Shown: positions 1-59,941 of the stretch, piece by piece | How the letters are laid out: every line of letters begins with the position of its first letter | How positions within the stretch are numbered: position 1 is the stretch's first letter | Origin: Verrucomicrobiota bacterium | Lineage (GTDB): Bacteria > Verrucomicrobiota > Verrucomicrobiia > Limisphaerales > JAFGQR01 | DNA: 59,941 nucleotides | Assembly: GCA_016935555.1 (NCBI GenBank) | Contig: JAFGQR010000188.1 | Coordinates: 1-59,941 of the forward strand | Direction of reading: 5' to 3' | Notes under the pieces: generated by a model | Seen by the model: the letters and a program-made list of their open reading frames with translations, nothing else | Databases searched by the model: none | Told to the model about the DNA's origin: nothing | Translations under genes and position numbers: made by a program

Positions 1-85
1 CTCAGTCGGCCCATAGAGCGCTGGGCGGCCCGCCCTCCCGGGCGGGTGCATTGCTCACCAGGAACCTGGTGAGCAATGCAGGTTA
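1..85. repeat. Palindromic intergenic element, copy A
   Basis: Two consecutive stem-loops are visible. The first pairs CCCGCCC with GGGCGGG around TCCC. The second is a perfect 15-bp inverted repeat (GCATTGCTCACCAGG, two bases, then its complement) at about 48-79. A closely similar element lies at 7054-7137. The outer end contains the TAA stop (83-85) of the minus-strand isomerase gene, so on that strand the hairpins follow the stop at once and could act as a transcription terminator, although no T-run is seen. The element may extend beyond the left edge of the window. Confidence 0.75.
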
Positions 86-1066
86 GTGGCCGAGCAACGC
101 TTTGCGGACGAGCCGTTGGGCCCGCATGGCGTCGCCGCTGCGGAGGACGGCCTGCACTTCGCGCGGGTCCAGGCGCGCGGTGGCGGCCGACAATGCCTCC
201 AGCCAGGCGATGGATTCGGTGGCGACGGCGACCTTGTTTTTTTCGCGGAAGGCGAACACGTCGAGGGAGAACCAGCCTTTGTAGCCGGTGCGTTCGAGCC
301 AGTGAAGGAACTCGATCCACTCGAGGGTATGGACGGATCCGGGGATCATGTCATCGTCCCAGAGGCGGTAGTTGTCGTTGAGGTGAAGGTGGAACAATTT
401 GTTGCCGAAGCGTTTCATGAGGGCGACGCATTCGGCGAGCGTCTCGTAACCCATGTTGGCGTGGCCGGTGTCGAGGTTGATTCCGACGTTGGGCTGGTTG
501 ACCTCGTTGACCAGGAGCAGGGTCTTGGCGGTGCTGCTCACCAGGATGTGGGTGCGGGGTTCTTTGGGCTTGAACTCGACGGAGATTTTGACTTTGGGGT
601 TATGTTCGGCGCACTCGCCGAGACCTTGGACGATCCAGTCGTAGGCTTTGAGGTAATCCATCTGGAACACGTAATCCCAGCCGTCGTGCCCGAACCACGG
701 GCTGACGTGGTTGCAGCCCGTACCAGCCGCCAGGTCCATCGCCACTTTCACACGCTCGATCGCATCCCGCCGGATTCCTTTGTCGGTGGAGGCAAACGTC
801 CCCCAACCCCACTTCGGGTTGGCCCAGATTTCGGGGATCACCCCCGCCAGTTCGAATCCGGCTTTGGCAATCTGCCGGACGCGTTCATGTTGATTGCGGT
901 CGTTGATATGCCAGCCGCCGATGACTTCGATGCCGGTGATGCCTTTCACCTTGCGGGCGTCGGCGAGCATTTCTTCGAACGAGCGTTGCGGGGTATAGCC
1001 TTGGAGGACGTAACGGTCGGCACAGGAACCGAAAAGGACGGCGATGGCGGCGTATTTATGTTTCAT
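83..1066 (-). CDS. Sugar phosphate isomerase/epimerase (xylose isomerase-like TIM barrel)
   Basis: This 327-residue cytosolic protein belongs to the AP-endonuclease-2/xylose isomerase-like TIM-barrel superfamily, which isomerises or epimerises sugars and sugar phosphates using a divalent metal. Likely metal-site segments appear in family order: ISVEFKPKEP, NLDTGHANMG, LFHLHLNDNY and FSLDVFAF. The ATG at 1066 (MKHKYAAIAVLF) is chosen because the upstream extension is proline-rich and low in complexity, while the protein from this Met begins with a typical first beta-strand. It overlaps the end of the upstream kinase gene by 11 bp and is the last gene of the five-gene operon. The substrate cannot be deduced; ketose-phosphate epimerisation would fit the neighbouring kinase and dehydrogenases. 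Confidence 0.85.
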   Translation of the reverse strand: MKHKYAAIAVLFGSCADRYVLQGYTPQRSFEEMLADARKVKGITGIEVIGGWHINDRNQHERVRQIAKAGFELAGVIPEIWANPKWGWGTFASTDKGIRRDAIERVKVAMDLAAGTGCNHVSPWFGHDGWDYVFQMDYLKAYDWIVQGLGECAEHNPKVKISVEFKPKEPRTHILVSSTAKTLLLVNEVNQPNVGINLDTGHANMGYETLAECVALMKRFGNKLFHLHLNDNYRLWDDDMIPGSVHTLEWIEFLHWLERTGYKGWFSLDVFAFREKNKVAVATESIAWLEALSAATARLDPREVQAVLRSGDAMRAQRLVRKALLGH

Positions 1067-2582
1067 GGGTGACGCGGGGTTGGGGGTGATGGATGGGATG
1101 CAGGGCGGGGTAAAGCGTTTCGTAGGTGGCGAATCGTTCCCGGTAACGGGCGGCCATGGCGGGGTCTGGCACATAGTCCCGGTCGATCACGACCGTCTGC
1201 TGGACGGCTTCGTCGAGGGAGCGATAGACGCCTGCGGCGGTGCCGGCCAGGAGGGCGGCGCCGAGGCAGGCGGATTCGCGGCAGCGCAGGGTGCGGATGG
1301 GGCGGTTGAGAATGTCTGCTTTGAGCTGGAGCCAGAGGCTGGACTTGGCGCCGCCGCCGGCGGCGGCGAGCTGGTCGAGGTGCAGGCCGCAGGACTGCAT
1401 GGTGTGGAGGTTGATGCGCAGTTCGAAGGTGAGGCCTTCGAGGATGGCCTTGGCGAGGTCGTGGCGTGTCGAGGCGAGCGTCAGGCCGACGATGGCGCCC
1501 CTGGCCTGCAGGTCGCACCGCGGGGTGCCGCTGCCGTTGAAATGCGGCAGGACCATCACCGGCGACGGCCCGGCCGGCATGGCCGCCTCGATGCGCGCGT
1601 ACGGGTCGGCTCCTTGCGCGCGGGCTTCGGCGGTTTCGGGGAGCCCGAAGTTCTCGCGGTACCATTTGAGCAGGATGCCGCCGACGTGGTTCAGGGCGAA
1701 CGTGAAATACAGGCCGTTTCCGGCGTGCAGGTAACAGGGGTAGTAACTGTCGAACATGGGACGCGTGAGCGCGGGCGACGGGAAGGCGGTGGACAGGACT
1801 TCGGCCGTGCCTGTGGACACCAGCCCGAGGCGCTCGCGCACAACACCCGCGCCGATGGCGGCGCACGTCTGGTCGTGTCCCCCCGCCACGAGCGGCAGGG
1901 TGGCAGGCAGGCCGAGGTCGCGGGCGAGTTCGGAGCGCAGGGTGCCGACGGGGGTTCCTGAGGGGACGGGTTGGGAGAGGCGGCCGGGGTCGAGGCCGAG
2001 CGCGGCGAGGATGTCGGGGCTCCAGGTGCGGGTGTGGAGGTCGAAGGCCATGGTGCGCGAGGCCATTGTGTGGTCGATCACGGCTTCCGCGCCGAGCTTG
2101 CCGAGGATGAAATCGGCGTAGGTGACGAATTTCCACGCGGCGTCGAACGCGGCCGGGGCGAGGTCGCGGAGAAGCAGGATCTTGGTGATCGAGTTCATCG
2201 GGTGCGGGCGCATGCCGGTGCGTTGGAACAGGGCGAAGGCGCCGCAGGCCGCCGCGCACGCCTCGGCGTGGCGGTGGGACCGGCAGTCCATGCCCAGGAT
2301 GGCCGGGTGGAGGGCGCGGAAGTCGCGGTCGACGGGAATGACGGCATCGCCCTGGACGGACACGCTGAGGGCAGCGAAGTCCCTGACGCGGCTGCGGGCG
2401 ACGGCTTCACGAAGGACGCCGCGTGCGATATGCCACACCTGCTCGGCATCCTGCTCGGCGGCTGTCGGTTCAGGGCGGCAGACGGGGTATTCGTCGAAGG
2501 CGTGGCCGAGGGGCAGGCCGGCGGGGTTGAAGACGATGGCTTTGGCGCCGGTGGTGCCGACATCGAGTCCGATCAGGTGCAT
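1056..2582 (-). CDS. FGGY-family carbohydrate kinase (xylulokinase-like)
   Basis: This 508-residue protein has the two-domain actin-fold architecture of FGGY sugar kinases and should phosphorylate a ketose or polyol with ATP in the cytosol. It shows the N-terminal phosphate-binding loop GLDVGTTGAKAIVFN (residues about 4-18), the substrate-side GGHDQTCAAIGAG, and the C-terminal adenosine motif AAGGGAKSSLWLQLKADILN. Length matches the family (about 480-520). The ATG at 2582 (MHLIGLDVG) is the only one that starts the conserved first strand; the same frame stays open upstream but only as low-complexity translation. It overlaps the SAF-oxidoreductase gene by 10 bp and the epimerase gene by 11 bp. 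FGGY specificity (xylulose, ribulose, erythritol, fuculose, glycerol) cannot be read reliably from sequence, so no symbol is given. Confidence 0.88.
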   Translation of the reverse strand: MHLIGLDVGTTGAKAIVFNPAGLPLGHAFDEYPVCRPEPTAAEQDAEQVWHIARGVLREAVARSRVRDFAALSVSVQGDAVIPVDRDFRALHPAILGMDCRSHRHAEACAAACGAFALFQRTGMRPHPMNSITKILLLRDLAPAAFDAAWKFVTYADFILGKLGAEAVIDHTMASRTMAFDLHTRTWSPDILAALGLDPGRLSQPVPSGTPVGTLRSELARDLGLPATLPLVAGGHDQTCAAIGAGVVRERLGLVSTGTAEVLSTAFPSPALTRPMFDSYYPCYLHAGNGLYFTFALNHVGGILLKWYRENFGLPETAEARAQGADPYARIEAAMPAGPSPVMVLPHFNGSGTPRCDLQARGAIVGLTLASTRHDLAKAILEGLTFELRINLHTMQSCGLHLDQLAAAGGGAKSSLWLQLKADILNRPIRTLRCRESACLGAALLAGTAAGVYRSLDEAVQQTVVIDRDYVPDPAMAARYRERFATYETLYPALHPIHHPQPRVTHET

Positions 2583-3862
2583 AGCCGGTCCTGGAGTCGG
2601 CGCAGTTGGAGGAGGAGCGTTTCGGGGATATGTTGCAGGTCGTCGTAGCGGAGGGCTTGGCCGGCCGGGACATCGCGCGCGAGGACGCACCCTTTTGCGA
2701 GCCCGAGCGGGAGGAGGTGGTCGCGGCGTGCGGCGGCGGCGGTATCGATCGAGCCGCGGTAAGAGTATTCGCCGATGGCATCGAGCGTATCGCCGGCCTT
2801 CAGGTATTTCTTGGCGACGGCGATGCATTCGGAGACGGGGTGGGGGAGGGGGTGGCCGGAGGATTCGCCGTAGAGGACGGCCTGAACGGCGGTGAGGGGC
2901 ACTTCGATGCTGCACAGGTGGTAGGGGCGGAAGAGGAGGTAGTTGGGGCCGTGGCCCATGTCGCGCTGGATCAGTCCGCGCTTGAGCCGGGGTTGGTCGG
3001 TGGTGAACACGACGAACACGCCCGGGTGGACTCCGATCGCGAAATCGACGACGCCTTTTTGGTTGAGCACGCCGCCCTGGGTTTTCGGGCAGAACACATG
3101 GTGCAGCGTGTCGCGTGTGGCCCGGGCGCCGTGCATGCCGCGCACGTCGGGCACCAGGCCGGTGCAGTTGGACACGCTGCACATCTCCACGGCCGTCTTC
3201 GACCCGTCCACGAACTCGCACAGCATGCGCGCGCTCATGTCGCGCGCTTTCGCCTTGGCGGCCAGGACGTCCGGGGTGGCGGTGATGTCCAGCGGGTTGT
3301 TTTTGCCCTTGCCGGCTGCGACGACTTCGAATCCGAGGGCGGTGGCGAACCGGTAGAGTTCCAGGATGGCGGCGGGCTCGTCGCCGGCGGCCAGCGAATA
3401 CACGACCCCGGCGTCGCCGGCCAGGCGGCGCAGGACGGGGCCGACGGTGACGTCGCATTCGACGTTCATCATCACGATGTGTTTTCTGGCGTGGATGGCG
3501 TCCAGCGCGATCGCCACTCCCAGTTCGGGCGAGCCGGTGGCATCCACCACCACCTGCACCTCCGGCAGCGCCGTCGTCAGCCGCCAGTCCGTCGCCGCCA
3601 CCCGCCGCCCGGCCGCGATCGCCTGCGCCGCCGCCTCGGGGGTGCTGACCCGCACGACGCGAGCCGGGTCGACCTCTGCCAGGCGATAGGCCAGTTCGGC
3701 GCGCTCGAAGGTCACATCCACCACGATTGGGATGCGGACCCCTTTCATCAATTGCGTCTGGCACAGGATCTCCTGGCCCATCTGGCCGGCCCCGATCAGC
3801 CCGAGGATCACAGGCGCGCCCCGGGCTTCGCGTTCGAGGAGGCGTTCGTTCAGCGCGTTCAT
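2573..3862 (-). CDS. Homoserine dehydrogenase-like oxidoreductase with SAF domain (COG4091 type)
   Basis: This 429-residue protein has an N-terminal NAD(P)-binding Rossmann domain (GLIGAGQMGQEI at about residues 21-32; VVDATGSPELG at about 105-115). A middle catalytic region carries GKGKNNPLDITATP, and a C-terminal SAF-like segment (KGCVLARDVPAGQALRYDDL, about residues 383-402) follows. The arrangement matches the family usually named 'predicted homoserine dehydrogenase, C-terminal SAF domain', whose members often sit in sugar or polyol operons rather than amino-acid operons. Some databases call it a flagellar FlgA-like protein because of SAF; nothing flagellar is nearby. It starts 3 nt after the ADH stop and overlaps the kinase start. 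A redox or rearrangement step on a sugar or sugar phosphate is inferred from context only. Confidence 0.8.
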   Translation of the reverse strand: MNALNERLLEREARGAPVILGLIGAGQMGQEILCQTQLMKGVRIPIVVDVTFERAELAYRLAEVDPARVVRVSTPEAAAQAIAAGRRVAATDWRLTTALPEVQVVVDATGSPELGVAIALDAIHARKHIVMMNVECDVTVGPVLRRLAGDAGVVYSLAAGDEPAAILELYRFATALGFEVVAAGKGKNNPLDITATPDVLAAKAKARDMSARMLCEFVDGSKTAVEMCSVSNCTGLVPDVRGMHGARATRDTLHHVFCPKTQGGVLNQKGVVDFAIGVHPGVFVVFTTDQPRLKRGLIQRDMGHGPNYLLFRPYHLCSIEVPLTAVQAVLYGESSGHPLPHPVSECIAVAKKYLKAGDTLDAIGEYSYRGSIDTAAAARRDHLLPLGLAKGCVLARDVPAGQALRYDDLQHIPETLLLQLRRLQDRLCT

Positions 3863-3865
3863 GGC

Positions 3866-4909
3866 TTAGTCCGGTTCCACCATCACCTTCAGCGCCTCGC
3901 CCGACGCCGCCAGTGCGAACGCCTCCGCCGCCTTCGACAGCGGGCGGGTGTGGGTGACGAACGGCGCGGCCTTCACCACGCCCCGCGCCAGGATTCGCAG
4001 CGCCTCCTCGTGAACACTCGGGTGGTATGAAAACGCGCCCATCACCACCTGCTCGCCGTAGTGAATCCGGTTCGCGTTGAGGCTGACCATCGGATCGGAT
4101 TTCGGCAGCCCCCCGAACACCACGATCCGCCCGCCCCGCCGCGCCATCTCCACCGCCTGCCCCTGCGTCGCCCCCACCGGATTGGCGCAAACCACCACGT
4201 CCGCCCCCAGACCGTCCGTCAGGCGAATCACCTCGGCAACCAGATCGTCCCGGGCCGCGTCCATGACCGCGTCCGGCCCGAACGTGGCGGCGCGCCGGCG
4301 GCGATTCGGGTTGGGTTCGGCGATGAGGACGCGTGCGCCGCGGGCGTGTGCGACGACGGCGTGCAGGCAGCCGATCGGGCCGGCGCCGAGCACCACCACC
4401 GTCTCGCCGAGGCGGGTTTCGCATTTATGGTGGGCGGCGAGGACGGAGGCGAGGGTTTCGGCCAGTGCCCCTTCATGGAACCCGAGGGTTTGGGGCAACT
4501 GGTGGACGACCCCGTTGCGCAGGACGTCGCCGCTCAGCAGCACCTTCTCTGCGAACCCGCCGTCCAGGCCCGGGGTGATGCCCAGCAGTCTCAAGTGCGT
4601 GCAGAGGTTGAACCAGCCGCGGCGGCAGTAGTCACAGGTGCCGCAGTGGATGTCGGGCGCCACGGCCAGCCGGTCGCCCACGCGGAAGCCCGAGACCGCC
4701 GGTCCCACCGCGACCACCTCGCCGGCCAGCTCGTGTCCCTGCACCATGGCCGCCACCCCGGCGGGCGGGCCCTCGCGCCACCGCCGCAAGTCCGAACCGC
4801 ACACCCCGCAGGCTCTCATCCTGAGGACGAGGCCGTCCGGAGGCGCGACCGGGTCCGGCACATGGCGGAGTTCGACGCTTTGGGGGCCGACGAGGCAGGC
4901 GGCATTCAT
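3866..4909 (-). CDS. Zinc-dependent medium-chain alcohol/polyol dehydrogenase
   Basis: This 347-residue protein is a classic zinc MDR dehydrogenase. Its features are the catalytic-zinc cysteine segment ACGVCGSDLRRW, the GHELAGEVVAVG motif, the structural-zinc cysteine cluster CGTCDYCRRGWFNLC, and the Rossmann motif VVLGAGPIGCLHAVV. The family oxidises secondary alcohols of sugars and polyols (sorbitol, arabitol, threonine, galactitol types) with NAD(P)+. The ATG at 4909 overlaps the TGA of the upstream SIS gene in an ATGA arrangement, which supports translational coupling and this start; the frame is open far upstream only as a shadow of the SIS gene. Together with the kinase it suggests oxidation of a polyol to a ketose followed by phosphorylation. 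Confidence 0.88.
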   Translation of the reverse strand: MNAACLVGPQSVELRHVPDPVAPPDGLVLRMRACGVCGSDLRRWREGPPAGVAAMVQGHELAGEVVAVGPAVSGFRVGDRLAVAPDIHCGTCDYCRRGWFNLCTHLRLLGITPGLDGGFAEKVLLSGDVLRNGVVHQLPQTLGFHEGALAETLASVLAAHHKCETRLGETVVVLGAGPIGCLHAVVAHARGARVLIAEPNPNRRRRAATFGPDAVMDAARDDLVAEVIRLTDGLGADVVVCANPVGATQGQAVEMARRGGRIVVFGGLPKSDPMVSLNANRIHYGEQVVMGAFSYHPSVHEEALRILARGVVKAAPFVTHTRPLSKAAEAFALAASGEALKVMVEPD

Positions 4910-5607
4910 CGGGCAACGCGCGGTTTCCGGGCCGGGCGCGCGCGGTGGCGCGGGGGGGGTGGTGGCGACGCGCGGGGGGCGGTTTTGGCCAGGCGTAGGC
5001 CGACGGCGCCGGCGGGGTGGATGAGGGCGAACTGGCGCCGGGTGTAGCGGGTCAGGCGCATCAGGGCGATGCACACGGCGTCGAAGACGGCAATGACCGC
5101 CATGGTGCTGGCGGTGGCCAGCATGTTGAACGGGTCCGGCTCGCGGGCCACGGCGACCTTCAGCACCACATTGCTGCGCCGCCCCAGGACGCTGCCCGCG
5201 TTCTCCGTCACCCCAATCAGCGTGGCGCCCTTCGCCCGGATCGCGCCCAGGAGATCCACGATTTCGCGCGTGCCGCCCCCCTTGGAGATCGCCACCACCA
5301 CATCCCCGCGCTGCACCGCCCCCAGCCCGCCATGCACCGCGTCCCCCGGCGCCAAAAACGCCGCCGGCCGCTCCACACAGCAAAGCGAATGCGCAATTTT
5401 CCGCGCGGCGGCCATCGAGGTGCCGCATCCCGTGGTGAAGATCTTGCCGCGGCAGCGGGCGAGCAGGCGGACGCACCGTTCCAGCGCCGCCGGATCCACG
5501 ACGCGCGCCAGGCGCCGCACCGCCGCGCCCTCGGTTTCCCACACGTGCCGGGCGATGTCCCAGACCTCGCCGCCGGACAAACGAGACAGGCTTTGTCGCG
5601 CTTTCAT
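4906..5607 (-). CDS. SIS-domain sugar-phosphate isomerase (KdsD/GutQ-like, no CBS domains)
   Basis: This 233-residue protein contains a single SIS domain with the phosphosugar loop FTTGCGTSMAAARKIAHSL (about residues 56-74) and VVVAISKGGGTREIVDLLG (about 102-120). These resemble arabinose-5-phosphate isomerases and other aldose/ketose phosphate isomerases. KdsD-type enzymes are about 320 residues because of two C-terminal CBS domains; these are absent here, and the protein ends in a Pro/Arg-rich tail of about 30 residues. It is the first gene of the operon, so the promoter should lie in 5608-5821. An isomerase in an unusual sugar pathway is more likely than a role in Kdo synthesis, judging from the neighbours. 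Confidence 0.8.
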   Translation of the reverse strand: MKARQSLSRLSGGEVWDIARHVWETEGAAVRRLARVVDPAALERCVRLLARCRGKIFTTGCGTSMAAARKIAHSLCCVERPAAFLAPGDAVHGGLGAVQRGDVVVAISKGGGTREIVDLLGAIRAKGATLIGVTENAGSVLGRRSNVVLKVAVAREPDPFNMLATASTMAVIAVFDAVCIALMRLTRYTRRQFALIHPAGAVGLRLAKTAPRASPPPPPRHRARPARKPRVAR

Positions 5608-5821
5608 TGGAGCCTGGGGATTTTAGGCATCCGCCCGGGAACAGCCCAGAAAATTATTTCACGCCGAAAAACCTGGAAAGCCGAACCGCGAGCGGACAGA
5701 CTGGGGGCATCGACGCGCGGCGCGGGATGCGTCACGCGGGACTTGTGAACTGTGAACTGCGAAACGCGAAGGCGGGCTCTGGCATTTGCGGGTTGGCCGG
5801 GGGCGTTTCCGGGATTGGGCA
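5608..5821. promoter_or_regulatory. Divergent promoter region between sugar operon and lactonase gene
   Basis: These 214 bp separate two genes transcribed away from each other, so both promoters should be here. The stretch is more AT-rich near 5650-5680 than its surroundings. It includes a short direct repeat of GTGAACT near 5744-5758. I could not assign reliable -35/-10 boxes or an operator. Confidence 0.4.
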
Positions 5822-6994
5822 ATGACCATGAATCTTTCCATGCTTTTCGGTGCTGCCGGGCTTTCGCTGGTGCTTGGGGCTGACCTGACCGCCGCCCCGG
5901 CTCGCGCGCCGTCGACGGCGGCGAAGGGGCGCCGGGTTTATTTCGGCACCTACACGGGGCCGGTCAGCGAGGGCATTTACATGAGCCGGCTGGAACTGGG
6001 CACGGGGAAGCTGACGGAGCCGGTGTTGGCGGCCAAGGCGGTGAACCCGAGCTTTCTGGCGCCGCATCCTCACCGGGAATTCCTGTATGCGGTGGGGGAG
6101 GTCTGGAGCGGGCCGAAGAAGGGGACGGTGACGGCGTTCAGGATTGAGGCATCGACCGGCGCGCTGACCGAGTTGAACCAGCAGCCCTCCGGGGGCGCGG
6201 GGCCATGTCATCTGAGTCTCGACCGGACCGGCAAGCACCTGATGGTCGCCAATTACGGCGGGGGCAGCATCGCCGTGCTGCCCGTGCTTGAGGACGGCAG
6301 TCTGGGGGAGGCCACGGCCTTCGTGCAGCACACCGGGTCCAGCATCCATCCCCAGCGGCAGAAGGAACCCCACGCGCACGGCATTTACACCGATGCGGCC
6401 GCCCGGTTCGTGTTTGTGCCCGACCTCGGCTTGGACAAGGTGATGATCTATCGTCTCGAGGCCGGCAAGCTCATCGCCCACGATCCCCCGTTCGCCCGCG
6501 TCCGGCCCGGGGCGGGCCCGCGGCATTTCGCGCTGCATCCGTCCGAACGCTTTGCTTACGTCATCAACGAGCTGGATTCAACCGTCACCGGGTTTCGCTA
6601 CGACGCCCAGCGTGGCGTCCTGCAGGGGATGCAGAGCGTCTCCACGCTCCCGAAAGGGTTTGACGGGAAGAACACCACGGCGGAAATCGAGGTGCATCCC
6701 ACGGGCAAGTTCTTGTATGGCTCGAACCGCGGGCACGACAGTCTTGCGGTTTACTCGATGACGCCGGAGACGGGGATGCTCACGCTTGTCGAGCACGAGC
6801 CGACCCTGGGCAAGACGCCGCGCGGTTTTGGGATTGATCCGGCGGGGCGCTGGCTGGTTGCGGCCAACCAGCAGTCCGACACCGTGGTCGTGTTCCGGAT
6901 CGACCCGCAGACGGGCGCCCTGGAACCCACGGGCCAGACGCTCAAGGTGGGCGCGCCGGTCTGCGTGATGTTCCTGCCGTGGACGGGTCCGTAG
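5822..6994 (+). CDS. Secreted lactonase-type seven-bladed beta-propeller protein (6-phosphogluconolactonase-like family)
   Basis: This 390-residue protein has an N-terminal hydrophobic signal sequence (MTMNLSMLFGAAGLSLVL, then an AXA-like site) and seven propeller blades. The blade motifs are characteristic of the Lgl family: YFGTYTGPVSEGIY, LMVANYGGGSIAVLPV, PHAHGIYTDA, GPRHFALHPSERFAYVINEL, FLYGSNRGHDSLAVY and WLVAANQQSDTVVVFRID. Cytosolic members hydrolyse 6-phosphogluconolactone. Exported members are common in Verrucomicrobia and Planctomycetes and may act on other sugar lactones. Start is ATG 5822 or 5828; I chose the first. The gene is monocistronic, divergent from the sugar operon and followed by a GC hairpin. 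Confidence 0.88.
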   Translation: MTMNLSMLFGAAGLSLVLGADLTAAPARAPSTAAKGRRVYFGTYTGPVSEGIYMSRLELGTGKLTEPVLAAKAVNPSFLAPHPHREFLYAVGEVWSGPKKGTVTAFRIEASTGALTELNQQPSGGAGPCHLSLDRTGKHLMVANYGGGSIAVLPVLEDGSLGEATAFVQHTGSSIHPQRQKEPHAHGIYTDAAARFVFVPDLGLDKVMIYRLEAGKLIAHDPPFARVRPGAGPRHFALHPSERFAYVINELDSTVTGFRYDAQRGVLQGMQSVSTLPKGFDGKNTTAEIEVHPTGKFLYGSNRGHDSLAVYSMTPETGMLTLVEHEPTLGKTPRGFGIDPAGRWLVAANQQSDTVVVFRIDPQTGALEPTGQTLKVGAPVCVMFLPWTGP

Positions 6995-7010
6995 CCGGGA
7001 GGGGCGCAGA

Positions 7011-7026
7011 GCGGGGCTGGCCCCGC
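7011..7026 (+). terminator. GC-rich hairpin after the lactonase gene
   Basis: GCGGGG, a CTGG loop and CCCCGC form a perfect short stem-loop 17 bp after the lactonase stop. There is no downstream T-run, so a terminator role is inferred from position. Confidence 0.4.
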
Positions 7027-7053
7027 CCGAGCGCCAAAGCACTCTGTTGCGAG

Positions 7054-7137
7054 CTCAGTCGGCTCATAGAGCGCTGGGCGGCCCGCCCTCCCGGCGGGTG
7101 CATTTCTCAACCGGAACCTGGGTAGAAATGCGGGCTA
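7054..7137. repeat. Palindromic intergenic element, copy B
   Basis: This copy is strongly similar to 1-85, starting from CTCAGTCGG and continuing through CATAGAGCGCTGGGCGGC. It has a CCCGCC/GGCGGG stem and a second hairpin whose arms begin GCATTTCTC and end GAAATGC (about 7100-7131). Compared with copy A, one base pair of the outer stem changes from G-C to T-A on both arms, a compensatory change. The inner stem has several mismatches. The end of the element contains the TAG stop (7135-7137) of the giant minus-strand gene, and it lies between two converging genes. Confidence 0.75.
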
Positions 7138-10100
7138 GCGCGCGGGCGTGGGGGCGAGTTGGCGGAGGCGGTAGAACCGGTGTTTGGCGGAGGCGGGGAG
7201 GACGAGGTCGAGGGGGCCATTGGCGGGGGAGACGGGCAATTCGATGAGGGGCTGCCAGGAGTCGGGGGCGAGGTTGATATTTTCCTCGAGGACATAGGAG
7301 ACGCCGGCTTCGGCGCGGAACTGGAGGTGGAGGCTGGGTGAGGAGCCTCCGGTGAGGAGGGAGTGGACATGGAGGAAGAGGTCGGGGATCCAGGGGCTGG
7401 TGCGCAGCCGGTATTCGTGCCGGTTGACCATGAGGTCGCCGTCCCAATCCGCGGAGGCATCGGCGGGATCGGCGGGGTCGAGGGCTTGCTGGAGTTCCCA
7501 GTAATCGGGGATGCCGTCTTCGTCGCGGTCGGGGGTTTCGACGGTGAGGACGGCGACGGTGCTGGTGACGGAGCCGAGGGCATTGGAGACGACGACGTGA
7601 TAGCCGCCGGCCTGGTCGGGCTGGACGTTGGTGAGGCGGAGCACGGGCTGGGTGGCGCCGCCGATGGGGGCGCCGTCGGGCTGGTGCCATTGATAGTAGA
7701 GGGGGATGCCGGCGGCTTCGACCCACAGGGTGGCGGCGAAGCCGGCCTCGACGGACTCGTGCGCGGGCGGGGTGAGGATCCACGGTTCGATCACGAGCTG
7801 GGAGGCGGTGAGTTCGAGCGCGAAGCTCAGGTCGCCGGAGGCGGGCTGGACCTGGTGGACTTCGGCGGCGAGGAGGTTGGTGCCCTGGGTGAGGGATCCA
7901 TCGGGGAGGCTGAAGGGCAACCAGCAATTGCCTTCGCCGCTGTTGGTGGTGTAGGTGGTGAAGGTGATGGGGCCCGGGGGGAGGTTGTGCCACACGACGA
8001 TGTGTTCGTTGAGGTAGACAAGCGCGCCGTCGTCGACGAGCAGGCGAAGGGTCAGGTGGCGCCACACGTCCGGCTGGTCGACGACGAACGCGTGGCGGAA
8101 GTAGGCGGTGGGGTATTTGTTGTTGGGATCGGGTCCGTAACTGATCACGGTGGCTTCGGGTTGTCCGTACGGGGCGTCGCCGTAGCCGAGTTCGGCGGGG
8201 CCGGCGGGCCAGGCGCTGTCGTTGTAGCCGGAGGCGGTCCAGGCGCCGGTGGGGGCGGCATTGGTGTCCCAGTATTTCCAGAGGGCGTTGGAGGCGACGA
8301 GGATGGCGGTTTCGTTGGACTGGGCATTGAGCCAGCGGATGGGGACGGGGGGTGAGGCGATGGACTCGTCGCGGGTGGTGATGGCGACGGCGCGCAATTG
8401 GGCGGGGCCGGGGTTGGTGCCGGTCCAGACCATGGCATAGGGGACGGAGGTGGTTTCGCCGAGCTTGGTGTTGTCGGCGTAAAACTCAACGCGCAGGACG
8501 CTGCTGGTGGAGATGGAGACGGAGGCGCGGAGGGGGACGGTGGTGCCGACGGGCACGACGAGGTCGTCTTCGGGCGAGGTGAGGCGGACGGTGGTCAATC
8601 CGACATTGAACTCGACAACGTCCGAGACGGCCACGGCGCCGGCGTTGTCGACGGCTTTGGCCACGACGGCATGGGGGCCTTCGGCGACACCGGGCCAGAT
8701 GACGGTGTAGGGGGAGGCGATGGATTCGCCGATGAGGGTGCCGTCCCCGTAGAACTCGACGCGCACGACATGGCCGTCGGTGTCGGACGCGGTGGCGCCC
8801 AGCGGCACGTCGCCTGAGGCGGGGAAGACCTGTCCGAAGGTGGGGAACGCGATGGTGACGGCGGGCGGGGCGTTGAGGATATTGGTGGCGCCCGGGGATG
8901 GGAGGACGAACTCGGCGATCTGTTCCGCGTCGGGGTTGAGCCGGCCGGTGGACGCGCCGGCGTGTTGGGGGCCGTAGGCGACGCAGTCGAGGGGTTGGAG
9001 GTTGGCGTCGAAGAGGCCGAGGAGACCCTGTTCGTGGGCGAGCGCGAAGTCGAGGTGATCGGCGCCGGCGTCGAGGTTATGGTCGGCATGGAACACCACG
9101 AAGCCGCAGCCGGGGGCGAAGCTCAGGTCGGCAATCCGGTGGCGGCCGGGCCAGCCGAGGGGGTTGTCGGTGAGATGGAGTCCGCCGAGGGCGACGGGGA
9201 CGGGGCAGGGGTTGTAGAGTTCGATGAAATCGTCGCCGGGGCCGCGGGCGAGCCACTCGCTGAAGCGCAGGCGCGAGGAGTCGCCAAGGGGGGTGCGGAG
9301 ATTGGCGGCGCCGGGCGTGGGCGAGGTGAGGGACCATGTGCCGTCGGACAACCGGCCGACAGAGCAGTCGGGGAGTTGGAGGCCGAAGGTGACGCTATCG
9401 AGGAGGGCGCCACCGTTGGCGGCGGCATCGTGGAGGCAAACGGTTTCGCCTTCGCGGCGCAGCGAGAACCCGAGATGCCAGCCAGGGGTGCCGTCGGGGT
9501 CGTTGGCGAACAGGACAAGGAACTCTCCCGGCTCGAGGGTCACGCCGGCGGGAAACACGAATTTGCCGGGGACGGCGGGGTTGTCGGTGAGCTGGAGGCC
9601 GGCGAGGTCGCAGGGGACGGCGCCGGCGTTGTAGAGTTCGATCAGGTCGGGGAAGGTGCCGTAGTGGTTGAGGGCGGAGTCGTTGCGGGCGAGGACCTCG
9701 TTGAGCCAGAGGCGTCGCAGGCTGGTGTTGACGGTCCAGGTCTTGGAGCGGGTGGGGGTATCGGTGGGTTGCCAGGAGGCGGCGGAGTTCTTTCCGATGA
9801 CGGCGACGGTGTAGGTGCCGTTGGTGAGGTTGGTGAGGACGAGGGGGGTGGAGACGGGCCATTCCTGGGGGCTGAAGGGGCCGTTATTGATCTGGTAGCG
9901 GTAGTGGGTGATGCCGGGGCCGGCGATGGTGAGGGTGGCGTTGGGGTGTGGGAAGAGCGGGGGCGGTTCGCCGCGGATGGAGGCGCCGGCGGGCACATGG
10001 GCGCCCATGTCGAGGCCGTTGGGGCCGGCGGCGATGGCGGGGGAACCGGGGCGGAGGCGGAAATCGTTGGTGGGGTTGACGAAGAGGGGGTCGGCGCTGA

Positions 10101-13100
10101 GGTTGCCGATGCCGGGCCAGTTGGTGCCCTGGATGAGGCTGTATTGGACGGTGAGATCCACGTCGGAGTAGCCGGGTTCGTAGTAGCGTTCGAAGGTGGA
10201 GAGGTGGCCCCAGGAGATATTGCCTTCGAAGAGCGCGCCCTGGCCTGGGAGGATTGCGCGGTTGGTGCTGCCGAAGTCGACGGCGGTTTCGACGCAGTTG
10301 ACGAAGGTGTTGTTTTGGGCGGTGAGCCAGGCATTGCGCTTGAGGAGGACGGCGTTATCGCAGTCGAAGAAGACATTGCGGACGGCGACGATCTGGGCGC
10401 TTTCGTCGGTGGCGATCCCGCAGGAGATGCTTTCGCGGGGGGCATCGCGATGGAAGTGCATGAAGGTGTTTCCTTCGATGTGGGCGTCGGTGAAGTCCAT
10501 GTCGAGGCCGTCGTCGGGTCCGGTGAGGAAGACGTTGCTATAGACTTGGATGATGGGGTTGGGGCGTTTGCCGCCGGTGAAATCGATGATGTCGGCGTAG
10601 CCGGAGGTGCCCCCGAAGGTGTTGTTTTCGAGGATCAGGTAGCCGTTGGTGGGGATGGCGGATCCGATGATGGTTTCGGCGCCCAGCATCGTGGGAAACA
10701 CACAGGACCGGACGCGGAGCGCCGAGTTGCTCGTGTAAATCGCGCCATAGACGCCCTGGAAGAGGATGCTTTCCAGGTGCAGCCTGGAGTTGCGCACGTC
10801 GATGGGGTAGTGGGAGGTCTTGTCGATGACGACGCAGGCCAGGGAATTGTCGCTGGCCGAATTGGTGAACTGGAACCCGGGCCACAGGCTGGCGACGCCC
10901 GGGCGCAACATGAAATGAACCCACTGGGTGGGGGTGCCCGACACCTGAAGACGGCCGCCGACGGTGATGCGGACTCCGGGGGCGACGAAGACGGTGGTGC
11001 CTGGGGCGACGGTGAGGGAGGCACCGGCGGGGATGGCGAGGTGATTGGCGAGGTAATACGGCCCGCTGGCGGCGGACCATGTCGTGTTCCCGGCCAGGGT
11101 GCCGCCTGCCAGGGAGGTCTCGGTGCCGTCCTCGTACCACAGCGTGATCGTGGTTTCGTCGCGAACGGCGCCGGCGGCGTCGAGCGCCTGAACGAGGACG
11201 CGGTTGATGCCTGGGAGGAGGCCGACCTGGGCGTTGGTCCAGCGGGCGTCCCAGGCGGACCAGGCAGCGGGCTGGCCGTTGACGAGCACGGTGCGGGTGT
11301 CGATGGCATGAGCCTGGCCCCAAAGCGCGGCGGCGGGCGCGGTGGTTTTGGGGAATGCGCCGACCACGGGCAGCGCGCTGGTGACGGTGAGGCTGAGGGG
11401 GATGCGGGACTGGACATAGGCGGCGCGCGCGACGACGTATTGTTTCATGCTGGCGAGCGTGGCGGGGTCGGCGAATCCGCCGAGGAACTGGTCGAGGAGC
11501 GGGTGGAGTTGGGTTGGGGAGCAGACGGTGTCGGTGAGGCGTTTCAGTTCGCCGTAGTAAAGGGGGACGAACTCGGGATGTTTGAGGAACCGGCGGACGG
11601 CGGGGAGGGCGGTGGCGAGGAAGAGGTCGGCATCGGGCAGCAGGCCGCCGGCCTGTCCGAGGATGGTGTCCCAGTCGTGGGGGATGAGCAGGAAGCGCGG
11701 GTCGCGGACGCCGCGGTACAGGTTGTAATCGTCGCCCACGCCGATGGCGAGGCTGGACTCGTTATTGCCGAGGATGCTGTTGAGGGCGAAGTAGCGGGCC
11801 CACTCGCCGGGGTCGAGCACCTGGCGCACCTGGTCGGCGTAGGCGGCATCGGGCGTGTTGTTGAGGACGTCGGTGAGGCGGATGAGGTCGCTCCAGTCGT
11901 TCTCGCTTTCGTTCGAGTTTTTGCTGTAGCCGGTGTTGGCGTAATCGAGCCAGTTGGTGCCTTTGTAGGCCAGGTCGGTGTTCGGGCGGCGGGCGAGATA
12001 GATATTGCCATCGGGATCGTTGGGGAGGTGGTGATCCGCCCAATCGGTGTTCATGACCTCGAGCAGGGCGTAGGTGCCGAATCCGGAGCCGTCGGCGGCG
12101 TTGGGGGTGCCGGGCTGGGCGAGGTTGGCGCCGTTGACGCGGACTTGGACGGCGCGGGCGTTGGCGACATTGAGGTTTGCTTTGAAGGAGACCATGCTGC
12201 CGACGACCTGGTCATGGGGGAAGTAGGTGTTCAAATTGACGGCGCGGACCTCTTTCCAGCGTTGGTCGGTGGGGAGGTTGACACGCAGGCTGGGCACGGG
12301 CACGTAACGGGTGGAGCCGCCGCGGATGCGGATGCCGGCGTTGTAGCGGACGGCGGGGTCGGCGCCATCGAGGGAGACGAGGGTGCCGTTCATTTCGGCA
12401 TTGCTGGCGCGGTTGATGGTTTCGAGGGTCCGGCGCTCCGTTTCGGTCATGACGAGGTGGAGGAGGGGTTGGGGGCCGGCGTAGGGGTCGGCGTCGACCT
12501 GGTAGAGGGCGTTGGCGGCCTGGACGCGGGCACCGTATTCGTTCATGGCGGGGGCGGGCCAGGTGCGGCACAGGCCCTGGGCGTCGCGGGCGCCGAGGTG
12601 GAATTCGACGACGGTGCCGTGGGGGTGGTGGGGGATGAGGGCGCCGTAGACGCCGTCGCCGGCGGCGCCGTCGCCGGACAGGCCGTCATCGTTCATGGTC
12701 AAGGTGAGGAAGGGCGGTGGGGAGGTGGTGGAATGGTTGCGGTAGTGGAGGGTGACGGTGAGTCCGGAGGCGGATTCATCGACGATTCGGGCGGTGACGG
12801 CAACGGGGTTGGTGGCGGCAGGTACGGCTGGGGTGTGGAGGGTCTCGAGGATCATGGGGGCCAGGTTGCCGGCGGCGGCCGAATTGGGGGATCCCGGGGT
12901 GCCTTGGGGGGTGACGCTGGCGGTCCAGTTCTGGCCGTGTTCGTTGGGCAGGCGCGGGTTGACCAGTTCCAGCGAACGGCCCAGGCCGTCGTGCGTGGCC
13001 AGCCACTCCCAGCCCCGCGTGCCGTAATCGAGGGAGCCGCGCTGGCGCACCGCCCAATCGCCGCGGTCGGCGTAATGGACGAGGTCGATCCGCCGGCCCA

Positions 13101-16100
13101 GGGAATCCTCGAGCTCGATGGCTTCGTCGCTGTTGCGGAGGGTGCCCTGCCAGCCGCCGACGACATTGGTGACGGCGGGGTATTTGGCGGCGAAGGCGGC
13201 GGGGTTGGCGGCGACGGCGAGGAACCCGCCGGGGGGGATGAGGACTTGGGGGAACAGGAATTGGACGCCTTTGGTGAAGCGCCAGCCGGCGAGGCTGACG
13301 GGCAGGTCGCGGAGGTTGTGCAATTCGACGAACTCCTCGTCGGCGCGTTCGGAGGAGGGGTGGTACATGATTTCGCTCAGGACGATTTGGCCGCTGAAGT
13401 CGGGGAGGAGGACGGTGACGGTGGCGACCTGGCTGGTGACGGCGGCGACGTGGTTGGTGACGACGACGTAATAGCCTCCGGCCTGGTCGGCTTGGATCAT
13501 GGGCAGGGCGAGGCTGGAGCTGCAGGCGCCGGGGATGGGGCAGCCGTCGAGACGGTGCCACTGGTAGGCCAGGCCGGACCCGGCGACGTCGACCGAGAGC
13601 AGGACGTCGCGGCCGGCTTCGACCACCTGGCCGGAGGGATGCCGGACGATCCAGGGTTCGACCAGGAGTTCGGGGATGGTCAATTCGAGGGCGAAGCTGA
13701 GGTCATCGGATTTGGCGCTGACCTGGTGGACTTCGACGGCGAGGAGGTTGGTGCCGGGGAGGAGGCGGGCGCGGGGGACGGGGTGGGAGCTCCAGTAATT
13801 TTCCGGGGCATTGGCGGAGGCGTAAGTGAGGTAATGGATGGTGGTGACGGGCATGTTATAGCGGATGAGGACCTGGCCGTTGAGGTAGACCACGGCGCCG
13901 TCATCGACCAGGAGGCGCAGTTGGGCATCGCCGGCGAAGGTGTTCGGATCGGCGATGAACGCGTGGCGGAAGTAGGTGGTGACGTATTTGTTGTTCGCGT
14001 TGGGACCGTAACTCACGACCGTGGCTTCCGGGCGCCCGTCGGCGGCGTCGCCGTATCCAAGCTCGGCGGGCCCCTCGGCCCAACCGGCGTCGTTGAAGGC
14101 GACCGTCCACCACGAGGTGCCGAGGTTGGCGCCGGTGTCGAGGTATTTCCACACGGCGTCGGCGGGAACGAGAGGGGCGATGGCGTCCTGTCCGGCGAGG
14201 ACCTGGACGCGGACGACGGTGGAGGTATAGGCGAGGCCGCTGGTGGTGAGGGCGACGGCTTGGAGGGTGTGGGAGCCGGCCTGCGAGGCGATCCAGGAGA
14301 ACCCGTAGGGAGTGGTGGCATCTTCCCCAAGCTTGGAAGTGTCCGCAAAAAACTCGACCCGCACCACGTCGCCGGCGAGATTGTCGACCACGGCATGGAT
14401 GGCGACGGTGCCGCCTTGAGCGGTCCAGGAGCCGTAGGCGGGGGCGGTGATGACGATTTCCGGGGCCTGGAGGTTGACGCGGCCCGGGGTGAGCCAGCCG
14501 GCGGCCCAACTCTGCGGGTCGTCGCCGTAAGCCCGGGGCGCAACCCGCTGCAGGGAGTCGCCATGCCCCGCGGCGCCGCCGGGCCAGGGCGCGTGATTGT
14601 CATAGCGCACCTCGTCGAGCGTCACGTGAACGACTTCGCCGTTAGGGAGTCGTTCCGGGTATTGCAGCCGCAGGCGTTCGCCGTTGTCCTGAAGCGTGCC
14701 GCCCCAGGGCCCCAGGATGCGGACGTCGGCGGGCACGTCGTACTTGGTGCGGAAAAAGCCGGGGTCCATGTTGACGACCAGCATGAGTTCCCCGGGGAGG
14801 AGAATGAGGTCGGGGGGGAACACGTAATCGAGGCCATGGATCCGCCAAGTCAGCTCGGGGCGGGTGACGTCGAAGAGCGGGACGGGGTTGTTGTCAAAAT
14901 TGATCAGCTCGATGAATTCGGCATTCCCCGGCGTGGGGTGGTACATGATTTCGTTGAGCACGACGGGGCCGATGCGGGGTGGGGCATTGGCGGCGCCGGG
15001 GGTGGCGGCGGCCAGGGCGGGGAACTGGACTTCGTTCTGGCTGTTGGTGTGCCGGCCGAAGGACAGGCCGATGACGGACGCGCCATAGTTCAGGACGGAG
15101 GAGTGGCCGGTGAGACTGCCGGCGTCGTCCGCGGCATAGAGTATGAGATCCCCGCCGTCGGGCTTCGGTTCGACGCGGTTGGCGGGGGGGACGGAGATGA
15201 AGGTTTGGGGATTGAGCTGCAGGAAGCCTCCCGGGGGAATCAGGGTGGGATTGGGAAACCGGTATTGGGTCGGGTTGCTGGCCGAGTCCGAGAGCCACCA
15301 GCCGCCCAGGTTGGCGGGGGCGGGCGCGGGGTTGTGCAGTTCAATCATCCAGCCGCCCACGGCGTCGGCGCGCGGCAGCACCTCGCTGATGACCACCGGC
15401 ACGACGGACGGCGGCGGATCGGCGGCGCCGGGGCTGCCTCCGGGAGCGGTGCTGGCACGCCAGTATCGGAAATCGTCGGGGAGGGTGATGTCCGACGAGG
15501 CGGGGACGAGGGTGGCGCCGCCGCCGGCGGGGGCGACGGGCCAGGGGGGATTGTTATCGTAGCGGACGGTGAACAGGACGTTGGTTGTCCAGAAGGCGAG
15601 GGTGAGGCGTTCGCCGCTGTTGTCGAGCTTGCCCGAGGCGAACTGGCCGGCGACGGGCACACCGGGGTAACGGCTGGCGAAGGCGTTGCTGTTGGCGGCC
15701 ACGACAACGAAGGCACCGGGCGCGAGGGTGGCGCCTGGTGGGAACGCGAAGCTGACGCCCTCGGTGAATGCAACTCCGGTGAGGTAGGCGGGGGTGGGGC
15801 TGGTGTTTTGGATTTCGACGAACTCGAACAGGGCGCCTTCGGCTCCGAGATAGCTGGTGGGGTCGAAGTTGATTTCGGAGATGACCAGGCCGGTGGGAGG
15901 CGGCACGCTGAAGACGGCTTCCGTCAACGGGCTCCACTCGCCGCCGTCGAGAACGCGCGCTTTGACGACGCTGGCGGCGGTGAGGAGGATGGGGCCGGTG
16001 AGGAAATTGCCGACGGGTTGGCCGCCCACGGCGCGGGGGTCGGTGCCGTTGAGGGTGTAATAGACGCTGCCGCGGGCGTTGGCGTTGGAGATGACGAGGA

Positions 16101-18831
16101 GGAAGCCTGGGCTGATGGAACCGCCGTGGTGGCTGAAGACGGGGGCGGCGAGGGCGGGCCAGAGGCCCGAGGATCGGAAGTGTTCGAGGATGTGCGCAGG
16201 CCGGTAGTTGACCCAGTTGGTCATGAAGGTGGCGAACACGGGAGTGATGCCCAGGTGGACAAGCGCCGGATCCAGTTCCCGTTTCAGCGCGTCGTACTGG
16301 GCCAGCACGCGGCCCGCCGTCAGGGCGCCCCCGTTGGCCATGTGTTTCTGCACGCGGTCCGCGAACAGCAGCCGGAATTCGGCATTGGTGGCCAGGGCGC
16401 GATACAGGGTGGGGATGACCTGGTGCGGCCAGTAATAGGGCTCGTCCGGATGGACAAGGTCGTTGCTGATCGAGTTGTAGGTGGCGTCTTTGGAGGTGTA
16501 GAGCCCGAAGGAGCCTTCGGCGTCCCAGACGTAAAACCGCCACAACGCGCCGGGCGCGCGTTCCCGGGCGGCGTAGAAATTGTTTTGGGGCCAATCCCAC
16601 ATGGCGGCGTAGATGTTGAGGAGCAGGTAATCGGCGAAGTTGACCAGATCGAACCGGGCCTGGGCCTCGGCATAGAGCGCGGGATTGGACAGGGGATAGG
16701 ACGAGACGAAGGCAACGTCCTCGGTCCATCGCGCGGCGTCGCCTTCCTCGACTTCATCCACGGTAATGACATCCCAGTTGTTGGTGCTCCGGTAATGGCT
16801 TTGGAAGAACGGATTGCGGTAGCGTTCGACGAGGTTGTAGTAGCTCTTGTATTGGCCATTGACGAAAAGATTGCACACCAACCCATGGCTGCTCACGTGG
16901 CCCATGGCGAGGCTGAGCCGGCGGACCACCTCGTCCCGGATGAAGGGATTGAGCCAGTCGTTCTTCCCGGCGCGCAACCGCAGGCTGTCGAACGTTGTCA
17001 CGCTCGACCCGGCGAACAACGGCGCGTCGAGGTCGCCCGCGCCGTAATCCCCGCGAAAGAACAGCCCGAAAGAGGGTTTGCTCAGCCCGCTGAGATTCCA
17101 TGAGCCGTATTCCAGGTCCGACAGATGCATGCGGGGCCGGCTCCACCGGCTGCCGGCGATGCGCAGGCCGCAATCGATTTGGACGTGCCCGGCGGGGAGG
17201 TGGGGGGCGATCCATTCGACCGAGGCGGGCCGTTCGAAGGGGTTGCCGTGCATGGTGGCCATGTTGTAATCGGACGGGCTGGTCGGCACCCAGGCGTCTT
17301 CGATGGCATAGACACCCCCCTGGATGGCCAGCACGCCCTGCGGGGCGTACAAGGCGCGGCGCGAGTCGGCGGCCACATTCAGCGCGAGCATCGACTGGAG
17401 GGCGGTTGGCGTGTTGACGAGGTAGGTGGCGGTGACCACCGACGAGGGTATCCAGCCGGAACGAAACGCCCGAACCCGCAGGGTCACATTGGACGTCAAC
17501 AGCAGCGGCCCATGATACTCGGTGCCGGCGGCCTCCGTCGGCTCGGTCCCGTCCGCCGTGTAGCGCAGGGTCACCTCGCGGGTCGGACAGCTCAGCACCA
17601 CCACGAGGTTGCTGTCGTAAAAACCCGCGGGCGCACTGAACACGGGGGGATCCACCCACGCGGCCAGTCCCGGCCCCGCATTGGGCTGCCCCGGGGTGGC
17701 CTGCCGGAAATAAACATACGCCCCCGTGTCCGGGTCGCGGCCCCACGAGTAAAGCGGGGGCACGCGGGGGAAGCGGCGGGCCATCTCGGAGGCGACCAGT
17801 CCGGCGCGATCGAAGAGCCCGAGGTATTCGCCGTCCTGGTCCAGGCGGAAATTGGTGTGCAGTAAGCCGGCCAGGGGATCTCGCCGGTCCAGTTCGCTGC
17901 ACAAAACCACCAGGAACCCGCCCGGAGGCAGCACCACGTCTGGAAACACCCACTTTCGGGGATTGTCGGGGTTGTCGGTGAGGCTCCATCCGGCCAGCGG
18001 CACCGTTTCGGCGCCGGTGTTGTGCAATTCGACCCAATCGGCAAAGCCGGCGCCGGCGGGGTCTGCCTCCGCCACCAGGGGGTCGCACACGCCGCCGGCC
18101 GGCTCCACGAAGCCGGCGCGGTAGCGCCACGGGTCAGCGGCGGTAACCAGCGGCGTGACGGGTGAGCTGGTGCACTCGAGCGTGGCGTGCAGCCGCAATG
18201 TTTCGTCGAAGGGCACGGGCAGGAGAAAGAGGTCGTAAGGCGGCCATAGGCCGTGCACTTGGACGGCCAGCACATTGGTGCCGGCCGCCAGCAGCCCCGG
18301 CCCGAGCGCAATCACTTCCTCGACAGCCTGGGTGACCGCATTGAACGCGGGCTGATCGGCGTAAACAAACAGGCCCGGCGGCCCCAGGTTGCGCCGGGCG
18401 ATCTCCACCCCGTTCAAGTAGGCCACGAAACCGTCGTCGTATTCGATCCGAAGCCGCAGCCCGTTGCTGCTGCCGGCCATGGCCGCATCGACCTGGAATT
18501 CCCGCCGCAGATAGAGGGAAGGCGTCACCGCGCGCATGGCATCGCCAAGATCCGTGCCCAAGTCCGCATAGCCGAAACCGAACGGACCCGTCCCCGTGTG
18601 CCAATCGAGCGCCGCGAACTGCAGGGTCCGCCATGCGGGACTGGTGCCGAGAGAGGGCTGCCCGGCGGCATCCCAGTCCAACAGCCGTTCCGACGGGGCG
18701 GTGACGATTTCATTGAGGACAACCGTCGCGCCTTGAAGGGGAATCCAGCAGGAGCACAACAGGATCAGCACGAGGGCGAGGACAAAGGCCAGGCCACTTC
18801 GGATACGGCACGCGTGCATATGGAACAGCAT
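7135..18831 (-). CDS. Giant secreted multidomain protein: lamin-tail, CotH-like, Ig-like, beta-helix
   Basis: This protein of about 3,898 residues starts with a signal sequence (RSGLAFVLALVLILLCSCW). Visible modules in order, with approximate residues, are: a galactose-binding-like module (45-204); lamin-tail LTD1 (251-318); a chitobiase-C-terminal-like module (395-478); CotH-like region 1 (611-888, with LFVNGQYKSYYNLVERYR); a second chitobiase-C-like module (898-975); LTD2-4 (981-1425); and Ig-like (1455-1548). Then come a WKYLDTG module (1551-1718), Ig (1725-1805), LTD5 (1815-1978), CotH-like region 2 (1995-2468, with FLLIPHDWDTILGQAGG), a right-handed beta-helix (2568-2961), LTD6-7 (3038-3315), two Ig-like modules, another WKYWDTN module, Ig, and a calcium-binding DRDEDGIPDYWE linker (about 3770). 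CotH proteins are atypical protein kinases or spore/surface proteins in other groups. An extracellular surface or matrix role is inferred. An in-frame TTG at 18858 is an alternative start; I prefer ATG 18831, or possibly 18819. Confidence 0.85.
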   Translation of the reverse strand: MLFHMHACRIRSGLAFVLALVLILLCSCWIPLQGATVVLNEIVTAPSERLLDWDAAGQPSLGTSPAWRTLQFAALDWHTGTGPFGFGYADLGTDLGDAMRAVTPSLYLRREFQVDAAMAGSSNGLRLRIEYDDGFVAYLNGVEIARRNLGPPGLFVYADQPAFNAVTQAVEEVIALGPGLLAAGTNVLAVQVHGLWPPYDLFLLPVPFDETLRLHATLECTSSPVTPLVTAADPWRYRAGFVEPAGGVCDPLVAEADPAGAGFADWVELHNTGAETVPLAGWSLTDNPDNPRKWVFPDVVLPPGGFLVVLCSELDRRDPLAGLLHTNFRLDQDGEYLGLFDRAGLVASEMARRFPRVPPLYSWGRDPDTGAYVYFRQATPGQPNAGPGLAAWVDPPVFSAPAGFYDSNLVVVLSCPTREVTLRYTADGTEPTEAAGTEYHGPLLLTSNVTLRVRAFRSGWIPSSVVTATYLVNTPTALQSMLALNVAADSRRALYAPQGVLAIQGGVYAIEDAWVPTSPSDYNMATMHGNPFERPASVEWIAPHLPAGHVQIDCGLRIAGSRWSRPRMHLSDLEYGSWNLSGLSKPSFGLFFRGDYGAGDLDAPLFAGSSVTTFDSLRLRAGKNDWLNPFIRDEVVRRLSLAMGHVSSHGLVCNLFVNGQYKSYYNLVERYRNPFFQSHYRSTNNWDVITVDEVEEGDAARWTEDVAFVSSYPLSNPALYAEAQARFDLVNFADYLLLNIYAAMWDWPQNNFYAARERAPGALWRFYVWDAEGSFGLYTSKDATYNSISNDLVHPDEPYYWPHQVIPTLYRALATNAEFRLLFADRVQKHMANGGALTAGRVLAQYDALKRELDPALVHLGITPVFATFMTNWVNYRPAHILEHFRSSGLWPALAAPVFSHHGGSISPGFLLVISNANARGSVYYTLNGTDPRAVGGQPVGNFLTGPILLTAASVVKARVLDGGEWSPLTEAVFSVPPPTGLVISEINFDPTSYLGAEGALFEFVEIQNTSPTPAYLTGVAFTEGVSFAFPPGATLAPGAFVVVAANSNAFASRYPGVPVAGQFASGKLDNSGERLTLAFWTTNVLFTVRYDNNPPWPVAPAGGGATLVPASSDITLPDDFRYWRASTAPGGSPGAADPPPSVVPVVISEVLPRADAVGGWMIELHNPAPAPANLGGWWLSDSASNPTQYRFPNPTLIPPGGFLQLNPQTFISVPPANRVEPKPDGGDLILYAADDAGSLTGHSSVLNYGASVIGLSFGRHTNSQNEVQFPALAAATPGAANAPPRIGPVVLNEIMYHPTPGNAEFIELINFDNNPVPLFDVTRPELTWRIHGLDYVFPPDLILLPGELMLVVNMDPGFFRTKYDVPADVRILGPWGGTLQDNGERLRLQYPERLPNGEVVHVTLDEVRYDNHAPWPGGAAGHGDSLQRVAPRAYGDDPQSWAAGWLTPGRVNLQAPEIVITAPAYGSWTAQGGTVAIHAVVDNLAGDVVRVEFFADTSKLGEDATTPYGFSWIASQAGSHTLQAVALTTSGLAYTSTVVRVQVLAGQDAIAPLVPADAVWKYLDTGANLGTSWWTVAFNDAGWAEGPAELGYGDAADGRPEATVVSYGPNANNKYVTTYFRHAFIADPNTFAGDAQLRLLVDDGAVVYLNGQVLIRYNMPVTTIHYLTYASANAPENYWSSHPVPRARLLPGTNLLAVEVHQVSAKSDDLSFALELTIPELLVEPWIVRHPSGQVVEAGRDVLLSVDVAGSGLAYQWHRLDGCPIPGACSSSLALPMIQADQAGGYYVVVTNHVAAVTSQVATVTVLLPDFSGQIVLSEIMYHPSSERADEEFVELHNLRDLPVSLAGWRFTKGVQFLFPQVLIPPGGFLAVAANPAAFAAKYPAVTNVVGGWQGTLRNSDEAIELEDSLGRRIDLVHYADRGDWAVRQRGSLDYGTRGWEWLATHDGLGRSLELVNPRLPNEHGQNWTASVTPQGTPGSPNSAAAGNLAPMILETLHTPAVPAATNPVAVTARIVDESASGLTVTLHYRNHSTTSPPPFLTLTMNDDGLSGDGAAGDGVYGALIPHHPHGTVVEFHLGARDAQGLCRTWPAPAMNEYGARVQAANALYQVDADPYAGPQPLLHLVMTETERRTLETINRASNAEMNGTLVSLDGADPAVRYNAGIRIRGGSTRYVPVPSLRVNLPTDQRWKEVRAVNLNTYFPHDQVVGSMVSFKANLNVANARAVQVRVNGANLAQPGTPNAADGSGFGTYALLEVMNTDWADHHLPNDPDGNIYLARRPNTDLAYKGTNWLDYANTGYSKNSNESENDWSDLIRLTDVLNNTPDAAYADQVRQVLDPGEWARYFALNSILGNNESSLAIGVGDDYNLYRGVRDPRFLLIPHDWDTILGQAGGLLPDADLFLATALPAVRRFLKHPEFVPLYYGELKRLTDTVCSPTQLHPLLDQFLGGFADPATLASMKQYVVARAAYVQSRIPLSLTVTSALPVVGAFPKTTAPAAALWGQAHAIDTRTVLVNGQPAAWSAWDARWTNAQVGLLPGINRVLVQALDAAGAVRDETTITLWYEDGTETSLAGGTLAGNTTWSAASGPYYLANHLAIPAGASLTVAPGTTVFVAPGVRITVGGRLQVSGTPTQWVHFMLRPGVASLWPGFQFTNSASDNSLACVVIDKTSHYPIDVRNSRLHLESILFQGVYGAIYTSNSALRVRSCVFPTMLGAETIIGSAIPTNGYLILENNTFGGTSGYADIIDFTGGKRPNPIIQVYSNVFLTGPDDGLDMDFTDAHIEGNTFMHFHRDAPRESISCGIATDESAQIVAVRNVFFDCDNAVLLKRNAWLTAQNNTFVNCVETAVDFGSTNRAILPGQGALFEGNISWGHLSTFERYYEPGYSDVDLTVQYSLIQGTNWPGIGNLSADPLFVNPTNDFRLRPGSPAIAAGPNGLDMGAHVPAGASIRGEPPPLFPHPNATLTIAGPGITHYRYQINNGPFSPQEWPVSTPLVLTNLTNGTYTVAVIGKNSAASWQPTDTPTRSKTWTVNTSLRRLWLNEVLARNDSALNHYGTFPDLIELYNAGAVPCDLAGLQLTDNPAVPGKFVFPAGVTLEPGEFLVLFANDPDGTPGWHLGFSLRREGETVCLHDAAANGGALLDSVTFGLQLPDCSVGRLSDGTWSLTSPTPGAANLRTPLGDSSRLRFSEWLARGPGDDFIELYNPCPVPVALGGLHLTDNPLGWPGRHRIADLSFAPGCGFVVFHADHNLDAGADHLDFALAHEQGLLGLFDANLQPLDCVAYGPQHAGASTGRLNPDAEQIAEFVLPSPGATNILNAPPAVTIAFPTFGQVFPASGDVPLGATASDTDGHVVRVEFYGDGTLIGESIASPYTVIWPGVAEGPHAVVAKAVDNAGAVAVSDVVEFNVGLTTVRLTSPEDDLVVPVGTTVPLRASVSISTSSVLRVEFYADNTKLGETTSVPYAMVWTGTNPGPAQLRAVAITTRDESIASPPVPIRWLNAQSNETAILVASNALWKYWDTNAAPTGAWTASGYNDSAWPAGPAELGYGDAPYGQPEATVISYGPDPNNKYPTAYFRHAFVVDQPDVWRHLTLRLLVDDGALVYLNEHIVVWHNLPPGPITFTTYTTNSGEGNCWLPFSLPDGSLTQGTNLLAAEVHQVQPASGDLSFALELTASQLVIEPWILTPPAHESVEAGFAATLWVEAAGIPLYYQWHQPDGAPIGGATQPVLRLTNVQPDQAGGYHVVVSNALGSVTSTVAVLTVETPDRDEDGIPDYWELQQALDPADPADASADWDGDLMVNRHEYRLRTSPWIPDLFLHVHSLLTGGSSPSLHLQFRAEAGVSYVLEENINLAPDSWQPLIELPVSPANGPLDLVLPASAKHRFYRLRQLAPTPAR

Positions 18832-19033
18832 ACTTGCCAGATTTCCGGGAATTTTCAAGTCAAGCTTGCCAGTGACGGGTGCGGCCGGCCCACCCCGGAC
18901 GAACCCCGCGGCTCCCGCCGATCGGTTGTGGACAGGCAGGGGCGGATCCGGTTTGACGGCACGGTGTTCCGTCTCACGCTATTTGCGGCGAAGATGATCG
19001 TGATCATTCGTGGAGCATTGCCGCGATACCCGC

Positions 19034-19262
19034 AAATCCGAAATCCGAAATCCGAAACAAATTCCAAATTCGAACCCCAAAACCACACGCCCCTGATTTC
19101 TCGGGGGGCAGGAGGAGAAAACAGGGTCGGCTTCCGCGCTTTGCGCTTCAAGCGACCAGGTCGTGCTCCACCCTGGCTCGGCGAGTTTGCGACCCGCGGC
19201 ACGGCCTTCACGCCGTGGGCTCCGGGTTTGGGTCATTTGAAATTCGGATTTGTTTCGCATTA
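19034..19262. repeat. Inverted pair of AAATCCG-type repeats
   Basis: Three exact tandem copies of AAATCCG occupy 19034-19054 and are followed by GAAACAAATTCCAAATTCG. On the other side (about 19236-19259) an inverted relative reads TTTGAAATTCGGATTTGTTTCG. The two arms face each other about 180 bp apart, like the ends of a small non-coding mobile element or a folded repeat. Similar AAATCCG runs are frequent between genes in environmental Verrucomicrobia (from memory). Confidence 0.55.
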
Positions 19263-19352
19263 TTGGATGGATTCCGGCCACAGTCCGTCTTGTCTTATCC
19301 GGCGCCACGGTGATGATAGGAGGCGGCACTGGCTATAACATCGGCACGGGGC

Positions 19353-19379
19353 GGCATTCCCCTAACCGCTGGGGATGCC
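19353..19379 (-). terminator. Hairpin downstream of the secretion operon
   Basis: GGCATTCCCC, an eight-base loop and GGGGATGCC pair with a single bulged T. The hairpin lies about 40 bp beyond the stop of the last gene of the secretion operon, the place expected for its terminator. It lacks a T-run. Confidence 0.4.
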
Positions 19380-19421
19380 TTCCCGCACAACAGGTTGGGG
19401 GATTTGTCTCCGGCAGACGCT

Positions 19422-19922
19422 CTATTGGGTCATGGAGATGATGCCTGGGGGGGACTGGATGACGGCGCCGTCGGGGACGAGGTAACGGGCAAGGACGGTG
19501 ACGCGGAGCTGGGAGGGTTTGGTGTCGCCCCACTGCAGTGCGAGAGGATAGCAGATGCCGATGGAACTCGTGAAGCTCAGGCGCTTCAATTCCGCGGCGG
19601 TGTAGGTCCATGTCCGGAACGGCGCGGTTGCAGCCAAGTCGCCGGGTTTGAACACACCGTCCCAAAGCAGGACGTGCAAGGTGCCTGTGGGGATTCTGAC
19701 GGTTTTGGGCGCGGTGAGGCTGGAGGCGTAGAGGGTGACGCCGATGCCGTCCGGGCCGGGGTGTTTGTCGAAATCGAGCGCCACGGGGCGGCAGATCAAG
19801 TTGATCCGGTCAATGGCCTCTCCAGCCGGGCTGGAGCGGGGGGCGGCGGCGCGCCGGGCGCAGCCGGCGGCCGCGGCGAGGAGGAGCAACGGAACGAAGG
19901 CGAAGGTCAAAGCGCGGTTCAT
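19422..19922 (-). CDS. Small putative lipoprotein, last gene of the secretion operon
   Basis: This 166-residue protein has a hydrophobic signal (TFAFVPLLLLAAAAGC) ending in a cysteine at residue 21 that fits a weak lipobox (AAGC; the usual Leu at -3 is missing). The mature part is mostly beta-strand-like (VTLYASS, TLHVLLWDGVF, LRVTVLARYLVP) and matches no family I recognise. ATG 19922 is preferred over an in-frame GTG nine bases upstream. The gene lies 81 bp after the giant secretin on the same strand, separated from it by two hairpins. A lipoprotein next to a secretin gene could be a pilotin or assembly factor, but that is inference from position only. Known pilotins (GspS, PilF, MxiM) were not recognised in it. 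Confidence 0.65.
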   Translation of the reverse strand: MNRALTFAFVPLLLLAAAAGCARRAAAPRSSPAGEAIDRINLICRPVALDFDKHPGPDGIGVTLYASSLTAPKTVRIPTGTLHVLLWDGVFKPGDLAATAPFRTWTYTAAELKRLSFTSSIGICYPLALQWGDTKPSQLRVTVLARYLVPDGAVIQSPPGIISMTQ

Positions 19923-19939
19923 GGGTGGCACTACCTGAA

Positions 19940-19987
19940 GCGGGCTGAAGCCCGCGCTCCGGGGAGGCGGTTGAGGGGAACCGCCTC
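19940..19987 (-). terminator. Two strong hairpins between secretin and lipoprotein genes
   Basis: In transcript order, a perfect 9-bp stem (GAGGCGGTT / AACCGCCTC, six-base loop, 19964-19987) follows the secretin stop by 16 bp. A second perfect stem follows (GCGGGC / GCCCGC with a TTCA loop in the transcript, 19940-19955), ending 17 bp before the lipoprotein start. They could terminate, attenuate or protect the 3' end of the 15-kb secretin message. There is no T-run. Confidence 0.5.
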
Positions 19988-20003
19988 TTGCCTGGCGGAC
20001 GGT

Positions 20004-23000
20004 TCAGGGGATGGTGAAATCGAGGCGGGGGTCATGAGCGGGCTGGGGGAGGGAATTGGTTTGGGGTTGGGAATGAGGCGTGGCGGTGGAGGATGGGGAG
20101 TTGGTGCGGAGGGAGGGTTCGGGGAAGAGCGGGTCCAGGAGGCGTTTTTGGAGGTTATCGCGCTTGATTTCGTCTTTGATGGTGGAGTGATCGAGTTGTT
20201 CGCGGGTGAGTCCTTCCATGGAGATGAGGGCGGTTTCGTTGGTTCGGCTGGCGAGGACCTGGGGGGTGAGGAGGATGAGAAGTTCCTTGCGGTCCTTGGT
20301 GTTTTTGGTGCTGCGGAAGAGGGCGCCGAGCACGGGGATATCGCCGAGCAGGGGCATTTTCTTGACGCGTTTGTCGTCGGAGCTGGCGATGAGGCCGCCG
20401 ATGATGACGGTTTGGCCGCTTTGGACGCTGAGGAAGGTGGAGGCTTTGCGTTCGTTGATGATGGGGATGCTGGCTTCGGGGCTGATATCGACGCTGGAGC
20501 TGCTGATGGCGCTGTTGGTGGTGCTGACCTCCATGCTGACGAGGCCGTCGGGGCTGATGCGGGGGGTGACCGTGAGGTTGACGCCGACATTCTCGTAGGT
20601 GAACGAATTGATGCTGTCGCCTTGGTCGGTCACGCGGCTGTTGGTGATCAGGGGGACACGCTGGCCGATATGGATGCTGGCGGGGCGGTTGTCAGCAGTG
20701 AGAATCTGGGGGCGGCTGAGGATTTCGAGGCGGCCGTCGTTCTTGAGGGCGCGGAGCAGGAAACTGTAATCATTGCCGGTGACGGCGGCGGAGTAGCCAC
20801 CAAAGGCGGCGACGGCATCGGCGATCCCGAAATCGGTGCCGGTCAAGTAATTATGCTGGCCATGCGAGCCGGTATAGGTCCATTCGACGCCGAGTTCGAA
20901 TGTGTTGTCGAGGGTGACTTCGGCCAGGAGCGCCTGGATGAGCACCTGGGCTTGGGGCAGGTCGAGCTGTTCGATCAATTCCCGGACTTCCTTGAAGTAG
21001 CGCGGATTCGCGGAGACCAGCAGCGTGTTGCTGGTGGGGTCGGCGACGATGGCGACCTCCTGTTCCAGGAGGCGTTGGGCGGTGCCGACGGCTTCGACCC
21101 CGAGGGTCTGGGTGATGCGCTGGCGGGCTTGGTCAAGGAACGTGCGCAGGGCGGTCGCCACTTCGTCCGCCTGCGCATTCTTGAGCCGGTAGACTTCGGA
21201 CTTGCGTTCCTGGCCGGGATCGAGGTCCAGCGACGTGACGATCTCGGACACAAGGGCGACGTAATGTTCGGTGCCGCCGACCAGCAGACTGTTGGTGCGC
21301 AGGTCCACGGTGACGGTCAGCGCCGATTGTTCGGCGGTGCCGATGGTGGCGGAGGGCGGCGCTTCCGGGCCGAAGATGTCCTGGCCGGTGAGATCGGATC
21401 GCACCAGGGTGTATTGGACGGAGCGCTGGGTGGCGGCGGCGGCCTGTTGCATGCGGAAAAGCGTGGTCAACAGCTCGGCCATTTGGCGCGCATCGGCGTT
21501 CTTGAGTTGGAACACGCGGATTTTGGCCAGCTGGGGCGAGCTCGAGTCGAGGCGGGTGATGATCTGCTCGATGAGTCCCATGTAGTCCACCGGCCCGGAC
21601 ACGATCAGGGAGTTCATCCGGGCGTCGGGCGTGATCAACACCGCCTCGCGCAGCGCGGCGGTGATCAGTTCCTTGCCGTCCTCGCTGCGGGCGATGAACT
21701 GGAGGAGGGACTGGGCATTGGGGTTTTCGTCGCTCAGGGCGGTGGGTTTCTGGTTGAGGGCCTGGTTGAGGATGGTGGAGAGCGAGTCGGCGCGCGCGTA
21801 TTGGAGCGGAAACACCCGGATTTCGGAGACCTTCGCCACCTGGTCGGTGTCGAGTTTCTTGACCAGCTCGCCGATGCGTTTGGCGTCCGCCTGGCCGGCG
21901 GACACGACGATGGCGTTGATGCGTTCGTCGGCGGTGACGGTGACGGGCAGGGCGGCGCCGGGGGCGCCTTCGCGGAAGAGACCCTGGATGGTCTGGGCCA
22001 CGCGCGTGGCGTTCGCCTTGGCCAGCGGCAGCACCTGCACCGAAAGGCCGGTCTCGGTCTGCTCGCTGTCCAGGCGCTCGACGAGGGAGGCGACCATGTC
22101 CAGGTCCTCGACCGACGCGCCCACGATGAGGGCGTTGACCCAGGAATCGGCGACGATGGTGATGGGGTCGGGCGGTTCGCCGCGGACGCGGGGCGGGCGG
22201 TTGGCGAAGATCTGCTGGAGGGTGGCTTGCAGCTTCGTGGCGGTCACCTGGCGCAGCACGAACACGCGGAAGTTCATCCGCGAGAACACGTCCTCGGTGT
22301 CGAGCTGTTCGATGAGGCGGTCGAGGATGTCAAAGCTCTCCTTGCCCGCCGTGACGAGCAGGGTGTTGCTGCGGTCGTCGGGGATGGCGGCGACGGGCAT
22401 GGTGCGAACGGGGGCGTTGATGGCGAGGGCTTCGCCCTGGCGTTTGGCGGCAAAGAACTGGGTGAGGACGGTGGCGAGGCTGCTGGCGCGGGCTTTCTTG
22501 AGTTCATAGACGCGGACGTTGCCGACCTCGGCGAGGTCCTTGGTGTCCACGTTCTTGATGACCTCGCGGATGATGAGCATGTTTTCAGGGCTGGCGGAGA
22601 CGATGAGCGTGTTGCTGCGCGGATCGACGGCCACCGCCATGGCGTCGCGGGCGCCGCCGGCGCCGGGGCCACGGGCGCCGGGGCTGCGGGTGGCGGCGCC
22701 GGGCCGGTAGAGCCCCTGCCGGACGAGGTCTTGGAGCATGTCGGCCACGCGCTGGGCGTCGGCGAACTCGAGGGTGAAGGTCTGGATGAGGCCGGCGCGG
22801 GCCATGGGTTCGACGTCGATTTTGGCGAGCAACCCCTGGATCAGCTCGTGGTTTTCCTTGCTGCCGTAAACGATGAGGGCGTTGTTGAGCGCGTCGGTCT
22901 CGATGTTGACCTGGTCGGTGGGGGAGACGGGCTGGCCGGGGATTTGGCGGCTGCGGAGGCGGGCCTGGAAGGTGGCTTCGAGGGCGGAGGCGACGCGGGT

Positions 23001-26000
23001 GGAATCGTTGTGCTGGAGCGGCAGGATGGCAACGGTCATGTTGGGGTCGGTGATCTCGACGTCCAGGCGCTTGAGCAGTTCGTCGATGGCCTGGTTGTCG
23101 TCCATGCCCGCGGAGACGAGCAGCGCGTTGCTGCGGGGGTCGGCGACGATGATGGGGCGCTGGCGTTGGACGTCCGGGGTGCGGGCGGCGGCATAGCGCT
23201 GGCTGAACAACTGAACCAGCGACGCCGCCGTCGCCCGCGGATCGGCATGGACCAGGGGGATCAGCCGGATGCGCCCGCTCAGCGCGGGTGAGGCGCCGTC
23301 GAGCTGTTGGGCGAGCTGCGCGACCAGTTCGAAGCTGTCCTTGGAGCCGCCGACGAGAAGGCTGTTGCTGCGGGGGTCGGCGAGGACGATGACCTTGAGG
23401 AGGTCGGCCTGTTGTTTGTCGAGGGCGGCGCGCTGGGTGACGCGGGCGTCCATGAGCTGCTGCAGGGTGCCGGCGACCACGGCGGCATCGGCGTTTTGGA
23501 GCGGGAGGATTTTGATGTCGCGCAGCTCGAAGGGGAGGGTTTGGTCGAGCTGCTTGACGAGGCTGTCGATGATGCCGAAGGCTTTGGAGCTGCCGGAGAC
23601 GATCATGGCGTTGATGCGCGGGTCGACGGTGACGTTCGGGATGTCCTCGCGGCGCAGCTGCACGGCGCGGGGGCCGGTGTGAAGGTCGTTGATGATTCTC
23701 TGCAGGGCCGTGGCGTCGGCGTGGTTCAGCGCATAGATGCGGAGCGTGTCCATGCCGGAAGCGCTCGGGATGTCCAACTGCTCGAGGACGTCCTGGATGA
23801 GCGGCAGCGCGTCGCTGCGGGCGGCGACGACGAGGATGTTGGAGATGTCGTCGGCTTGGATGACGAAGGGGGCGCGACTTTTGGGCTGCTGGCTTTCGCG
23901 CGGGACGGCCTCGCCGAAGGTCCGCAGGCGGGTGACCATGGTGCTGAGGCCCTCGGTGCCGGGAACCGCGGGGCCCTCGGCGAACACGGACCGCAGCAGG
24001 GGCAGGATGCGCGTGGCCGAGGCGTGTTTGAGTCGGAACAATTTCACGTCGGTGACATACCGTTCCCCCTCGCGGTCGAGGTCGGCAACCACTTTGAGGG
24101 CGAGGTCGAGTGTTTCGGCGCGGCCGCTCAGGATGAGGGTGTTGAGGCGGGAGTCGGCGGCCACGTTCAGCATATGGACGAGGGCTTTGCCTTCGCCGCT
24201 TTCGGGTTCGCCGGTGCCGACCGGGGTGGCTGCCAGCCGCCGGCCCAGGGTGAAGATGCTGTTGAGCGTTTGGGACACCGTAGCGGCGTCGGCGAACTTG
24301 AGGCTCACGAGTTTGACGTCGACGCCTTCGACGATGGGAACCGAGTCCATCATTTCGATGACGGCGCGCAGCGCCTTCAGGTTGTCGGCGGTCGAGGTCA
24401 GGATGAGGCGGTTGCCACCGGCGGAGCCTGCTCCCGCAGCCGCGGCTGCAGGCCCGGTGGCCGCCCCGGCTCCGGTTTGCGGGTCGGCGAGGATCTTGAT
24501 GGGTTTGCTCAGGTCGAGCACCACTTCCTGGCCGGCATCGTTCTTGATCTTGAGGCGGCGGACTTGTTCCTGGAGTTCACGCGCCTCCGGGGTGAGTTCA
24601 TTCTGCGCGCCGGGCCGGAGCATGGCCTGGAGGATGCCGGCCAGCTGAGGGGCGCGGGCGCGTTTGAGAGACACGACGAGCACCTCGGCTTCGGCGAACT
24701 CGGACGGGACATCGAGGGCGCGGACCATTTGCTCGATGCGTTCGAGCACGTTGGGGCGCGCGACCAGGAGCAGGCCGCGGGACCGGGGATTGACCGACAC
24801 GGTGAGAGGGTCGCCAGGGCGCACGACCGCCATTTGCTTCACCATGTCCTGAACGAGAGCGACGACCTTCTCGGGCTCGGCGTTGGTGAGGGAAACGACG
24901 CGAAAATCAAGCTGGGCCATCAGACCGGCCGCGTCCAGCTGGTTGATGAGCTTTTCGACCAGCGGGAAATCTGAGGGCTTGGCGCGCACGATCACACTGC
25001 GGGTGCGCGGCTCGGGAACGACGGTGAGTTTGGGTTTGGGCACGATCACGCGGGGCTGATCGCCGTGCCGCTGCGGTTCACCCGGCTGCTGCGGCTGGTC
25101 ACCCTGGCGCGGCTGCTGGGGCTGCACCTGGACGGCGGGTTCGCGGAACAGCTCGTTCAGCGTGCGGGCGACGATCACGGGATCGGCTTCCTTGAGCGCA
25201 AAGAGGCGGAACTCGGCGTCGCCGGCGATGAAGGAGAAGGAGAGTTCGGAGATGATGCGGTCCACCTCGTCGAGGTCCTGGGAGGTGCCGGCGAGCAGCA
25301 GGGAATTGGATTCGATTTCGACGGCAATGACGACCTCGGACGAGGCGGGCGGGGTGTTGGTGGCGGGGGCGGCGGGCGCGGGGCCGGGCGCGGGGGTGGC
25401 GCTGGGCGGGTTGGTGGCGGTGGTGTCCGGGCGCGACGGGAGCGGGGTGGGGATTTTGTCGACGACACGGATCTGGCCGGCGGCCATTTGGGGGTAGATG
25501 TTGGTGAGCATCTTGAGCATCTGGGTGGCGGGGACGCCGCTGATGGGCCGGAGCCGGATTTGAAGCGAAGTATCCTGGGAGGGCTCGTCGAGGCGGGCGA
25601 TCATCTCCTTGAGCTGGACGATGTCGGCGCGTTTGGCGATAAGGGTGAGCGTGTTGGCCATGCTGTCGGACTCGATCAGCGGCTGGTCGCTCTCCTCCCG
25701 GGCGGCGAAGGCGGACTGGAGGGTGAAGGCGACGTCGAAGGCGCGGGCGTTTTGGAGCCAGACGATTTCGATGTCGCGTTCGGCGCGTTCGGGGGCTTTG
25801 TCGAGGGTGGGGAGGACTTTCTCGATGAGGTTGAAATAGAACTCGGCGCCGGAGATGACGAGGCTGTTGGAGGGTTCATCGATGGAGACGGTGGGCTGGA
25901 CGATGCGGGCGGTGGAGCGGCTGCGGGCGTGGGTGCGATAGACGTTGAGGAGGAGCTGTTCGAGGATGGCGGACACTTCCTTGGCGGTGCCGTTTTCGAG

Positions 26001-29000
26001 CTTGTAGATGCGCACCTCGATGTCGGTGTCCTTGCTCTCGAGGTCGAGCCCCTTGATGATCTCCATGACTTCCCTGACGGCGTCCCCGGGGCCGTGGATG
26101 AGGAGGCTGTTGGCGCCGGCGACGGCGGTGACGTTGACGCGCTGCAGCCGGGTCCGCGGGGTGCCGTCCCGGCCCATGCCGCCGCGCTGGACGCGCTGGG
26201 CGATGTTTTCGGTGACGGCCTCGGCGATGTCTTCGGCCTGGCCTTTCGCCAGGTGAACGGTTTGGATCACGTTCTGCCCTTCCGGATCCTCCTTGTCCAG
26301 GGTGGCGATGAGCTTCTCCGCCTCCGCCAGCTTGTCGGGCGGGCCTTGGACGACGACGGCGTTAAGGGAGACGGCTGGGGCGACGCGGATCTGGCGCGGG
26401 CTGGTGGCGCCGCGGCGTCCGTAGCCGCCGTAGGAGAACTGGCTGCCGGGGTAATAGCCGGGACCCGCGCCGGAGCGGTCGGCGAGCATGTCGGAGAGCA
26501 CGGTGGCGATTTGCTCCGGTTCGGCGTGTTTGAGGATGAAGGTGCGGATTTCCATGGTGGCGCCGGCGGACTGCATGAGTTCCTGGACGAGCTTGTCGAT
26601 TTGGACGAACTGCTCCTTAGTGGCCCCGACCATGATGAGGTTGGCATTGGAGTCGGCTTCGAACCGGGGCTCGAGTCCGGCGCGGCCGCGGTCACCGCGC
26701 ATGCCGCGATCGGAGCGTTCGGCGAAGAGGCGCTGGAGGCTTTGGGCGAGGTTCACCGCGCTGCCTTCGGGTGCCGGGTAGGTGCGGACCTGCCAATCGC
26801 CCTGGCCTTCGGGGGTGTCGAGGGACTTGATCAGCTGTTCGGCCAGGACCAGCTTCCCGGGCGGGCCCTGGACGACGACGGCGTTCAACGAGGCGGCGGA
26901 CGAGACGCGGACGTCGCCGGCGGCGGCGCGGGGGCGGCCGAACCGGCTCGAGTAGGGCATCGAGCCCGACTCGGAAGATCCGCCGCCGAAGCGGCGTGAA
27001 CTGCCGCCGGCGGGGGACAACATCTCCTCGAGGACGCGCGAGACTTGGTCGGGGTCGCCGTGTTTGAGGACGAAGGTGCGGATTTCGTTGGTGACGGCGA
27101 CGGAGGCTTTGAGTTCGGTGATGAGTTTGTCGATTTGTTCGAACTGCTCGCGGGTGGCGCCGACCATGAGGAAGTTGCCGGTATCGGCTTCGAACCGGGG
27201 CTGCATGGCGCCGCCGCGGCTGGGGCCGCGTTCGCCGCCGCGCTCGGTGAAGAGCCGTTGGAGGCTTTGGGCGAGGCTCGGGGCGGTGCCTTCGGGGGTT
27301 TGGTAGGTGCGGACTTCCCAGCGGCCGGGGCCCTCGTCGCTGTCGAGGGTTTTCACGAGCTGCTCCGCGAGAGCCAGTTTGTCCGGCGGCCCCTGGAGAA
27401 CAATGGCATTGAGAGAGGCGGCCGGGGCGATGCGCAGGTCGGCTTGAGAACGGAATCGGCCGAAGCGGTAGGCCATGCTGGAATCCTGCGGGTAGGCGCC
27501 CATCCCGCGGCTGCGGGAGGCGAGCATGTCTTCGAGAACGCGGGCCACCTGGTCGGGGTCGCCGTGTTTGAGGACGAGGGTGCGGATTTCGTTGGTGACG
27601 GAGACGGCGGTTTTGAGTTCGAGGATGAGCTTGTCGATTTGTTCGAACTGCTCGCGGGTGGCGCCGACCATGAGCATGTTGGCGGCGGCGTCGGCTTCGA
27701 AGCGCGGTTCCATGCCGGAGCGCTGGCGGCCGCCGCGTTCGGCGAAGAGGCGTTGGAGGCTTTGGGCGAGGGTGAAGGCACCGCCTTCGGGGGCCTGGTA
27801 GGTGCGGACCTCCCAACGGCCGGGGCCTTCCTCGCTGTCGAGGGTTTTCACGAGTTGCTCGGCGAGGGCGAGCTTCTCGGGCGGGCCCTGGACGACGACG
27901 GCGTTGAGGGACTGGGCGGGGACGACGCGGACCTCGTTGAGGTTGCGGCCGCGTGCAAAGCGCGCAGCGTAGCTGCCGCCGTCGGGGAAGCCCATGCGGC
28001 GGGCGGCGGCGTTGTCCGAGAGCATTTGTTCGAGGACTTGGGCGACCTGCTCCGGGTTGCCTTGTTTCAGGACGAAGGTGCGGATTTCGTTGGTGACGGC
28101 GACGGTGGTTTTGAGTTCGGTGATGAGCTTGTCGATTTGTTCGAACTGGGTTTTGGTGGCGCTGACGAGGAGGATATTGGAGATGGGGTCGCCCTCGAAG
28201 CGCGGGGCGGGGCCGCCGAGGCCGCGGCCACGTTCCATGTAAAGGCGGGAGAGGCCCTGGGCGAGGAGCATGGCGCTGCCTTCGGGCAGGAGGTAGGTCC
28301 GGACTTCCACGGCCCCTTTGGCCTCGTCGCTGTCCAGGGTGTGCACGAGCGTTTCCACCCTTTCCAAGATCTGGCTGGTGGCGTCGACCAGAAGCGTGTG
28401 GTCGTCGGGGGAGGCGGTGACGACAAGGCGCTGGCCGGGGTCGGTGCTGCGGGTTTCGCGCCAGAAAAGCTGGGAAAGCATGGTGGCGACGGACGCGGCG
28501 GAGTTGTGATGGAGCATGAGGACGCGGATTTGGCGGCCGGTGCCTTCGGCGGCCTGCTGGAGCTGGGTGACGATGTCCTCGAGGAGTTTCATGTGGGATT
28601 CGCTGGCGGTGACGATGAGGCGGTTGCTGACGTCGTCGCCCAGGATGAGGGCGTCGGCGCCGCCGGCCTGGCCGCCGCCTTTGACCTGGTCCTCGTAGAG
28701 TTGCTGCACGCGGTCGGAAACCTCGGTGGCGACGCCGGAGGTGAGGGCGAAGATGCGCATGAGGCGTTTGTCGCGGATCATGGCGGTGTCCATCTGGTCG
28801 ATGATGGCGCTGGCGGCCTGGAGGTCTTTGGGTTCGCCGGAGAGGATGACGAGGTTGTTTTGTTTGTCGGTGCCGACGCTGATGCGGGGCACTTGACGGC
28901 CGTAGGGGGAGGTCTGGATGAGCGCGGTGGAGAGGACGGTGGCCACCTGTTCGGCGTCGGCGGACTTGAGTTTGAAGACGCGGGCGCGGCCGGACTGGGC

Positions 29001-32000
29001 GCTGACCTCGTCGAGTTTGGTGATGATGGCGTCGATGGCGGCGAGTTCGTTGGTGGGGGCGGAGACGATGAGGCGGTTGGCGGCCTGGTCGGGAAGCACG
29101 GTGGCCAGGCTGACGGGGGCACCGGGGCGGGATTTGAGCTGTTCCTGATAGAGGGTTTTGACGGTGGCAGCGAGTTCGGCGGCGACGGTGGCCTGCAGGT
29201 CATAGACGCGCGTTTCGAGGCTGTCGGCGGCGGGGCGCTCCGGGTGAACCTGGGCGAGGAGCTTTTCGATCTCGGCCAGGTGCTCCTTGCGGGCGGTGAC
29301 GACCAGGCGGCCGTTCTGTTCATCCGCCAGGATCTTGGCGTCGGCGGGATCGTGGGCTTCCTTGTTCTTCCAGAGGTCGGTGTAGAGTTGTTGAAGGAGG
29401 GTCTGGATGCGGAGGACTTCGTCGGGCTGGCCAATGGGGAAGAACCGGGTTTCGCGGGGCCCCTGGGCGGCGGCAGGCCGCGAGATCTGGGCGACGATTT
29501 CCTCGATGAGTTTCAATTGGGCTTCGCTGCCGGCGAGGATGAGCTGGTTGCTGGTCGCGTCGGCGAGGATGAGGGCGTCGGCAATGCCGAGTTCGGGCTC
29601 GCTTTTGACGCGGTCCTGGTAGAGCTGCTGGACCTGGGTGACCAACTCGGCGGAGCGGACGTTGGTGAGGGCGACAACCTTCATGAGGCGTTCGATCTGG
29701 GTGCCGAGGGAGGTGTCGAGCTGTTCGATGATGACGGAGGCGGCCTGGAGTTCCTTGGGGTCGCCGGTGGCGATGAGGGTGCGGGTGTTGGGGTCGACGC
29801 TCACGGTGATCCGCTTGCGGGGGCGCCCGTAGGAATCGTAGGTGACCAGAGCGCTTTGGAGAATTTCGCTGACCTTGGCGGGGTCGGCGGACTTGAGGCG
29901 GAAGACGCGTGCGGAGGCGCTTTGGGCGGAGACCTTGTCGAGCTTGGTGATGATGTCTTCGACGATGCGCAGCTCGTTGGTGGTGGCACAGACAATAAGG
30001 CGGTTGGCCCCGGCGTCGGGCTGGATGATGGTCTCGGCGGCGGTGGAGCCGGGGCGGGCTTTGGCCTGCTCGAGGTAGAGGGAGCGGACGGTGCTGGCCA
30101 GTTCCATGGCCATGGCGGAGGTCAGGTCATAGATCCGGGTCTCGCGGGCTTCGGCCGGGGTGGTGCCGGCTTGGAGTCTGTGGAGAATGGTCTCGATGGC
30201 GGCGAGGTGGTTGGTGCGGGCGGTGACGATGAACCGGCCGTTTTGCGCGTCCTGCATGATTTGGGCGTCGGCGGGGTCGCTGGGGGACTGGTCGCGCCAT
30301 TGTTCCTGGTAAAGCTGCTGCACCAGCGGGAACAGACGCTGGACCTCGTCGGCGGTGCCAACCTGCAGCATGCGGGTTTCGCGGGGCGCCTGGTCGGCTT
30401 GGGCGGCCTGGAGGTCGGTGATGACCTTTTCGATCAGCTCGAGCTGGGGGGCGCTGCCGGCGAGGATGAGCTGGTTGCTGGCGGCGTCGGGCAGGACCAA
30501 TGCGTCGGCCAGACCCAGTTCGGGGTGGTTTTTGACCTGGTCCTGGTAGAGCTGCTGGATCTTGGTGTACAACTCGGTGACGCGGACGTTTTTCTTCAGG
30601 GAGACGACCTTCATGAGGCGTTCGGCCTGGGGGCCGAGGGAGGCATCGAGCTGTTCAATGATGACGGAGGCGGCCTGGAGTTCCTTGGGGTCGCCGGTGG
30701 CGATGATGGTGCGGGTGCTGGAGTCGACGCTGATGGTCACGCGTTTTCGGGGGCGCCCGTAGGAATCGTAGGTGACGAGGCCGGTGGTGAGAATTTCGGC
30801 AACCTTGGATGGGTCGGCGGACTTGAGGCGGAAGACGCGTGCGGAGGCGCTTTGGGTGCTGGTTTTGTCGAGCTGGGCCACGATGCCTTCGACTTCGGCG
30901 AGTTCGGCCGGGTCGCCGACGAGGATGAGGCGGTTGGCGTTGGCATCGGACATGATCATCGTGTCCGGGGTGATCGAGCCGAGCCGGCTTCTTACCTGGT
31001 CGAGGTAGAGGGTGCGGACGGTGGTGGCGAGCTCGACAGCGTTGCCGGCCGTCAAATCGATGACACGCGTTTCGCGGTCGGCGGTCTTGACCTTGGCAGG
31101 GGGCGCGTTGGTATCGGGGCCGACGGGGACGCCCAGCTGCTGGAAGATGGTTTCGATGTGTTTCACGTGGCCGGCGCGGCCGGTGACGATGATACGTCCG
31201 GCGCGGGCGTCGCCCATGATTTTGGCGTCGGCGGGGTCGGCGGGGATTTTATCTTTCCACTGTTCCTGGTAGAGTTGCTGGACGAGGGGCAGGAGGCGTT
31301 CGACGTCGGCAGGGCGTCCGACGTCGAAGGCGCGGGTTTCGCGCGAGACGAGGTTGGTGTCGGTGAAGGGCTGGAGGGTGGCGAGGATGGTGTCGAGGCG
31401 ATCGAGGTGATCTTTGCGGGCGGTGACGAGGATGCGGCCGGTGCGGCGGTCGGGGATCATTTGGGCATCGGCGGGGCCGGCGGCGGGGTCATTGGCGAGC
31501 TGGTCGCGATAGAGCTGCTGGATGAGAGGGAGGACGCGCTGGGCTTCGGCAGGGGTGCCGAGGTCGAAGACCCTGGATTCCCGTGGGGGGCGGGATTCGG
31601 ACTCGAGGGTGGCGACGATCTGGCGGAGGGTGGCGGCTTGTTCTTTGGTGCCGTAGACGGTGAACCTTTTGCCGGCGCTGTCGGGGTAGATGGTGGCGGG
31701 TTTGAGGGGTTTGCCCTGGGATTGTTCGGTGTAGATGCGGGTGACGGCGGGGAGAAGTTCGGCGGCGGAGGCATTGGTGAGTTCGATGGAGGTCAGTTCG
31801 CGGGCGTCCTGGCCGGGAGGCAGGTCGAGGGTGGCGACGACGGTTTCGACCTGGGCGATCATGGAGGGGGGGGCGAGGACGATCAGGCGTTTGCCGATGG
31901 GCTCGGGGGTGAGGGTGAGCACGTTGGTGAGGTTGCGCCCGAGGTTTTGGGCGGCGAAGACGCGCAGGGTGAGTTCGGCCAGTTTGGCGGGATCGTCGGC

Positions 32001-35000
32001 GTTGACCTTGATGATCTTGAGCTGGCGGGTGGCGTCGCCGCCGGGCAGGAACCCGCGGGTGTCGCCGTCGAGACCTTCGATGATGACGGCGGCGTCCTGG
32101 AGATCGGTGCGGGAGCCGGTGACGATGAGGCTGTTGGACTTGAGGTCGGCGGCGACGGTCACTTTACGGATGGGCAGGCCGCGGGCGTCGAAGCGGAGCA
32201 TGGCGTTAGAGACGATCGGGGCCAGGACGGCGGCGTCGGAGCTCTCAAGCTTGAAGACGCGGGCGCTGCCGGATTGGCCGGCGGTCTGGTCCAACTGTTT
32301 GACGAGGTCGGCGACGAGTTCGAGTTCGAGTTTGGGGCCGGTGACGATCAGACGATTCGAGGTGGGATCAGGGACAATTTGGGTCTGGGCGACGTAGGCG
32401 GCGCCACGCTGGTCTTTGATCATCTCCGTGAACAGCGAGGTGAGCATCGGCGCCAGGGTGGTGGCGTCCCCGGAGCGCAGGTCGAGGATGCGCATTTCGC
32501 GTGGGGTCATGTCGGAGCGGGTATCGAGCTGTTCGATGACTTTGGAGGCGGCCTCGACGGCGGCGGAGTCGCCGGTGAGGACGAGGCTGTTGCTGCGGGC
32601 GTCGACGAGCACCTTGATGGTTTGGGCCTGGGCGTTGAGGCTTTTTTCGACGAGGGCGGCGAGCTCGGCGGCGAGGGCGGCTTTGAGGCGGACGACGCGG
32701 GTTTCCTCCTTGGTGCCTTTGAGGCTTTCGGGGTCGAGCTGGCGGATGATGGCGGTGACGCGGGCGATTTCGGCGTCGGAGCCGCTGACCATGATGCGGT
32801 TGTTTTTGGGTTCGGCGAGGAGTGTGGCGGCGCCGCCTTGGGGTTCGGCGAGGCCGCGCAGTTGTTCCTGGTAGAGCTGTTGGACGAGAGGGGTGAGTTC
32901 GGCGGCGGTGCGGCTGTAGAGCTCGACGGCCTTGAACTGGCGCGCGGCGGCGGTGGCGGCGGCGGTATCGAGCTGGCGGATGAAGGCCTCGAGGCGTTCG
33001 AGGTCGGGGGCGGTGGCCAGGGCGATGATTTGGCGGCCGGACGGGTCGGGGATGAGGCGGGGGGCGAGTTGGGGGTTGGGCTGGGCCTCGACGAGCTGGG
33101 CCATGAGCTGGGTGGTCAGGTTAAGGATCTCGCCGGCGGACTTGGAGGTGATGAGGATGACCTTCATCTCGCGCCGCGCGGTTTCGGGGGCGATATCGAG
33201 GATCTGAAGCACTTCTTCGACTTCCTTGAGCTGGTCGGCCGAGGCGGTCACGAGCAAGCGATTGTTCGCGGCGTCGGGGGTGAGGGTGGGTTTGGGCTGG
33301 CCGGCAAAGCGCGGGCTGTTGAGGCGTTCGTTGAGAAGGGACTGGATGTTGGCGAGGGCGGTGTCGGCCCGGAGATGTTGCAGGGCCAGAATGCGGGTTT
33401 GGCGCGGGGCGATGGGGGGTTCGATGTCCAGGGCGAGGAGCACCTGCTGGACTTCCTTGAGTTGGTCGTCCGTGGCGGTGACGAGGAACCGGTTGTTGGG
33501 GGCATCGGGGGTGATCAGGGGCTTGGGCACGTCCGCAAACCGTTTGTCGGTCATGCGCTCGGAGACGAGGTCGGCGAGGCTTTTCTGGAGGGCATCGACG
33601 CGGGTGTTTTTGAGTGTGAAGATTTCGAGGCGCCGCGCCTGGACGAGGGCGGGTTGGGCCTGGAGATCCTTGAGGAGTTTCTCAAGGAGGGCGAGGTGTT
33701 CGGGGCTGGCGGTGACAATGAGCCGGCCGGAGCCGGGTTCGGCGAGGATTTTGGCGGCGGAGGGCAGTTTGCTGGCGGGTTCGCCGACCTGATTGCGGTA
33801 GAGTTGTTCGAGAAGGGGCTGGAGGCGTTTGGCTTCGGCGGGAGTGCCGAGGTCGAAGAACCGGGTTTGCATCGCCTCGGTCGGCACGGTGCCTTCTTCG
33901 AGCTGGGTGAGAATGTCAAACGCGATCTGGACATCGGAGGGGGAGCCGCTGACGACGACGGTTTGGCTGCCGGGCTCGACGCTGACGTTGGCGGTGGTGC
34001 CGGTGGCGCCGGAGGGCAGGCGCCGGGTGAGGGCTTCGGTCAGGATCTTGGCGACGGTGGCGGGTTCGGCGGTGCGGGGGCGGAAGACCTTGGTGACCTG
34101 GATGGTTTCGGAGCGGATGCGTTCGGAGCTGGTGCTGCCGGTGGCTTTGGCGCCCTGGTCGACTTGGTTGATGAAGTTGTCGATGGCTTCCAGCTGGCCG
34201 GGGATGGGGGCGACGACGATGATGCGGTTTTGGGTGGAATCGGTGAGGAGGCGGGCTTTGGTGGGGGCGTTTTCGCTGGGGCTGGCAACGCCGGGGATGG
34301 CCTGGCGGATCATCTGGGCGAGCTGATCGATCTGGAGGTCCTGGGGGTAGTAGATACGGATGTCGCCGCCGGCGCCGCCTTTCTCCTCGAACCGTTTGAT
34401 GAGGTCTTCGGCGAGGGCGATGCGTTCGGTGGGGCCCCAGAGGACCATGGTGCGCGAGGCGTCGTCGTAGATGGAGGTCACGTAATCGGCGGGATCAGGC
34501 GGCAGAATATCGAGGTGGGAGTTCTTGGCGTTATGGCTGGTGCGTTTGGGGGCGGTGGCGGCGCCGAAGGTTTTGTTGATGAGATCCGCCACGATGGCAC
34601 CCGAGGCATGGACGAGGGTGAAGGTTTTCATCTGGCGGGTGACGGAGGCTTCGGTGTCGATCTGGTTGAGCAGGTGGCGGATGCGCTGGATGGAGGCGAG
34701 GCGGTCGGTGAGGATGAGGCCCTGGCCGCGCGAGAGGGGCGCAATCGAACCCGCGCTCGAGAGCATGGGGGTGATGGACTGGGTGACTTCGCGCGCTTCG
34801 AGGTTTTTGAGTTCGAGGACGACGGTCACGACTTCGCCGGGCCGGACGTCGCCGGTCGGGTCGGTGCCGCGGAAGATTTTGAGCGGCATTTGGGGGAGTT
34901 CCTTGAAGGGGACAAGTTGGAGATAATGGCCGGTCTCGACGAGCATCATGCCTTTCATGGAGAGCATGAGGTTGAGGGTGTCGAGCGCTTCGGCGTAGGT

Positions 35001-35369
35001 GTAGGGCTGGGGATCGTTGAAGGTGAGGGTGCCTTCGATCTTGGTGTCCTGAACCAGAGGCTTGTCCGCCATCTGCGCAAACCTCTCCAGAACCTCCGCG
35101 TAGGGCATGCCGTCGAACTGGAACCGGATGTTGCGGTTGGTTGCCGAAGGAGCGGCGGCGGCGGGCGAGACGACCGCGGTGGCCGGCGAGCTTCCGTTCG
35201 TGGCCGGGGCGGCCTTGGGCGCCACGGGGGTTGCGGTGTTGGCGGGGGCTGCAGCCGCAGCCGGGGCGGCCGGGGGCGGCGCATTGGTGGCCGGCGGCGG
35301 GGCGGAAGTGGCGGCTGTGGCGACCAAGGCGGACGCCAGTCCGATGAAAAGGGGGTTTAGTCCGTTCAT
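20004..35369 (-). CDS. gspD: Giant type II secretion secretin (GspD-like) with about 55 N1-type repeats
   Basis: This outer-membrane secretin is 5,121 residues in one uninterrupted frame. It has a signal sequence (about 1-22), a Pro/Ala/Thr-rich linker (23-80) and an N0/STN-like domain (81-155, RFQFDGMPYAEVLERFAQM). An array of N1-type ring-building domains runs from about 180 to 4780. Each repeat ends in the pattern DxxxNxLxVxG..., then a helix, then LD (examples: PDPTSNRLIVTGPKLELEL, VDPRSNTLIVSASPENM). I count about 55. The secretin barrel follows (about 4806-5035), with VPLITNSRVTDQG, VGVNLTVTPRIS, SGQTVIIGGLIAS and GDIPVLGALFRS, then an 85-residue tail. Ordinary GspD is near 650 residues with N0-N3. 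Several loops carry Gly/Arg/Ser/Tyr- or Pro/Gln-rich inserts. The ATG at 35369 begins the signal sequence and lies 40 bp after the preceding gene. The family assignment is secure; how so many domains assemble is unknown. Confidence 0.92.
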   Translation of the reverse strand: MNGLNPLFIGLASALVATAATSAPPPATNAPPPAAPAAAAAPANTATPVAPKAAPATNGSSPATAVVSPAAAAPSATNRNIRFQFDGMPYAEVLERFAQMADKPLVQDTKIEGTLTFNDPQPYTYAEALDTLNLMLSMKGMMLVETGHYLQLVPFKELPQMPLKIFRGTDPTGDVRPGEVVTVVLELKNLEAREVTQSITPMLSSAGSIAPLSRGQGLILTDRLASIQRIRHLLNQIDTEASVTRQMKTFTLVHASGAIVADLINKTFGAATAPKRTSHNAKNSHLDILPPDPADYVTSIYDDASRTMVLWGPTERIALAEDLIKRFEEKGGAGGDIRIYYPQDLQIDQLAQMIRQAIPGVASPSENAPTKARLLTDSTQNRIIVVAPIPGQLEAIDNFINQVDQGAKATGSTSSERIRSETIQVTKVFRPRTAEPATVAKILTEALTRRLPSGATGTTANVSVEPGSQTVVVSGSPSDVQIAFDILTQLEEGTVPTEAMQTRFFDLGTPAEAKRLQPLLEQLYRNQVGEPASKLPSAAKILAEPGSGRLIVTASPEHLALLEKLLKDLQAQPALVQARRLEIFTLKNTRVDALQKSLADLVSERMTDKRFADVPKPLITPDAPNNRFLVTATDDQLKEVQQVLLALDIEPPIAPRQTRILALQHLRADTALANIQSLLNERLNSPRFAGQPKPTLTPDAANNRLLVTASADQLKEVEEVLQILDIAPETARREMKVILITSKSAGEILNLTTQLMAQLVEAQPNPQLAPRLIPDPSGRQIIALATAPDLERLEAFIRQLDTAAATAAARQFKAVELYSRTAAELTPLVQQLYQEQLRGLAEPQGGAATLLAEPKNNRIMVSGSDAEIARVTAIIRQLDPESLKGTKEETRVVRLKAALAAELAALVEKSLNAQAQTIKVLVDARSNSLVLTGDSAAVEAASKVIEQLDTRSDMTPREMRILDLRSGDATTLAPMLTSLFTEMIKDQRGAAYVAQTQIVPDPTSNRLIVTGPKLELELVADLVKQLDQTAGQSGSARVFKLESSDAAVLAPIVSNAMLRFDARGLPIRKVTVAADLKSNSLIVTGSRTDLQDAAVIIEGLDGDTRGFLPGGDATRQLKIIKVNADDPAKLAELTLRVFAAQNLGRNLTNVLTLTPEPIGKRLIVLAPPSMIAQVETVVATLDLPPGQDARELTSIELTNASAAELLPAVTRIYTEQSQGKPLKPATIYPDSAGKRFTVYGTKEQAATLRQIVATLESESRPPRESRVFDLGTPAEAQRVLPLIQQLYRDQLANDPAAGPADAQMIPDRRTGRILVTARKDHLDRLDTILATLQPFTDTNLVSRETRAFDVGRPADVERLLPLVQQLYQEQWKDKIPADPADAKIMGDARAGRIIVTGRAGHVKHIETIFQQLGVPVGPDTNAPPAKVKTADRETRVIDLTAGNAVELATTVRTLYLDQVRSRLGSITPDTMIMSDANANRLILVGDPAELAEVEGIVAQLDKTSTQSASARVFRLKSADPSKVAEILTTGLVTYDSYGRPRKRVTISVDSSTRTIIATGDPKELQAASVIIEQLDASLGPQAERLMKVVSLKKNVRVTELYTKIQQLYQDQVKNHPELGLADALVLPDAASNQLILAGSAPQLELIEKVITDLQAAQADQAPRETRMLQVGTADEVQRLFPLVQQLYQEQWRDQSPSDPADAQIMQDAQNGRFIVTARTNHLAAIETILHRLQAGTTPAEARETRIYDLTSAMAMELASTVRSLYLEQAKARPGSTAAETIIQPDAGANRLIVCATTNELRIVEDIITKLDKVSAQSASARVFRLKSADPAKVSEILQSALVTYDSYGRPRKRITVSVDPNTRTLIATGDPKELQAASVIIEQLDTSLGTQIERLMKVVALTNVRSAELVTQVQQLYQDRVKSEPELGIADALILADATSNQLILAGSEAQLKLIEEIVAQISRPAAAQGPRETRFFPIGQPDEVLRIQTLLQQLYTDLWKNKEAHDPADAKILADEQNGRLVVTARKEHLAEIEKLLAQVHPERPAADSLETRVYDLQATVAAELAATVKTLYQEQLKSRPGAPVSLATVLPDQAANRLIVSAPTNELAAIDAIITKLDEVSAQSGRARVFKLKSADAEQVATVLSTALIQTSPYGRQVPRISVGTDKQNNLVILSGEPKDLQAASAIIDQMDTAMIRDKRLMRIFALTSGVATEVSDRVQQLYEDQVKGGGQAGGADALILGDDVSNRLIVTASESHMKLLEDIVTQLQQAAEGTGRQIRVLMLHHNSAASVATMLSQLFWRETRSTDPGQRLVVTASPDDHTLLVDATSQILERVETLVHTLDSDEAKGAVEVRTYLLPEGSAMLLAQGLSRLYMERGRGLGGPAPRFEGDPISNILLVSATKTQFEQIDKLITELKTTVAVTNEIRTFVLKQGNPEQVAQVLEQMLSDNAAARRMGFPDGGSYAARFARGRNLNEVRVVPAQSLNAVVVQGPPEKLALAEQLVKTLDSEEGPGRWEVRTYQAPEGGAFTLAQSLQRLFAERGGRQRSGMEPRFEADAAANMLMVGATREQFEQIDKLILELKTAVSVTNEIRTLVLKHGDPDQVARVLEDMLASRSRGMGAYPQDSSMAYRFGRFRSQADLRIAPAASLNAIVLQGPPDKLALAEQLVKTLDSDEGPGRWEVRTYQTPEGTAPSLAQSLQRLFTERGGERGPSRGGAMQPRFEADTGNFLMVGATREQFEQIDKLITELKASVAVTNEIRTFVLKHGDPDQVSRVLEEMLSPAGGSSRRFGGGSSESGSMPYSSRFGRPRAAAGDVRVSSAASLNAVVVQGPPGKLVLAEQLIKSLDTPEGQGDWQVRTYPAPEGSAVNLAQSLQRLFAERSDRGMRGDRGRAGLEPRFEADSNANLIMVGATKEQFVQIDKLVQELMQSAGATMEIRTFILKHAEPEQIATVLSDMLADRSGAGPGYYPGSQFSYGGYGRRGATSPRQIRVAPAVSLNAVVVQGPPDKLAEAEKLIATLDKEDPEGQNVIQTVHLAKGQAEDIAEAVTENIAQRVQRGGMGRDGTPRTRLQRVNVTAVAGANSLLIHGPGDAVREVMEIIKGLDLESKDTDIEVRIYKLENGTAKEVSAILEQLLLNVYRTHARSRSTARIVQPTVSIDEPSNSLVISGAEFYFNLIEKVLPTLDKAPERAERDIEIVWLQNARAFDVAFTLQSAFAAREESDQPLIESDSMANTLTLIAKRADIVQLKEMIARLDEPSQDTSLQIRLRPISGVPATQMLKMLTNIYPQMAAGQIRVVDKIPTPLPSRPDTTATNPPSATPAPGPAPAAPATNTPPASSEVVIAVEIESNSLLLAGTSQDLDEVDRIISELSFSFIAGDAEFRLFALKEADPVIVARTLNELFREPAVQVQPQQPRQGDQPQQPGEPQRHGDQPRVIVPKPKLTVVPEPRTRSVIVRAKPSDFPLVEKLINQLDAAGLMAQLDFRVVSLTNAEPEKVVALVQDMVKQMAVVRPGDPLTVSVNPRSRGLLLVARPNVLERIEQMVRALDVPSEFAEAEVLVVSLKRARAPQLAGILQAMLRPGAQNELTPEARELQEQVRRLKIKNDAGQEVVLDLSKPIKILADPQTGAGAATGPAAAAAGAGSAGGNRLILTSTADNLKALRAVIEMMDSVPIVEGVDVKLVSLKFADAATVSQTLNSIFTLGRRLAATPVGTGEPESGEGKALVHMLNVAADSRLNTLILSGRAETLDLALKVVADLDREGERYVTDVKLFRLKHASATRILPLLRSVFAEGPAVPGTEGLSTMVTRLRTFGEAVPRESQQPKSRAPFVIQADDISNILVVAARSDALPLIQDVLEQLDIPSASGMDTLRIYALNHADATALQRIINDLHTGPRAVQLRREDIPNVTVDPRINAMIVSGSSKAFGIIDSLVKQLDQTLPFELRDIKILPLQNADAAVVAGTLQQLMDARVTQRAALDKQQADLLKVIVLADPRSNSLLVGGSKDSFELVAQLAQQLDGASPALSGRIRLIPLVHADPRATAASLVQLFSQRYAAARTPDVQRQRPIIVADPRSNALLVSAGMDDNQAIDELLKRLDVEITDPNMTVAILPLQHNDSTRVASALEATFQARLRSRQIPGQPVSPTDQVNIETDALNNALIVYGSKENHELIQGLLAKIDVEPMARAGLIQTFTLEFADAQRVADMLQDLVRQGLYRPGAATRSPGARGPGAGGARDAMAVAVDPRSNTLIVSASPENMLIIREVIKNVDTKDLAEVGNVRVYELKKARASSLATVLTQFFAAKRQGEALAINAPVRTMPVAAIPDDRSNTLLVTAGKESFDILDRLIEQLDTEDVFSRMNFRVFVLRQVTATKLQATLQQIFANRPPRVRGEPPDPITIVADSWVNALIVGASVEDLDMVASLVERLDSEQTETGLSVQVLPLAKANATRVAQTIQGLFREGAPGAALPVTVTADERINAIVVSAGQADAKRIGELVKKLDTDQVAKVSEIRVFPLQYARADSLSTILNQALNQKPTALSDENPNAQSLLQFIARSEDGKELITAALREAVLITPDARMNSLIVSGPVDYMGLIEQIITRLDSSSPQLAKIRVFQLKNADARQMAELLTTLFRMQQAAAATQRSVQYTLVRSDLTGQDIFGPEAPPSATIGTAEQSALTVTVDLRTNSLLVGGTEHYVALVSEIVTSLDLDPGQERKSEVYRLKNAQADEVATALRTFLDQARQRITQTLGVEAVGTAQRLLEQEVAIVADPTSNTLLVSANPRYFKEVRELIEQLDLPQAQVLIQALLAEVTLDNTFELGVEWTYTGSHGQHNYLTGTDFGIADAVAAFGGYSAAVTGNDYSFLLRALKNDGRLEILSRPQILTADNRPASIHIGQRVPLITNSRVTDQGDSINSFTYENVGVNLTVTPRISPDGLVSMEVSTTNSAISSSSVDISPEASIPIINERKASTFLSVQSGQTVIIGGLIASSDDKRVKKMPLLGDIPVLGALFRSTKNTKDRKELLILLTPQVLASRTNETALISMEGLTREQLDHSTIKDEIKRDNLQKRLLDPLFPEPSLRTNSPSSTATPHSQPQTNSLPQPAHDPRLDFTIP
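26500..28310 (-). repeat. Four tandem copies of a two-domain (about 500 bp) unit inside the secretin gene
   Basis: The landmark TGTTTGAGGA (one copy TGTTTCAGGA) followed by a GGTGCGGATTTC block recurs at 26527, 27061, 27565 and 28063, spacings of 534, 504 and 498 bp. Each unit encodes an FEQIDKLI-type domain and an SLNAVVVQGPP-type domain. The nucleotide similarity is high enough to indicate fairly recent in-frame tandem duplication. The length differences come mostly from variable Gly/Ser/Arg/Tyr-rich inserts. Confidence 0.85.
28750..31600 (-). repeat. Three tandem copies of a four-domain (about 930 bp) unit inside the secretin gene
   Basis: The block CGGCCTGG(A)G.TC.TTGGG occurs at 28814, 29741 and 30671 (spacings 927 and 930 bp). 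ACTTGAGGCGGAAGACGCGT occurs at 29891 and 30821 (930 bp). Each 310-residue unit carries four N1-type domains in the same order, such as ATGDPKELQAASVIIEQLD, SNQLILAGS, NGRFIVTAR and ANRLIV. All periods are multiples of three, so the frame is preserved. Confidence 0.88.
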
Positions 35370-35409
35370 AGGCTTGGAAGTTTGGGCTTGCGGAAAAGCT
35401 TGTGGAAAA

Positions 35410-36441
35410 TCATGGGGCAGGGCTGGAGGCGGCCTGGAGTTGGGGGACGTTGGGCGGCACCTGGTTGGGGGTCAGCTTGTATTTCTCGGCCAGGGTCTGC
35501 CCCCGTTCGATCGCCCAGAATTCGCTGCCGATCTTGAGGATGACGCGGCTGAAGGACATCAGCCCGGGCTTGCCGGGCATCGGCAAGGCCCGGTAATCCA
35601 CCATCACCACCACGCCGTCGGCGAGCGTGTCGCCGGCCTTGTAGGTGGCGGTCCGCTTGGCATTGAGGTTCATGACATGGATTTCGGGGCGGCCGTTCCA
35701 TTCGCTCAGCGACACAATCCGGAACGTTTCCGGGCCGGGCTCGGCCGGGGCGGACACCACTTGGGCGGGCGGCGGCGCCCGGGCTGGTTCTGGCGGGGGT
35801 GGGGGGCGTTTGACATAGGGGCGGAAGATATCGCGGGCGAGGATGGGATGGTAAGACTTGTGCTGGGGGCTGTCGAGGGATGCGGGCGGCAGGGGTTGGG
35901 GTTGGACATCGGGGGCTGGGGAAACGACGAGGGTAAGGTATTTGAGGCGGACGTTGGCGAAGCCGGGTTTGTCGCCGGGGGTGATGGCTGGGGTATCGAT
36001 TCGGTGGAGTTGAGGGGAGTGTTGGAGGAGGAAGAGGAGGTTGACGACGTTGGCGAGGGGTCCTTGGCCCTGGATGATCCAGCCGATTTCCTGGTCGCCT
36101 TTGGGGACGATGGCACGGGGGCCGTGGGGGAGGCGGGTAAAATCCGCCTCGCGCAAGCCGCTTTCAAGGATGAGCTTGGTGATCATCTCGCCGGACCGCG
36201 CGCTGGCTTCGTCGACGGTATCGGCGAAGCAACGCCGGGCGTGTTGTTTGACGAGGTCCTCGGCGGCGAAGTAAGCTCGGCGCTCCTCGTTGAGTTTGGC
36301 CAGTTTGGAGCGCAGGGCTGCGTTGCGCTGGTCGGCGGCTTTCAGGGGTTTCGCCAGGGCGGTTTTGAGGGTGTAGCCGAGCACGAACACGGCTGCGAGG
36401 CCGGCGATGGCGAACAGCAGCAGTTTGTCGCGTCGTTTCAC
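35410..36441 (-). CDS. GspM/PilO-like protein fused to a GspC/PilP-like periplasmic domain
   Basis: This 343-residue inner-membrane protein has one transmembrane helix (LLLFAIAGLAAVFVLGYTL, about 7-25), a charged coiled-coil-like stretch (about 33-65), and a PilO/GspM-like ferredoxin-type region (about 70-185). A Pro-rich linker containing HPILARDIFRPYVKRPPPP (about 198-216) and a small beta domain (about 245-330) that resembles the homology region of GspC or PilP follow. In type II systems the GspC homology region contacts secretin N0, which fits the next gene being the secretin. The start is GTG, in a GTGA overlap with the preceding gene, and has a good ribosome binding site (GAGGTGG) 5 nt upstream. 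A fused M-C protein would explain the absence of a separate gspC. Confidence 0.7.
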   Translation of the reverse strand: MKRRDKLLLFAIAGLAAVFVLGYTLKTALAKPLKAADQRNAALRSKLAKLNEERRAYFAAEDLVKQHARRCFADTVDEASARSGEMITKLILESGLREADFTRLPHGPRAIVPKGDQEIGWIIQGQGPLANVVNLLFLLQHSPQLHRIDTPAITPGDKPGFANVRLKYLTLVVSPAPDVQPQPLPPASLDSPQHKSYHPILARDIFRPYVKRPPPPPEPARAPPPAQVVSAPAEPGPETFRIVSLSEWNGRPEIHVMNLNAKRTATYKAGDTLADGVVVMVDYRALPMPGKPGLMSFSRVILKIGSEFWAIERGQTLAEKYKLTPNQVPPNVPQLQAASSPAP

Positions 36442-38192
36442 GAGCCACCTCGCCTGGGTTTGGTCAGCGACACATCATCCTCGGGGCGCGGGGGCGGGGC
36501 CAGCCTGGCCAAGTCGATTTTGAGCTGGCTGGGCACCACGAGGTCAATGCTGGAGCGGAACGAATAATTGTAGCGGTCCTTGCCGGGTTTGATGGCCAGG
36601 GGCTGGACTTCGTAGCCGGCGGCGGTGAGTTGTTTTTCGAGCATGGCCAGGACTTCGCCGCTGCGGGCTTGGACGCCGAGGTTGATGCGGCCCTGGCTGC
36701 TGACGCTCAAGCCGGTGATGTAAACGTCTTCGCACGAGGGCAGCACCGCGCTGAGATACGCAACGTGGTCCAGCCAGTTCTGCCCGGCCGCCAGCCAGTT
36801 TTTGATCCCGGCCGCCTGGATCCGCATCCGTCGGTAAGCATCGCGGCGCCCCGTTTCAACCTGGAACCGGACATTGAGCGCGGCAAATTCCGTCTGCTTC
36901 TTCCGCAGGAGCCGCACCTCGATGGCGCCGACGGCCAGGATCAGGGCGGCGGCGGCGGCGGCGGCGGCGGCGATCTTGAGGCGGCGGGTGTCGCGCTGGA
37001 TGGCGGGCTGTTTGGGGTTGAGAAAATCGAACGGAAGGCCGCCGGGGTCGAAGACTCCCAGGCCCAAGCCGAGGGCGGCAATGGCGCCGGAGGCATAACC
37101 GCGGGCGTCGAGGGGGAGGTCCAGCGCCCGGGCCGGTTCGAGCAGGCTGCACGGGATGTTCAGCCGTTTCTGGAGGGCTTCGACCACGCTGGCCTCGTGG
37201 CCGGTGGCGCCGGCGACGACGAGGCGGGCGACGGGGTTTTTGACTTCCATGCCGCCGAAACTGTGGAAGCTGCGCACGACTTCGATGGTGATTTCCTCCA
37301 GAACGGATTGCGGCGTGTCGGAGGCAGGCGGCGTGCGGGCGGAGAAAGGCTCGCCGGTCGGGGGGGACCAATCGACATCGGACAACTGGCTGTCCGTGAC
37401 AAAGGCCACGGAGGCGGCTTCGGCATGGAGGCGGGTGGAGACGCCGCGGCTGAACAGGAGGTCCTGCTGGGCGATCACGTCCACGAGCACTTCGTCGGGG
37501 CGCAGGGTCACAAAGGCGACGCTTTCCTGGCCCTCATAAACGCGGCAGGCTTCGATGCACCGCGCGTTCGCGTAGGGACGGAACCCCAACGCCAGCAGGG
37601 TGAGGCCGGCGGCGGCGGCGACTTGCCGGCAATAGTCCACCACCTCCCGCCTCGCGGCCGCCACCATCACGTCCATCATCGCCGGCGCGTCTGCCGGGGC
37701 GTTGTCCCCGTTGCCGCTCCCGCCCCGAGGCGCGGGCGGCGGCTCGGCGCGACGGACTTTGAAATCGATGACTGCTTCTTCGAGGCGGAACGGCAGGTCT
37801 TTGGCGATCTGAAAATGAACCACGGACGCCAGTTCGCGGACGTCGTTCATGGCGGGGACCGAGATGGTGCGCAACACCACCAGGGCGCGTGGCACGCCCA
37901 TGACCACCGGCCCGGGTCTGATCCGCAAGTGGTTCAACGCCCGCGCAATCGCCCGCCCGAACACGTCCGCCTCCGGCTGGGCCGCCTTGTCGCCCAGGCC
38001 GAGCTGTTCGACCGCCACCCGGGAAACCCGTACCCGCCCGTGACGGCGGTGGGTTTGAACGACGCGGAGGGTGTCGCCTTCGACGTCAATGGCGGTGATC
38101 AGGCCGCACGGCCGCACCGGCCCGTGTTTTCGCCCGAAAGGCGGTGGCCACCATGCGCGGAGGGGTTTCAGGACATCGGCGGGCTTAGGCAT
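36438..38192 (-). CDS. gspL: GspL-like (PilM-PilN type) assembly platform protein
   Basis: This 584-residue protein has a cytoplasmic actin-like PilM domain (about 30-385; AIDVEGDTLRVVQTHR at the start, LVVAGATGHEASVVEAL and the late ASGAIAALGLGL). One transmembrane helix rich in alanine follows (about 400-420), then a periplasmic PilN/GspL-like ferredoxin domain (about 425-560). That is the architecture of GspL, which links the ATPase GspE to the inner-membrane platform. It overlaps the upstream GspK gene by 8 bp and the downstream GspM-like gene by 4 bp. The fold order is clear, although sequence similarity to proteobacterial GspL looks low. Confidence 0.78.
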   Translation of the reverse strand: MPKPADVLKPLRAWWPPPFGRKHGPVRPCGLITAIDVEGDTLRVVQTHRRHGRVRVSRVAVEQLGLGDKAAQPEADVFGRAIARALNHLRIRPGPVVMGVPRALVVLRTISVPAMNDVRELASVVHFQIAKDLPFRLEEAVIDFKVRRAEPPPAPRGGSGNGDNAPADAPAMMDVMVAAARREVVDYCRQVAAAAGLTLLALGFRPYANARCIEACRVYEGQESVAFVTLRPDEVLVDVIAQQDLLFSRGVSTRLHAEAASVAFVTDSQLSDVDWSPPTGEPFSARTPPASDTPQSVLEEITIEVVRSFHSFGGMEVKNPVARLVVAGATGHEASVVEALQKRLNIPCSLLEPARALDLPLDARGYASGAIAALGLGLGVFDPGGLPFDFLNPKQPAIQRDTRRLKIAAAAAAAAALILAVGAIEVRLLRKKQTEFAALNVRFQVETGRRDAYRRMRIQAAGIKNWLAAGQNWLDHVAYLSAVLPSCEDVYITGLSVSSQGRINLGVQARSGEVLAMLEKQLTAAGYEVQPLAIKPGKDRYNYSFRSSIDLVVPSQLKIDLARLAPPPRPEDDVSLTKPRRGGS

Positions 38193-39660
38193 GGGAAACG
38201 TCCTTGGGGGCGGGCGGCGGGGCGGACGGACGGCAGGCCGACGCAGCGCGGTGCGGCCTGACGGGCGTGCGGGCGGCTGCCGACGTCGATTCGGCGTCCT
38301 GGATGAGGGTGTTCACTTCGATCTTGAACGGGATGCCGAGCCGGGTGATTTCGCGCAGGTACGCGATGGCGGGTTCCGCCGGTCCGAAGTCCAGGACGAC
38401 GTCGAACACGCGGTATCGGCCCGAAGGAACGCCAAAACCGATCACGTGAAACCTGTATTGATAACTGCGCGCCGTCAGGTGCGGCGCGATTTGTTTAAAG
38501 ACCTCGGCAGACACGACATCGTCTTGGTAGAGCCAGGCGATGGTGTTCCGCCGTTCGGGCGACAGGTAACGTCGCGCGGACAGGATGGACTCCGCGAGCG
38601 TCATGTCAATGCCGGGGATGGTTTGGAGAACGGCGAGGGGTGCGGTGTTCACGTTGATCAGCCCGTCGGTCCGGTCTTCAATTGTCGTGGTCAGCTGGTC
38701 CAACACCATCCCCAGGGTCGCCTTGTCCACCCCGGATTCCATCTTCACGTCCCTGCCATGGTCGTCCTTGAACTCGCCGTTGGCTTCGAGCAGGTCCCAG
38801 GGGTGCTCGAGGGTGGCCTGGTTGCGGCGCAAGGCCTCAATGTAGGCGACGGTCGCCTCGGGCAGCGCATCGGTCATCAGGGGGTCTTGGGGGTCGTTGA
38901 GGTTCGTGCGCGGCAGGCCTTCGCTGGTTTCGTTGAGGTCATAGGACATCACCGTCACGTACGGGCTCAGGCCGCGGTCGAGCAGGCCGTCATTGTCGTC
39001 GGGCGGGAAGGACTGGTCGCTGTCATTCTCGTTGGGGTCGAGCCGGAAGTTGAGGTTGAGGTCTTCGCCGTAGACGACGGCGGGGCTGAACCCGCGCACG
39101 AGCAGCAGTTCTTCCATCGAGGCCAGCGCCCCGTTGCGCAGGGTGTAAGGACTGGGCAGGGCGTCGTAATACTCCTGCTCCGCCCCTTCGGGACGAGGGT
39201 CGTCATCGGGGTCGAGGTAATCCATGAGGGCTTGGACCAGCAGGGGGGGCATGTCGGGCAGTTTGCCAAGCGCCTCTTCGGTCGCGTGGTTCAGATGGAG
39301 TTTGCCGGCTTCGTCGGTCAGGCCGTAGCGCAGGTCCTCCAGCTCGCCAGGGTCGCCGGCGCTGTATACCGTGAAATACCAGCGGTCGGCCCCGTCGTCA
39401 TATACCCACTGCTCCCGGAACGTGTCCGGGCTGTTCCGCCAGTCGAGCGAACCGGGCGTGGCCTCCCGCATGAACCGGATCACCTCGGCGACGCCGGTCA
39501 TGGCCGCCGCCCAGGCCTGCTCGCTACTCGCGCTACAGGCGCTGGCGGCCTCTTCCGCGCGCACGCGGAACAGGAGGCTGACGGCGATCATGGAGGCGAG
39601 CAGGATGACCACCAGCACGGCCACGAGGACAAAACCGTTTTGGGCGGGGCGGGAGTTCAT
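38185..39660 (-). CDS. gspK: Type II secretion minor pseudopilin GspK
   Basis: This 491-residue protein has a short prepilin leader ending at G9 followed by FVLVAVLVVILLASMIAVSL. The +5 position is alanine rather than glutamate, the usual state for GspK, which caps the pseudopilus tip. A helix-hairpin-helix-like segment (INVNTAPLAVLQTIPGID) and a long acidic alpha-domain insert rich in Asp/Glu with calcium-site character (DPDDDPRPEGAEQEY, DPNENDSDQSFPPDDND) match the family. The C-terminal 35 residues are Pro/Ala/Arg-rich. The ATG overlaps the TGA of the upstream gene in an ATGA arrangement. Confidence 0.85.
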   Translation of the reverse strand: MNSRPAQNGFVLVAVLVVILLASMIAVSLLFRVRAEEAASACSASSEQAWAAAMTGVAEVIRFMREATPGSLDWRNSPDTFREQWVYDDGADRWYFTVYSAGDPGELEDLRYGLTDEAGKLHLNHATEEALGKLPDMPPLLVQALMDYLDPDDDPRPEGAEQEYYDALPSPYTLRNGALASMEELLLVRGFSPAVVYGEDLNLNFRLDPNENDSDQSFPPDDNDGLLDRGLSPYVTVMSYDLNETSEGLPRTNLNDPQDPLMTDALPEATVAYIEALRRNQATLEHPWDLLEANGEFKDDHGRDVKMESGVDKATLGMVLDQLTTTIEDRTDGLINVNTAPLAVLQTIPGIDMTLAESILSARRYLSPERRNTIAWLYQDDVVSAEVFKQIAPHLTARSYQYRFHVIGFGVPSGRYRVFDVVLDFGPAEPAIAYLREITRLGIPFKIEVNTLIQDAESTSAAARTPVRPHRAASACRPSAPPPAPKDVSHA

Positions 39661-40508
39661 GGGGTGGCTTGCGGGTCATCGGGGGGCGGCGAGGCCTCCT
39701 CCTCGGGCCACAACTCCCCGAGCAGCTCCAACCACGACAGATCCTCCTTCACGCCGCTGCCGGGCAAGTGGATGATCCGCCGGAACAGCTCGAACGGATA
39801 CTCGTCCGGCGTGAGGTCCTCGGGCAGCGGATCGCTGCCGAAGCTCACCTCGACGCCGCGCGGCAGCTCCACGGAGTCCCAGGACGCCTGCCAGGCCGAC
39901 CCGTCCCAGTAGCGGAATCGCACGAAATGAATCGCGTCGGTCAGCGGTTCCTCGGCGGCCGGCTCCTCCGCGTCCCACAAAAGCGGGTCGAAGAACTCCT
40001 CGAAAATGTCTTCCACCGCGCGCGGTTCGGCCAGGGATTGCTCCTCGCGGGTGAGTCCGGCGACCACGGTGTTCGTCTCCTCCACCTGCAGGACCGCCCG
40101 GTAGCTGACCCGCCGCAGATCCGCCTCCGCCGACCACGGCCGGCCGGGATCCGCCGTTTGCAGCGCTTCCGCCGAGGGAAGGGCGGCGCTGAGGAAGGAC
40201 AGCGAGGTGGCGTCGCCTTTCAAACCGGCGCCTCCGGCGAAGTCGGCGCAGGCGCAGCGCAGGTCGGCCGTGAACCGTTCCATGACAAGCCGGATGGAGG
40301 CCAGCCGGTCGGCTTCGCGCAGCAGCTGGCCGCGCAAGTCCGCCGCCTGGCTGTAAAAGAACATCACCCCCAGCAGGAGGCTCATGGCAATCAGCAGGGC
40401 AAGAACGACCTCGATCAGCGTGAACGCGCCCCGACCGCGGGCCGGGCGGCCGGCCCGCCGAACGTGTTTGCGCCTGGGAACGCCCGACGATGTGGGGAGG
40501 GTCGGCAT
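39657..40508 (-). CDS. gspJ: Type II secretion minor pseudopilin GspJ-like
   Basis: This 283-residue prepilin has a basic leader and the methylation/cleavage motif RGRGAFTLIEVVLALLIAM. If Glu is at +5, the residue before the cut is Ala28 rather than the usual Gly (Gly27 precedes it), a small oddity. The globular part is acidic and includes VRFRYWDGSAWQASWDSVELP, a beta-sheet signature common in GspJ. ATG 40508 follows the upstream TGA by one base (TGACATG) and is preferred over ATG 40526, but neither has a clear ribosome binding site. The assignment as J rather than I rests on size and gene order. Confidence 0.75.
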   Translation of the reverse strand: MPTLPTSSGVPRRKHVRRAGRPARGRGAFTLIEVVLALLIAMSLLLGVMFFYSQAADLRGQLLREADRLASIRLVMERFTADLRCACADFAGGAGLKGDATSLSFLSAALPSAEALQTADPGRPWSAEADLRRVSYRAVLQVEETNTVVAGLTREEQSLAEPRAVEDIFEEFFDPLLWDAEEPAAEEPLTDAIHFVRFRYWDGSAWQASWDSVELPRGVEVSFGSDPLPEDLTPDEYPFELFRRIIHLPGSGVKEDLSWLELLGELWPEEEASPPPDDPQATP

Positions 40509-40509
40509 G

Positions 40510-41115
40510 TCAAAACACCGTTTCATCAAGAGCCGCGGCGTCACCGCTTTGGGCGTCTTCCGTGCCGCAGCAGTCCGCCACCCCGGGTTGCACCAGTTGC
40601 GCCAGCCGATGCGTCAGGGGCGGATCCTCGTGGCGGATGATCACCTCGACCCGGGTCCATTCCGGTCCCGTGGAGTCGACACTGAACTCCTGCCGGGCGG
40701 CCACCATCTCCCAGGTCCAATCCTCGAAAGGCGGGTCGAAGGGCGCCGGACCCTGCATCTCCGTGCCGCGAATGCCCAGCTGCAGCTCCGCGACGAGCGA
40801 GATGGCGAGGTTGGCCGCGTGCATGGAGAGCCGCATGCGCTCGACGGACGTCAGGGCGGCGTGCAAGCCGCCGCTGATCACCGCTGCGGCGCCGACGAAC
40901 AGCAGCAAGGCCAACACAACCTCCAGCAGCACGGCGCCACGCTCCCGCTCGCGGAGCCCGCCGGCGTCGCTGCCGGCGGCCGCGGCGCCCGCGGCGCCGC
41001 CCGTCTTCGGGGCCGCCGGGTCGCGGGAGCGGCCGGAGCGCCCTGCGCGCCCGCTCGTGCGGGCCACCCGCCGCGGCGCGTGCGCGGCGACGTTGGGATA
41101 TTCGATGTTCAACAT
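40510..41115 (-). CDS. gspI: Type II secretion minor pseudopilin GspI-like with a long leader
   Basis: This 201-residue prepilin has the processing motif ERGAVLLEVVLALLLFVGAA, with cleavage after G60 and Glu at +5. The leader of 60 residues is very long for this family (usually under 15) and is rich in Arg, Gly and Ala. No other Met lies closer to the motif, so either the leader is real or translation begins at an unrecognised GTG/TTG. The mature domain of about 140 residues fits GspI or GspJ. It lies 38 bp after gspH and immediately before gspJ. Confidence 0.7.
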   Translation of the reverse strand: MLNIEYPNVAAHAPRRVARTSGRAGRSGRSRDPAAPKTGGAAGAAAAGSDAGGLRERERGAVLLEVVLALLLFVGAAAVISGGLHAALTSVERMRLSMHAANLAISLVAELQLGIRGTEMQGPAPFDPPFEDWTWEMVAARQEFSVDSTGPEWTRVEVIIRHEDPPLTHRLAQLVQPGVADCCGTEDAQSGDAAALDETVF

Positions 41116-41153
41116 GCGTTCCGGATGGCCGGTGGCGCGGCCCGCGCCCGGTG

Positions 41154-41855
41154 CTAAGGCGCGGCCGGGGCGCCGGCGGGGCCCGTATCGCGGCCGTTGG
41201 GGGGCTGCTCGCCGAACTCGTCCGATGCGGGTTCCAGGATTCGACGGCGGACGGACCCGGTGATGCCGACCAGTTTGAGCTCGATGCGTCGCGGGTCGTC
41301 GAAGTCCCAGGGCGTGACGACAATGCGGGCCGAGTCGCTCGAGCCGTCCGGGTAAAAGGTGATCGGCGGGGTGACGGGGAAGCTGTCCTCGAACACGAAC
41401 GCCACGTCGTCGCCGCCGTCCGCCATGGCGTCGGCGTTCCGCTCGCGCCCGTTGACATCCAGGGGGTGGACGCTTTCGATCATGACGGCCTCGGTGACGC
41501 GTGCCACGTAGTCCACGGCCTGCGGCAAGGGTTTGAAAACGCCGGGCGCGTCCAGCGGGTCCGGCTCCCACCGGACGGCCAGCCCGCCGAGGGCGAGCAG
41601 GAAATCCTCGGTCACCGGCTCCTCGAACGCGATTTGGACGCGGCGGCCGGTTTGGGCGGCGTGGGCGCGGGCGAAGTGCAGCAGACCTTCCATTTGCAGG
41701 GCGGCCTCGTCCAATCCGGTGCCGCGCTGCAGGACGTCGAAGTGAAACACGACGGCGCCGAAGAGCAGCATCAGCAGCAGGGTGGCCAGCAGGAGTTCAA
41801 GCAGGGTGAAGCCCTGACCGGCCCTCTGCCGACGCAGACCGGTCCACGTGGCCAT
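41154..41855 (-). CDS. gspH: Type II secretion pseudopilin GspH-like
   Basis: This 233-residue prepilin carries the motif AGQGFTLLELLLATLLLML, with cleavage after G15 and Glu20 at +5. The mature part has the GspH/FimT-like layout: a long N-terminal helix followed by beta-strands (RRVQIAFEEP, ITFYPDGSSDSARIVVTP). It starts 15 bp after gspG. The last 25 residues are Pro/Gly/Ala-rich. Confidence 0.78.
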   Translation of the reverse strand: MATWTGLRRQRAGQGFTLLELLLATLLLMLLFGAVVFHFDVLQRGTGLDEAALQMEGLLHFARAHAAQTGRRVQIAFEEPVTEDFLLALGGLAVRWEPDPLDAPGVFKPLPQAVDYVARVTEAVMIESVHPLDVNGRERNADAMADGGDDVAFVFEDSFPVTPPITFYPDGSSDSARIVVTPWDFDDPRRIELKLVGITGSVRRRILEPASDEFGEQPPNGRDTGPAGAPAAP

Positions 41856-41870
41856 GGGTGCTCCGGGGGA

Positions 41871-42407
41871 TTAGGGGGTCGAGGGCGAAGACAACGGTGT
41901 GTCGAACATGTCAGTCTCCGTCTCGGTGGCGATTTTGATGTCGTCCTCGGTGTCGGGCTGGCCGTCCGGACCGATGGAATACAGCCGAAACGGCAGGGCC
42001 GGGGTGCCCTCATCGCCCTCGAGGCTGCGGTCGACGACTTCGTATTCGATCTTGTTGTTCCAGGCGTCTTCGAGCGTGCTGCCCGGCTTGAGGTAGGGCC
42101 CCCTCCATTTCTCGTTGAGCCTCTCATTCTCGAAGCTCGGCCGTTTCATGAGCGCTTCCAGCCCCCCTTCGTCTTCCGTCGGATAGTGCCCGATGTTGAG
42201 GCGATACGTTTGCAGCGCCGTCTCGATCTGCGTCAGCTTCAGCAGCGTGGTGTTCTTCTCCGCACCCTCCTGCTGAGGCAGCACGAAGACCACCAGGGCG
42301 CCCGCCAGCAGCAGGATGATCACAATGACAAGAAGGATCTCAATCAGCGTAAACCCCGCGGCGCGCGCGGTGTTTTGGCGTGTCCGAGCAATGGTTTGAA
42401 TAATCAT
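41871..42407 (-). CDS. gspG: Type II secretion major pseudopilin GspG
   Basis: This 178-residue prepilin has the motif ARAAGFTLIEILLVIVIILL, with cleavage after G18 and Glu23 at +5. The mature body is typical of GspG: LTQIETALQTYRLNIGHYPT, then GLEALMKRP, GPYLKP and a calcium-binding C-terminal loop (SIGPDGQPDTEDDI). This subunit should form the pseudopilus shaft that pushes substrates through the secretin. Length is within the family range (about 140-180), with a short Ser/Pro/Thr tail. It is separated by 60 bp from gspF. Confidence 0.92.
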   Translation of the reverse strand: MIIQTIARTRQNTARAAGFTLIEILLVIVIILLLAGALVVFVLPQQEGAEKNTTLLKLTQIETALQTYRLNIGHYPTEDEGGLEALMKRPSFENERLNEKWRGPYLKPGSTLEDAWNNKIEYEVVDRSLEGDEGTPALPFRLYSIGPDGQPDTEDDIKIATETETDMFDTPLSSPSTP

Positions 42408-42467
42408 ATCAGTCTAAGCCCATGGGGCCGCTCAACCCTATCTAGACGCACGAAACGCCCGCAAGAT

Positions 42468-43676
42468 TCATTTTGCCCCCAGCGCGGTGGCCATGGTGAA
42501 GATCGGCAGCAACAGCCCCAGCGCCAGAAAACCGATCCCCCCCGCCACCAGGCACAGGATGGCCGGCTCGATCAGCCGCACCGCCTGGTCCACCTGCCGG
42601 TTCGTCCGCCGCTCCACCGTGTCCGCAATCTGCAGCAACACCTTGTCCAACTTGTTGGATTCCTCCGCCACGGTGATCATCGCCAGGATCTGGTCCGGGA
42701 TAAACGCGCCCTCCGACAGGGGTTCCGACAGCCGCTTGCCGTCGCGGACGCTTTCGACGGCCTCGCCGATGCGCTCGGCCATCAGGCTCGACCCGGTGGC
42801 GTCCTTGCTGATCCGCAGCGCCTGCAGCAGCGGCACCCCGTTGGTCAGCATCGTCCCCAAAATCCGGCAGAACCGCGTGATCGCCAGCAGACGCAGCGCC
42901 TCCCCCGCCACCGGTATCTTCAGCCGCCATCGCTCGATCTTCTTCCGGGCCGCGTCCGTCCGCAGCCGGCTCCAAACCAGCGCGATCAGCCCCGCCAGCC
43001 CCAACACCATCCAGTGGCCGTAGTGCCGCATGGCCGTGCTCAGGAAAAACACCAGCTCGGTCGGCATCGGCTTTTTGACGCCCGCCAGCAACGGTTCGAA
43101 CCGCGGCACGAAAAACACCAGTGCGGCGACCATGACGGTGACGCCCACCAGGACCAGCAGCAGCGGGTAGGTCAACGCCCCCAGCACCTTGCCCCGCAAC
43201 TCGTCCAATCGCTCCAGGAACTCCGACAGGCTGCGCAGCACGTCCTCGAGAAACGCCGCCCGCTCCCCCGCCTGCACCATCGCCGTGTGCAACGGGGGAA
43301 ACACGTCCGGATGATCCCGCATCGCCTCCGTCAGCGACTTGCCGTCCGACACGTTCGCGCGAATCTGTTTCAGGATCTCCACCAGCGGCCGGCTCACCGT
43401 CGACTTGATCAGCGTGTCCAGCGCCCGCATCAGCGGCACCCCGCTCCCAATCAGGTCCGCCATCTGCCCATACAACACACCCACCTCGCGGTTCCGCACC
43501 TTGCGCTTGCGCCACTGGAATCGAGCCCGCCTCTCGGCCGCGCCCGCGTGCACCTGCAGCGGAAACAGCTTCTTCTCCTCGAGCACCCGCAGCACCGCGG
43601 CCTCGCTCTCGGCTTCGACCGCGCCGTTGATCCGCTGCCCCGCCTCGGTCAGGGCAATGTATTGAAACTCGTTCAT
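42468..43676 (-). CDS. gspF: Type II secretion inner-membrane platform protein GspF
   Basis: This 402-residue protein has two repeated cytoplasmic helical domains (about 60-165 and 260-365) and three membrane segments (about 168-191, 221-237, 371-394). Family signatures include QMADLIGSGVPLMRALDTL, MVQAGERAAFLEDVL and ITRFCRILGTMLTNGVPLLQ. The N-terminal region MNEFQYIALTEAGQRINGAV is the usual GspF start. It forms the inner-membrane core contacted by the ATPase GspE. The gene follows gspE by 106 bp, a gap that contains one hairpin. Confidence 0.93.
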   Translation of the reverse strand: MNEFQYIALTEAGQRINGAVEAESEAAVLRVLEEKKLFPLQVHAGAAERRARFQWRKRKVRNREVGVLYGQMADLIGSGVPLMRALDTLIKSTVSRPLVEILKQIRANVSDGKSLTEAMRDHPDVFPPLHTAMVQAGERAAFLEDVLRSLSEFLERLDELRGKVLGALTYPLLLVLVGVTVMVAALVFFVPRFEPLLAGVKKPMPTELVFFLSTAMRHYGHWMVLGLAGLIALVWSRLRTDAARKKIERWRLKIPVAGEALRLLAITRFCRILGTMLTNGVPLLQALRISKDATGSSLMAERIGEAVESVRDGKRLSEPLSEGAFIPDQILAMITVAEESNKLDKVLLQIADTVERRTNRQVDQAVRLIEPAILCLVAGGIGFLALGLLLPIFTMATALGAK

Positions 43677-43744
43677 CCAGCCAGCCGCGGGCTCGGACGG
43701 TTCAAGGCGTGGGCGGGTCGCATGCGGGAAAAGCCGGGGGATCC

Positions 43745-43766
43745 GAGCCGGCTTGCGGCCCGGCTC
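43745..43766 (-). other. Hairpin between gspE and gspF
   Basis: GAGCCGG and CCGGCTC form a perfect 7-bp stem with an eight-base loop inside the 106-bp gap. It could be an mRNA-processing or partial-attenuation site that sets different levels of E and F; its role is inference. Confidence 0.35.
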
Positions 43767-43782
43767 GAACCCCCGAAGGGTC

Positions 43783-45453
43783 TTACACTGCCGTGCAGGT
43801 CAGCACCTCGTCGACGGTGGTCGTGCCGTTGCGCACCTTGGTCCAGCCATCCTCCCGCAGCAGCCGCAACCCCGCCCTGCGCCCCGCGCTCACGATTTCC
43901 GGCGTCGGGGCGCGGTGCATGATGCGGTCGGACACCTCGTCCGAGATCACCATCAGCTCGTAGAGTCCGGTGCGGCCGCGAAAGCCCGTGTTGCGGCAGT
44001 GGTTGCATCCGGCGCCGCGGCTCAGCTTTTCGCCGGGGGCGAACTTGAGGTCGGGGGGGAGTTTTTGGAGGTCCGGGGTGAAGGTCTGCTTGCATTTGGG
44101 GCAGATGGTGCGCACGAGGCGCTGGGCCATGGAACCGATGAGCGTGCTGCAGATGAGGTAGGGTTCGACCCCCATGTCGATAAGCCGCATCGGCGCGGTG
44201 GCGGCGTCGTTCGTGTGCAGCGTGGAAAACACCAGGTGGCCCGTGAGCGCCGCCTGGGTCGCCGCCCGCGCCGTCTCCAGGTCGCGGATTTCCCCGATCA
44301 TCACCACGTCCGGGTCGTGCCGGAGGATGGCGCGCAGGCCGCGCTCGAAGGACATGCCGACCCGGCTGTCCACGGGGATCTGGTTGACGCCCTGGAGATG
44401 ATACTCGACCGGGTCCTCGACGGTGAGCACTTTGAGGTCGGGGCCGACGATGGCGTTGAGAGCGGCGTAGAGGGTGGTCGTTTTGCCGCTGCCGGTGGGG
44501 CCGGTGACGAGGATGATGCCGTGGGGGCGTTGGATGAGGTTGTCGAACAGGCCGTAGGTGTGTTCGTCCATGCCCAGCTGCTGCAGCGTGAACAGGACGC
44601 TGGACTTGTCCAGCAGCCGCATGACGACGCCTTCGCCGAAAAGCATGGGGATGACGCTGACGCGCACGTCGATTTGGCGGCCGCCGACCTGGAACTTGAT
44701 GCGTCCGTCCTGGGGCACGCGCCGCTCGGCGATGTTCATGTTGGCCAGGATTTTGATGCGGCTGATGATGGCCGCCTGGAACCGGTGCATCTGGGCCGGG
44801 ATCGAAGCCTCCTGCAGCACGCCGTCAATGCGGTAGCGGATGGCGATCTGGTTTTCGTAGGGCTCGATGTGGATGTCGCTGGCCCGCTCGTTCAGCGCTT
44901 CGAGGATGATTTCGTTGACCAGCTTGATGACGCTCGCCTCCTGCGCCATCTCCAGCAAATCCTCGCTGGTCTCCCCGCCCGGCTTCGTCACCTCGAGATC
45001 GTCGGCGCCCACCATCTCGTCCAGCGTGTCGCCGCCCAGACCGTAGTGGGTCTTGATCAGCTTCTCGATCTCCTCCCGCGGCGCCAGGGCCGGCTGGATG
45101 TTCAGGCCCGTCAGCAGCCGCAGGTCGTCGAACGCATACATGTCGAACGCGTCGCTCGTGGCCACCGTCAGCGTCCCGTTCTGCCGGCCAATCGGCACAA
45201 GCCGCTTCCGATACACCACCTTCGGCGGCAGCATCTTCAACACCTGCGGATCAATGGTCGCCTCGGACAAATTCACCATCGGCAGATGCAGCTGCTCCGA
45301 CATCACCTCCAGCAGCTGGCGCTCGGTCAAAAACCCCAGCTGCACAATCGCACGATCCAACCGGACCCCGTTCGACTTCTGAAGCGCCACCGCTTCCTCC
45401 ATCTGCTGGGGAGCCAACAGTCCTTTTTTCAGCAAGATCTGAGTGATACTCAT
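43783..45453 (-). CDS. gspE: Type II secretion ATPase GspE
   Basis: This 556-residue cytosolic hexameric ATPase powers pseudopilus assembly. An N-terminal GspE/PilB N1-like domain (1-140) precedes the RecA-like motor. Walker A is GPTGSGKTTT (318-327). The Asp and His boxes and Walker B region follow (TVEDPVEYHLQGV, DPDVVMIGEIRDLETA, GHLVFSTLHTNDA). A zinc-binding four-cysteine module is present at C451/C454 and C483/C486. ATG 45453 (MSITQILLKKGLL) matches the family N-terminus; the frame is open upstream but reads as low-quality sequence. It is the first gene of the secretion operon. Confidence 0.94.
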   Translation of the reverse strand: MSITQILLKKGLLAPQQMEEAVALQKSNGVRLDRAIVQLGFLTERQLLEVMSEQLHLPMVNLSEATIDPQVLKMLPPKVVYRKRLVPIGRQNGTLTVATSDAFDMYAFDDLRLLTGLNIQPALAPREEIEKLIKTHYGLGGDTLDEMVGADDLEVTKPGGETSEDLLEMAQEASVIKLVNEIILEALNERASDIHIEPYENQIAIRYRIDGVLQEASIPAQMHRFQAAIISRIKILANMNIAERRVPQDGRIKFQVGGRQIDVRVSVIPMLFGEGVVMRLLDKSSVLFTLQQLGMDEHTYGLFDNLIQRPHGIILVTGPTGSGKTTTLYAALNAIVGPDLKVLTVEDPVEYHLQGVNQIPVDSRVGMSFERGLRAILRHDPDVVMIGEIRDLETARAATQAALTGHLVFSTLHTNDAATAPMRLIDMGVEPYLICSTLIGSMAQRLVRTICPKCKQTFTPDLQKLPPDLKFAPGEKLSRGAGCNHCRNTGFRGRTGLYELMVISDEVSDRIMHRAPTPEIVSAGRRAGLRLLREDGWTKVRNGTTTVDEVLTCTAV

Positions 45454-45740
45454 AAGCGCGTCTCCGCTCTCCGCTCTGGTACTAGCCCCGGCCAGCGTGA
45501 ACCGTGCCTTTCCAGCAGCCAACATGCCCGCCACTTGGCTGCCTGGCATCCGTGCGCTTTCCCACACCTTCCGATACTCTGATCATGAAACGACAAATAC
45601 TCAAACCAAACATGTTGGACTGGTTGGAGCCCCAAGCCATTCAGTGCAATGTGACGAGCATTGCAAATCAGGCGGTTACGCAAGCCGCCCGGGTGGCCCC
45701 CCACCATATGCCGCCCCACGGAATGCCCTTCAAAAGCCTT
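45454..45740 (-). promoter_or_regulatory. Upstream region of the secretion operon
   Basis: This 287-bp gap before gspE should hold the promoter for the 26-kb operon. It abuts the 3' end of a broken transposase, so part may be insertion-element debris. I found no convincing -35/-10 pair and no recognisable operator. A modest AT-rich patch lies around 45580-45620. Confidence 0.35.
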
Positions 45741-46683
45741 TCACGGACGAATCCCCCTCACCAGCCCAAACACCCGCCCGGCCTGTTCTTTGGCTTGGCC
45801 CACCGCAACCAGTGATTCGTCACGCGTGAGTTCTTGCTTGCGGGCTTGCAGCGCCTTGAGCCGCTGGATCAACTCCCGCACCTTACGCAAACGGATCGCG
45901 CGTTCTTTCTTCAATCGAGCGTGACTCTCGATGAACACGTAGAGTTGGGCGTCCTGCGGCAGTAGCTTCACTCGCACCTCGGGCCGTGCCGATTGCCAGG
46001 GCAGTTCCAAGAGCTTCTTCTCCAACTTGGTCAGCCGTCCCTTGGGCGTTCCGACCAAGTATCGAATCGGCGGATCGCTCGCGCGCATCTCTTCCAGCAC
46101 CGCTTCCGTGGGGATGCCTCGATCCATGACCCAGATCCGTTGGGCCTTGCCATAGAGTTCCTCGATTTTGGTCAGGAACGCTTTGAGTGTGGTTTTGTCG
46201 CTGGTATTGCCGGGCAACACTTCGTAGGCCAGCGGATAGCCTTTCCGGGGTGACGATCAAGGCGATGATCCCCTGCACACAATCGGGGCGCTTGTCCCGG
46301 CTGTAATCAAACCGTCGCTTGTCCCCTTCCGGAAACGGTGGATCCCTTTCAAAACAGGCGACCCAGCAAGCGCCCCACTGGCGCGGGCGCTCCAGGCGGA
46401 ACTCGGTCAGCCGCACCTGCACCGCGTGGCTGACGTGCGCGGGCACCTCGCGTTGCGTCGGAAACAGCGCCAACTGCGTGAACGCCTGCCGATCGGTATC
46501 GAAGACCTCGATGGTTTTGGTCCAAGCCGCCTTTTGGCTGTCATGAATTTCTCCAAGATAGAGGATCGGTCGCTGCACCCACTCGCCTCGCGGCGTGCGG
46601 ACCTTTTCTGCGATACTCGAGTAGTAATGATCCTTCCCGTCTTTGAAACGGTGGTGCGCGTGCAGAAATGGCTTGCCCATCAT
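45741..46683 (-). pseudogene. Decayed IS1634/IS4-type transposase
   Basis: The N-terminal part (from ATG 46683 or 46680; HHRFKDGKDHYYSSIAEKVR, QRPILYLGEI) and the later part (GNTSDKTTLKAFLTKIEELY, RIWVMDRGIPTEAVLEEM, YLVGTPKGRLTKLEKKLLEL) are clearly from one transposase. They lie in different frames joined near 46235-46245, where the sequence CCCCGGAAAGGC shows a one-base shift. From memory of the family, about 100 residues are also missing between WGACWVACF and the DPPFPEGDKRRF segment, including the first catalytic Asp region. The C-terminus stops early at VFGLVRGIRP. Three lesions make this a dead remnant rather than a frameshift-regulated gene. Confidence 0.85.
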
Positions 46684-46850
46684 CGATGCTGGGCAGCTTA
46701 CCAGCGCTACGCGCTGGCACGCGCTGGCTGGGAAGAGGGCTAGGTCTGCACCAAACCGAAATCGGCACCGGAATACTCCAGTTTCCTGAGAAATTCGAGG
46801 CCCGCACCCCCAAAAATTGTCAAAACCTTGATTGAGTTGCGAAAGTTCGG

Positions 46851-46949
46851 TTAGCAGCCTGTCCCGAACCACAGGAGACGTCCGTAGCTTTCGCAGGCAC
46901 CGAAACTCAAGTAACGCCGGATAGACCTAAGTCCGACAGGCTGCTAAGA
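46851..46949. repeat. Inverted repeat pair TTAGCAGCCTGT / ACAGGCTGCTAA
   Basis: TTAGCAGCCTGTC (46851-46863) and its exact complement GACAGGCTGCTAA (46937-46949) face each other across 73 bp. The left copy is in the position expected for the terminal repeat of the adjacent transposase remnant. The right copy may be the end of a second, deleted element. No third copy was found beyond the truncated 3' side of the transposase. Confidence 0.6.
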
Positions 46950-47041
46950 CAGGCTGAAAGGGCAACGCGGCGGCAGAGGATTGAGTCTTTGCGCTCACCG
47001 GGCTGCAAAGCTGATGCGGGCCCCGCCTGCAAGGCGGCGTG

Positions 47042-47056
47042 CCGCCCGACGGGCGG
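47042..47056 (-). terminator. GC hairpin downstream of ilvN
   Basis: CCGCCC, a GAC loop and GGGCGG form a perfect stem 60 bp beyond the ilvN stop. Another short stem (CCGCC/GGCGG) lies beside it near 47024-47038. A terminator role is inferred from position; no T-run follows. Confidence 0.35.
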
Positions 47057-47116
47057 GATCGCTGGCCCCGCTCTGCACATGGGCGTCAACCTGAGAGCTG
47101 CAATTCCGGGTCCGTG

Positions 47117-47623
47117 TCACGGCTTCGCAGCGCGCCGTCGCTTCGCCTGCGCGCCGCGCTGCATGGCGAGCACGCCCGTGCGGGCCAGTTCGCTGATCCC
47201 GTAAGGGCGGATAAGGTCCACGAAGGCTTCCATCTTCTGCTCGGGTCCGGACAGTTCGATGAGCAAGCTCTCCCGCGCCACGTCCACCACTCGTCCGCGG
47301 AAGAGGTTGACCACCTCGACCACCTCGGAGCGCTTCTCGGGCGGCGTATGGACTCGACAGAGCATCAAGTCGCGCTCCACGTAGTTCATGTCGGCGAAGT
47401 CGCATATCTTCACGACGTCTATGACCTTGTCAAGCTGCTTGCGTATCTGCTCGAGGACCTTGTCGTCACCGATGGCGACGATGGTCATCCGCGACAGCTT
47501 TGTGTCCTCGGTGCGTCCGACGACCAGCGAGTCGATGTTGAAGCCGCGCGCGGCGAACATGCCCGCGATGCGCGCCAGGACGCCCGCCTTGTTCAGCACC
47601 AGTGCGCTTATGATGTTTCTCAT
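47117..47623 (-). CDS. ilvN: Acetolactate synthase small (regulatory) subunit
   Basis: This 168-residue protein starts with an ACT domain (MRNIISALVLNKAGVLARIA, GFNIDSLVVGRTED) and ends with the small-subunit C-terminal domain (KMEAFVDLIRPYGISELART). It binds valine-type effectors and activates the catalytic subunit in branched-chain amino-acid synthesis. ATG 47623 gives the standard N-terminus and length (about 160-170). It follows ilvB by 46 bp, so the two are probably cotranscribed. No ilvC follows; the operon ends here. Confidence 0.94.
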   Translation of the reverse strand: MRNIISALVLNKAGVLARIAGMFAARGFNIDSLVVGRTEDTKLSRMTIVAIGDDKVLEQIRKQLDKVIDVVKICDFADMNYVERDLMLCRVHTPPEKRSEVVEVVNLFRGRVVDVARESLLIELSGPEQKMEAFVDLIRPYGISELARTGVLAMQRGAQAKRRRAAKP

Positions 47624-47669
47624 GTCTGTGTCTGCGTGTTTGTTTGGTGGGCTGGGTGCGCCCAGCGGT

Positions 47670-49394
47670 TCAGGCCAGCTTGCCCAGGTCCATTTCGTGC
47701 AGTCCTTTCCCGACCGCCACCATGGGATAAACGTTCTCGTCGGGGTCCACATGCACGTGCATCACAACGGGACCCTCGCAGTCCAGCATTTCCTTCAGCG
47801 CGTCACCCAACTCGGACCGCTCGAAGACCCGCATCCCGGTCGCGCCGAAGGCCTCGGCCACGGCCGCCCAGTCCGGACACGGGTGCTCGACGGCACTGTA
47901 GCGTCGGTGGTAGAACATCTCCTGCCACTGACGGACCATGCCAAGGTAATTGTTGTCCAGCACGACGAACCTGACAGGCTGCTGATACCGAACGGCCGTG
48001 AGCACCTCGACCATGGTCATCGAAAAGCTCCCGTCGCCGTCGATGTCGATGACAGTCTTGCGGGGGTTGCCGAACTGCGCCCCGATGGCGGCCGGGACGC
48101 CGAAGCCCATCGTGCCCAGCCCGCCGGAGGTGATGATTTGCCTCGGCCGTCGCCAGCCGTAATACTGGGCCGTCCACATCTGGTGCTGCCCGACTCCGGT
48201 GGCGATGATGGCGTTGTGGTTGGTCAGCTTGCCGAGGATGTCGATGACCTCCTGCGGCTTGATATGCCCCTGGGTTGCGTAGCGCAGGGGGTGCTTGCGC
48301 CGCCACTCGTCAATCCTCGCCAGCCACGCCGAGCGATCCCGCGGCTGGATGCGCTCGAGCATGCGCGAGAGGGTATTCCTCGCATCTCCGACGACGGGTA
48401 TGTCGACATCCACATTGTTCGAGATGCTGGCGGGGTCCACGTCGATGTGGATGATCTTCGCGTTGGGGGCGAAGCTGTCCAGCCGGCCGGTAACGCGGTC
48501 GTCGAAGCGCGCGCCGACGGCGATGAGACAGTCCGTGTCTTGGACGGCGTAGTTCGCGCAGGCCGTTCCATGCATGCCGAGCATCTTCAGCGCCAGCGGG
48601 CTGGCCTCGTCGATGGCGCCCATGCCCAGCAGCGTCGTCGTCACGGGTATATTGCCCTTCTCGGCCAGTGCCCGCAGTTCGTCGGACGCGTCTGCTGAGA
48701 TGACGCCCCCGCCAACGTAGAAGAGGGGTCGTTCGGCCGCGTTGATTGCCTGCGCCGCGGCTTCGATCTGCCGCATGTGCCCACGCAACGGCGGCTTGTA
48801 GCCCGGAAGGTCCGGGGCCAGGTCCGGCTCCACAGGACACTTGGTCGCGGTGATATCCACCGGCAGGTCAACCAGGACCGGCCCGGGCCGGCCGGTGCGG
48901 GCAATGTGAAACGCTTCCTTGACGGTTCGCCCAAGATCCTCGACACGCTTGACGATCAAGTTGTACTTCGTGATGGGTCGCGTAATGCCTGTGGTGTCGG
49001 CTTCCTGGAAGGCGTCGTTGCCTATCAAGAAGGTCTTGACCTGCCCGGTAAACGCCACCACGGGACTGGAGTCCATGTACGCCGTCGCCAGTCCCGTCGT
49101 CAGGTTGGTCGCGCCGGGTCCGCTGGTGGCGATGCACACCCCGACCTTGCCCGTCGAGCGGGCATACCCGTCGGCCATGTGCGCGGCTCCCTGCTCATGG
49201 CGCGTCAGCACAAACGGGATGGGCGAGCCGTGCAGCACGTCGAATATTGGCAGCATGGCGCCGCCGACAATCCCGAACATCCGCTCGACTCCCTCGCCGA
49301 GCAACATTTCGTGAAAAATCTGCGCCCCGGTTTTTCCCTTGCAGGAGCGACCGGCCGACCTGTCCTGGCGTTTGTTCGCCTTTGTTGTAGCCAT
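47670..49394 (-). CDS. ilvB: Acetolactate synthase large (catalytic) subunit
   Basis: This 574-residue thiamine-diphosphate enzyme condenses pyruvate to 2-acetolactate (or with 2-oxobutyrate to acetohydroxybutyrate), the first shared step of valine, leucine and isoleucine synthesis. The cofactor-activating glutamate sits in LTRHEQGAAHMADGYARS (E67). FAD/dimer-region motifs such as GPGATNLTTGLATAYMDS and the ThDP-Mg motif beginning IDGDGSFSMTMVEVL (about residue 455) are intact. The first 20 residues are a basic, Lys/Arg-rich extension. The ATG at 49394 has AGG about 10 nt upstream. No leader peptide with a branched-chain codon run or classical attenuator was found upstream. Confidence 0.94.
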   Translation of the reverse strand: MATTKANKRQDRSAGRSCKGKTGAQIFHEMLLGEGVERMFGIVGGAMLPIFDVLHGSPIPFVLTRHEQGAAHMADGYARSTGKVGVCIATSGPGATNLTTGLATAYMDSSPVVAFTGQVKTFLIGNDAFQEADTTGITRPITKYNLIVKRVEDLGRTVKEAFHIARTGRPGPVLVDLPVDITATKCPVEPDLAPDLPGYKPPLRGHMRQIEAAAQAINAAERPLFYVGGGVISADASDELRALAEKGNIPVTTTLLGMGAIDEASPLALKMLGMHGTACANYAVQDTDCLIAVGARFDDRVTGRLDSFAPNAKIIHIDVDPASISNNVDVDIPVVGDARNTLSRMLERIQPRDRSAWLARIDEWRRKHPLRYATQGHIKPQEVIDILGKLTNHNAIIATGVGQHQMWTAQYYGWRRPRQIITSGGLGTMGFGVPAAIGAQFGNPRKTVIDIDGDGSFSMTMVEVLTAVRYQQPVRFVVLDNNYLGMVRQWQEMFYHRRYSAVEHPCPDWAAVAEAFGATGMRVFERSELGDALKEMLDCEGPVVMHVHVDPDENVYPMVAVGKGLHEMDLGKLA

Positions 49395-49945
49395 GGTGGT
49401 ACCTGGGTGAATAAAGAACCCTTATCCTGGGCAATCCGTCGACGAGGTTCTTAGACTCTACTGCCGCTCTGAGGCTTGAACACCAGGGCACCCGCCGCCG
49501 GCGGAGGACGCTGCCTTGACAGCCGCTACGCAGAAGAGAGGAACGCGCAGCGGCCTAGCGTGCAACGACCACCCGCAGAGCCGACAATGCATGGAGACGA
49601 CAACCCGACAGAACCTCACGGTGGGCTTCGATTGTGTGACTTGTCGTCATCGCAACAGCAACGCTATGCATCGGCACATCGTGCGGTCAAGTCCTTTTTG
49701 CGTGGGCTGGTGGACTCGCACGATCATCCCCCCTCTTCTTCCTCGGAGGTCGCGTGGGCGGCGGCCGAGGTTGAATATTATTGACTGCTGGTTGCCGCAG
49801 GGTACGATGATCTGCATATCCGGCATGCCGCAAAAGCTTGCAGGTGCCCGTTTTAGCGAAGGGCGTCCGTCCGTTTGGCCGCGGCGGCTTTGAGTAACCG
49901 GGCTGGGCTTTTCAACGCTCCTCAACGCACGAACCTAACCGCTCC
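49395..49945. other. Divergent intergenic region between ilvB and the GH172-type gene
   Basis: In these 551 bp small open frames exist on both strands, but none has coding character or a family match. The ilvB promoter and the promoter for the rightward genes should both lie here; a candidate for the latter is listed at 49781-49808. Confidence 0.6.
49781..49808 (+). promoter_or_regulatory. Candidate sigma-70-type promoter for the GH172-type gene
   Basis: TTGACT (49781-49786) and TACGAT (49803-49808) are separated by 16 bp inside an AT-richer stretch, 138 bp before the start codon. The boxes match the consensus at five of six (-35) and four of six (-10) positions. Sequence-based only. Confidence 0.35.
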
Positions 49946-51595
49946 ATGAACCGAATGCACGTGATCCGCACGGCAACGCTGCTGCTGGCCGCAGCGAGCA
50001 GCCAGGCCGGCGCCCAAACCCTCGAATCCATCATCCATCCCCAAACGGGCCGCTCGATGCGGGTTTCCAGCGGCAACGCCATCGACAATTCGGATTCCGA
50101 CAAGCTGGCCATGGGCGAATCCAAAACCATCGGCGTGTTGCAGGGGCCCGGCAAAATCGTGCACCTCTGGATGACGCCCTCGTCGATGGACATCCGTTAC
50201 GGCCGCGCCTTGGTGCTGCGCATCTACTGGGACGGCGCCGACGTGCCGTCCGTGGAAGTGCCGCTGGGCGATTTTTTTGCGGTGGGGAACGGCATGCAGG
50301 CGAATGTGACCTCGCTGCCGGTCAAGGTCAGCTCCTACGGGCGCGGGTACAACTGCTACTGGCAAATGCCCTTCAAAACACAGGCGCGGATCGTGTTGGC
50401 GAACGAGTCCGACAAGGCTCCCGCGTCCTGCTACTATCAACTGGACTGGATACGCCTGGATCAACCGATGGAGCCCACCCTTTATTTCCACGCGCGCTAT
50501 CATCAGGAGTATCCGCCCAAGAAGGGCGAACCCTACACGGTCTTTCAAGGCGAGGGCCGCGGGCATTACGTGGGCACCGTGCTGTCGTCCCAAAACGGCA
50601 TCGGCCATTGGTTTGGGGAAGGAGACGACATGTTTTGGATCGACGGAGAGGCTCAGTCTTCGCTGCAGGGCACCGGCACGGAGGATTATTTCAACGAGGC
50701 CTGGAACATGCGGGTCCATTCCAGTTTGTACAACGGATGCACCGTTTTCGAGCCTCGTGCTCCCGATGCCCGCGTGAGCGCCTACCGGTGGCACATTGCC
50801 GACCCCATTCTTTTCCGCAAGTCGCTGAAGTTCCAAATCGAGCGCCGCGGGTTTCTGATGGATTCGCGGGGCCATGTGGTGTCGTCATCCGGATCGCGGC
50901 CCGATTACTGGTCCTCGGTGTCCTATTGGTACCAGGACGCCGTCGCCAAACCGTGGTGCCCCTTTCCGCCTTACCAGGAGCGCGTGAACCCCGAGGTGGT
51001 GTTGCACCTGCCGCAGGTCGTCCAGACGATCCGGCATTCCCCGCAGGCCGCCCTGGAGGTCAGACCCTACAATCGCGCCACCTACACCAAACCCTGGTTC
51101 CGGGTGAGGAATGACGCCCCCGGGGCATGGATTGAGATCCCCTTCCGGATTGAGCAGCCCGGACGTTATTCCATGTCGCTCTTCCAGCATCTTCGCGAAG
51201 ACAACGGGATCTGGAAGGTCCTCATCGACGGCAAGGAAATCCACCAGGCCGGCGAATCGCACATCGCCGGCGGCTACCGGCTCAGCCTGGTCAACCAGTT
51301 GCCGCCCGAACAAATCAACACCACCCTGGATTTCTTCAACATCTTCCGCCAGGACGAACATGAAGACTACATCTACGGCCGCCGCCGCGAGCGCAAAATC
51401 GGCCTGTTCCGCCTCACCCCCGGCGAGCATGCCCTGCGCCTGGTCTGCGTCGGGTCCAATCCCGCCTCCGCTCACCCGGAAACCGGCAGGCTCCGTTACA
51501 ACCTTTCGGCCGATGTGCTGTCCCTGCGCAAGCTGCCGTTCGACCATTTCGACGATTGGATCAAACCGGACTCTGCCCAGACCCATTCCCCATGA
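49946..51595 (+). CDS. Secreted DUF2961 / glycoside hydrolase family 172 protein
   Basis: This 549-residue protein has a signal sequence (TATLLLAAASSQAGA) and the DUF2961 jelly-roll architecture. That family was assigned to GH172, whose characterised members act on alpha-fructofuranosides or alpha-arabinofuranosides. Two conserved glutamates are in place: E225 in GEGDDMFWIDGE and E246 in GTGTEDYF. They lie 21 residues apart, the same spacing I recall for the catalytic pair E270/E291 of the Bifidobacterium enzyme. Other conserved pieces are PLGDFFAVGNG and ASCYYQLDWIRL. The C-terminal 150 residues form an additional beta-sandwich-like part. The substrate is not determinable here. It is followed 88 bp later by the transglutaminase-like gene on the same strand. 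Confidence 0.85.
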   Translation: MNRMHVIRTATLLLAAASSQAGAQTLESIIHPQTGRSMRVSSGNAIDNSDSDKLAMGESKTIGVLQGPGKIVHLWMTPSSMDIRYGRALVLRIYWDGADVPSVEVPLGDFFAVGNGMQANVTSLPVKVSSYGRGYNCYWQMPFKTQARIVLANESDKAPASCYYQLDWIRLDQPMEPTLYFHARYHQEYPPKKGEPYTVFQGEGRGHYVGTVLSSQNGIGHWFGEGDDMFWIDGEAQSSLQGTGTEDYFNEAWNMRVHSSLYNGCTVFEPRAPDARVSAYRWHIADPILFRKSLKFQIERRGFLMDSRGHVVSSSGSRPDYWSSVSYWYQDAVAKPWCPFPPYQERVNPEVVLHLPQVVQTIRHSPQAALEVRPYNRATYTKPWFRVRNDAPGAWIEIPFRIEQPGRYSMSLFQHLREDNGIWKVLIDGKEIHQAGESHIAGGYRLSLVNQLPPEQINTTLDFFNIFRQDEHEDYIYGRRRERKIGLFRLTPGEHALRLVCVGSNPASAHPETGRLRYNLSADVLSLRKLPFDHFDDWIKPDSAQTHSP

Positions 51596-51683
51596 ACCGT
51601 GAGAACCTCCCAGCCGCCGTGCCTCAACGAGGCGCGGAGGTTCAGGGGCCCGACGCATTCGCAAACGCGAATGGGAACTGCCC

Positions 51684-54131
51684 ATGAACTCCACGATGCC
51701 TGCCATGGCCGGCCGCCGCGCCGGCGCCACTCGTCTCCGCAGTCTGCCCGTCGCCCAGGGGCTCCTGCTCCTCCTGGCCCTTGGCCTGGCCGCCAGCCCG
51801 TGCGCCACCGGTGAACCCGCCGCCCCGGTCGGCACCTGTGAACACGTCTACAGCCTCGCCGCGGAAAACACCGAAGTCCGAGGCTTGGCCTGGGACGAGT
51901 CGGCTTCGGCGTCCCCGCGGTTGCTGGTTCTCGATCAATCGGGCAAGGTCTTCGCCTATGAACGCCGCCGGGGTGAGAGTCCCGACTCGGACACGCTCAG
52001 CCTCCGTCGCACCCATGATGTCTCAGCGGCCGTGGGCGCCTCGAACCTCACCAATCCCCGGGGCCTGTGTTTCGCGGTCGAAAACGGCCGGAGGGTGATC
52101 TACTTCGCGGATTGGAACCCGTCGCCTCCGGGGCCGCGGTCGCGACTGTGGCGATACGTCCTGGGCGAGGCGGCGGCTTCCTTGTCGGCAGATCTCTCCC
52201 GGCATCCGTTCCGCATGGGCGACCGCGAAGTGTACGATCTGGCCTGTGAAGACGGCGTTCTTTGGGTCAGCTATGACGCCTCCGGTCATGCGGACCCGAA
52301 TCTGCGGGTCCAGCGGGGCATTCTGCGGATTCAGGGGAAGCAGGGATGGGACAAGCTCCCCCTCGACGTGCGCCACATGCCGGATGCGGGGACGTTCCCG
52401 GCGCGCGGGCTGGCGGCGATGCGGCTGGAGGGGTGGCTCTACCTGTGGGCCACCGTCGGCGAGGATCACATTTATTGCGCCGAATCGGGGACGGGGCGCG
52501 GATTGTTCTTTTTTGACCGGCCCCAATCCCATGAGAAGAGCCGCTCCTGCTGGGGGTTGGGCTTCGGGCAAGACGCCCTTTGGGTGCCGGAAAGTGTTCC
52601 CGGCCCGGACCGCGTCCACCGGGTCAATGTGACGAGGAACCTGGACGCCTCGTTTGAAGGGCCGCGGGTGCTGCGGCACCTGACGATGACGATCGAAACC
52701 GAGCCGGAAACGGGTGCGGGCGAGCCGGGCGGCGTCTATCATTACTACTCCCGGCCCTGCAGCCACGAGCAAATGCAGAACCAGGGGATCTGGACGGAAA
52801 CCGAGAAGGTCGCGGACGTTTCTTCGGTGTCCAACGCCGTTCTGCGGTCGTTCACCCATGATCCGGCGGGCGACGCGTCCAGCCGCCAAACCATGCATTG
52901 CGTGGCCTACGCCAACGCGCCCGCCCGAAGCTACGCGTCGCGATACGACATCGACCTGTGGACGCGTCCCTGGAAGAAGTTCGTCTATCCTCACCGTGTC
53001 CGGCGCGAGGCCGGCCCATTGGAAGGCGCCGGCTATCTTGCCGATGATCCCGATCTCTACAGCCTGCGCGACACCGCAACCTACGAGTCCTTCATCCAAA
53101 GAACCCGGGCCCATATCCGGCGCAAATACGGTGTCGAAGCCGACATGCACCATCCCTATTGGGCCGCGCGCAACATCGTCGAATACATCCAGGACCATTA
53201 CTATTACCCCAACCGCGACAAGGGCAAACCGGCCACGGTGGACTACGATCGCGGGCACTACGACGCCAACCCGGGCAACCTGAAGATCGCGCTGTCGGCG
53301 CGCGACTACGATAAAACCCAGATCATCGCCTGCTCGGGCACCAGTGTCATGGTGGCGGGCGCCATGCGTCACCTGGGCATCCCGGCCCGGTGGCTGGGCA
53401 CCGGAACGCCGCATTCGCCGGGCGCCTGGGACCGCAACGGGAACGGCTTGCTCGACCCGGGCGAGACCGCTCCGTGCTCGAACGGCCACCGTTACGACCA
53501 GGTCTGGCTGGGAAGCCACTACGGGTGGATTTGCTTTGACGCCACCCCCTCCAAGCCCGCGTTCAACGACTACGACGTGCCCCCGCCGCTGCAGTCGCAG
53601 TGGCGCTACATGACCCGGTGCGCCTCGGGCCATCGCGCGCCCCGGCGCATCGTCTTCAACATCGGCTCCGCACTCTTCCGCCCGTTGTACCGAGACTTCG
53701 AATACGACGCACGCCTCGCGGTGGACAACGACTGTGGCGGCGACCAGCGCTACAACCTGCAGGGCCGCTATGACAAGCCCGACCAGTGGAAACTGGCGCG
53801 ACACCGGATTCGGCTGGAGAACCTCTGCTTCATCCAGCGGGTCACCGTGACCGACCCGGGCGCCAAGACCCGGATCACGTGGCAACGGGACGGCGCCTGG
53901 GACCGGCTTCCGGGGGCAACCGTGTCCGTCTGGCTGCAGCAGCATGCCGACCGCAACCCGCCATGGACTGATGTCGCAAGGTTGGCCGGGAACGTCCCGT
54001 GCCACGCCGGCGCGATCGTCGCCGACACGTCCGGCCACGCCGGCAAATCGCTTCGCGTCATCATCCGCCGCGACGGCGATCCGGAAACGGGGGGCGTCTC
54101 CGCGCCCTTTCGTTGTCCATCACCTTGGTGA
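51684..54131 (+). CDS. Secreted transglutaminase-like protein with N-terminal propeller-like region
   Basis: This 815-residue protein has a signal sequence (GLLLLLALGLAASPCATG). Residues about 55-340 read like an irregular beta-propeller (RGLAWDESASASPRLLVLDQ, NPRGLCFAVENGRRVIYFAD, VYDLACEDGVLWVSYDAS). Residues about 480-630 carry a transglutaminase/papain-like core: Cys550 in IIACSGTSVMVAGAMRHLGI, His602 in NGHRYDQVWLG and Asp619 in ICFDATPS, in the correct order and spacing for a catalytic triad. A beta-rich C-terminal part (about 690-810) follows. Such proteins are proteases, amidases or cross-linkers; the activity is unknown. Possible calcium-site residues appear in WDRNGNGLLDPGE. The gene converges with the beta-helix gene, 31 bp apart. 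Confidence 0.78.
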   Translation: MNSTMPAMAGRRAGATRLRSLPVAQGLLLLLALGLAASPCATGEPAAPVGTCEHVYSLAAENTEVRGLAWDESASASPRLLVLDQSGKVFAYERRRGESPDSDTLSLRRTHDVSAAVGASNLTNPRGLCFAVENGRRVIYFADWNPSPPGPRSRLWRYVLGEAAASLSADLSRHPFRMGDREVYDLACEDGVLWVSYDASGHADPNLRVQRGILRIQGKQGWDKLPLDVRHMPDAGTFPARGLAAMRLEGWLYLWATVGEDHIYCAESGTGRGLFFFDRPQSHEKSRSCWGLGFGQDALWVPESVPGPDRVHRVNVTRNLDASFEGPRVLRHLTMTIETEPETGAGEPGGVYHYYSRPCSHEQMQNQGIWTETEKVADVSSVSNAVLRSFTHDPAGDASSRQTMHCVAYANAPARSYASRYDIDLWTRPWKKFVYPHRVRREAGPLEGAGYLADDPDLYSLRDTATYESFIQRTRAHIRRKYGVEADMHHPYWAARNIVEYIQDHYYYPNRDKGKPATVDYDRGHYDANPGNLKIALSARDYDKTQIIACSGTSVMVAGAMRHLGIPARWLGTGTPHSPGAWDRNGNGLLDPGETAPCSNGHRYDQVWLGSHYGWICFDATPSKPAFNDYDVPPPLQSQWRYMTRCASGHRAPRRIVFNIGSALFRPLYRDFEYDARLAVDNDCGGDQRYNLQGRYDKPDQWKLARHRIRLENLCFIQRVTVTDPGAKTRITWQRDGAWDRLPGATVSVWLQQHADRNPPWTDVARLAGNVPCHAGAIVADTSGHAGKSLRVIIRRDGDPETGGVSAPFRCPSPW

Positions 54132-54162
54132 GCGCGTCCTCCGCCCAAAGCAACGCCCCGGG

Positions 54163-57100
54163 TCAGGGGATCATCCGCTGAAACCGGATCCGGCGGACGT
54201 AACCGTAATTGCTTTCGGTGATGATGAGGTTGCCAAACGGATCCGGGATGACGGCGCGCACGCGGGACACCTTGTTGACCGCCGGATCGCCAATGTCCTC
54301 GTAAAACCATTCGCCGTCTCCCACCCGTTGGTTGTTCACATCGTCGCCCCGCATCCAAAGGTGGATGATCCCCTCGGGATCGATGTACCAAATGCGGTTG
54401 CCCGGACTGTGCTCGGACGTGAAGAAGCCGCCGTTCGGAAGAAAAGCCACCGAGCGCGGATAAATGAGCCCCGTCAGCAGGGCGGAACCGCCGTCGCCGC
54501 CTCCCGGCAGATTGGATTGGGTGCCGTTGCCGGCGATCGCGGTCAACACGCCGTTGGTGTCCAGCCGATACACACGGTTGGCGGCGCGGTCGCTGACATA
54601 AAGGGCGCCGGTTTGCTCGTCGCCGGCGATGTTGCCCAGCTCGCCGAACCCGGCGCGGTACACGCTGACCCCGCCCGTGGGCGTCCACTTGTTGATCGTG
54701 GTGGAGGTGGCACCGGAACCGAAATAAACCTCGGACTCGTCGCTTCTCACCCACAAGGCGCGCCCGTCCCCCATCGGCGCGGTCGTGAACATCGTGCTCA
54801 TGATCCCGTTGGTGCCAATCCGGCGCACCTTGCCGTTGTCGGTGTCGAGCACGTACAAGGTGTCGTTGGTGCCGAGCCACCCGCTGTTGGGATCGTTGAG
54901 GTGGAGGGTGGTGGCCAGGGCGGGGCCGTCGCCGTTGTTGCCGGCAACGTGCGTGCCGGCGTAAGTGTACAAACGGCCTTCCGGAGTCACCTTCAAAACC
55001 GACGAGCTGCGCTGGTCCACGATCAGCACGTTCCCACGCGAGTCGCCGAACGAAATGTGGGGGCGGGACAGGCAAACATTCGTGGCCCACGCACCTTCAT
55101 ACTCCGGTTTCCACTGGCTGACATCGACTTTGGACAGGCCGAGACCGGCGACGGTTTCGAGCACGCCGTAGGAATAAACCACGTTGCTGAAATGCAGAGG
55201 CGTGTTCGTGGAAATATCGACTGCAAGCAGCCGGCAGAACGTGGTGTCGGGCTCCAGCGTGATCCGGGCCTGCCCCAGCGCGTTGGTGGTGAAATGGTTT
55301 TCCCGGGGCTGCCACGGGCCGTCCACGTTCGTCGCAGTCAACACGCTGAGCACCCCGGGATTGAACGCATTGGTCCAGGTGACCATCCGGTCGCGGCTCG
55401 CATCGCGAATGCCCAGGACATGCACGTAGGAATCCGGGTTGGTGGGGTCGGTGTCGGCAAGGTACTCCTGCAGGTTGTTCTGGCCGTCCTGGTCGGGATC
55501 CTCGTCAGCCACCGTGGGCGACGCCGGGTTCAACCCGTAGCGCTGACACCAGCCGTCGGGAATGCCGTCGCCGTTGGAATCGGCGGTGGGGACCAGGATT
55601 TCAAAGGCGCCCATGTCGAAGCGAGTCTGGCCGTCGCCGTCGCTGTCGAGCGGGCGGGCGACCCCGTCCAGATCCGCGGCCGCATGCAGGGCGAGATCGG
55701 TGCCGGTGGCGGTCTGGTTGGTGCCGGCGTCGATGCAGGGCGAGCCTGCGAGGATGTGGAAGTTGGTGGTGGCGGCGCTCGCGAAGAGCGGATCGGCATT
55801 GATGTTTCCCTCGCCGGCGGTGAGCACGGCGCTCGCCTTCACACTGGCATTGGCGATGCCTCCTTGAATGTCCGAATAGGCGACATGGACCGACAGGGTC
55901 CCAAACGAGTTTCCGGACAGATCGAACGCGGGCGTGCTGTTCCAGATGATGTTATTGTAAAGCGTGGCGCTGCCGCTGGCGGCGGTCAGGCAGTAGGGCG
56001 GATTGATCCGGTCCAGGTGGTCGAACAGCTTGATGGCCCGGTTGCAGTTCACGAGGGTGTTGTTGACGATGAGCGCCTCGCACCCGTTCTGGACCGAGAT
56101 GCCTCCCGAGCTGCAATTGTAGAGCACGTTGTTGCAGACGATGGGGTGCCCCACGTCGCGCAGCACAATGCCGTGGTCCGAGCTTCCATGGATGATGTTG
56201 CCGTCGATCACCGGGGAACACCGCGTGGGATTGATGCGGTCCTCGTGCGTGGGCCACAGGAACAGGTTGTTCCGGATCTCGCACGGCGGGTCGCTCTCGC
56301 CGTAAAGGTCGACATCGTCGTTGTCCCCGCGCTTGTCCTTGAAGGTGCACTGTTCCACCCACACATGGGCGTAGCGCGTGTGCACGCCCTGCCCGATGCC
56401 GATGAAGGTGCAGTGCCGCACATTTGCGGACGCCGGCCCCGGGTGGTGGTAGTCGTCCGCGATGACCGCAATGGCGTCTCCTGCCGCCGAGGCGCTCGCG
56501 TCGGGAAGGTTGGTGAACGAGCAGTAGTCGAAATCGACGTGGCTGGCCAGGATCACCACGGCTTCGTGGTAAACCCGCGTCGCGTTGGTCGGCACACTGC
56601 AGTCCGTCGGATAGTAATCCTGATGGTCCCCGACGGAATTGGCGTATTCGAACACGCAGTGGCGAAACGCGCTGTCGGCCGCCTCCACGAACAGGATGCG
56701 TTCCCAGTTGGCGTCGCCCGGGTAGCGGGTGAAGGCGATCGGCTGCTGGGGGTTGCCCAGGGCCACCAAGGAGCCATGAACCGTGATGCCGCAATTGTTG
56801 CGCAGCCGCAGCGTCACCCCCGGTTCAAGCGTGAGCGTCACATTGCTGGCCACGGTGAGGTTACCGGAGGCTGTGTAAGGGCTGTTGGAGGCGTAGAGCG
56901 TGGTGTTGGTTCCGATCTCCCCCGACAAGCTCTCATCGACCACAAACGTGTTCGTGAGCGTGGTCGCGACGTGGTTGCTGGCATCCCTGGCCGTGACGTA
57001 GAGGGTGTGGGCGCCCAGCGACAGCGCCGGCAGGTCCACCGGGCTGAACGGAGGCGCCAAACGTTCCACCGCGAGGGCGTCGTCCAGATAGTAGCTCACG

Positions 57101-57882
57101 TTGGTGGGCGACCCCGTCAGGGCGACGCTGGCTGAAACGGTTTGCCCGAAGGCAACGTGCTCCCCGTCGGGCGGAGCTGTCAGCGTGATCGCGAGCGGCA
57201 CCTCGACGTAGGACGCCGAGGCGAAGAAATTGTCGATCTCGTAGGCGGTTTCCGTGCTGCTGGTGCTGTTGTCGTCCGCCCACAGCAGGTAGAGAGTGCC
57301 GCCGCCGCTCCACGTCTCCTTGAGCAGCACATGGGTGCTCACGAGCTGCGACGCGTTCAAACCCGAAATGGCCGGCAGGCTCGTCCAGGCGTTCGAGGCG
57401 GCGCTGAAGCTGTAATAGATCCGTTGCCCGGGCACCTGTTCCGTGGCCGGGGCCGCAACCGTCAACTGGTAACTCAAGTGCAGCGTGTTGCAGTCGGCGC
57501 CGGTCTCGTTCACCAGCCTGGCCAGAATCACGGTCGCCCGGTTCCCCGTCGCCCGGGTGAGAATGTAGCCCGTCCCGCCCGAGGTCCACTGGGCAGACTT
57601 GAGTTTGACGGGAGGATTGGTCGGGCTGGAATTGACCAGCGCGGTCGTGATGCTGCTGGCGGCCACGTTCTGCACGTAAGCGTCCAGGGCCTCCGCGCTG
57701 CCGATGTCGCCCGAGGCCCCCGCGATGCCAGTCGCCGAGGTCGCGAAATCGGCTGCGACCGGCAGGGACGAGAAGTCGTTGGTATAGCCCTCAGAACCAA
57801 TCCCCGCTCCTCCCGCGGGCACCGCCAGGCAAAGGCAGAAGGTCATGAACGCGGTCCCGCGAAAGAGGTGGCATGAATTCAT
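54163..57882 (-). CDS. Secreted right-handed beta-helix protein with NHL-type propeller
   Basis: This 1,239-residue protein has a signal sequence (FRGTAFMTFCLCLAVPAGGA), an N-terminal beta-sandwich (about 30-330, ending in an Ig-like LTAPPDGEHVAFGQTVSA module) and a parallel beta-helix (about 340-775). The helix shows repeated short rungs such as CEIRNNLFLWPTHED, SPVIDGNIIHGSSDHGI and EALIVNNTLVNCNRAIK. A calcium-binding type-3-like linker follows (DSNGDGIPDGWCQRYG, DEDPDQDGQNNLQEY, about 765-815). The C-terminal NHL/propeller domain (about 915-1239) includes GDSRGNVLIVDQRSSSVLKV, NRVYRLDTNGVLTAIAGNG and PRSVAFLPNGGFFTSEH. Beta-helices of this kind bind or cleave polysaccharides, but no catalytic signature is recognisable. 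It starts 73 bp after the fucosidase gene on the same strand, so the two may share a transcript. Confidence 0.8.
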   Translation of the reverse strand: MNSCHLFRGTAFMTFCLCLAVPAGGAGIGSEGYTNDFSSLPVAADFATSATGIAGASGDIGSAEALDAYVQNVAASSITTALVNSSPTNPPVKLKSAQWTSGGTGYILTRATGNRATVILARLVNETGADCNTLHLSYQLTVAAPATEQVPGQRIYYSFSAASNAWTSLPAISGLNASQLVSTHVLLKETWSGGGTLYLLWADDNSTSSTETAYEIDNFFASASYVEVPLAITLTAPPDGEHVAFGQTVSASVALTGSPTNVSYYLDDALAVERLAPPFSPVDLPALSLGAHTLYVTARDASNHVATTLTNTFVVDESLSGEIGTNTTLYASNSPYTASGNLTVASNVTLTLEPGVTLRLRNNCGITVHGSLVALGNPQQPIAFTRYPGDANWERILFVEAADSAFRHCVFEYANSVGDHQDYYPTDCSVPTNATRVYHEAVVILASHVDFDYCSFTNLPDASASAAGDAIAVIADDYHHPGPASANVRHCTFIGIGQGVHTRYAHVWVEQCTFKDKRGDNDDVDLYGESDPPCEIRNNLFLWPTHEDRINPTRCSPVIDGNIIHGSSDHGIVLRDVGHPIVCNNVLYNCSSGGISVQNGCEALIVNNTLVNCNRAIKLFDHLDRINPPYCLTAASGSATLYNNIIWNSTPAFDLSGNSFGTLSVHVAYSDIQGGIANASVKASAVLTAGEGNINADPLFASAATTNFHILAGSPCIDAGTNQTATGTDLALHAAADLDGVARPLDSDGDGQTRFDMGAFEILVPTADSNGDGIPDGWCQRYGLNPASPTVADEDPDQDGQNNLQEYLADTDPTNPDSYVHVLGIRDASRDRMVTWTNAFNPGVLSVLTATNVDGPWQPRENHFTTNALGQARITLEPDTTFCRLLAVDISTNTPLHFSNVVYSYGVLETVAGLGLSKVDVSQWKPEYEGAWATNVCLSRPHISFGDSRGNVLIVDQRSSSVLKVTPEGRLYTYAGTHVAGNNGDGPALATTLHLNDPNSGWLGTNDTLYVLDTDNGKVRRIGTNGIMSTMFTTAPMGDGRALWVRSDESEVYFGSGATSTTINKWTPTGGVSVYRAGFGELGNIAGDEQTGALYVSDRAANRVYRLDTNGVLTAIAGNGTQSNLPGGGDGGSALLTGLIYPRSVAFLPNGGFFTSEHSPGNRIWYIDPEGIIHLWMRGDDVNNQRVGDGEWFYEDIGDPAVNKVSRVRAVIPDPFGNLIITESNYGYVRRIRFQRMIP

Positions 57883-57955
57883 ACGGTCATCCAGGTGTTG
57901 CCCGCGTGTTTACCATGTTTGCCGACCTTTTTCAATTGCCAAATCGTCAGGCGCT

Positions 57956-59689
57956 TCAGTGCCTGTAAATCTGAAACTCCCAGATCGTCGGGCCGTCGCC
58001 GGCCTCGGTAAGGTTCAGGCGCACCCGCCGCGCGGTGACAGGATCGAACCTTGCGGAAACGGTCGCGCCGGGATGCTGCCCGCGGTGGCACGCTTTCCAT
58101 TGGCCGTTCTCCCAATACTCGATGGCATACTTGCGGATGCGCTTCAGCTCCGGGTACGCCTGGCGGATGACGACGCGGCTCCACGTCATCGGCCTGCCGA
58201 GATCGATCTCCAGCCACGCCGACGTCGTGCCGGCGTCGGTCGCCCATCGCGTGTCGCCGCGGCCATCGACGGCTTTGTCGGGGCCATATTGAGCCTGGTT
58301 CTGATGCGTGTTGGACGCGGTGGCTTTGGCCCCGGTCGCCAGCGACTCCGGTGCGGGCACCTCCACCGCCGCGAGGCCGAGCGCCGGCTGGTCCAGGTCA
58401 AGCGCCACCACCGTGTCCAACGGCTGCCGGTCGCGTTCGGGAACGGACACCTCAAGTCCGGCCGGTGTCGTGCGAACGGACGCCTTGCCGCCGCCCAGCA
58501 CACGGCTGCCGACGATCCTGGCTGGGAGCGGCGGCAGCGCGATCGTGTCGCCGAGCCATTCCAGCACGTGAACGTAAACGGTGTTGCCCTTGCGCGTGGA
58601 CACGCCGTAGTCGCCCGGCTTGAACGGCCCGCCGCGCGTGCCGTAAATGCTCTCGCCGTTTCTGGCCAGCCATGCGCCCATTTGCCCGAGCAGGGCCGCC
58701 TGTTCCGGGGCGATGTCCCCGGCGGGTGTGGGCCCGACATTCAACAACAGGTTCCCGTCGCCGCCGGCGCAGCGGATCAACATGCCGAGGCAGACCTCAA
58801 GCGGCTTCACGCCGTCTTCGGCCCCGCCCCAGGCCCACTGGTTCCTGCGCGAGGTGGTCATGCAGGATTCCCACGGGCGCTGGTCATCGTAAGCGCCCAC
58901 GTGCTGTTCCGGTGTGTAGTAATCCGCGTTGGGGGAGAGGATCTGGCGGTCGGTGTTGCCTTTGCCCAGATCGAGCCGGTTGTTGATGACGATCTTCGGC
59001 TGAAGTGCCTTCACCAGTTCGTAAGTCCGTGCCTGGTCATACAGCGGCTCGTGCCCGTCCCAGTCGAACCACAGCAGATCAATCGGACCGTAGCCGCTCA
59101 GCAACTCGCGCAGTTCCGCCCGCATCCGGCCCAGGAACGCCGCGTGGCGCTCGGTGCGAAAGTCGGGGTCGCGCCAGTCCATGGGGGAGTAATACCAGCC
59201 GATCCGGATGCCCTGCGCCCGCGCCGCGCCCGCCAACTCGGCGCAGATGTCCCGTCGGAACGGCGTGGCCGCGATGTTGTAGTCGCTGGCCCGCGAATGC
59301 CAGAGGAGGAAACCATCGCAGTGTTTCGCCGTGAGAACCATGTACCTGGCGCCGGCCGCCCTGGCGAGGCCCACCCACCGCGCGGCGTCGAAATTCGTCG
59401 GGTTGAACTCCCGGTAGAGACTGTCGTAGACGTCCGCGGGAATCGAACCGCGGTTGGGGCACTTCGGATTGGTGTTGGCGCGCGACCAGCTGATCTCGGT
59501 GCCCTTCAGACTGACCGGTCCCCAGTGAATGAACATGCCAAACCGCCCCTCGGCCCACCACTGCAGACGGTCCGGATAGGGGCGCGGAGCCGACGCGGGC
59601 GGGTTTGGCCGGGAATCGGCGCCCTGGAGGGCCAGGCTGGTCAGAATGCAAAGGCAGAGTGTGGATAGGATTGGAACGAGGCATTTCAT
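57956..59689 (-). CDS. Secreted GH29 alpha-L-fucosidase with F5/8 type C domain
   Basis: This 577-residue protein has a signal sequence (ILSTLCLCILTSLALQGA). The GH29 TIM barrel spans residues about 35-345: WWAEGRFGMFIHWG, LTAKHCDGFLLWHS (H123, D125) and the nucleophile aspartate D209 in DLLWFDWDG. A beta-sandwich follows, then a C-terminal discoidin/F5-8C-like carbohydrate-binding domain (about 460-577; KAVDGRGDTRWATD, WLEIDLGRPMTWSRVVIRQ). It should release terminal L-fucose from glycans such as fucoidan, plant xyloglucan or host-type oligosaccharides. The acid/base residue differs between GH29 subfamilies and was not assigned. The ATG at 59689 starts the signal sequence. Confidence 0.92.
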   Translation of the reverse strand: MKCLVPILSTLCLCILTSLALQGADSRPNPPASAPRPYPDRLQWWAEGRFGMFIHWGPVSLKGTEISWSRANTNPKCPNRGSIPADVYDSLYREFNPTNFDAARWVGLARAAGARYMVLTAKHCDGFLLWHSRASDYNIAATPFRRDICAELAGAARAQGIRIGWYYSPMDWRDPDFRTERHAAFLGRMRAELRELLSGYGPIDLLWFDWDGHEPLYDQARTYELVKALQPKIVINNRLDLGKGNTDRQILSPNADYYTPEQHVGAYDDQRPWESCMTTSRRNQWAWGGAEDGVKPLEVCLGMLIRCAGGDGNLLLNVGPTPAGDIAPEQAALLGQMGAWLARNGESIYGTRGGPFKPGDYGVSTRKGNTVYVHVLEWLGDTIALPPLPARIVGSRVLGGGKASVRTTPAGLEVSVPERDRQPLDTVVALDLDQPALGLAAVEVPAPESLATGAKATASNTHQNQAQYGPDKAVDGRGDTRWATDAGTTSAWLEIDLGRPMTWSRVVIRQAYPELKRIRKYAIEYWENGQWKACHRGQHPGATVSARFDPVTARRVRLNLTEAGDGPTIWEFQIYRH

Positions 59690-59941
59690 GGGACAGCGCG
59701 TGGTCTCGGCAACGGCAACGGCGCAAACCCTGGCATGGGCCGACGCGCGCCGTCAAGCCAACGCGCGCGGAGGGCCGGAGGGCTGCCCATGAACCGCGGC
59801 AAGACGAACGCTCAACGCTCAACGCTCAACGCTCAACGCCCAACGCTCAACGCCCAACGCTCAACGCCCAACGCTCAACGCCCAACGCTCAACGCTCAAC
59901 GTCGAATATCGAATGGCGCGTGCGCGAGTTCTCGGGCATTC
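59690..59941. other. Region upstream of the fucosidase gene, to the window edge
   Basis: No gene is supported here. It should contain the fucosidase promoter in 59690-59800. The heptamer tandem array (59807-59897) follows. Confidence 0.5.
59807..59897. repeat. Heptamer tandem repeat, 13 units of AACGCTC/AACGCCC
   Basis: Thirteen perfect-phase 7-bp units occur in succession, all AACGCTC or AACGCCC. Between 59828 and 59890 the two forms alternate strictly, giving a 14-bp higher-order period. A degenerate unit (AACGTCG) follows. There are no spacers, so it is not a CRISPR array. Confidence 0.92.

What the first reader, a model, noticed from the sequence alone, without database searches (positions are those of the whole stretch)
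20004..35369. A 5,121-residue secretin with about 55 N1-type domains
The frame runs 15.4 kb without a stop, from a signal sequence through an N0 domain to a complete, well-conserved secretin barrel. In between I count roughly 55 repeats of the ring-building N1 type (pattern DxxxNxLxVxG plus a helix ending in LD). Known secretins have one to about four such domains in total. This looks like a class of secretin expanded more than tenfold, and it sits in an otherwise normal type II operon.
Basis: partly seen in the sequence, partly recalled or inferred. Interest (0 to 1): 0.93.

Follow-up and report, generated by a model that had tools for sequence, protein, structure and literature searches.

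The report
Giant secretin with 56 ring domains
A bacterium of the phylum Verrucomicrobiota encodes an outer-membrane secretion channel protein of 5,121 amino acids with 56 copies of a small ring-building domain where E. coli's counterpart has three, and related species share the same oversized design, so it is a real and apparently undescribed kind of secretion channel.

Summary
It encodes a type II secretin (GspD) of 5,121 aa: signal sequence, N0, 56 back-to-back N1-type domains (residues 182-4809, median linker 2 aa, no gap over 20 aa), then a complete secretin barrel. The same model finds three such domains in E. coli GspD. It is not an assembly artefact: 107 of 320 genomes of the order carry its N-terminus, 55 in open frames of 3,597-5,155 codons. 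Domains keep their order between families (41 of 41 reciprocal best pairs with G030), are 57% identical against 26% for other pairs, and are under purifying selection (dN/dS 0.07-0.09, two pairs). This window holds the longest copy seen. The giant closes a conserved T2SS operon (E to M, then D). Samples of the class and phylum showed none outside the order; nine literature searches listed none. The likeliest working, inferred only, is a very long ring stack crossing a locally wide periplasm; ordinary-size TolC-like proteins in the same genomes argue against a uniformly wide one.

The parts
20004..35369 (-). giant gspD, 5,121 aa: signal sequence (by eye), Ala/Pro-rich linker, N0, 56 N1-type domains, secretin barrel, C-terminal tail
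34824..35135 (-). N0 domain (about residues 79-182)
   Evidence: PF21305 E 2.2e-5, below cut-off; TIGR02517 at residues 84-369 from model position 2; phmmer to PDB GspD N-domain chains at residues 90-242, E about 2e-6; 61-79% identical in five other giants
20943..34826 (-). array of 56 N1-type (Secretin_N) domains, residues 182-4809
28539..31340 (-). domains 16-27 (residues 1344-2277): three copies of a four-domain unit of about 309 aa; G030 has fewer copies
26277..28307 (-). domains 29-36 (residues 2355-3031): four copies of a two-domain unit with a 14-21 aa insert in every second domain; G001, G083 and G267 match it with one pair
20253..20750 (-). secretin barrel domain PF00263
35410..36441 (-). 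gspM-like: N-terminal helix, PilO/GspM-like domain, Pro-rich linker, conserved C-terminal beta domain of uncertain kinship
   Evidence: not matched by Pfam T2SSC or E. coli GspC
36438..38192 (-). gspL-like (PilM-like part)
   Evidence: PF11104, TIGR01175 below its cut-off
38185..39660 (-). gspK
39657..40544 (-). gspJ-like minor pseudopilin (prepilin-type start by eye; by position and conservation)
   Evidence: no NCBIfam match
40510..41571 (-). frame holding a gspI-like minor pseudopilin (true start probably later in the frame)
   Evidence: no Pfam match
41154..41855 (-). gspH
41871..42407 (-). gspG major pseudopilin
42468..43676 (-). gspF
   Evidence: best model TIGR02120, below its cut-off
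43783..45567 (-). gspE ATPase with an MshE-type cyclic-di-GMP-binding domain at residues 40-91
   Evidence: best model TIGR02533, just below its cut-off; NF053729 above its cut-off

Best explanation
Shown by sequence: this is the outer-membrane secretin of a type II secretion system whose periplasmic part is enlarged from the usual three N1-type domains to 56; the giants of different families share one ordered set of domains, so the array goes back to a common ancestor and each domain has since kept its place. Inferred: about 15 chains form the channel, each N1-type domain adding one ring to a stack, so that the channel is a tube of the order of 100-200 nm with N0 at the inner-membrane platform (L, M, F, E) and the barrel in the outer membrane. 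It would guide pseudopilus and folded substrates across a periplasm that is, at least in places, far wider than usual (compare the outer 'paryphoplasm' seen in Ellin514, Pedosphaera). Local duplication of units of one, two or four domains would tune the length.
For: Domain identity and count; fold of each unit and fold matches to secretins; linkers of 2-3 aa in the median; ten-domain segments of 818-835 aa in all 36 loci that passed the collinearity filter; frames of 3,500 codons or more have median 3,996 and IQR 3,956-4,124 (55 genomes), as for something that bridges a set distance; collinear, individually conserved domains under purifying selection; N0 and barrel kept at the two ends and T2SS operon conserved beside most loci that hold enough upstream DNA. 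[quoted passage not shown] Ellin514 shows an outer compartment called paryphoplasm (PMC2647929, passages).
Against: Ring stacking of the added domains is not shown: the AlphaFold monomer has pTM 0.45 and its matches to secretin chains have rmsd 11.5-43.6 A in the top 20. All 14 giant-bearing genomes tested list at least one TolC-like frame of 420-620 aa, and one of the 14 (G083) a TamB-family frame of 1,256 codons (the other 13 had no TamB match); such bridges fit membranes that lie close together, so the periplasm cannot be wide everywhere. Closed giants range from 25 to 56 domains, so the distance is not universal. Shared ancestry alone could explain the similar lengths. Ring height and oligomer number are taken from other secretins. 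NCBI places Pedosphaera and Limisphaerales in different classes, and I could not check whether Ellin514 has the gene.
Confidence: 0.45

Rival explanations
1. The N1-type array is a flexible or superhelical string: only N0, the last few N domains and the barrel form rings, and the rest works as a tether or as a scaffold that binds peptidoglycan, pseudopilus or substrates.
For: The monomer model does not take the geometry of known secretin chains; normal-size trans-periplasmic proteins coexist; domain number varies twofold between families; 13 of 56 domains carry inserts of 6-45 aa after helix 1, and 15 of 56 at either of two sites in that loop.
Against: Every domain keeps an N1-type sequence with linkers of 2-3 aa in the median; each position keeps its own identity across families, more than a loose tether needs.
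Confidence: 0.3
2. The enlarged N-module is a secretion chamber or multi-gate vestibule that holds very large substrates (such as the product of the 3,907-aa frame next door) before release, curled or projecting sideways within a normal periplasm.
For: A 3,907-aa multidomain frame lies downstream on the same strand; recurrent inserts after helix 1 could reach into the lumen (inference).
Against: Of 26 other giant loci holding 1.2-12 kb downstream, one (L029) has a partial match to that neighbour, 35% over 152 aa; no substrate has been tested.
Confidence: 0.15
3. The chain is cut after translation into several proteins.
For: Nothing positive; very long chains are often processed (general knowledge).
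Against: No spacer over 20 aa between domains in the window's protein.
Confidence: 0.05
4. Assembly artefact or fused neighbouring genes.
For: The named relatives are all metagenome assemblies; one relative (G075) has the array broken by frame changes and another (G318) is split in two frames; G254 is broken too.
Against: Giants in many independent assemblies and in 22 family labels by my count; collinear domains; dN/dS 0.07-0.09 over whole frames; internal repeats too diverged for mis-assembly.
Confidence: 0.01

Closest known systems
Type II secretin GspD (e.g. E. coli GspD, PulD, XcpQ)
   Same: N0, N1-type domains, secretin barrel, T2SS operon with E, F, G-M
   Different: 3 N1-type domains in E. 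coli GspD, 56 here; no separate GspC seen in the window's operon; GspM carries an extra C-terminal domain
Thermus thermophilus PilQ
   Same: extra N domains said to let the channel span a wide periplasm (PMC5745081, passages)
   Different: six rings (N0-N5) in a 757-aa type IV pilus secretin; here 56 N1-type domains plus N0 in a T2SS
Ordinary secretins of the same order
   Same: Secretin barrel family PF00263
   Different: apart from giants and their cut pieces, the listed open frames run 188-1,321 aa (capped list); their N1-type domains were not counted

Membership tests
Secretin superfamily (PF00263) | C-terminal secretin barrel domain | tested here: met
   E 9.7e-51, profile 1-168 of 169
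T2SS secretin GspD (TIGR02517) | N0 domain at the N-terminus | tested here: met
   PF21305 E 2.2e-5 but 24.7 bits, under the 27-bit cut-off; TIGR02517 from model position 2; PDB N-domain chains E about 2e-6
T2SS secretin GspD (TIGR02517) | whole-protein score over the curated cut-off of 351.35 bits | tested here: met
   371, 517 and 668 bits in the three pieces; sums over many repeated stretches, so inflated by the repeats
T2SS secretin GspD (TIGR02517) | three N1-type domains (N1, N2, N3) | tested here: not met
   56 here; 3 in E. coli GspD with the same model. A variant of the family's plan, not an ordinary GspD
T2SS secretin GspD (TIGR02517) | genetic linkage to T2SS genes | tested here: met
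   operon E-F-G-H-I-J-K-L-M-D in the window; an M-matching closed frame in 58 of 80 named loci; not found upstream in six loci that hold 5-10 kb there
T2SS secretin GspD (TIGR02517) | inner-membrane partner GspC with HR domain | tested here: inconclusive
   no separate gspC seen; the C-terminal domain of M looks HR-like by eye only: no Pfam, PDB-sequence, top-50 fold or hhalign support
[quoted passage not shown]
   10 of 10 domains modelled (domains 44-53; mean pLDDT 73.8)
Stacked-ring secretin channel | oligomeric ring stack | not testable with these tools
   no multimer prediction on hand; monomer geometry unsure (pTM 0.45)

The most novel reading that the evidence does not exclude
A protein tube of more than 100 nm, built from some 40-56 stacked rings of one polypeptide, bridges the two membranes of these bacteria and so sets or marks the width of a giant periplasmic compartment, with duplication of domain units as the evolutionary length control.
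Probability: 0.3. Interest if true: 0.96.

Novelty: new variant of a known kind. Interest (0 to 1): 0.87.

Why it matters
Secretins are textbook machines whose number of periplasmic rings depends on the machine and, in Thermus PilQ, is linked to the width of the periplasm. A T2SS secretin with almost twenty times the usual number of N1-type domains, conserved domain by domain across families of one bacterial order, makes the disputed question of how wide the periplasm of these Verrucomicrobiota is directly testable: it predicts tubes visible by cryo-tomography. If 15 copies assemble, the complex would weigh about 8 MDa (estimate).

Tried and rejected
Assembly artefact or gene fusion: rejected. 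The + strand frames over the gene (up to 2,771 aa) are taken as GC-rich shadow frames; not tested. A link between the giant and the CotH/LTD neighbour: a partial match in 1 of 26 loci with downstream DNA; a further match in L028 lies upstream of the operon. GspC HR domain at the end of M: suspected by eye, not supported. Barrel trees: both trees put ordinary rows, on long branches, beside the giants G001 and G162, so the giants are not one clade there; some ordinary rows were badly cut, two were dropped by the program and I left six long or cut ones out before it; holding the giants together is not rejected (p-AU 0.247). I rest common descent on domain order instead. A uniformly wide periplasm: weakened by TolC-like and TamB frames. 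Literature: nine counted searches; no title or abstract listed was about a giant secretin; lists were capped (for example 12 of 65, 10 of 14), the library is open-access full text without preprints. Passages of PMC3422733 and PMC8563730 were read for secretins and gave no giant.

Full report
What is there. The open frame at 20004-35369 runs on the minus strand, 5,121 codons from ATG without a stop. The protein starts with a Sec-type signal and an Ala/Pro-rich linker (by eye), then N0 (about residues 79-182), then repeats, then a complete secretin barrel and a short tail. Pfam finds 54 Secretin_N stretches when the protein is scanned in three arbitrary pieces, plus PF00263 at E 9.7e-51; NCBIfam's GspD model TIGR02517 exceeds its cut-off in each piece; PDB sequence searches return GspD chains. 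A repeat HMM built from the window and refined on further giants counts 56 domains from residue 182 to 4809 with a median linker of 2 aa and no gap above 20; the first domain is weak (5.1 bits). The same model finds three in E. coli K-12 GspD.

It is a class. Among 39 relatives of the same order, six further frames of 3,901-4,142 codons end in a secretin domain (one of them, in G038, is cut at a contig start). A profile of the N0-N1 region (alignment A1 of seven giants) searched over 320 genomes of the order gives 107 genomes with matches of 134 bits or more (counted from rows I copied out), in 22 family labels by my count. Two weaker partial rows were left out: 94 bits in G174, already counted, and 83 bits over 47 positions in G313. 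Otherwise the next rows score 84 bits or less, with frames of 293-642 aa (capped list). Of the 107 genomes, 77 have stop-to-stop frames of 2,500 codons or more, 55 have 3,500 or more (median 3,996, IQR 3,956-4,124) and two reach 4,500; the window's is the longest. Of 15 stretches around short or middling frames that I fetched, 12 are cut by a contig end; G138 is a closed frame of 3,024 aa with a barrel, G075 is broken by many frame changes inside a 1.08-Mb contig, and G318 is split into 601 and 3,196 aa. In the class sample (286 genomes) all 15 genomes with matches at E<=1e-24 belong to the order; in the phylum sample (288) only the window's own genome matched, and a ten-domain profile found no frame above 1,347 aa there apart from the window's. 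These are samples. Record names of the 80 loci kept point to Limisphaerales and Pedosphaera of Verrucomicrobiota; several titles (Akkermansia, Klebsiella, Pirellulales, Proteobacteria) are submitters' labels that I take as wrong. NCBI keeps Limisphaerales and Pedosphaerales in different classes; that GTDB unites them is recalled.

How it evolved. One search counted domains in the window's protein and 28 other sequences from 27 genomes: 22 closed frames have 25-47 domains; five are cut by contig ends and one (G254) by a frame break. The model may miss the weak first domain in some. A barrel profile built from five of them matches 27 of 30 sequences; the three without it are the pieces that end before the barrel. 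Reciprocal best domain pairs with G030 are 41 of 41 in order; G196 42 of 42, G113 38 of 38, G029 40 of 41, G083 25 of 26, G267 24 of 25, G253 23 of 24, G001 33 of 36. Matching domains are on average 48.5-60.4% identical, random other pairs 24.6-26.2% (five comparisons). So these giants share one ordered array in which each position kept its identity. The window has 13 domains more than G030; they fit one more copy of a four-domain unit (domains 16-27 hold three), the two-domain unit present four times at 29-36, and a doubled domain at 6/7. dN/dS is 0.086 (G083/G084, 2,904 codons, pN at most 0.04 in each of 29 domains) and 0.071 (G123/G144, synonymous sites near saturation); G253/G255 was saturated.

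Context. Upstream on the same strand lie E, F, G, H, I, J, K, L, M, and D comes last. Many loci of other giants show the same order, and an M-matching closed frame was found in 58 of 80 named loci; many of the rest hold little upstream DNA, but six with 5-10 kb there (L096, L108, L112, L113, L114, L116) show no match to the window's T2SS proteins. In L026, from the same contig as L114, E and F follow D, and in G006 E and F point the other way. M has an N-terminal helix, a PilO/GspM-like domain (top fold matches PilO and Amuc_1100) and a conserved C-terminal beta domain that resembles the GspC HR domain by eye only; sequence and fold tests did not support this.

Structure. AlphaFold on domains 44-53 with 33 sequences (the window and 32 of the 36 loci that passed the filter) gives beta-alpha-beta-beta-alpha in 10 of 10 units, mean pLDDT 73.8, pTM 0.45. 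Foldseek: 27 PDB matches at E<=0.001, 26 to secretins or secretin-bearing complexes and one to an unrelated complex, with large rmsd over several domains, so the arrangement of domains is not predicted. Inserts of 6-45 aa sit after helix 1 in 13 of 56 domains.

How it may work. [quoted passage not shown] Thermus PilQ, with six rings and 350 A, is called one of the largest and said to span most of a wide periplasm (PMC5745081, passages). By the same logic 56 rings at some 2.5-4 nm each (my estimate) would reach 140-220 nm. Ellin514 and three other Verrucomicrobia show an outer compartment called paryphoplasm (PMC2647929, passages), later often read as enlarged periplasm (recalled). Against a uniformly wide periplasm, all 24 genomes tested, 14 of them with giants, hold TolC-like proteins; each of the 14 lists at least one frame of 420-620 aa, and G083 holds a TamB frame of 1,256 codons. 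I therefore favour a stack used where the membranes lie far apart, at moderate confidence, and keep the flexible-string reading as a serious rival.

Novelty. The fold and the system are known; the scale is not. Nine counted literature searches (named in Tried and rejected, with capped lists) showed no such secretin. I rate it a new variant of a known kind, of high interest.

Noticed in passing
window 7135-18858 (-): A 3,907-aa frame with 7 lamin-tail stretches, CotH kinase, bacterial Ig and chitobiase-C-type domains, a possible secreted giant; beside other giant secretins only 1 of 26 loci with downstream DNA shows a partial match.
   Followed up: partly
window 43783-45567 (-): The GspE ATPase carries an MshE-type cyclic-di-GMP-binding domain at residues 40-91, so secretion may be under second-messenger control.
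   Followed up: no
L139 (G075 C38) and L140 (G318 C35): Giant arrays broken by frame changes: many overlapping frames in G075, two frames (601 and 3,196 aa) in G318; sequencing errors or decayed genes.
   Followed up: partly
window 49946-59689: A run of secreted-looking frames: DUF2961-like, transglutaminase-like, a 1,239-aa beta-helix/NHL-like protein and an alpha-L-fucosidase-like protein (names recalled from the sequences, no HMM run).
   Followed up: no
G196, G123, G144, G295, G063, G225, G243, G071: TolC-family (OEP) matches inside frames of about 1,540-1,595 aa, perhaps fusions of an outer-membrane efflux protein with a pump.
   Followed up: no
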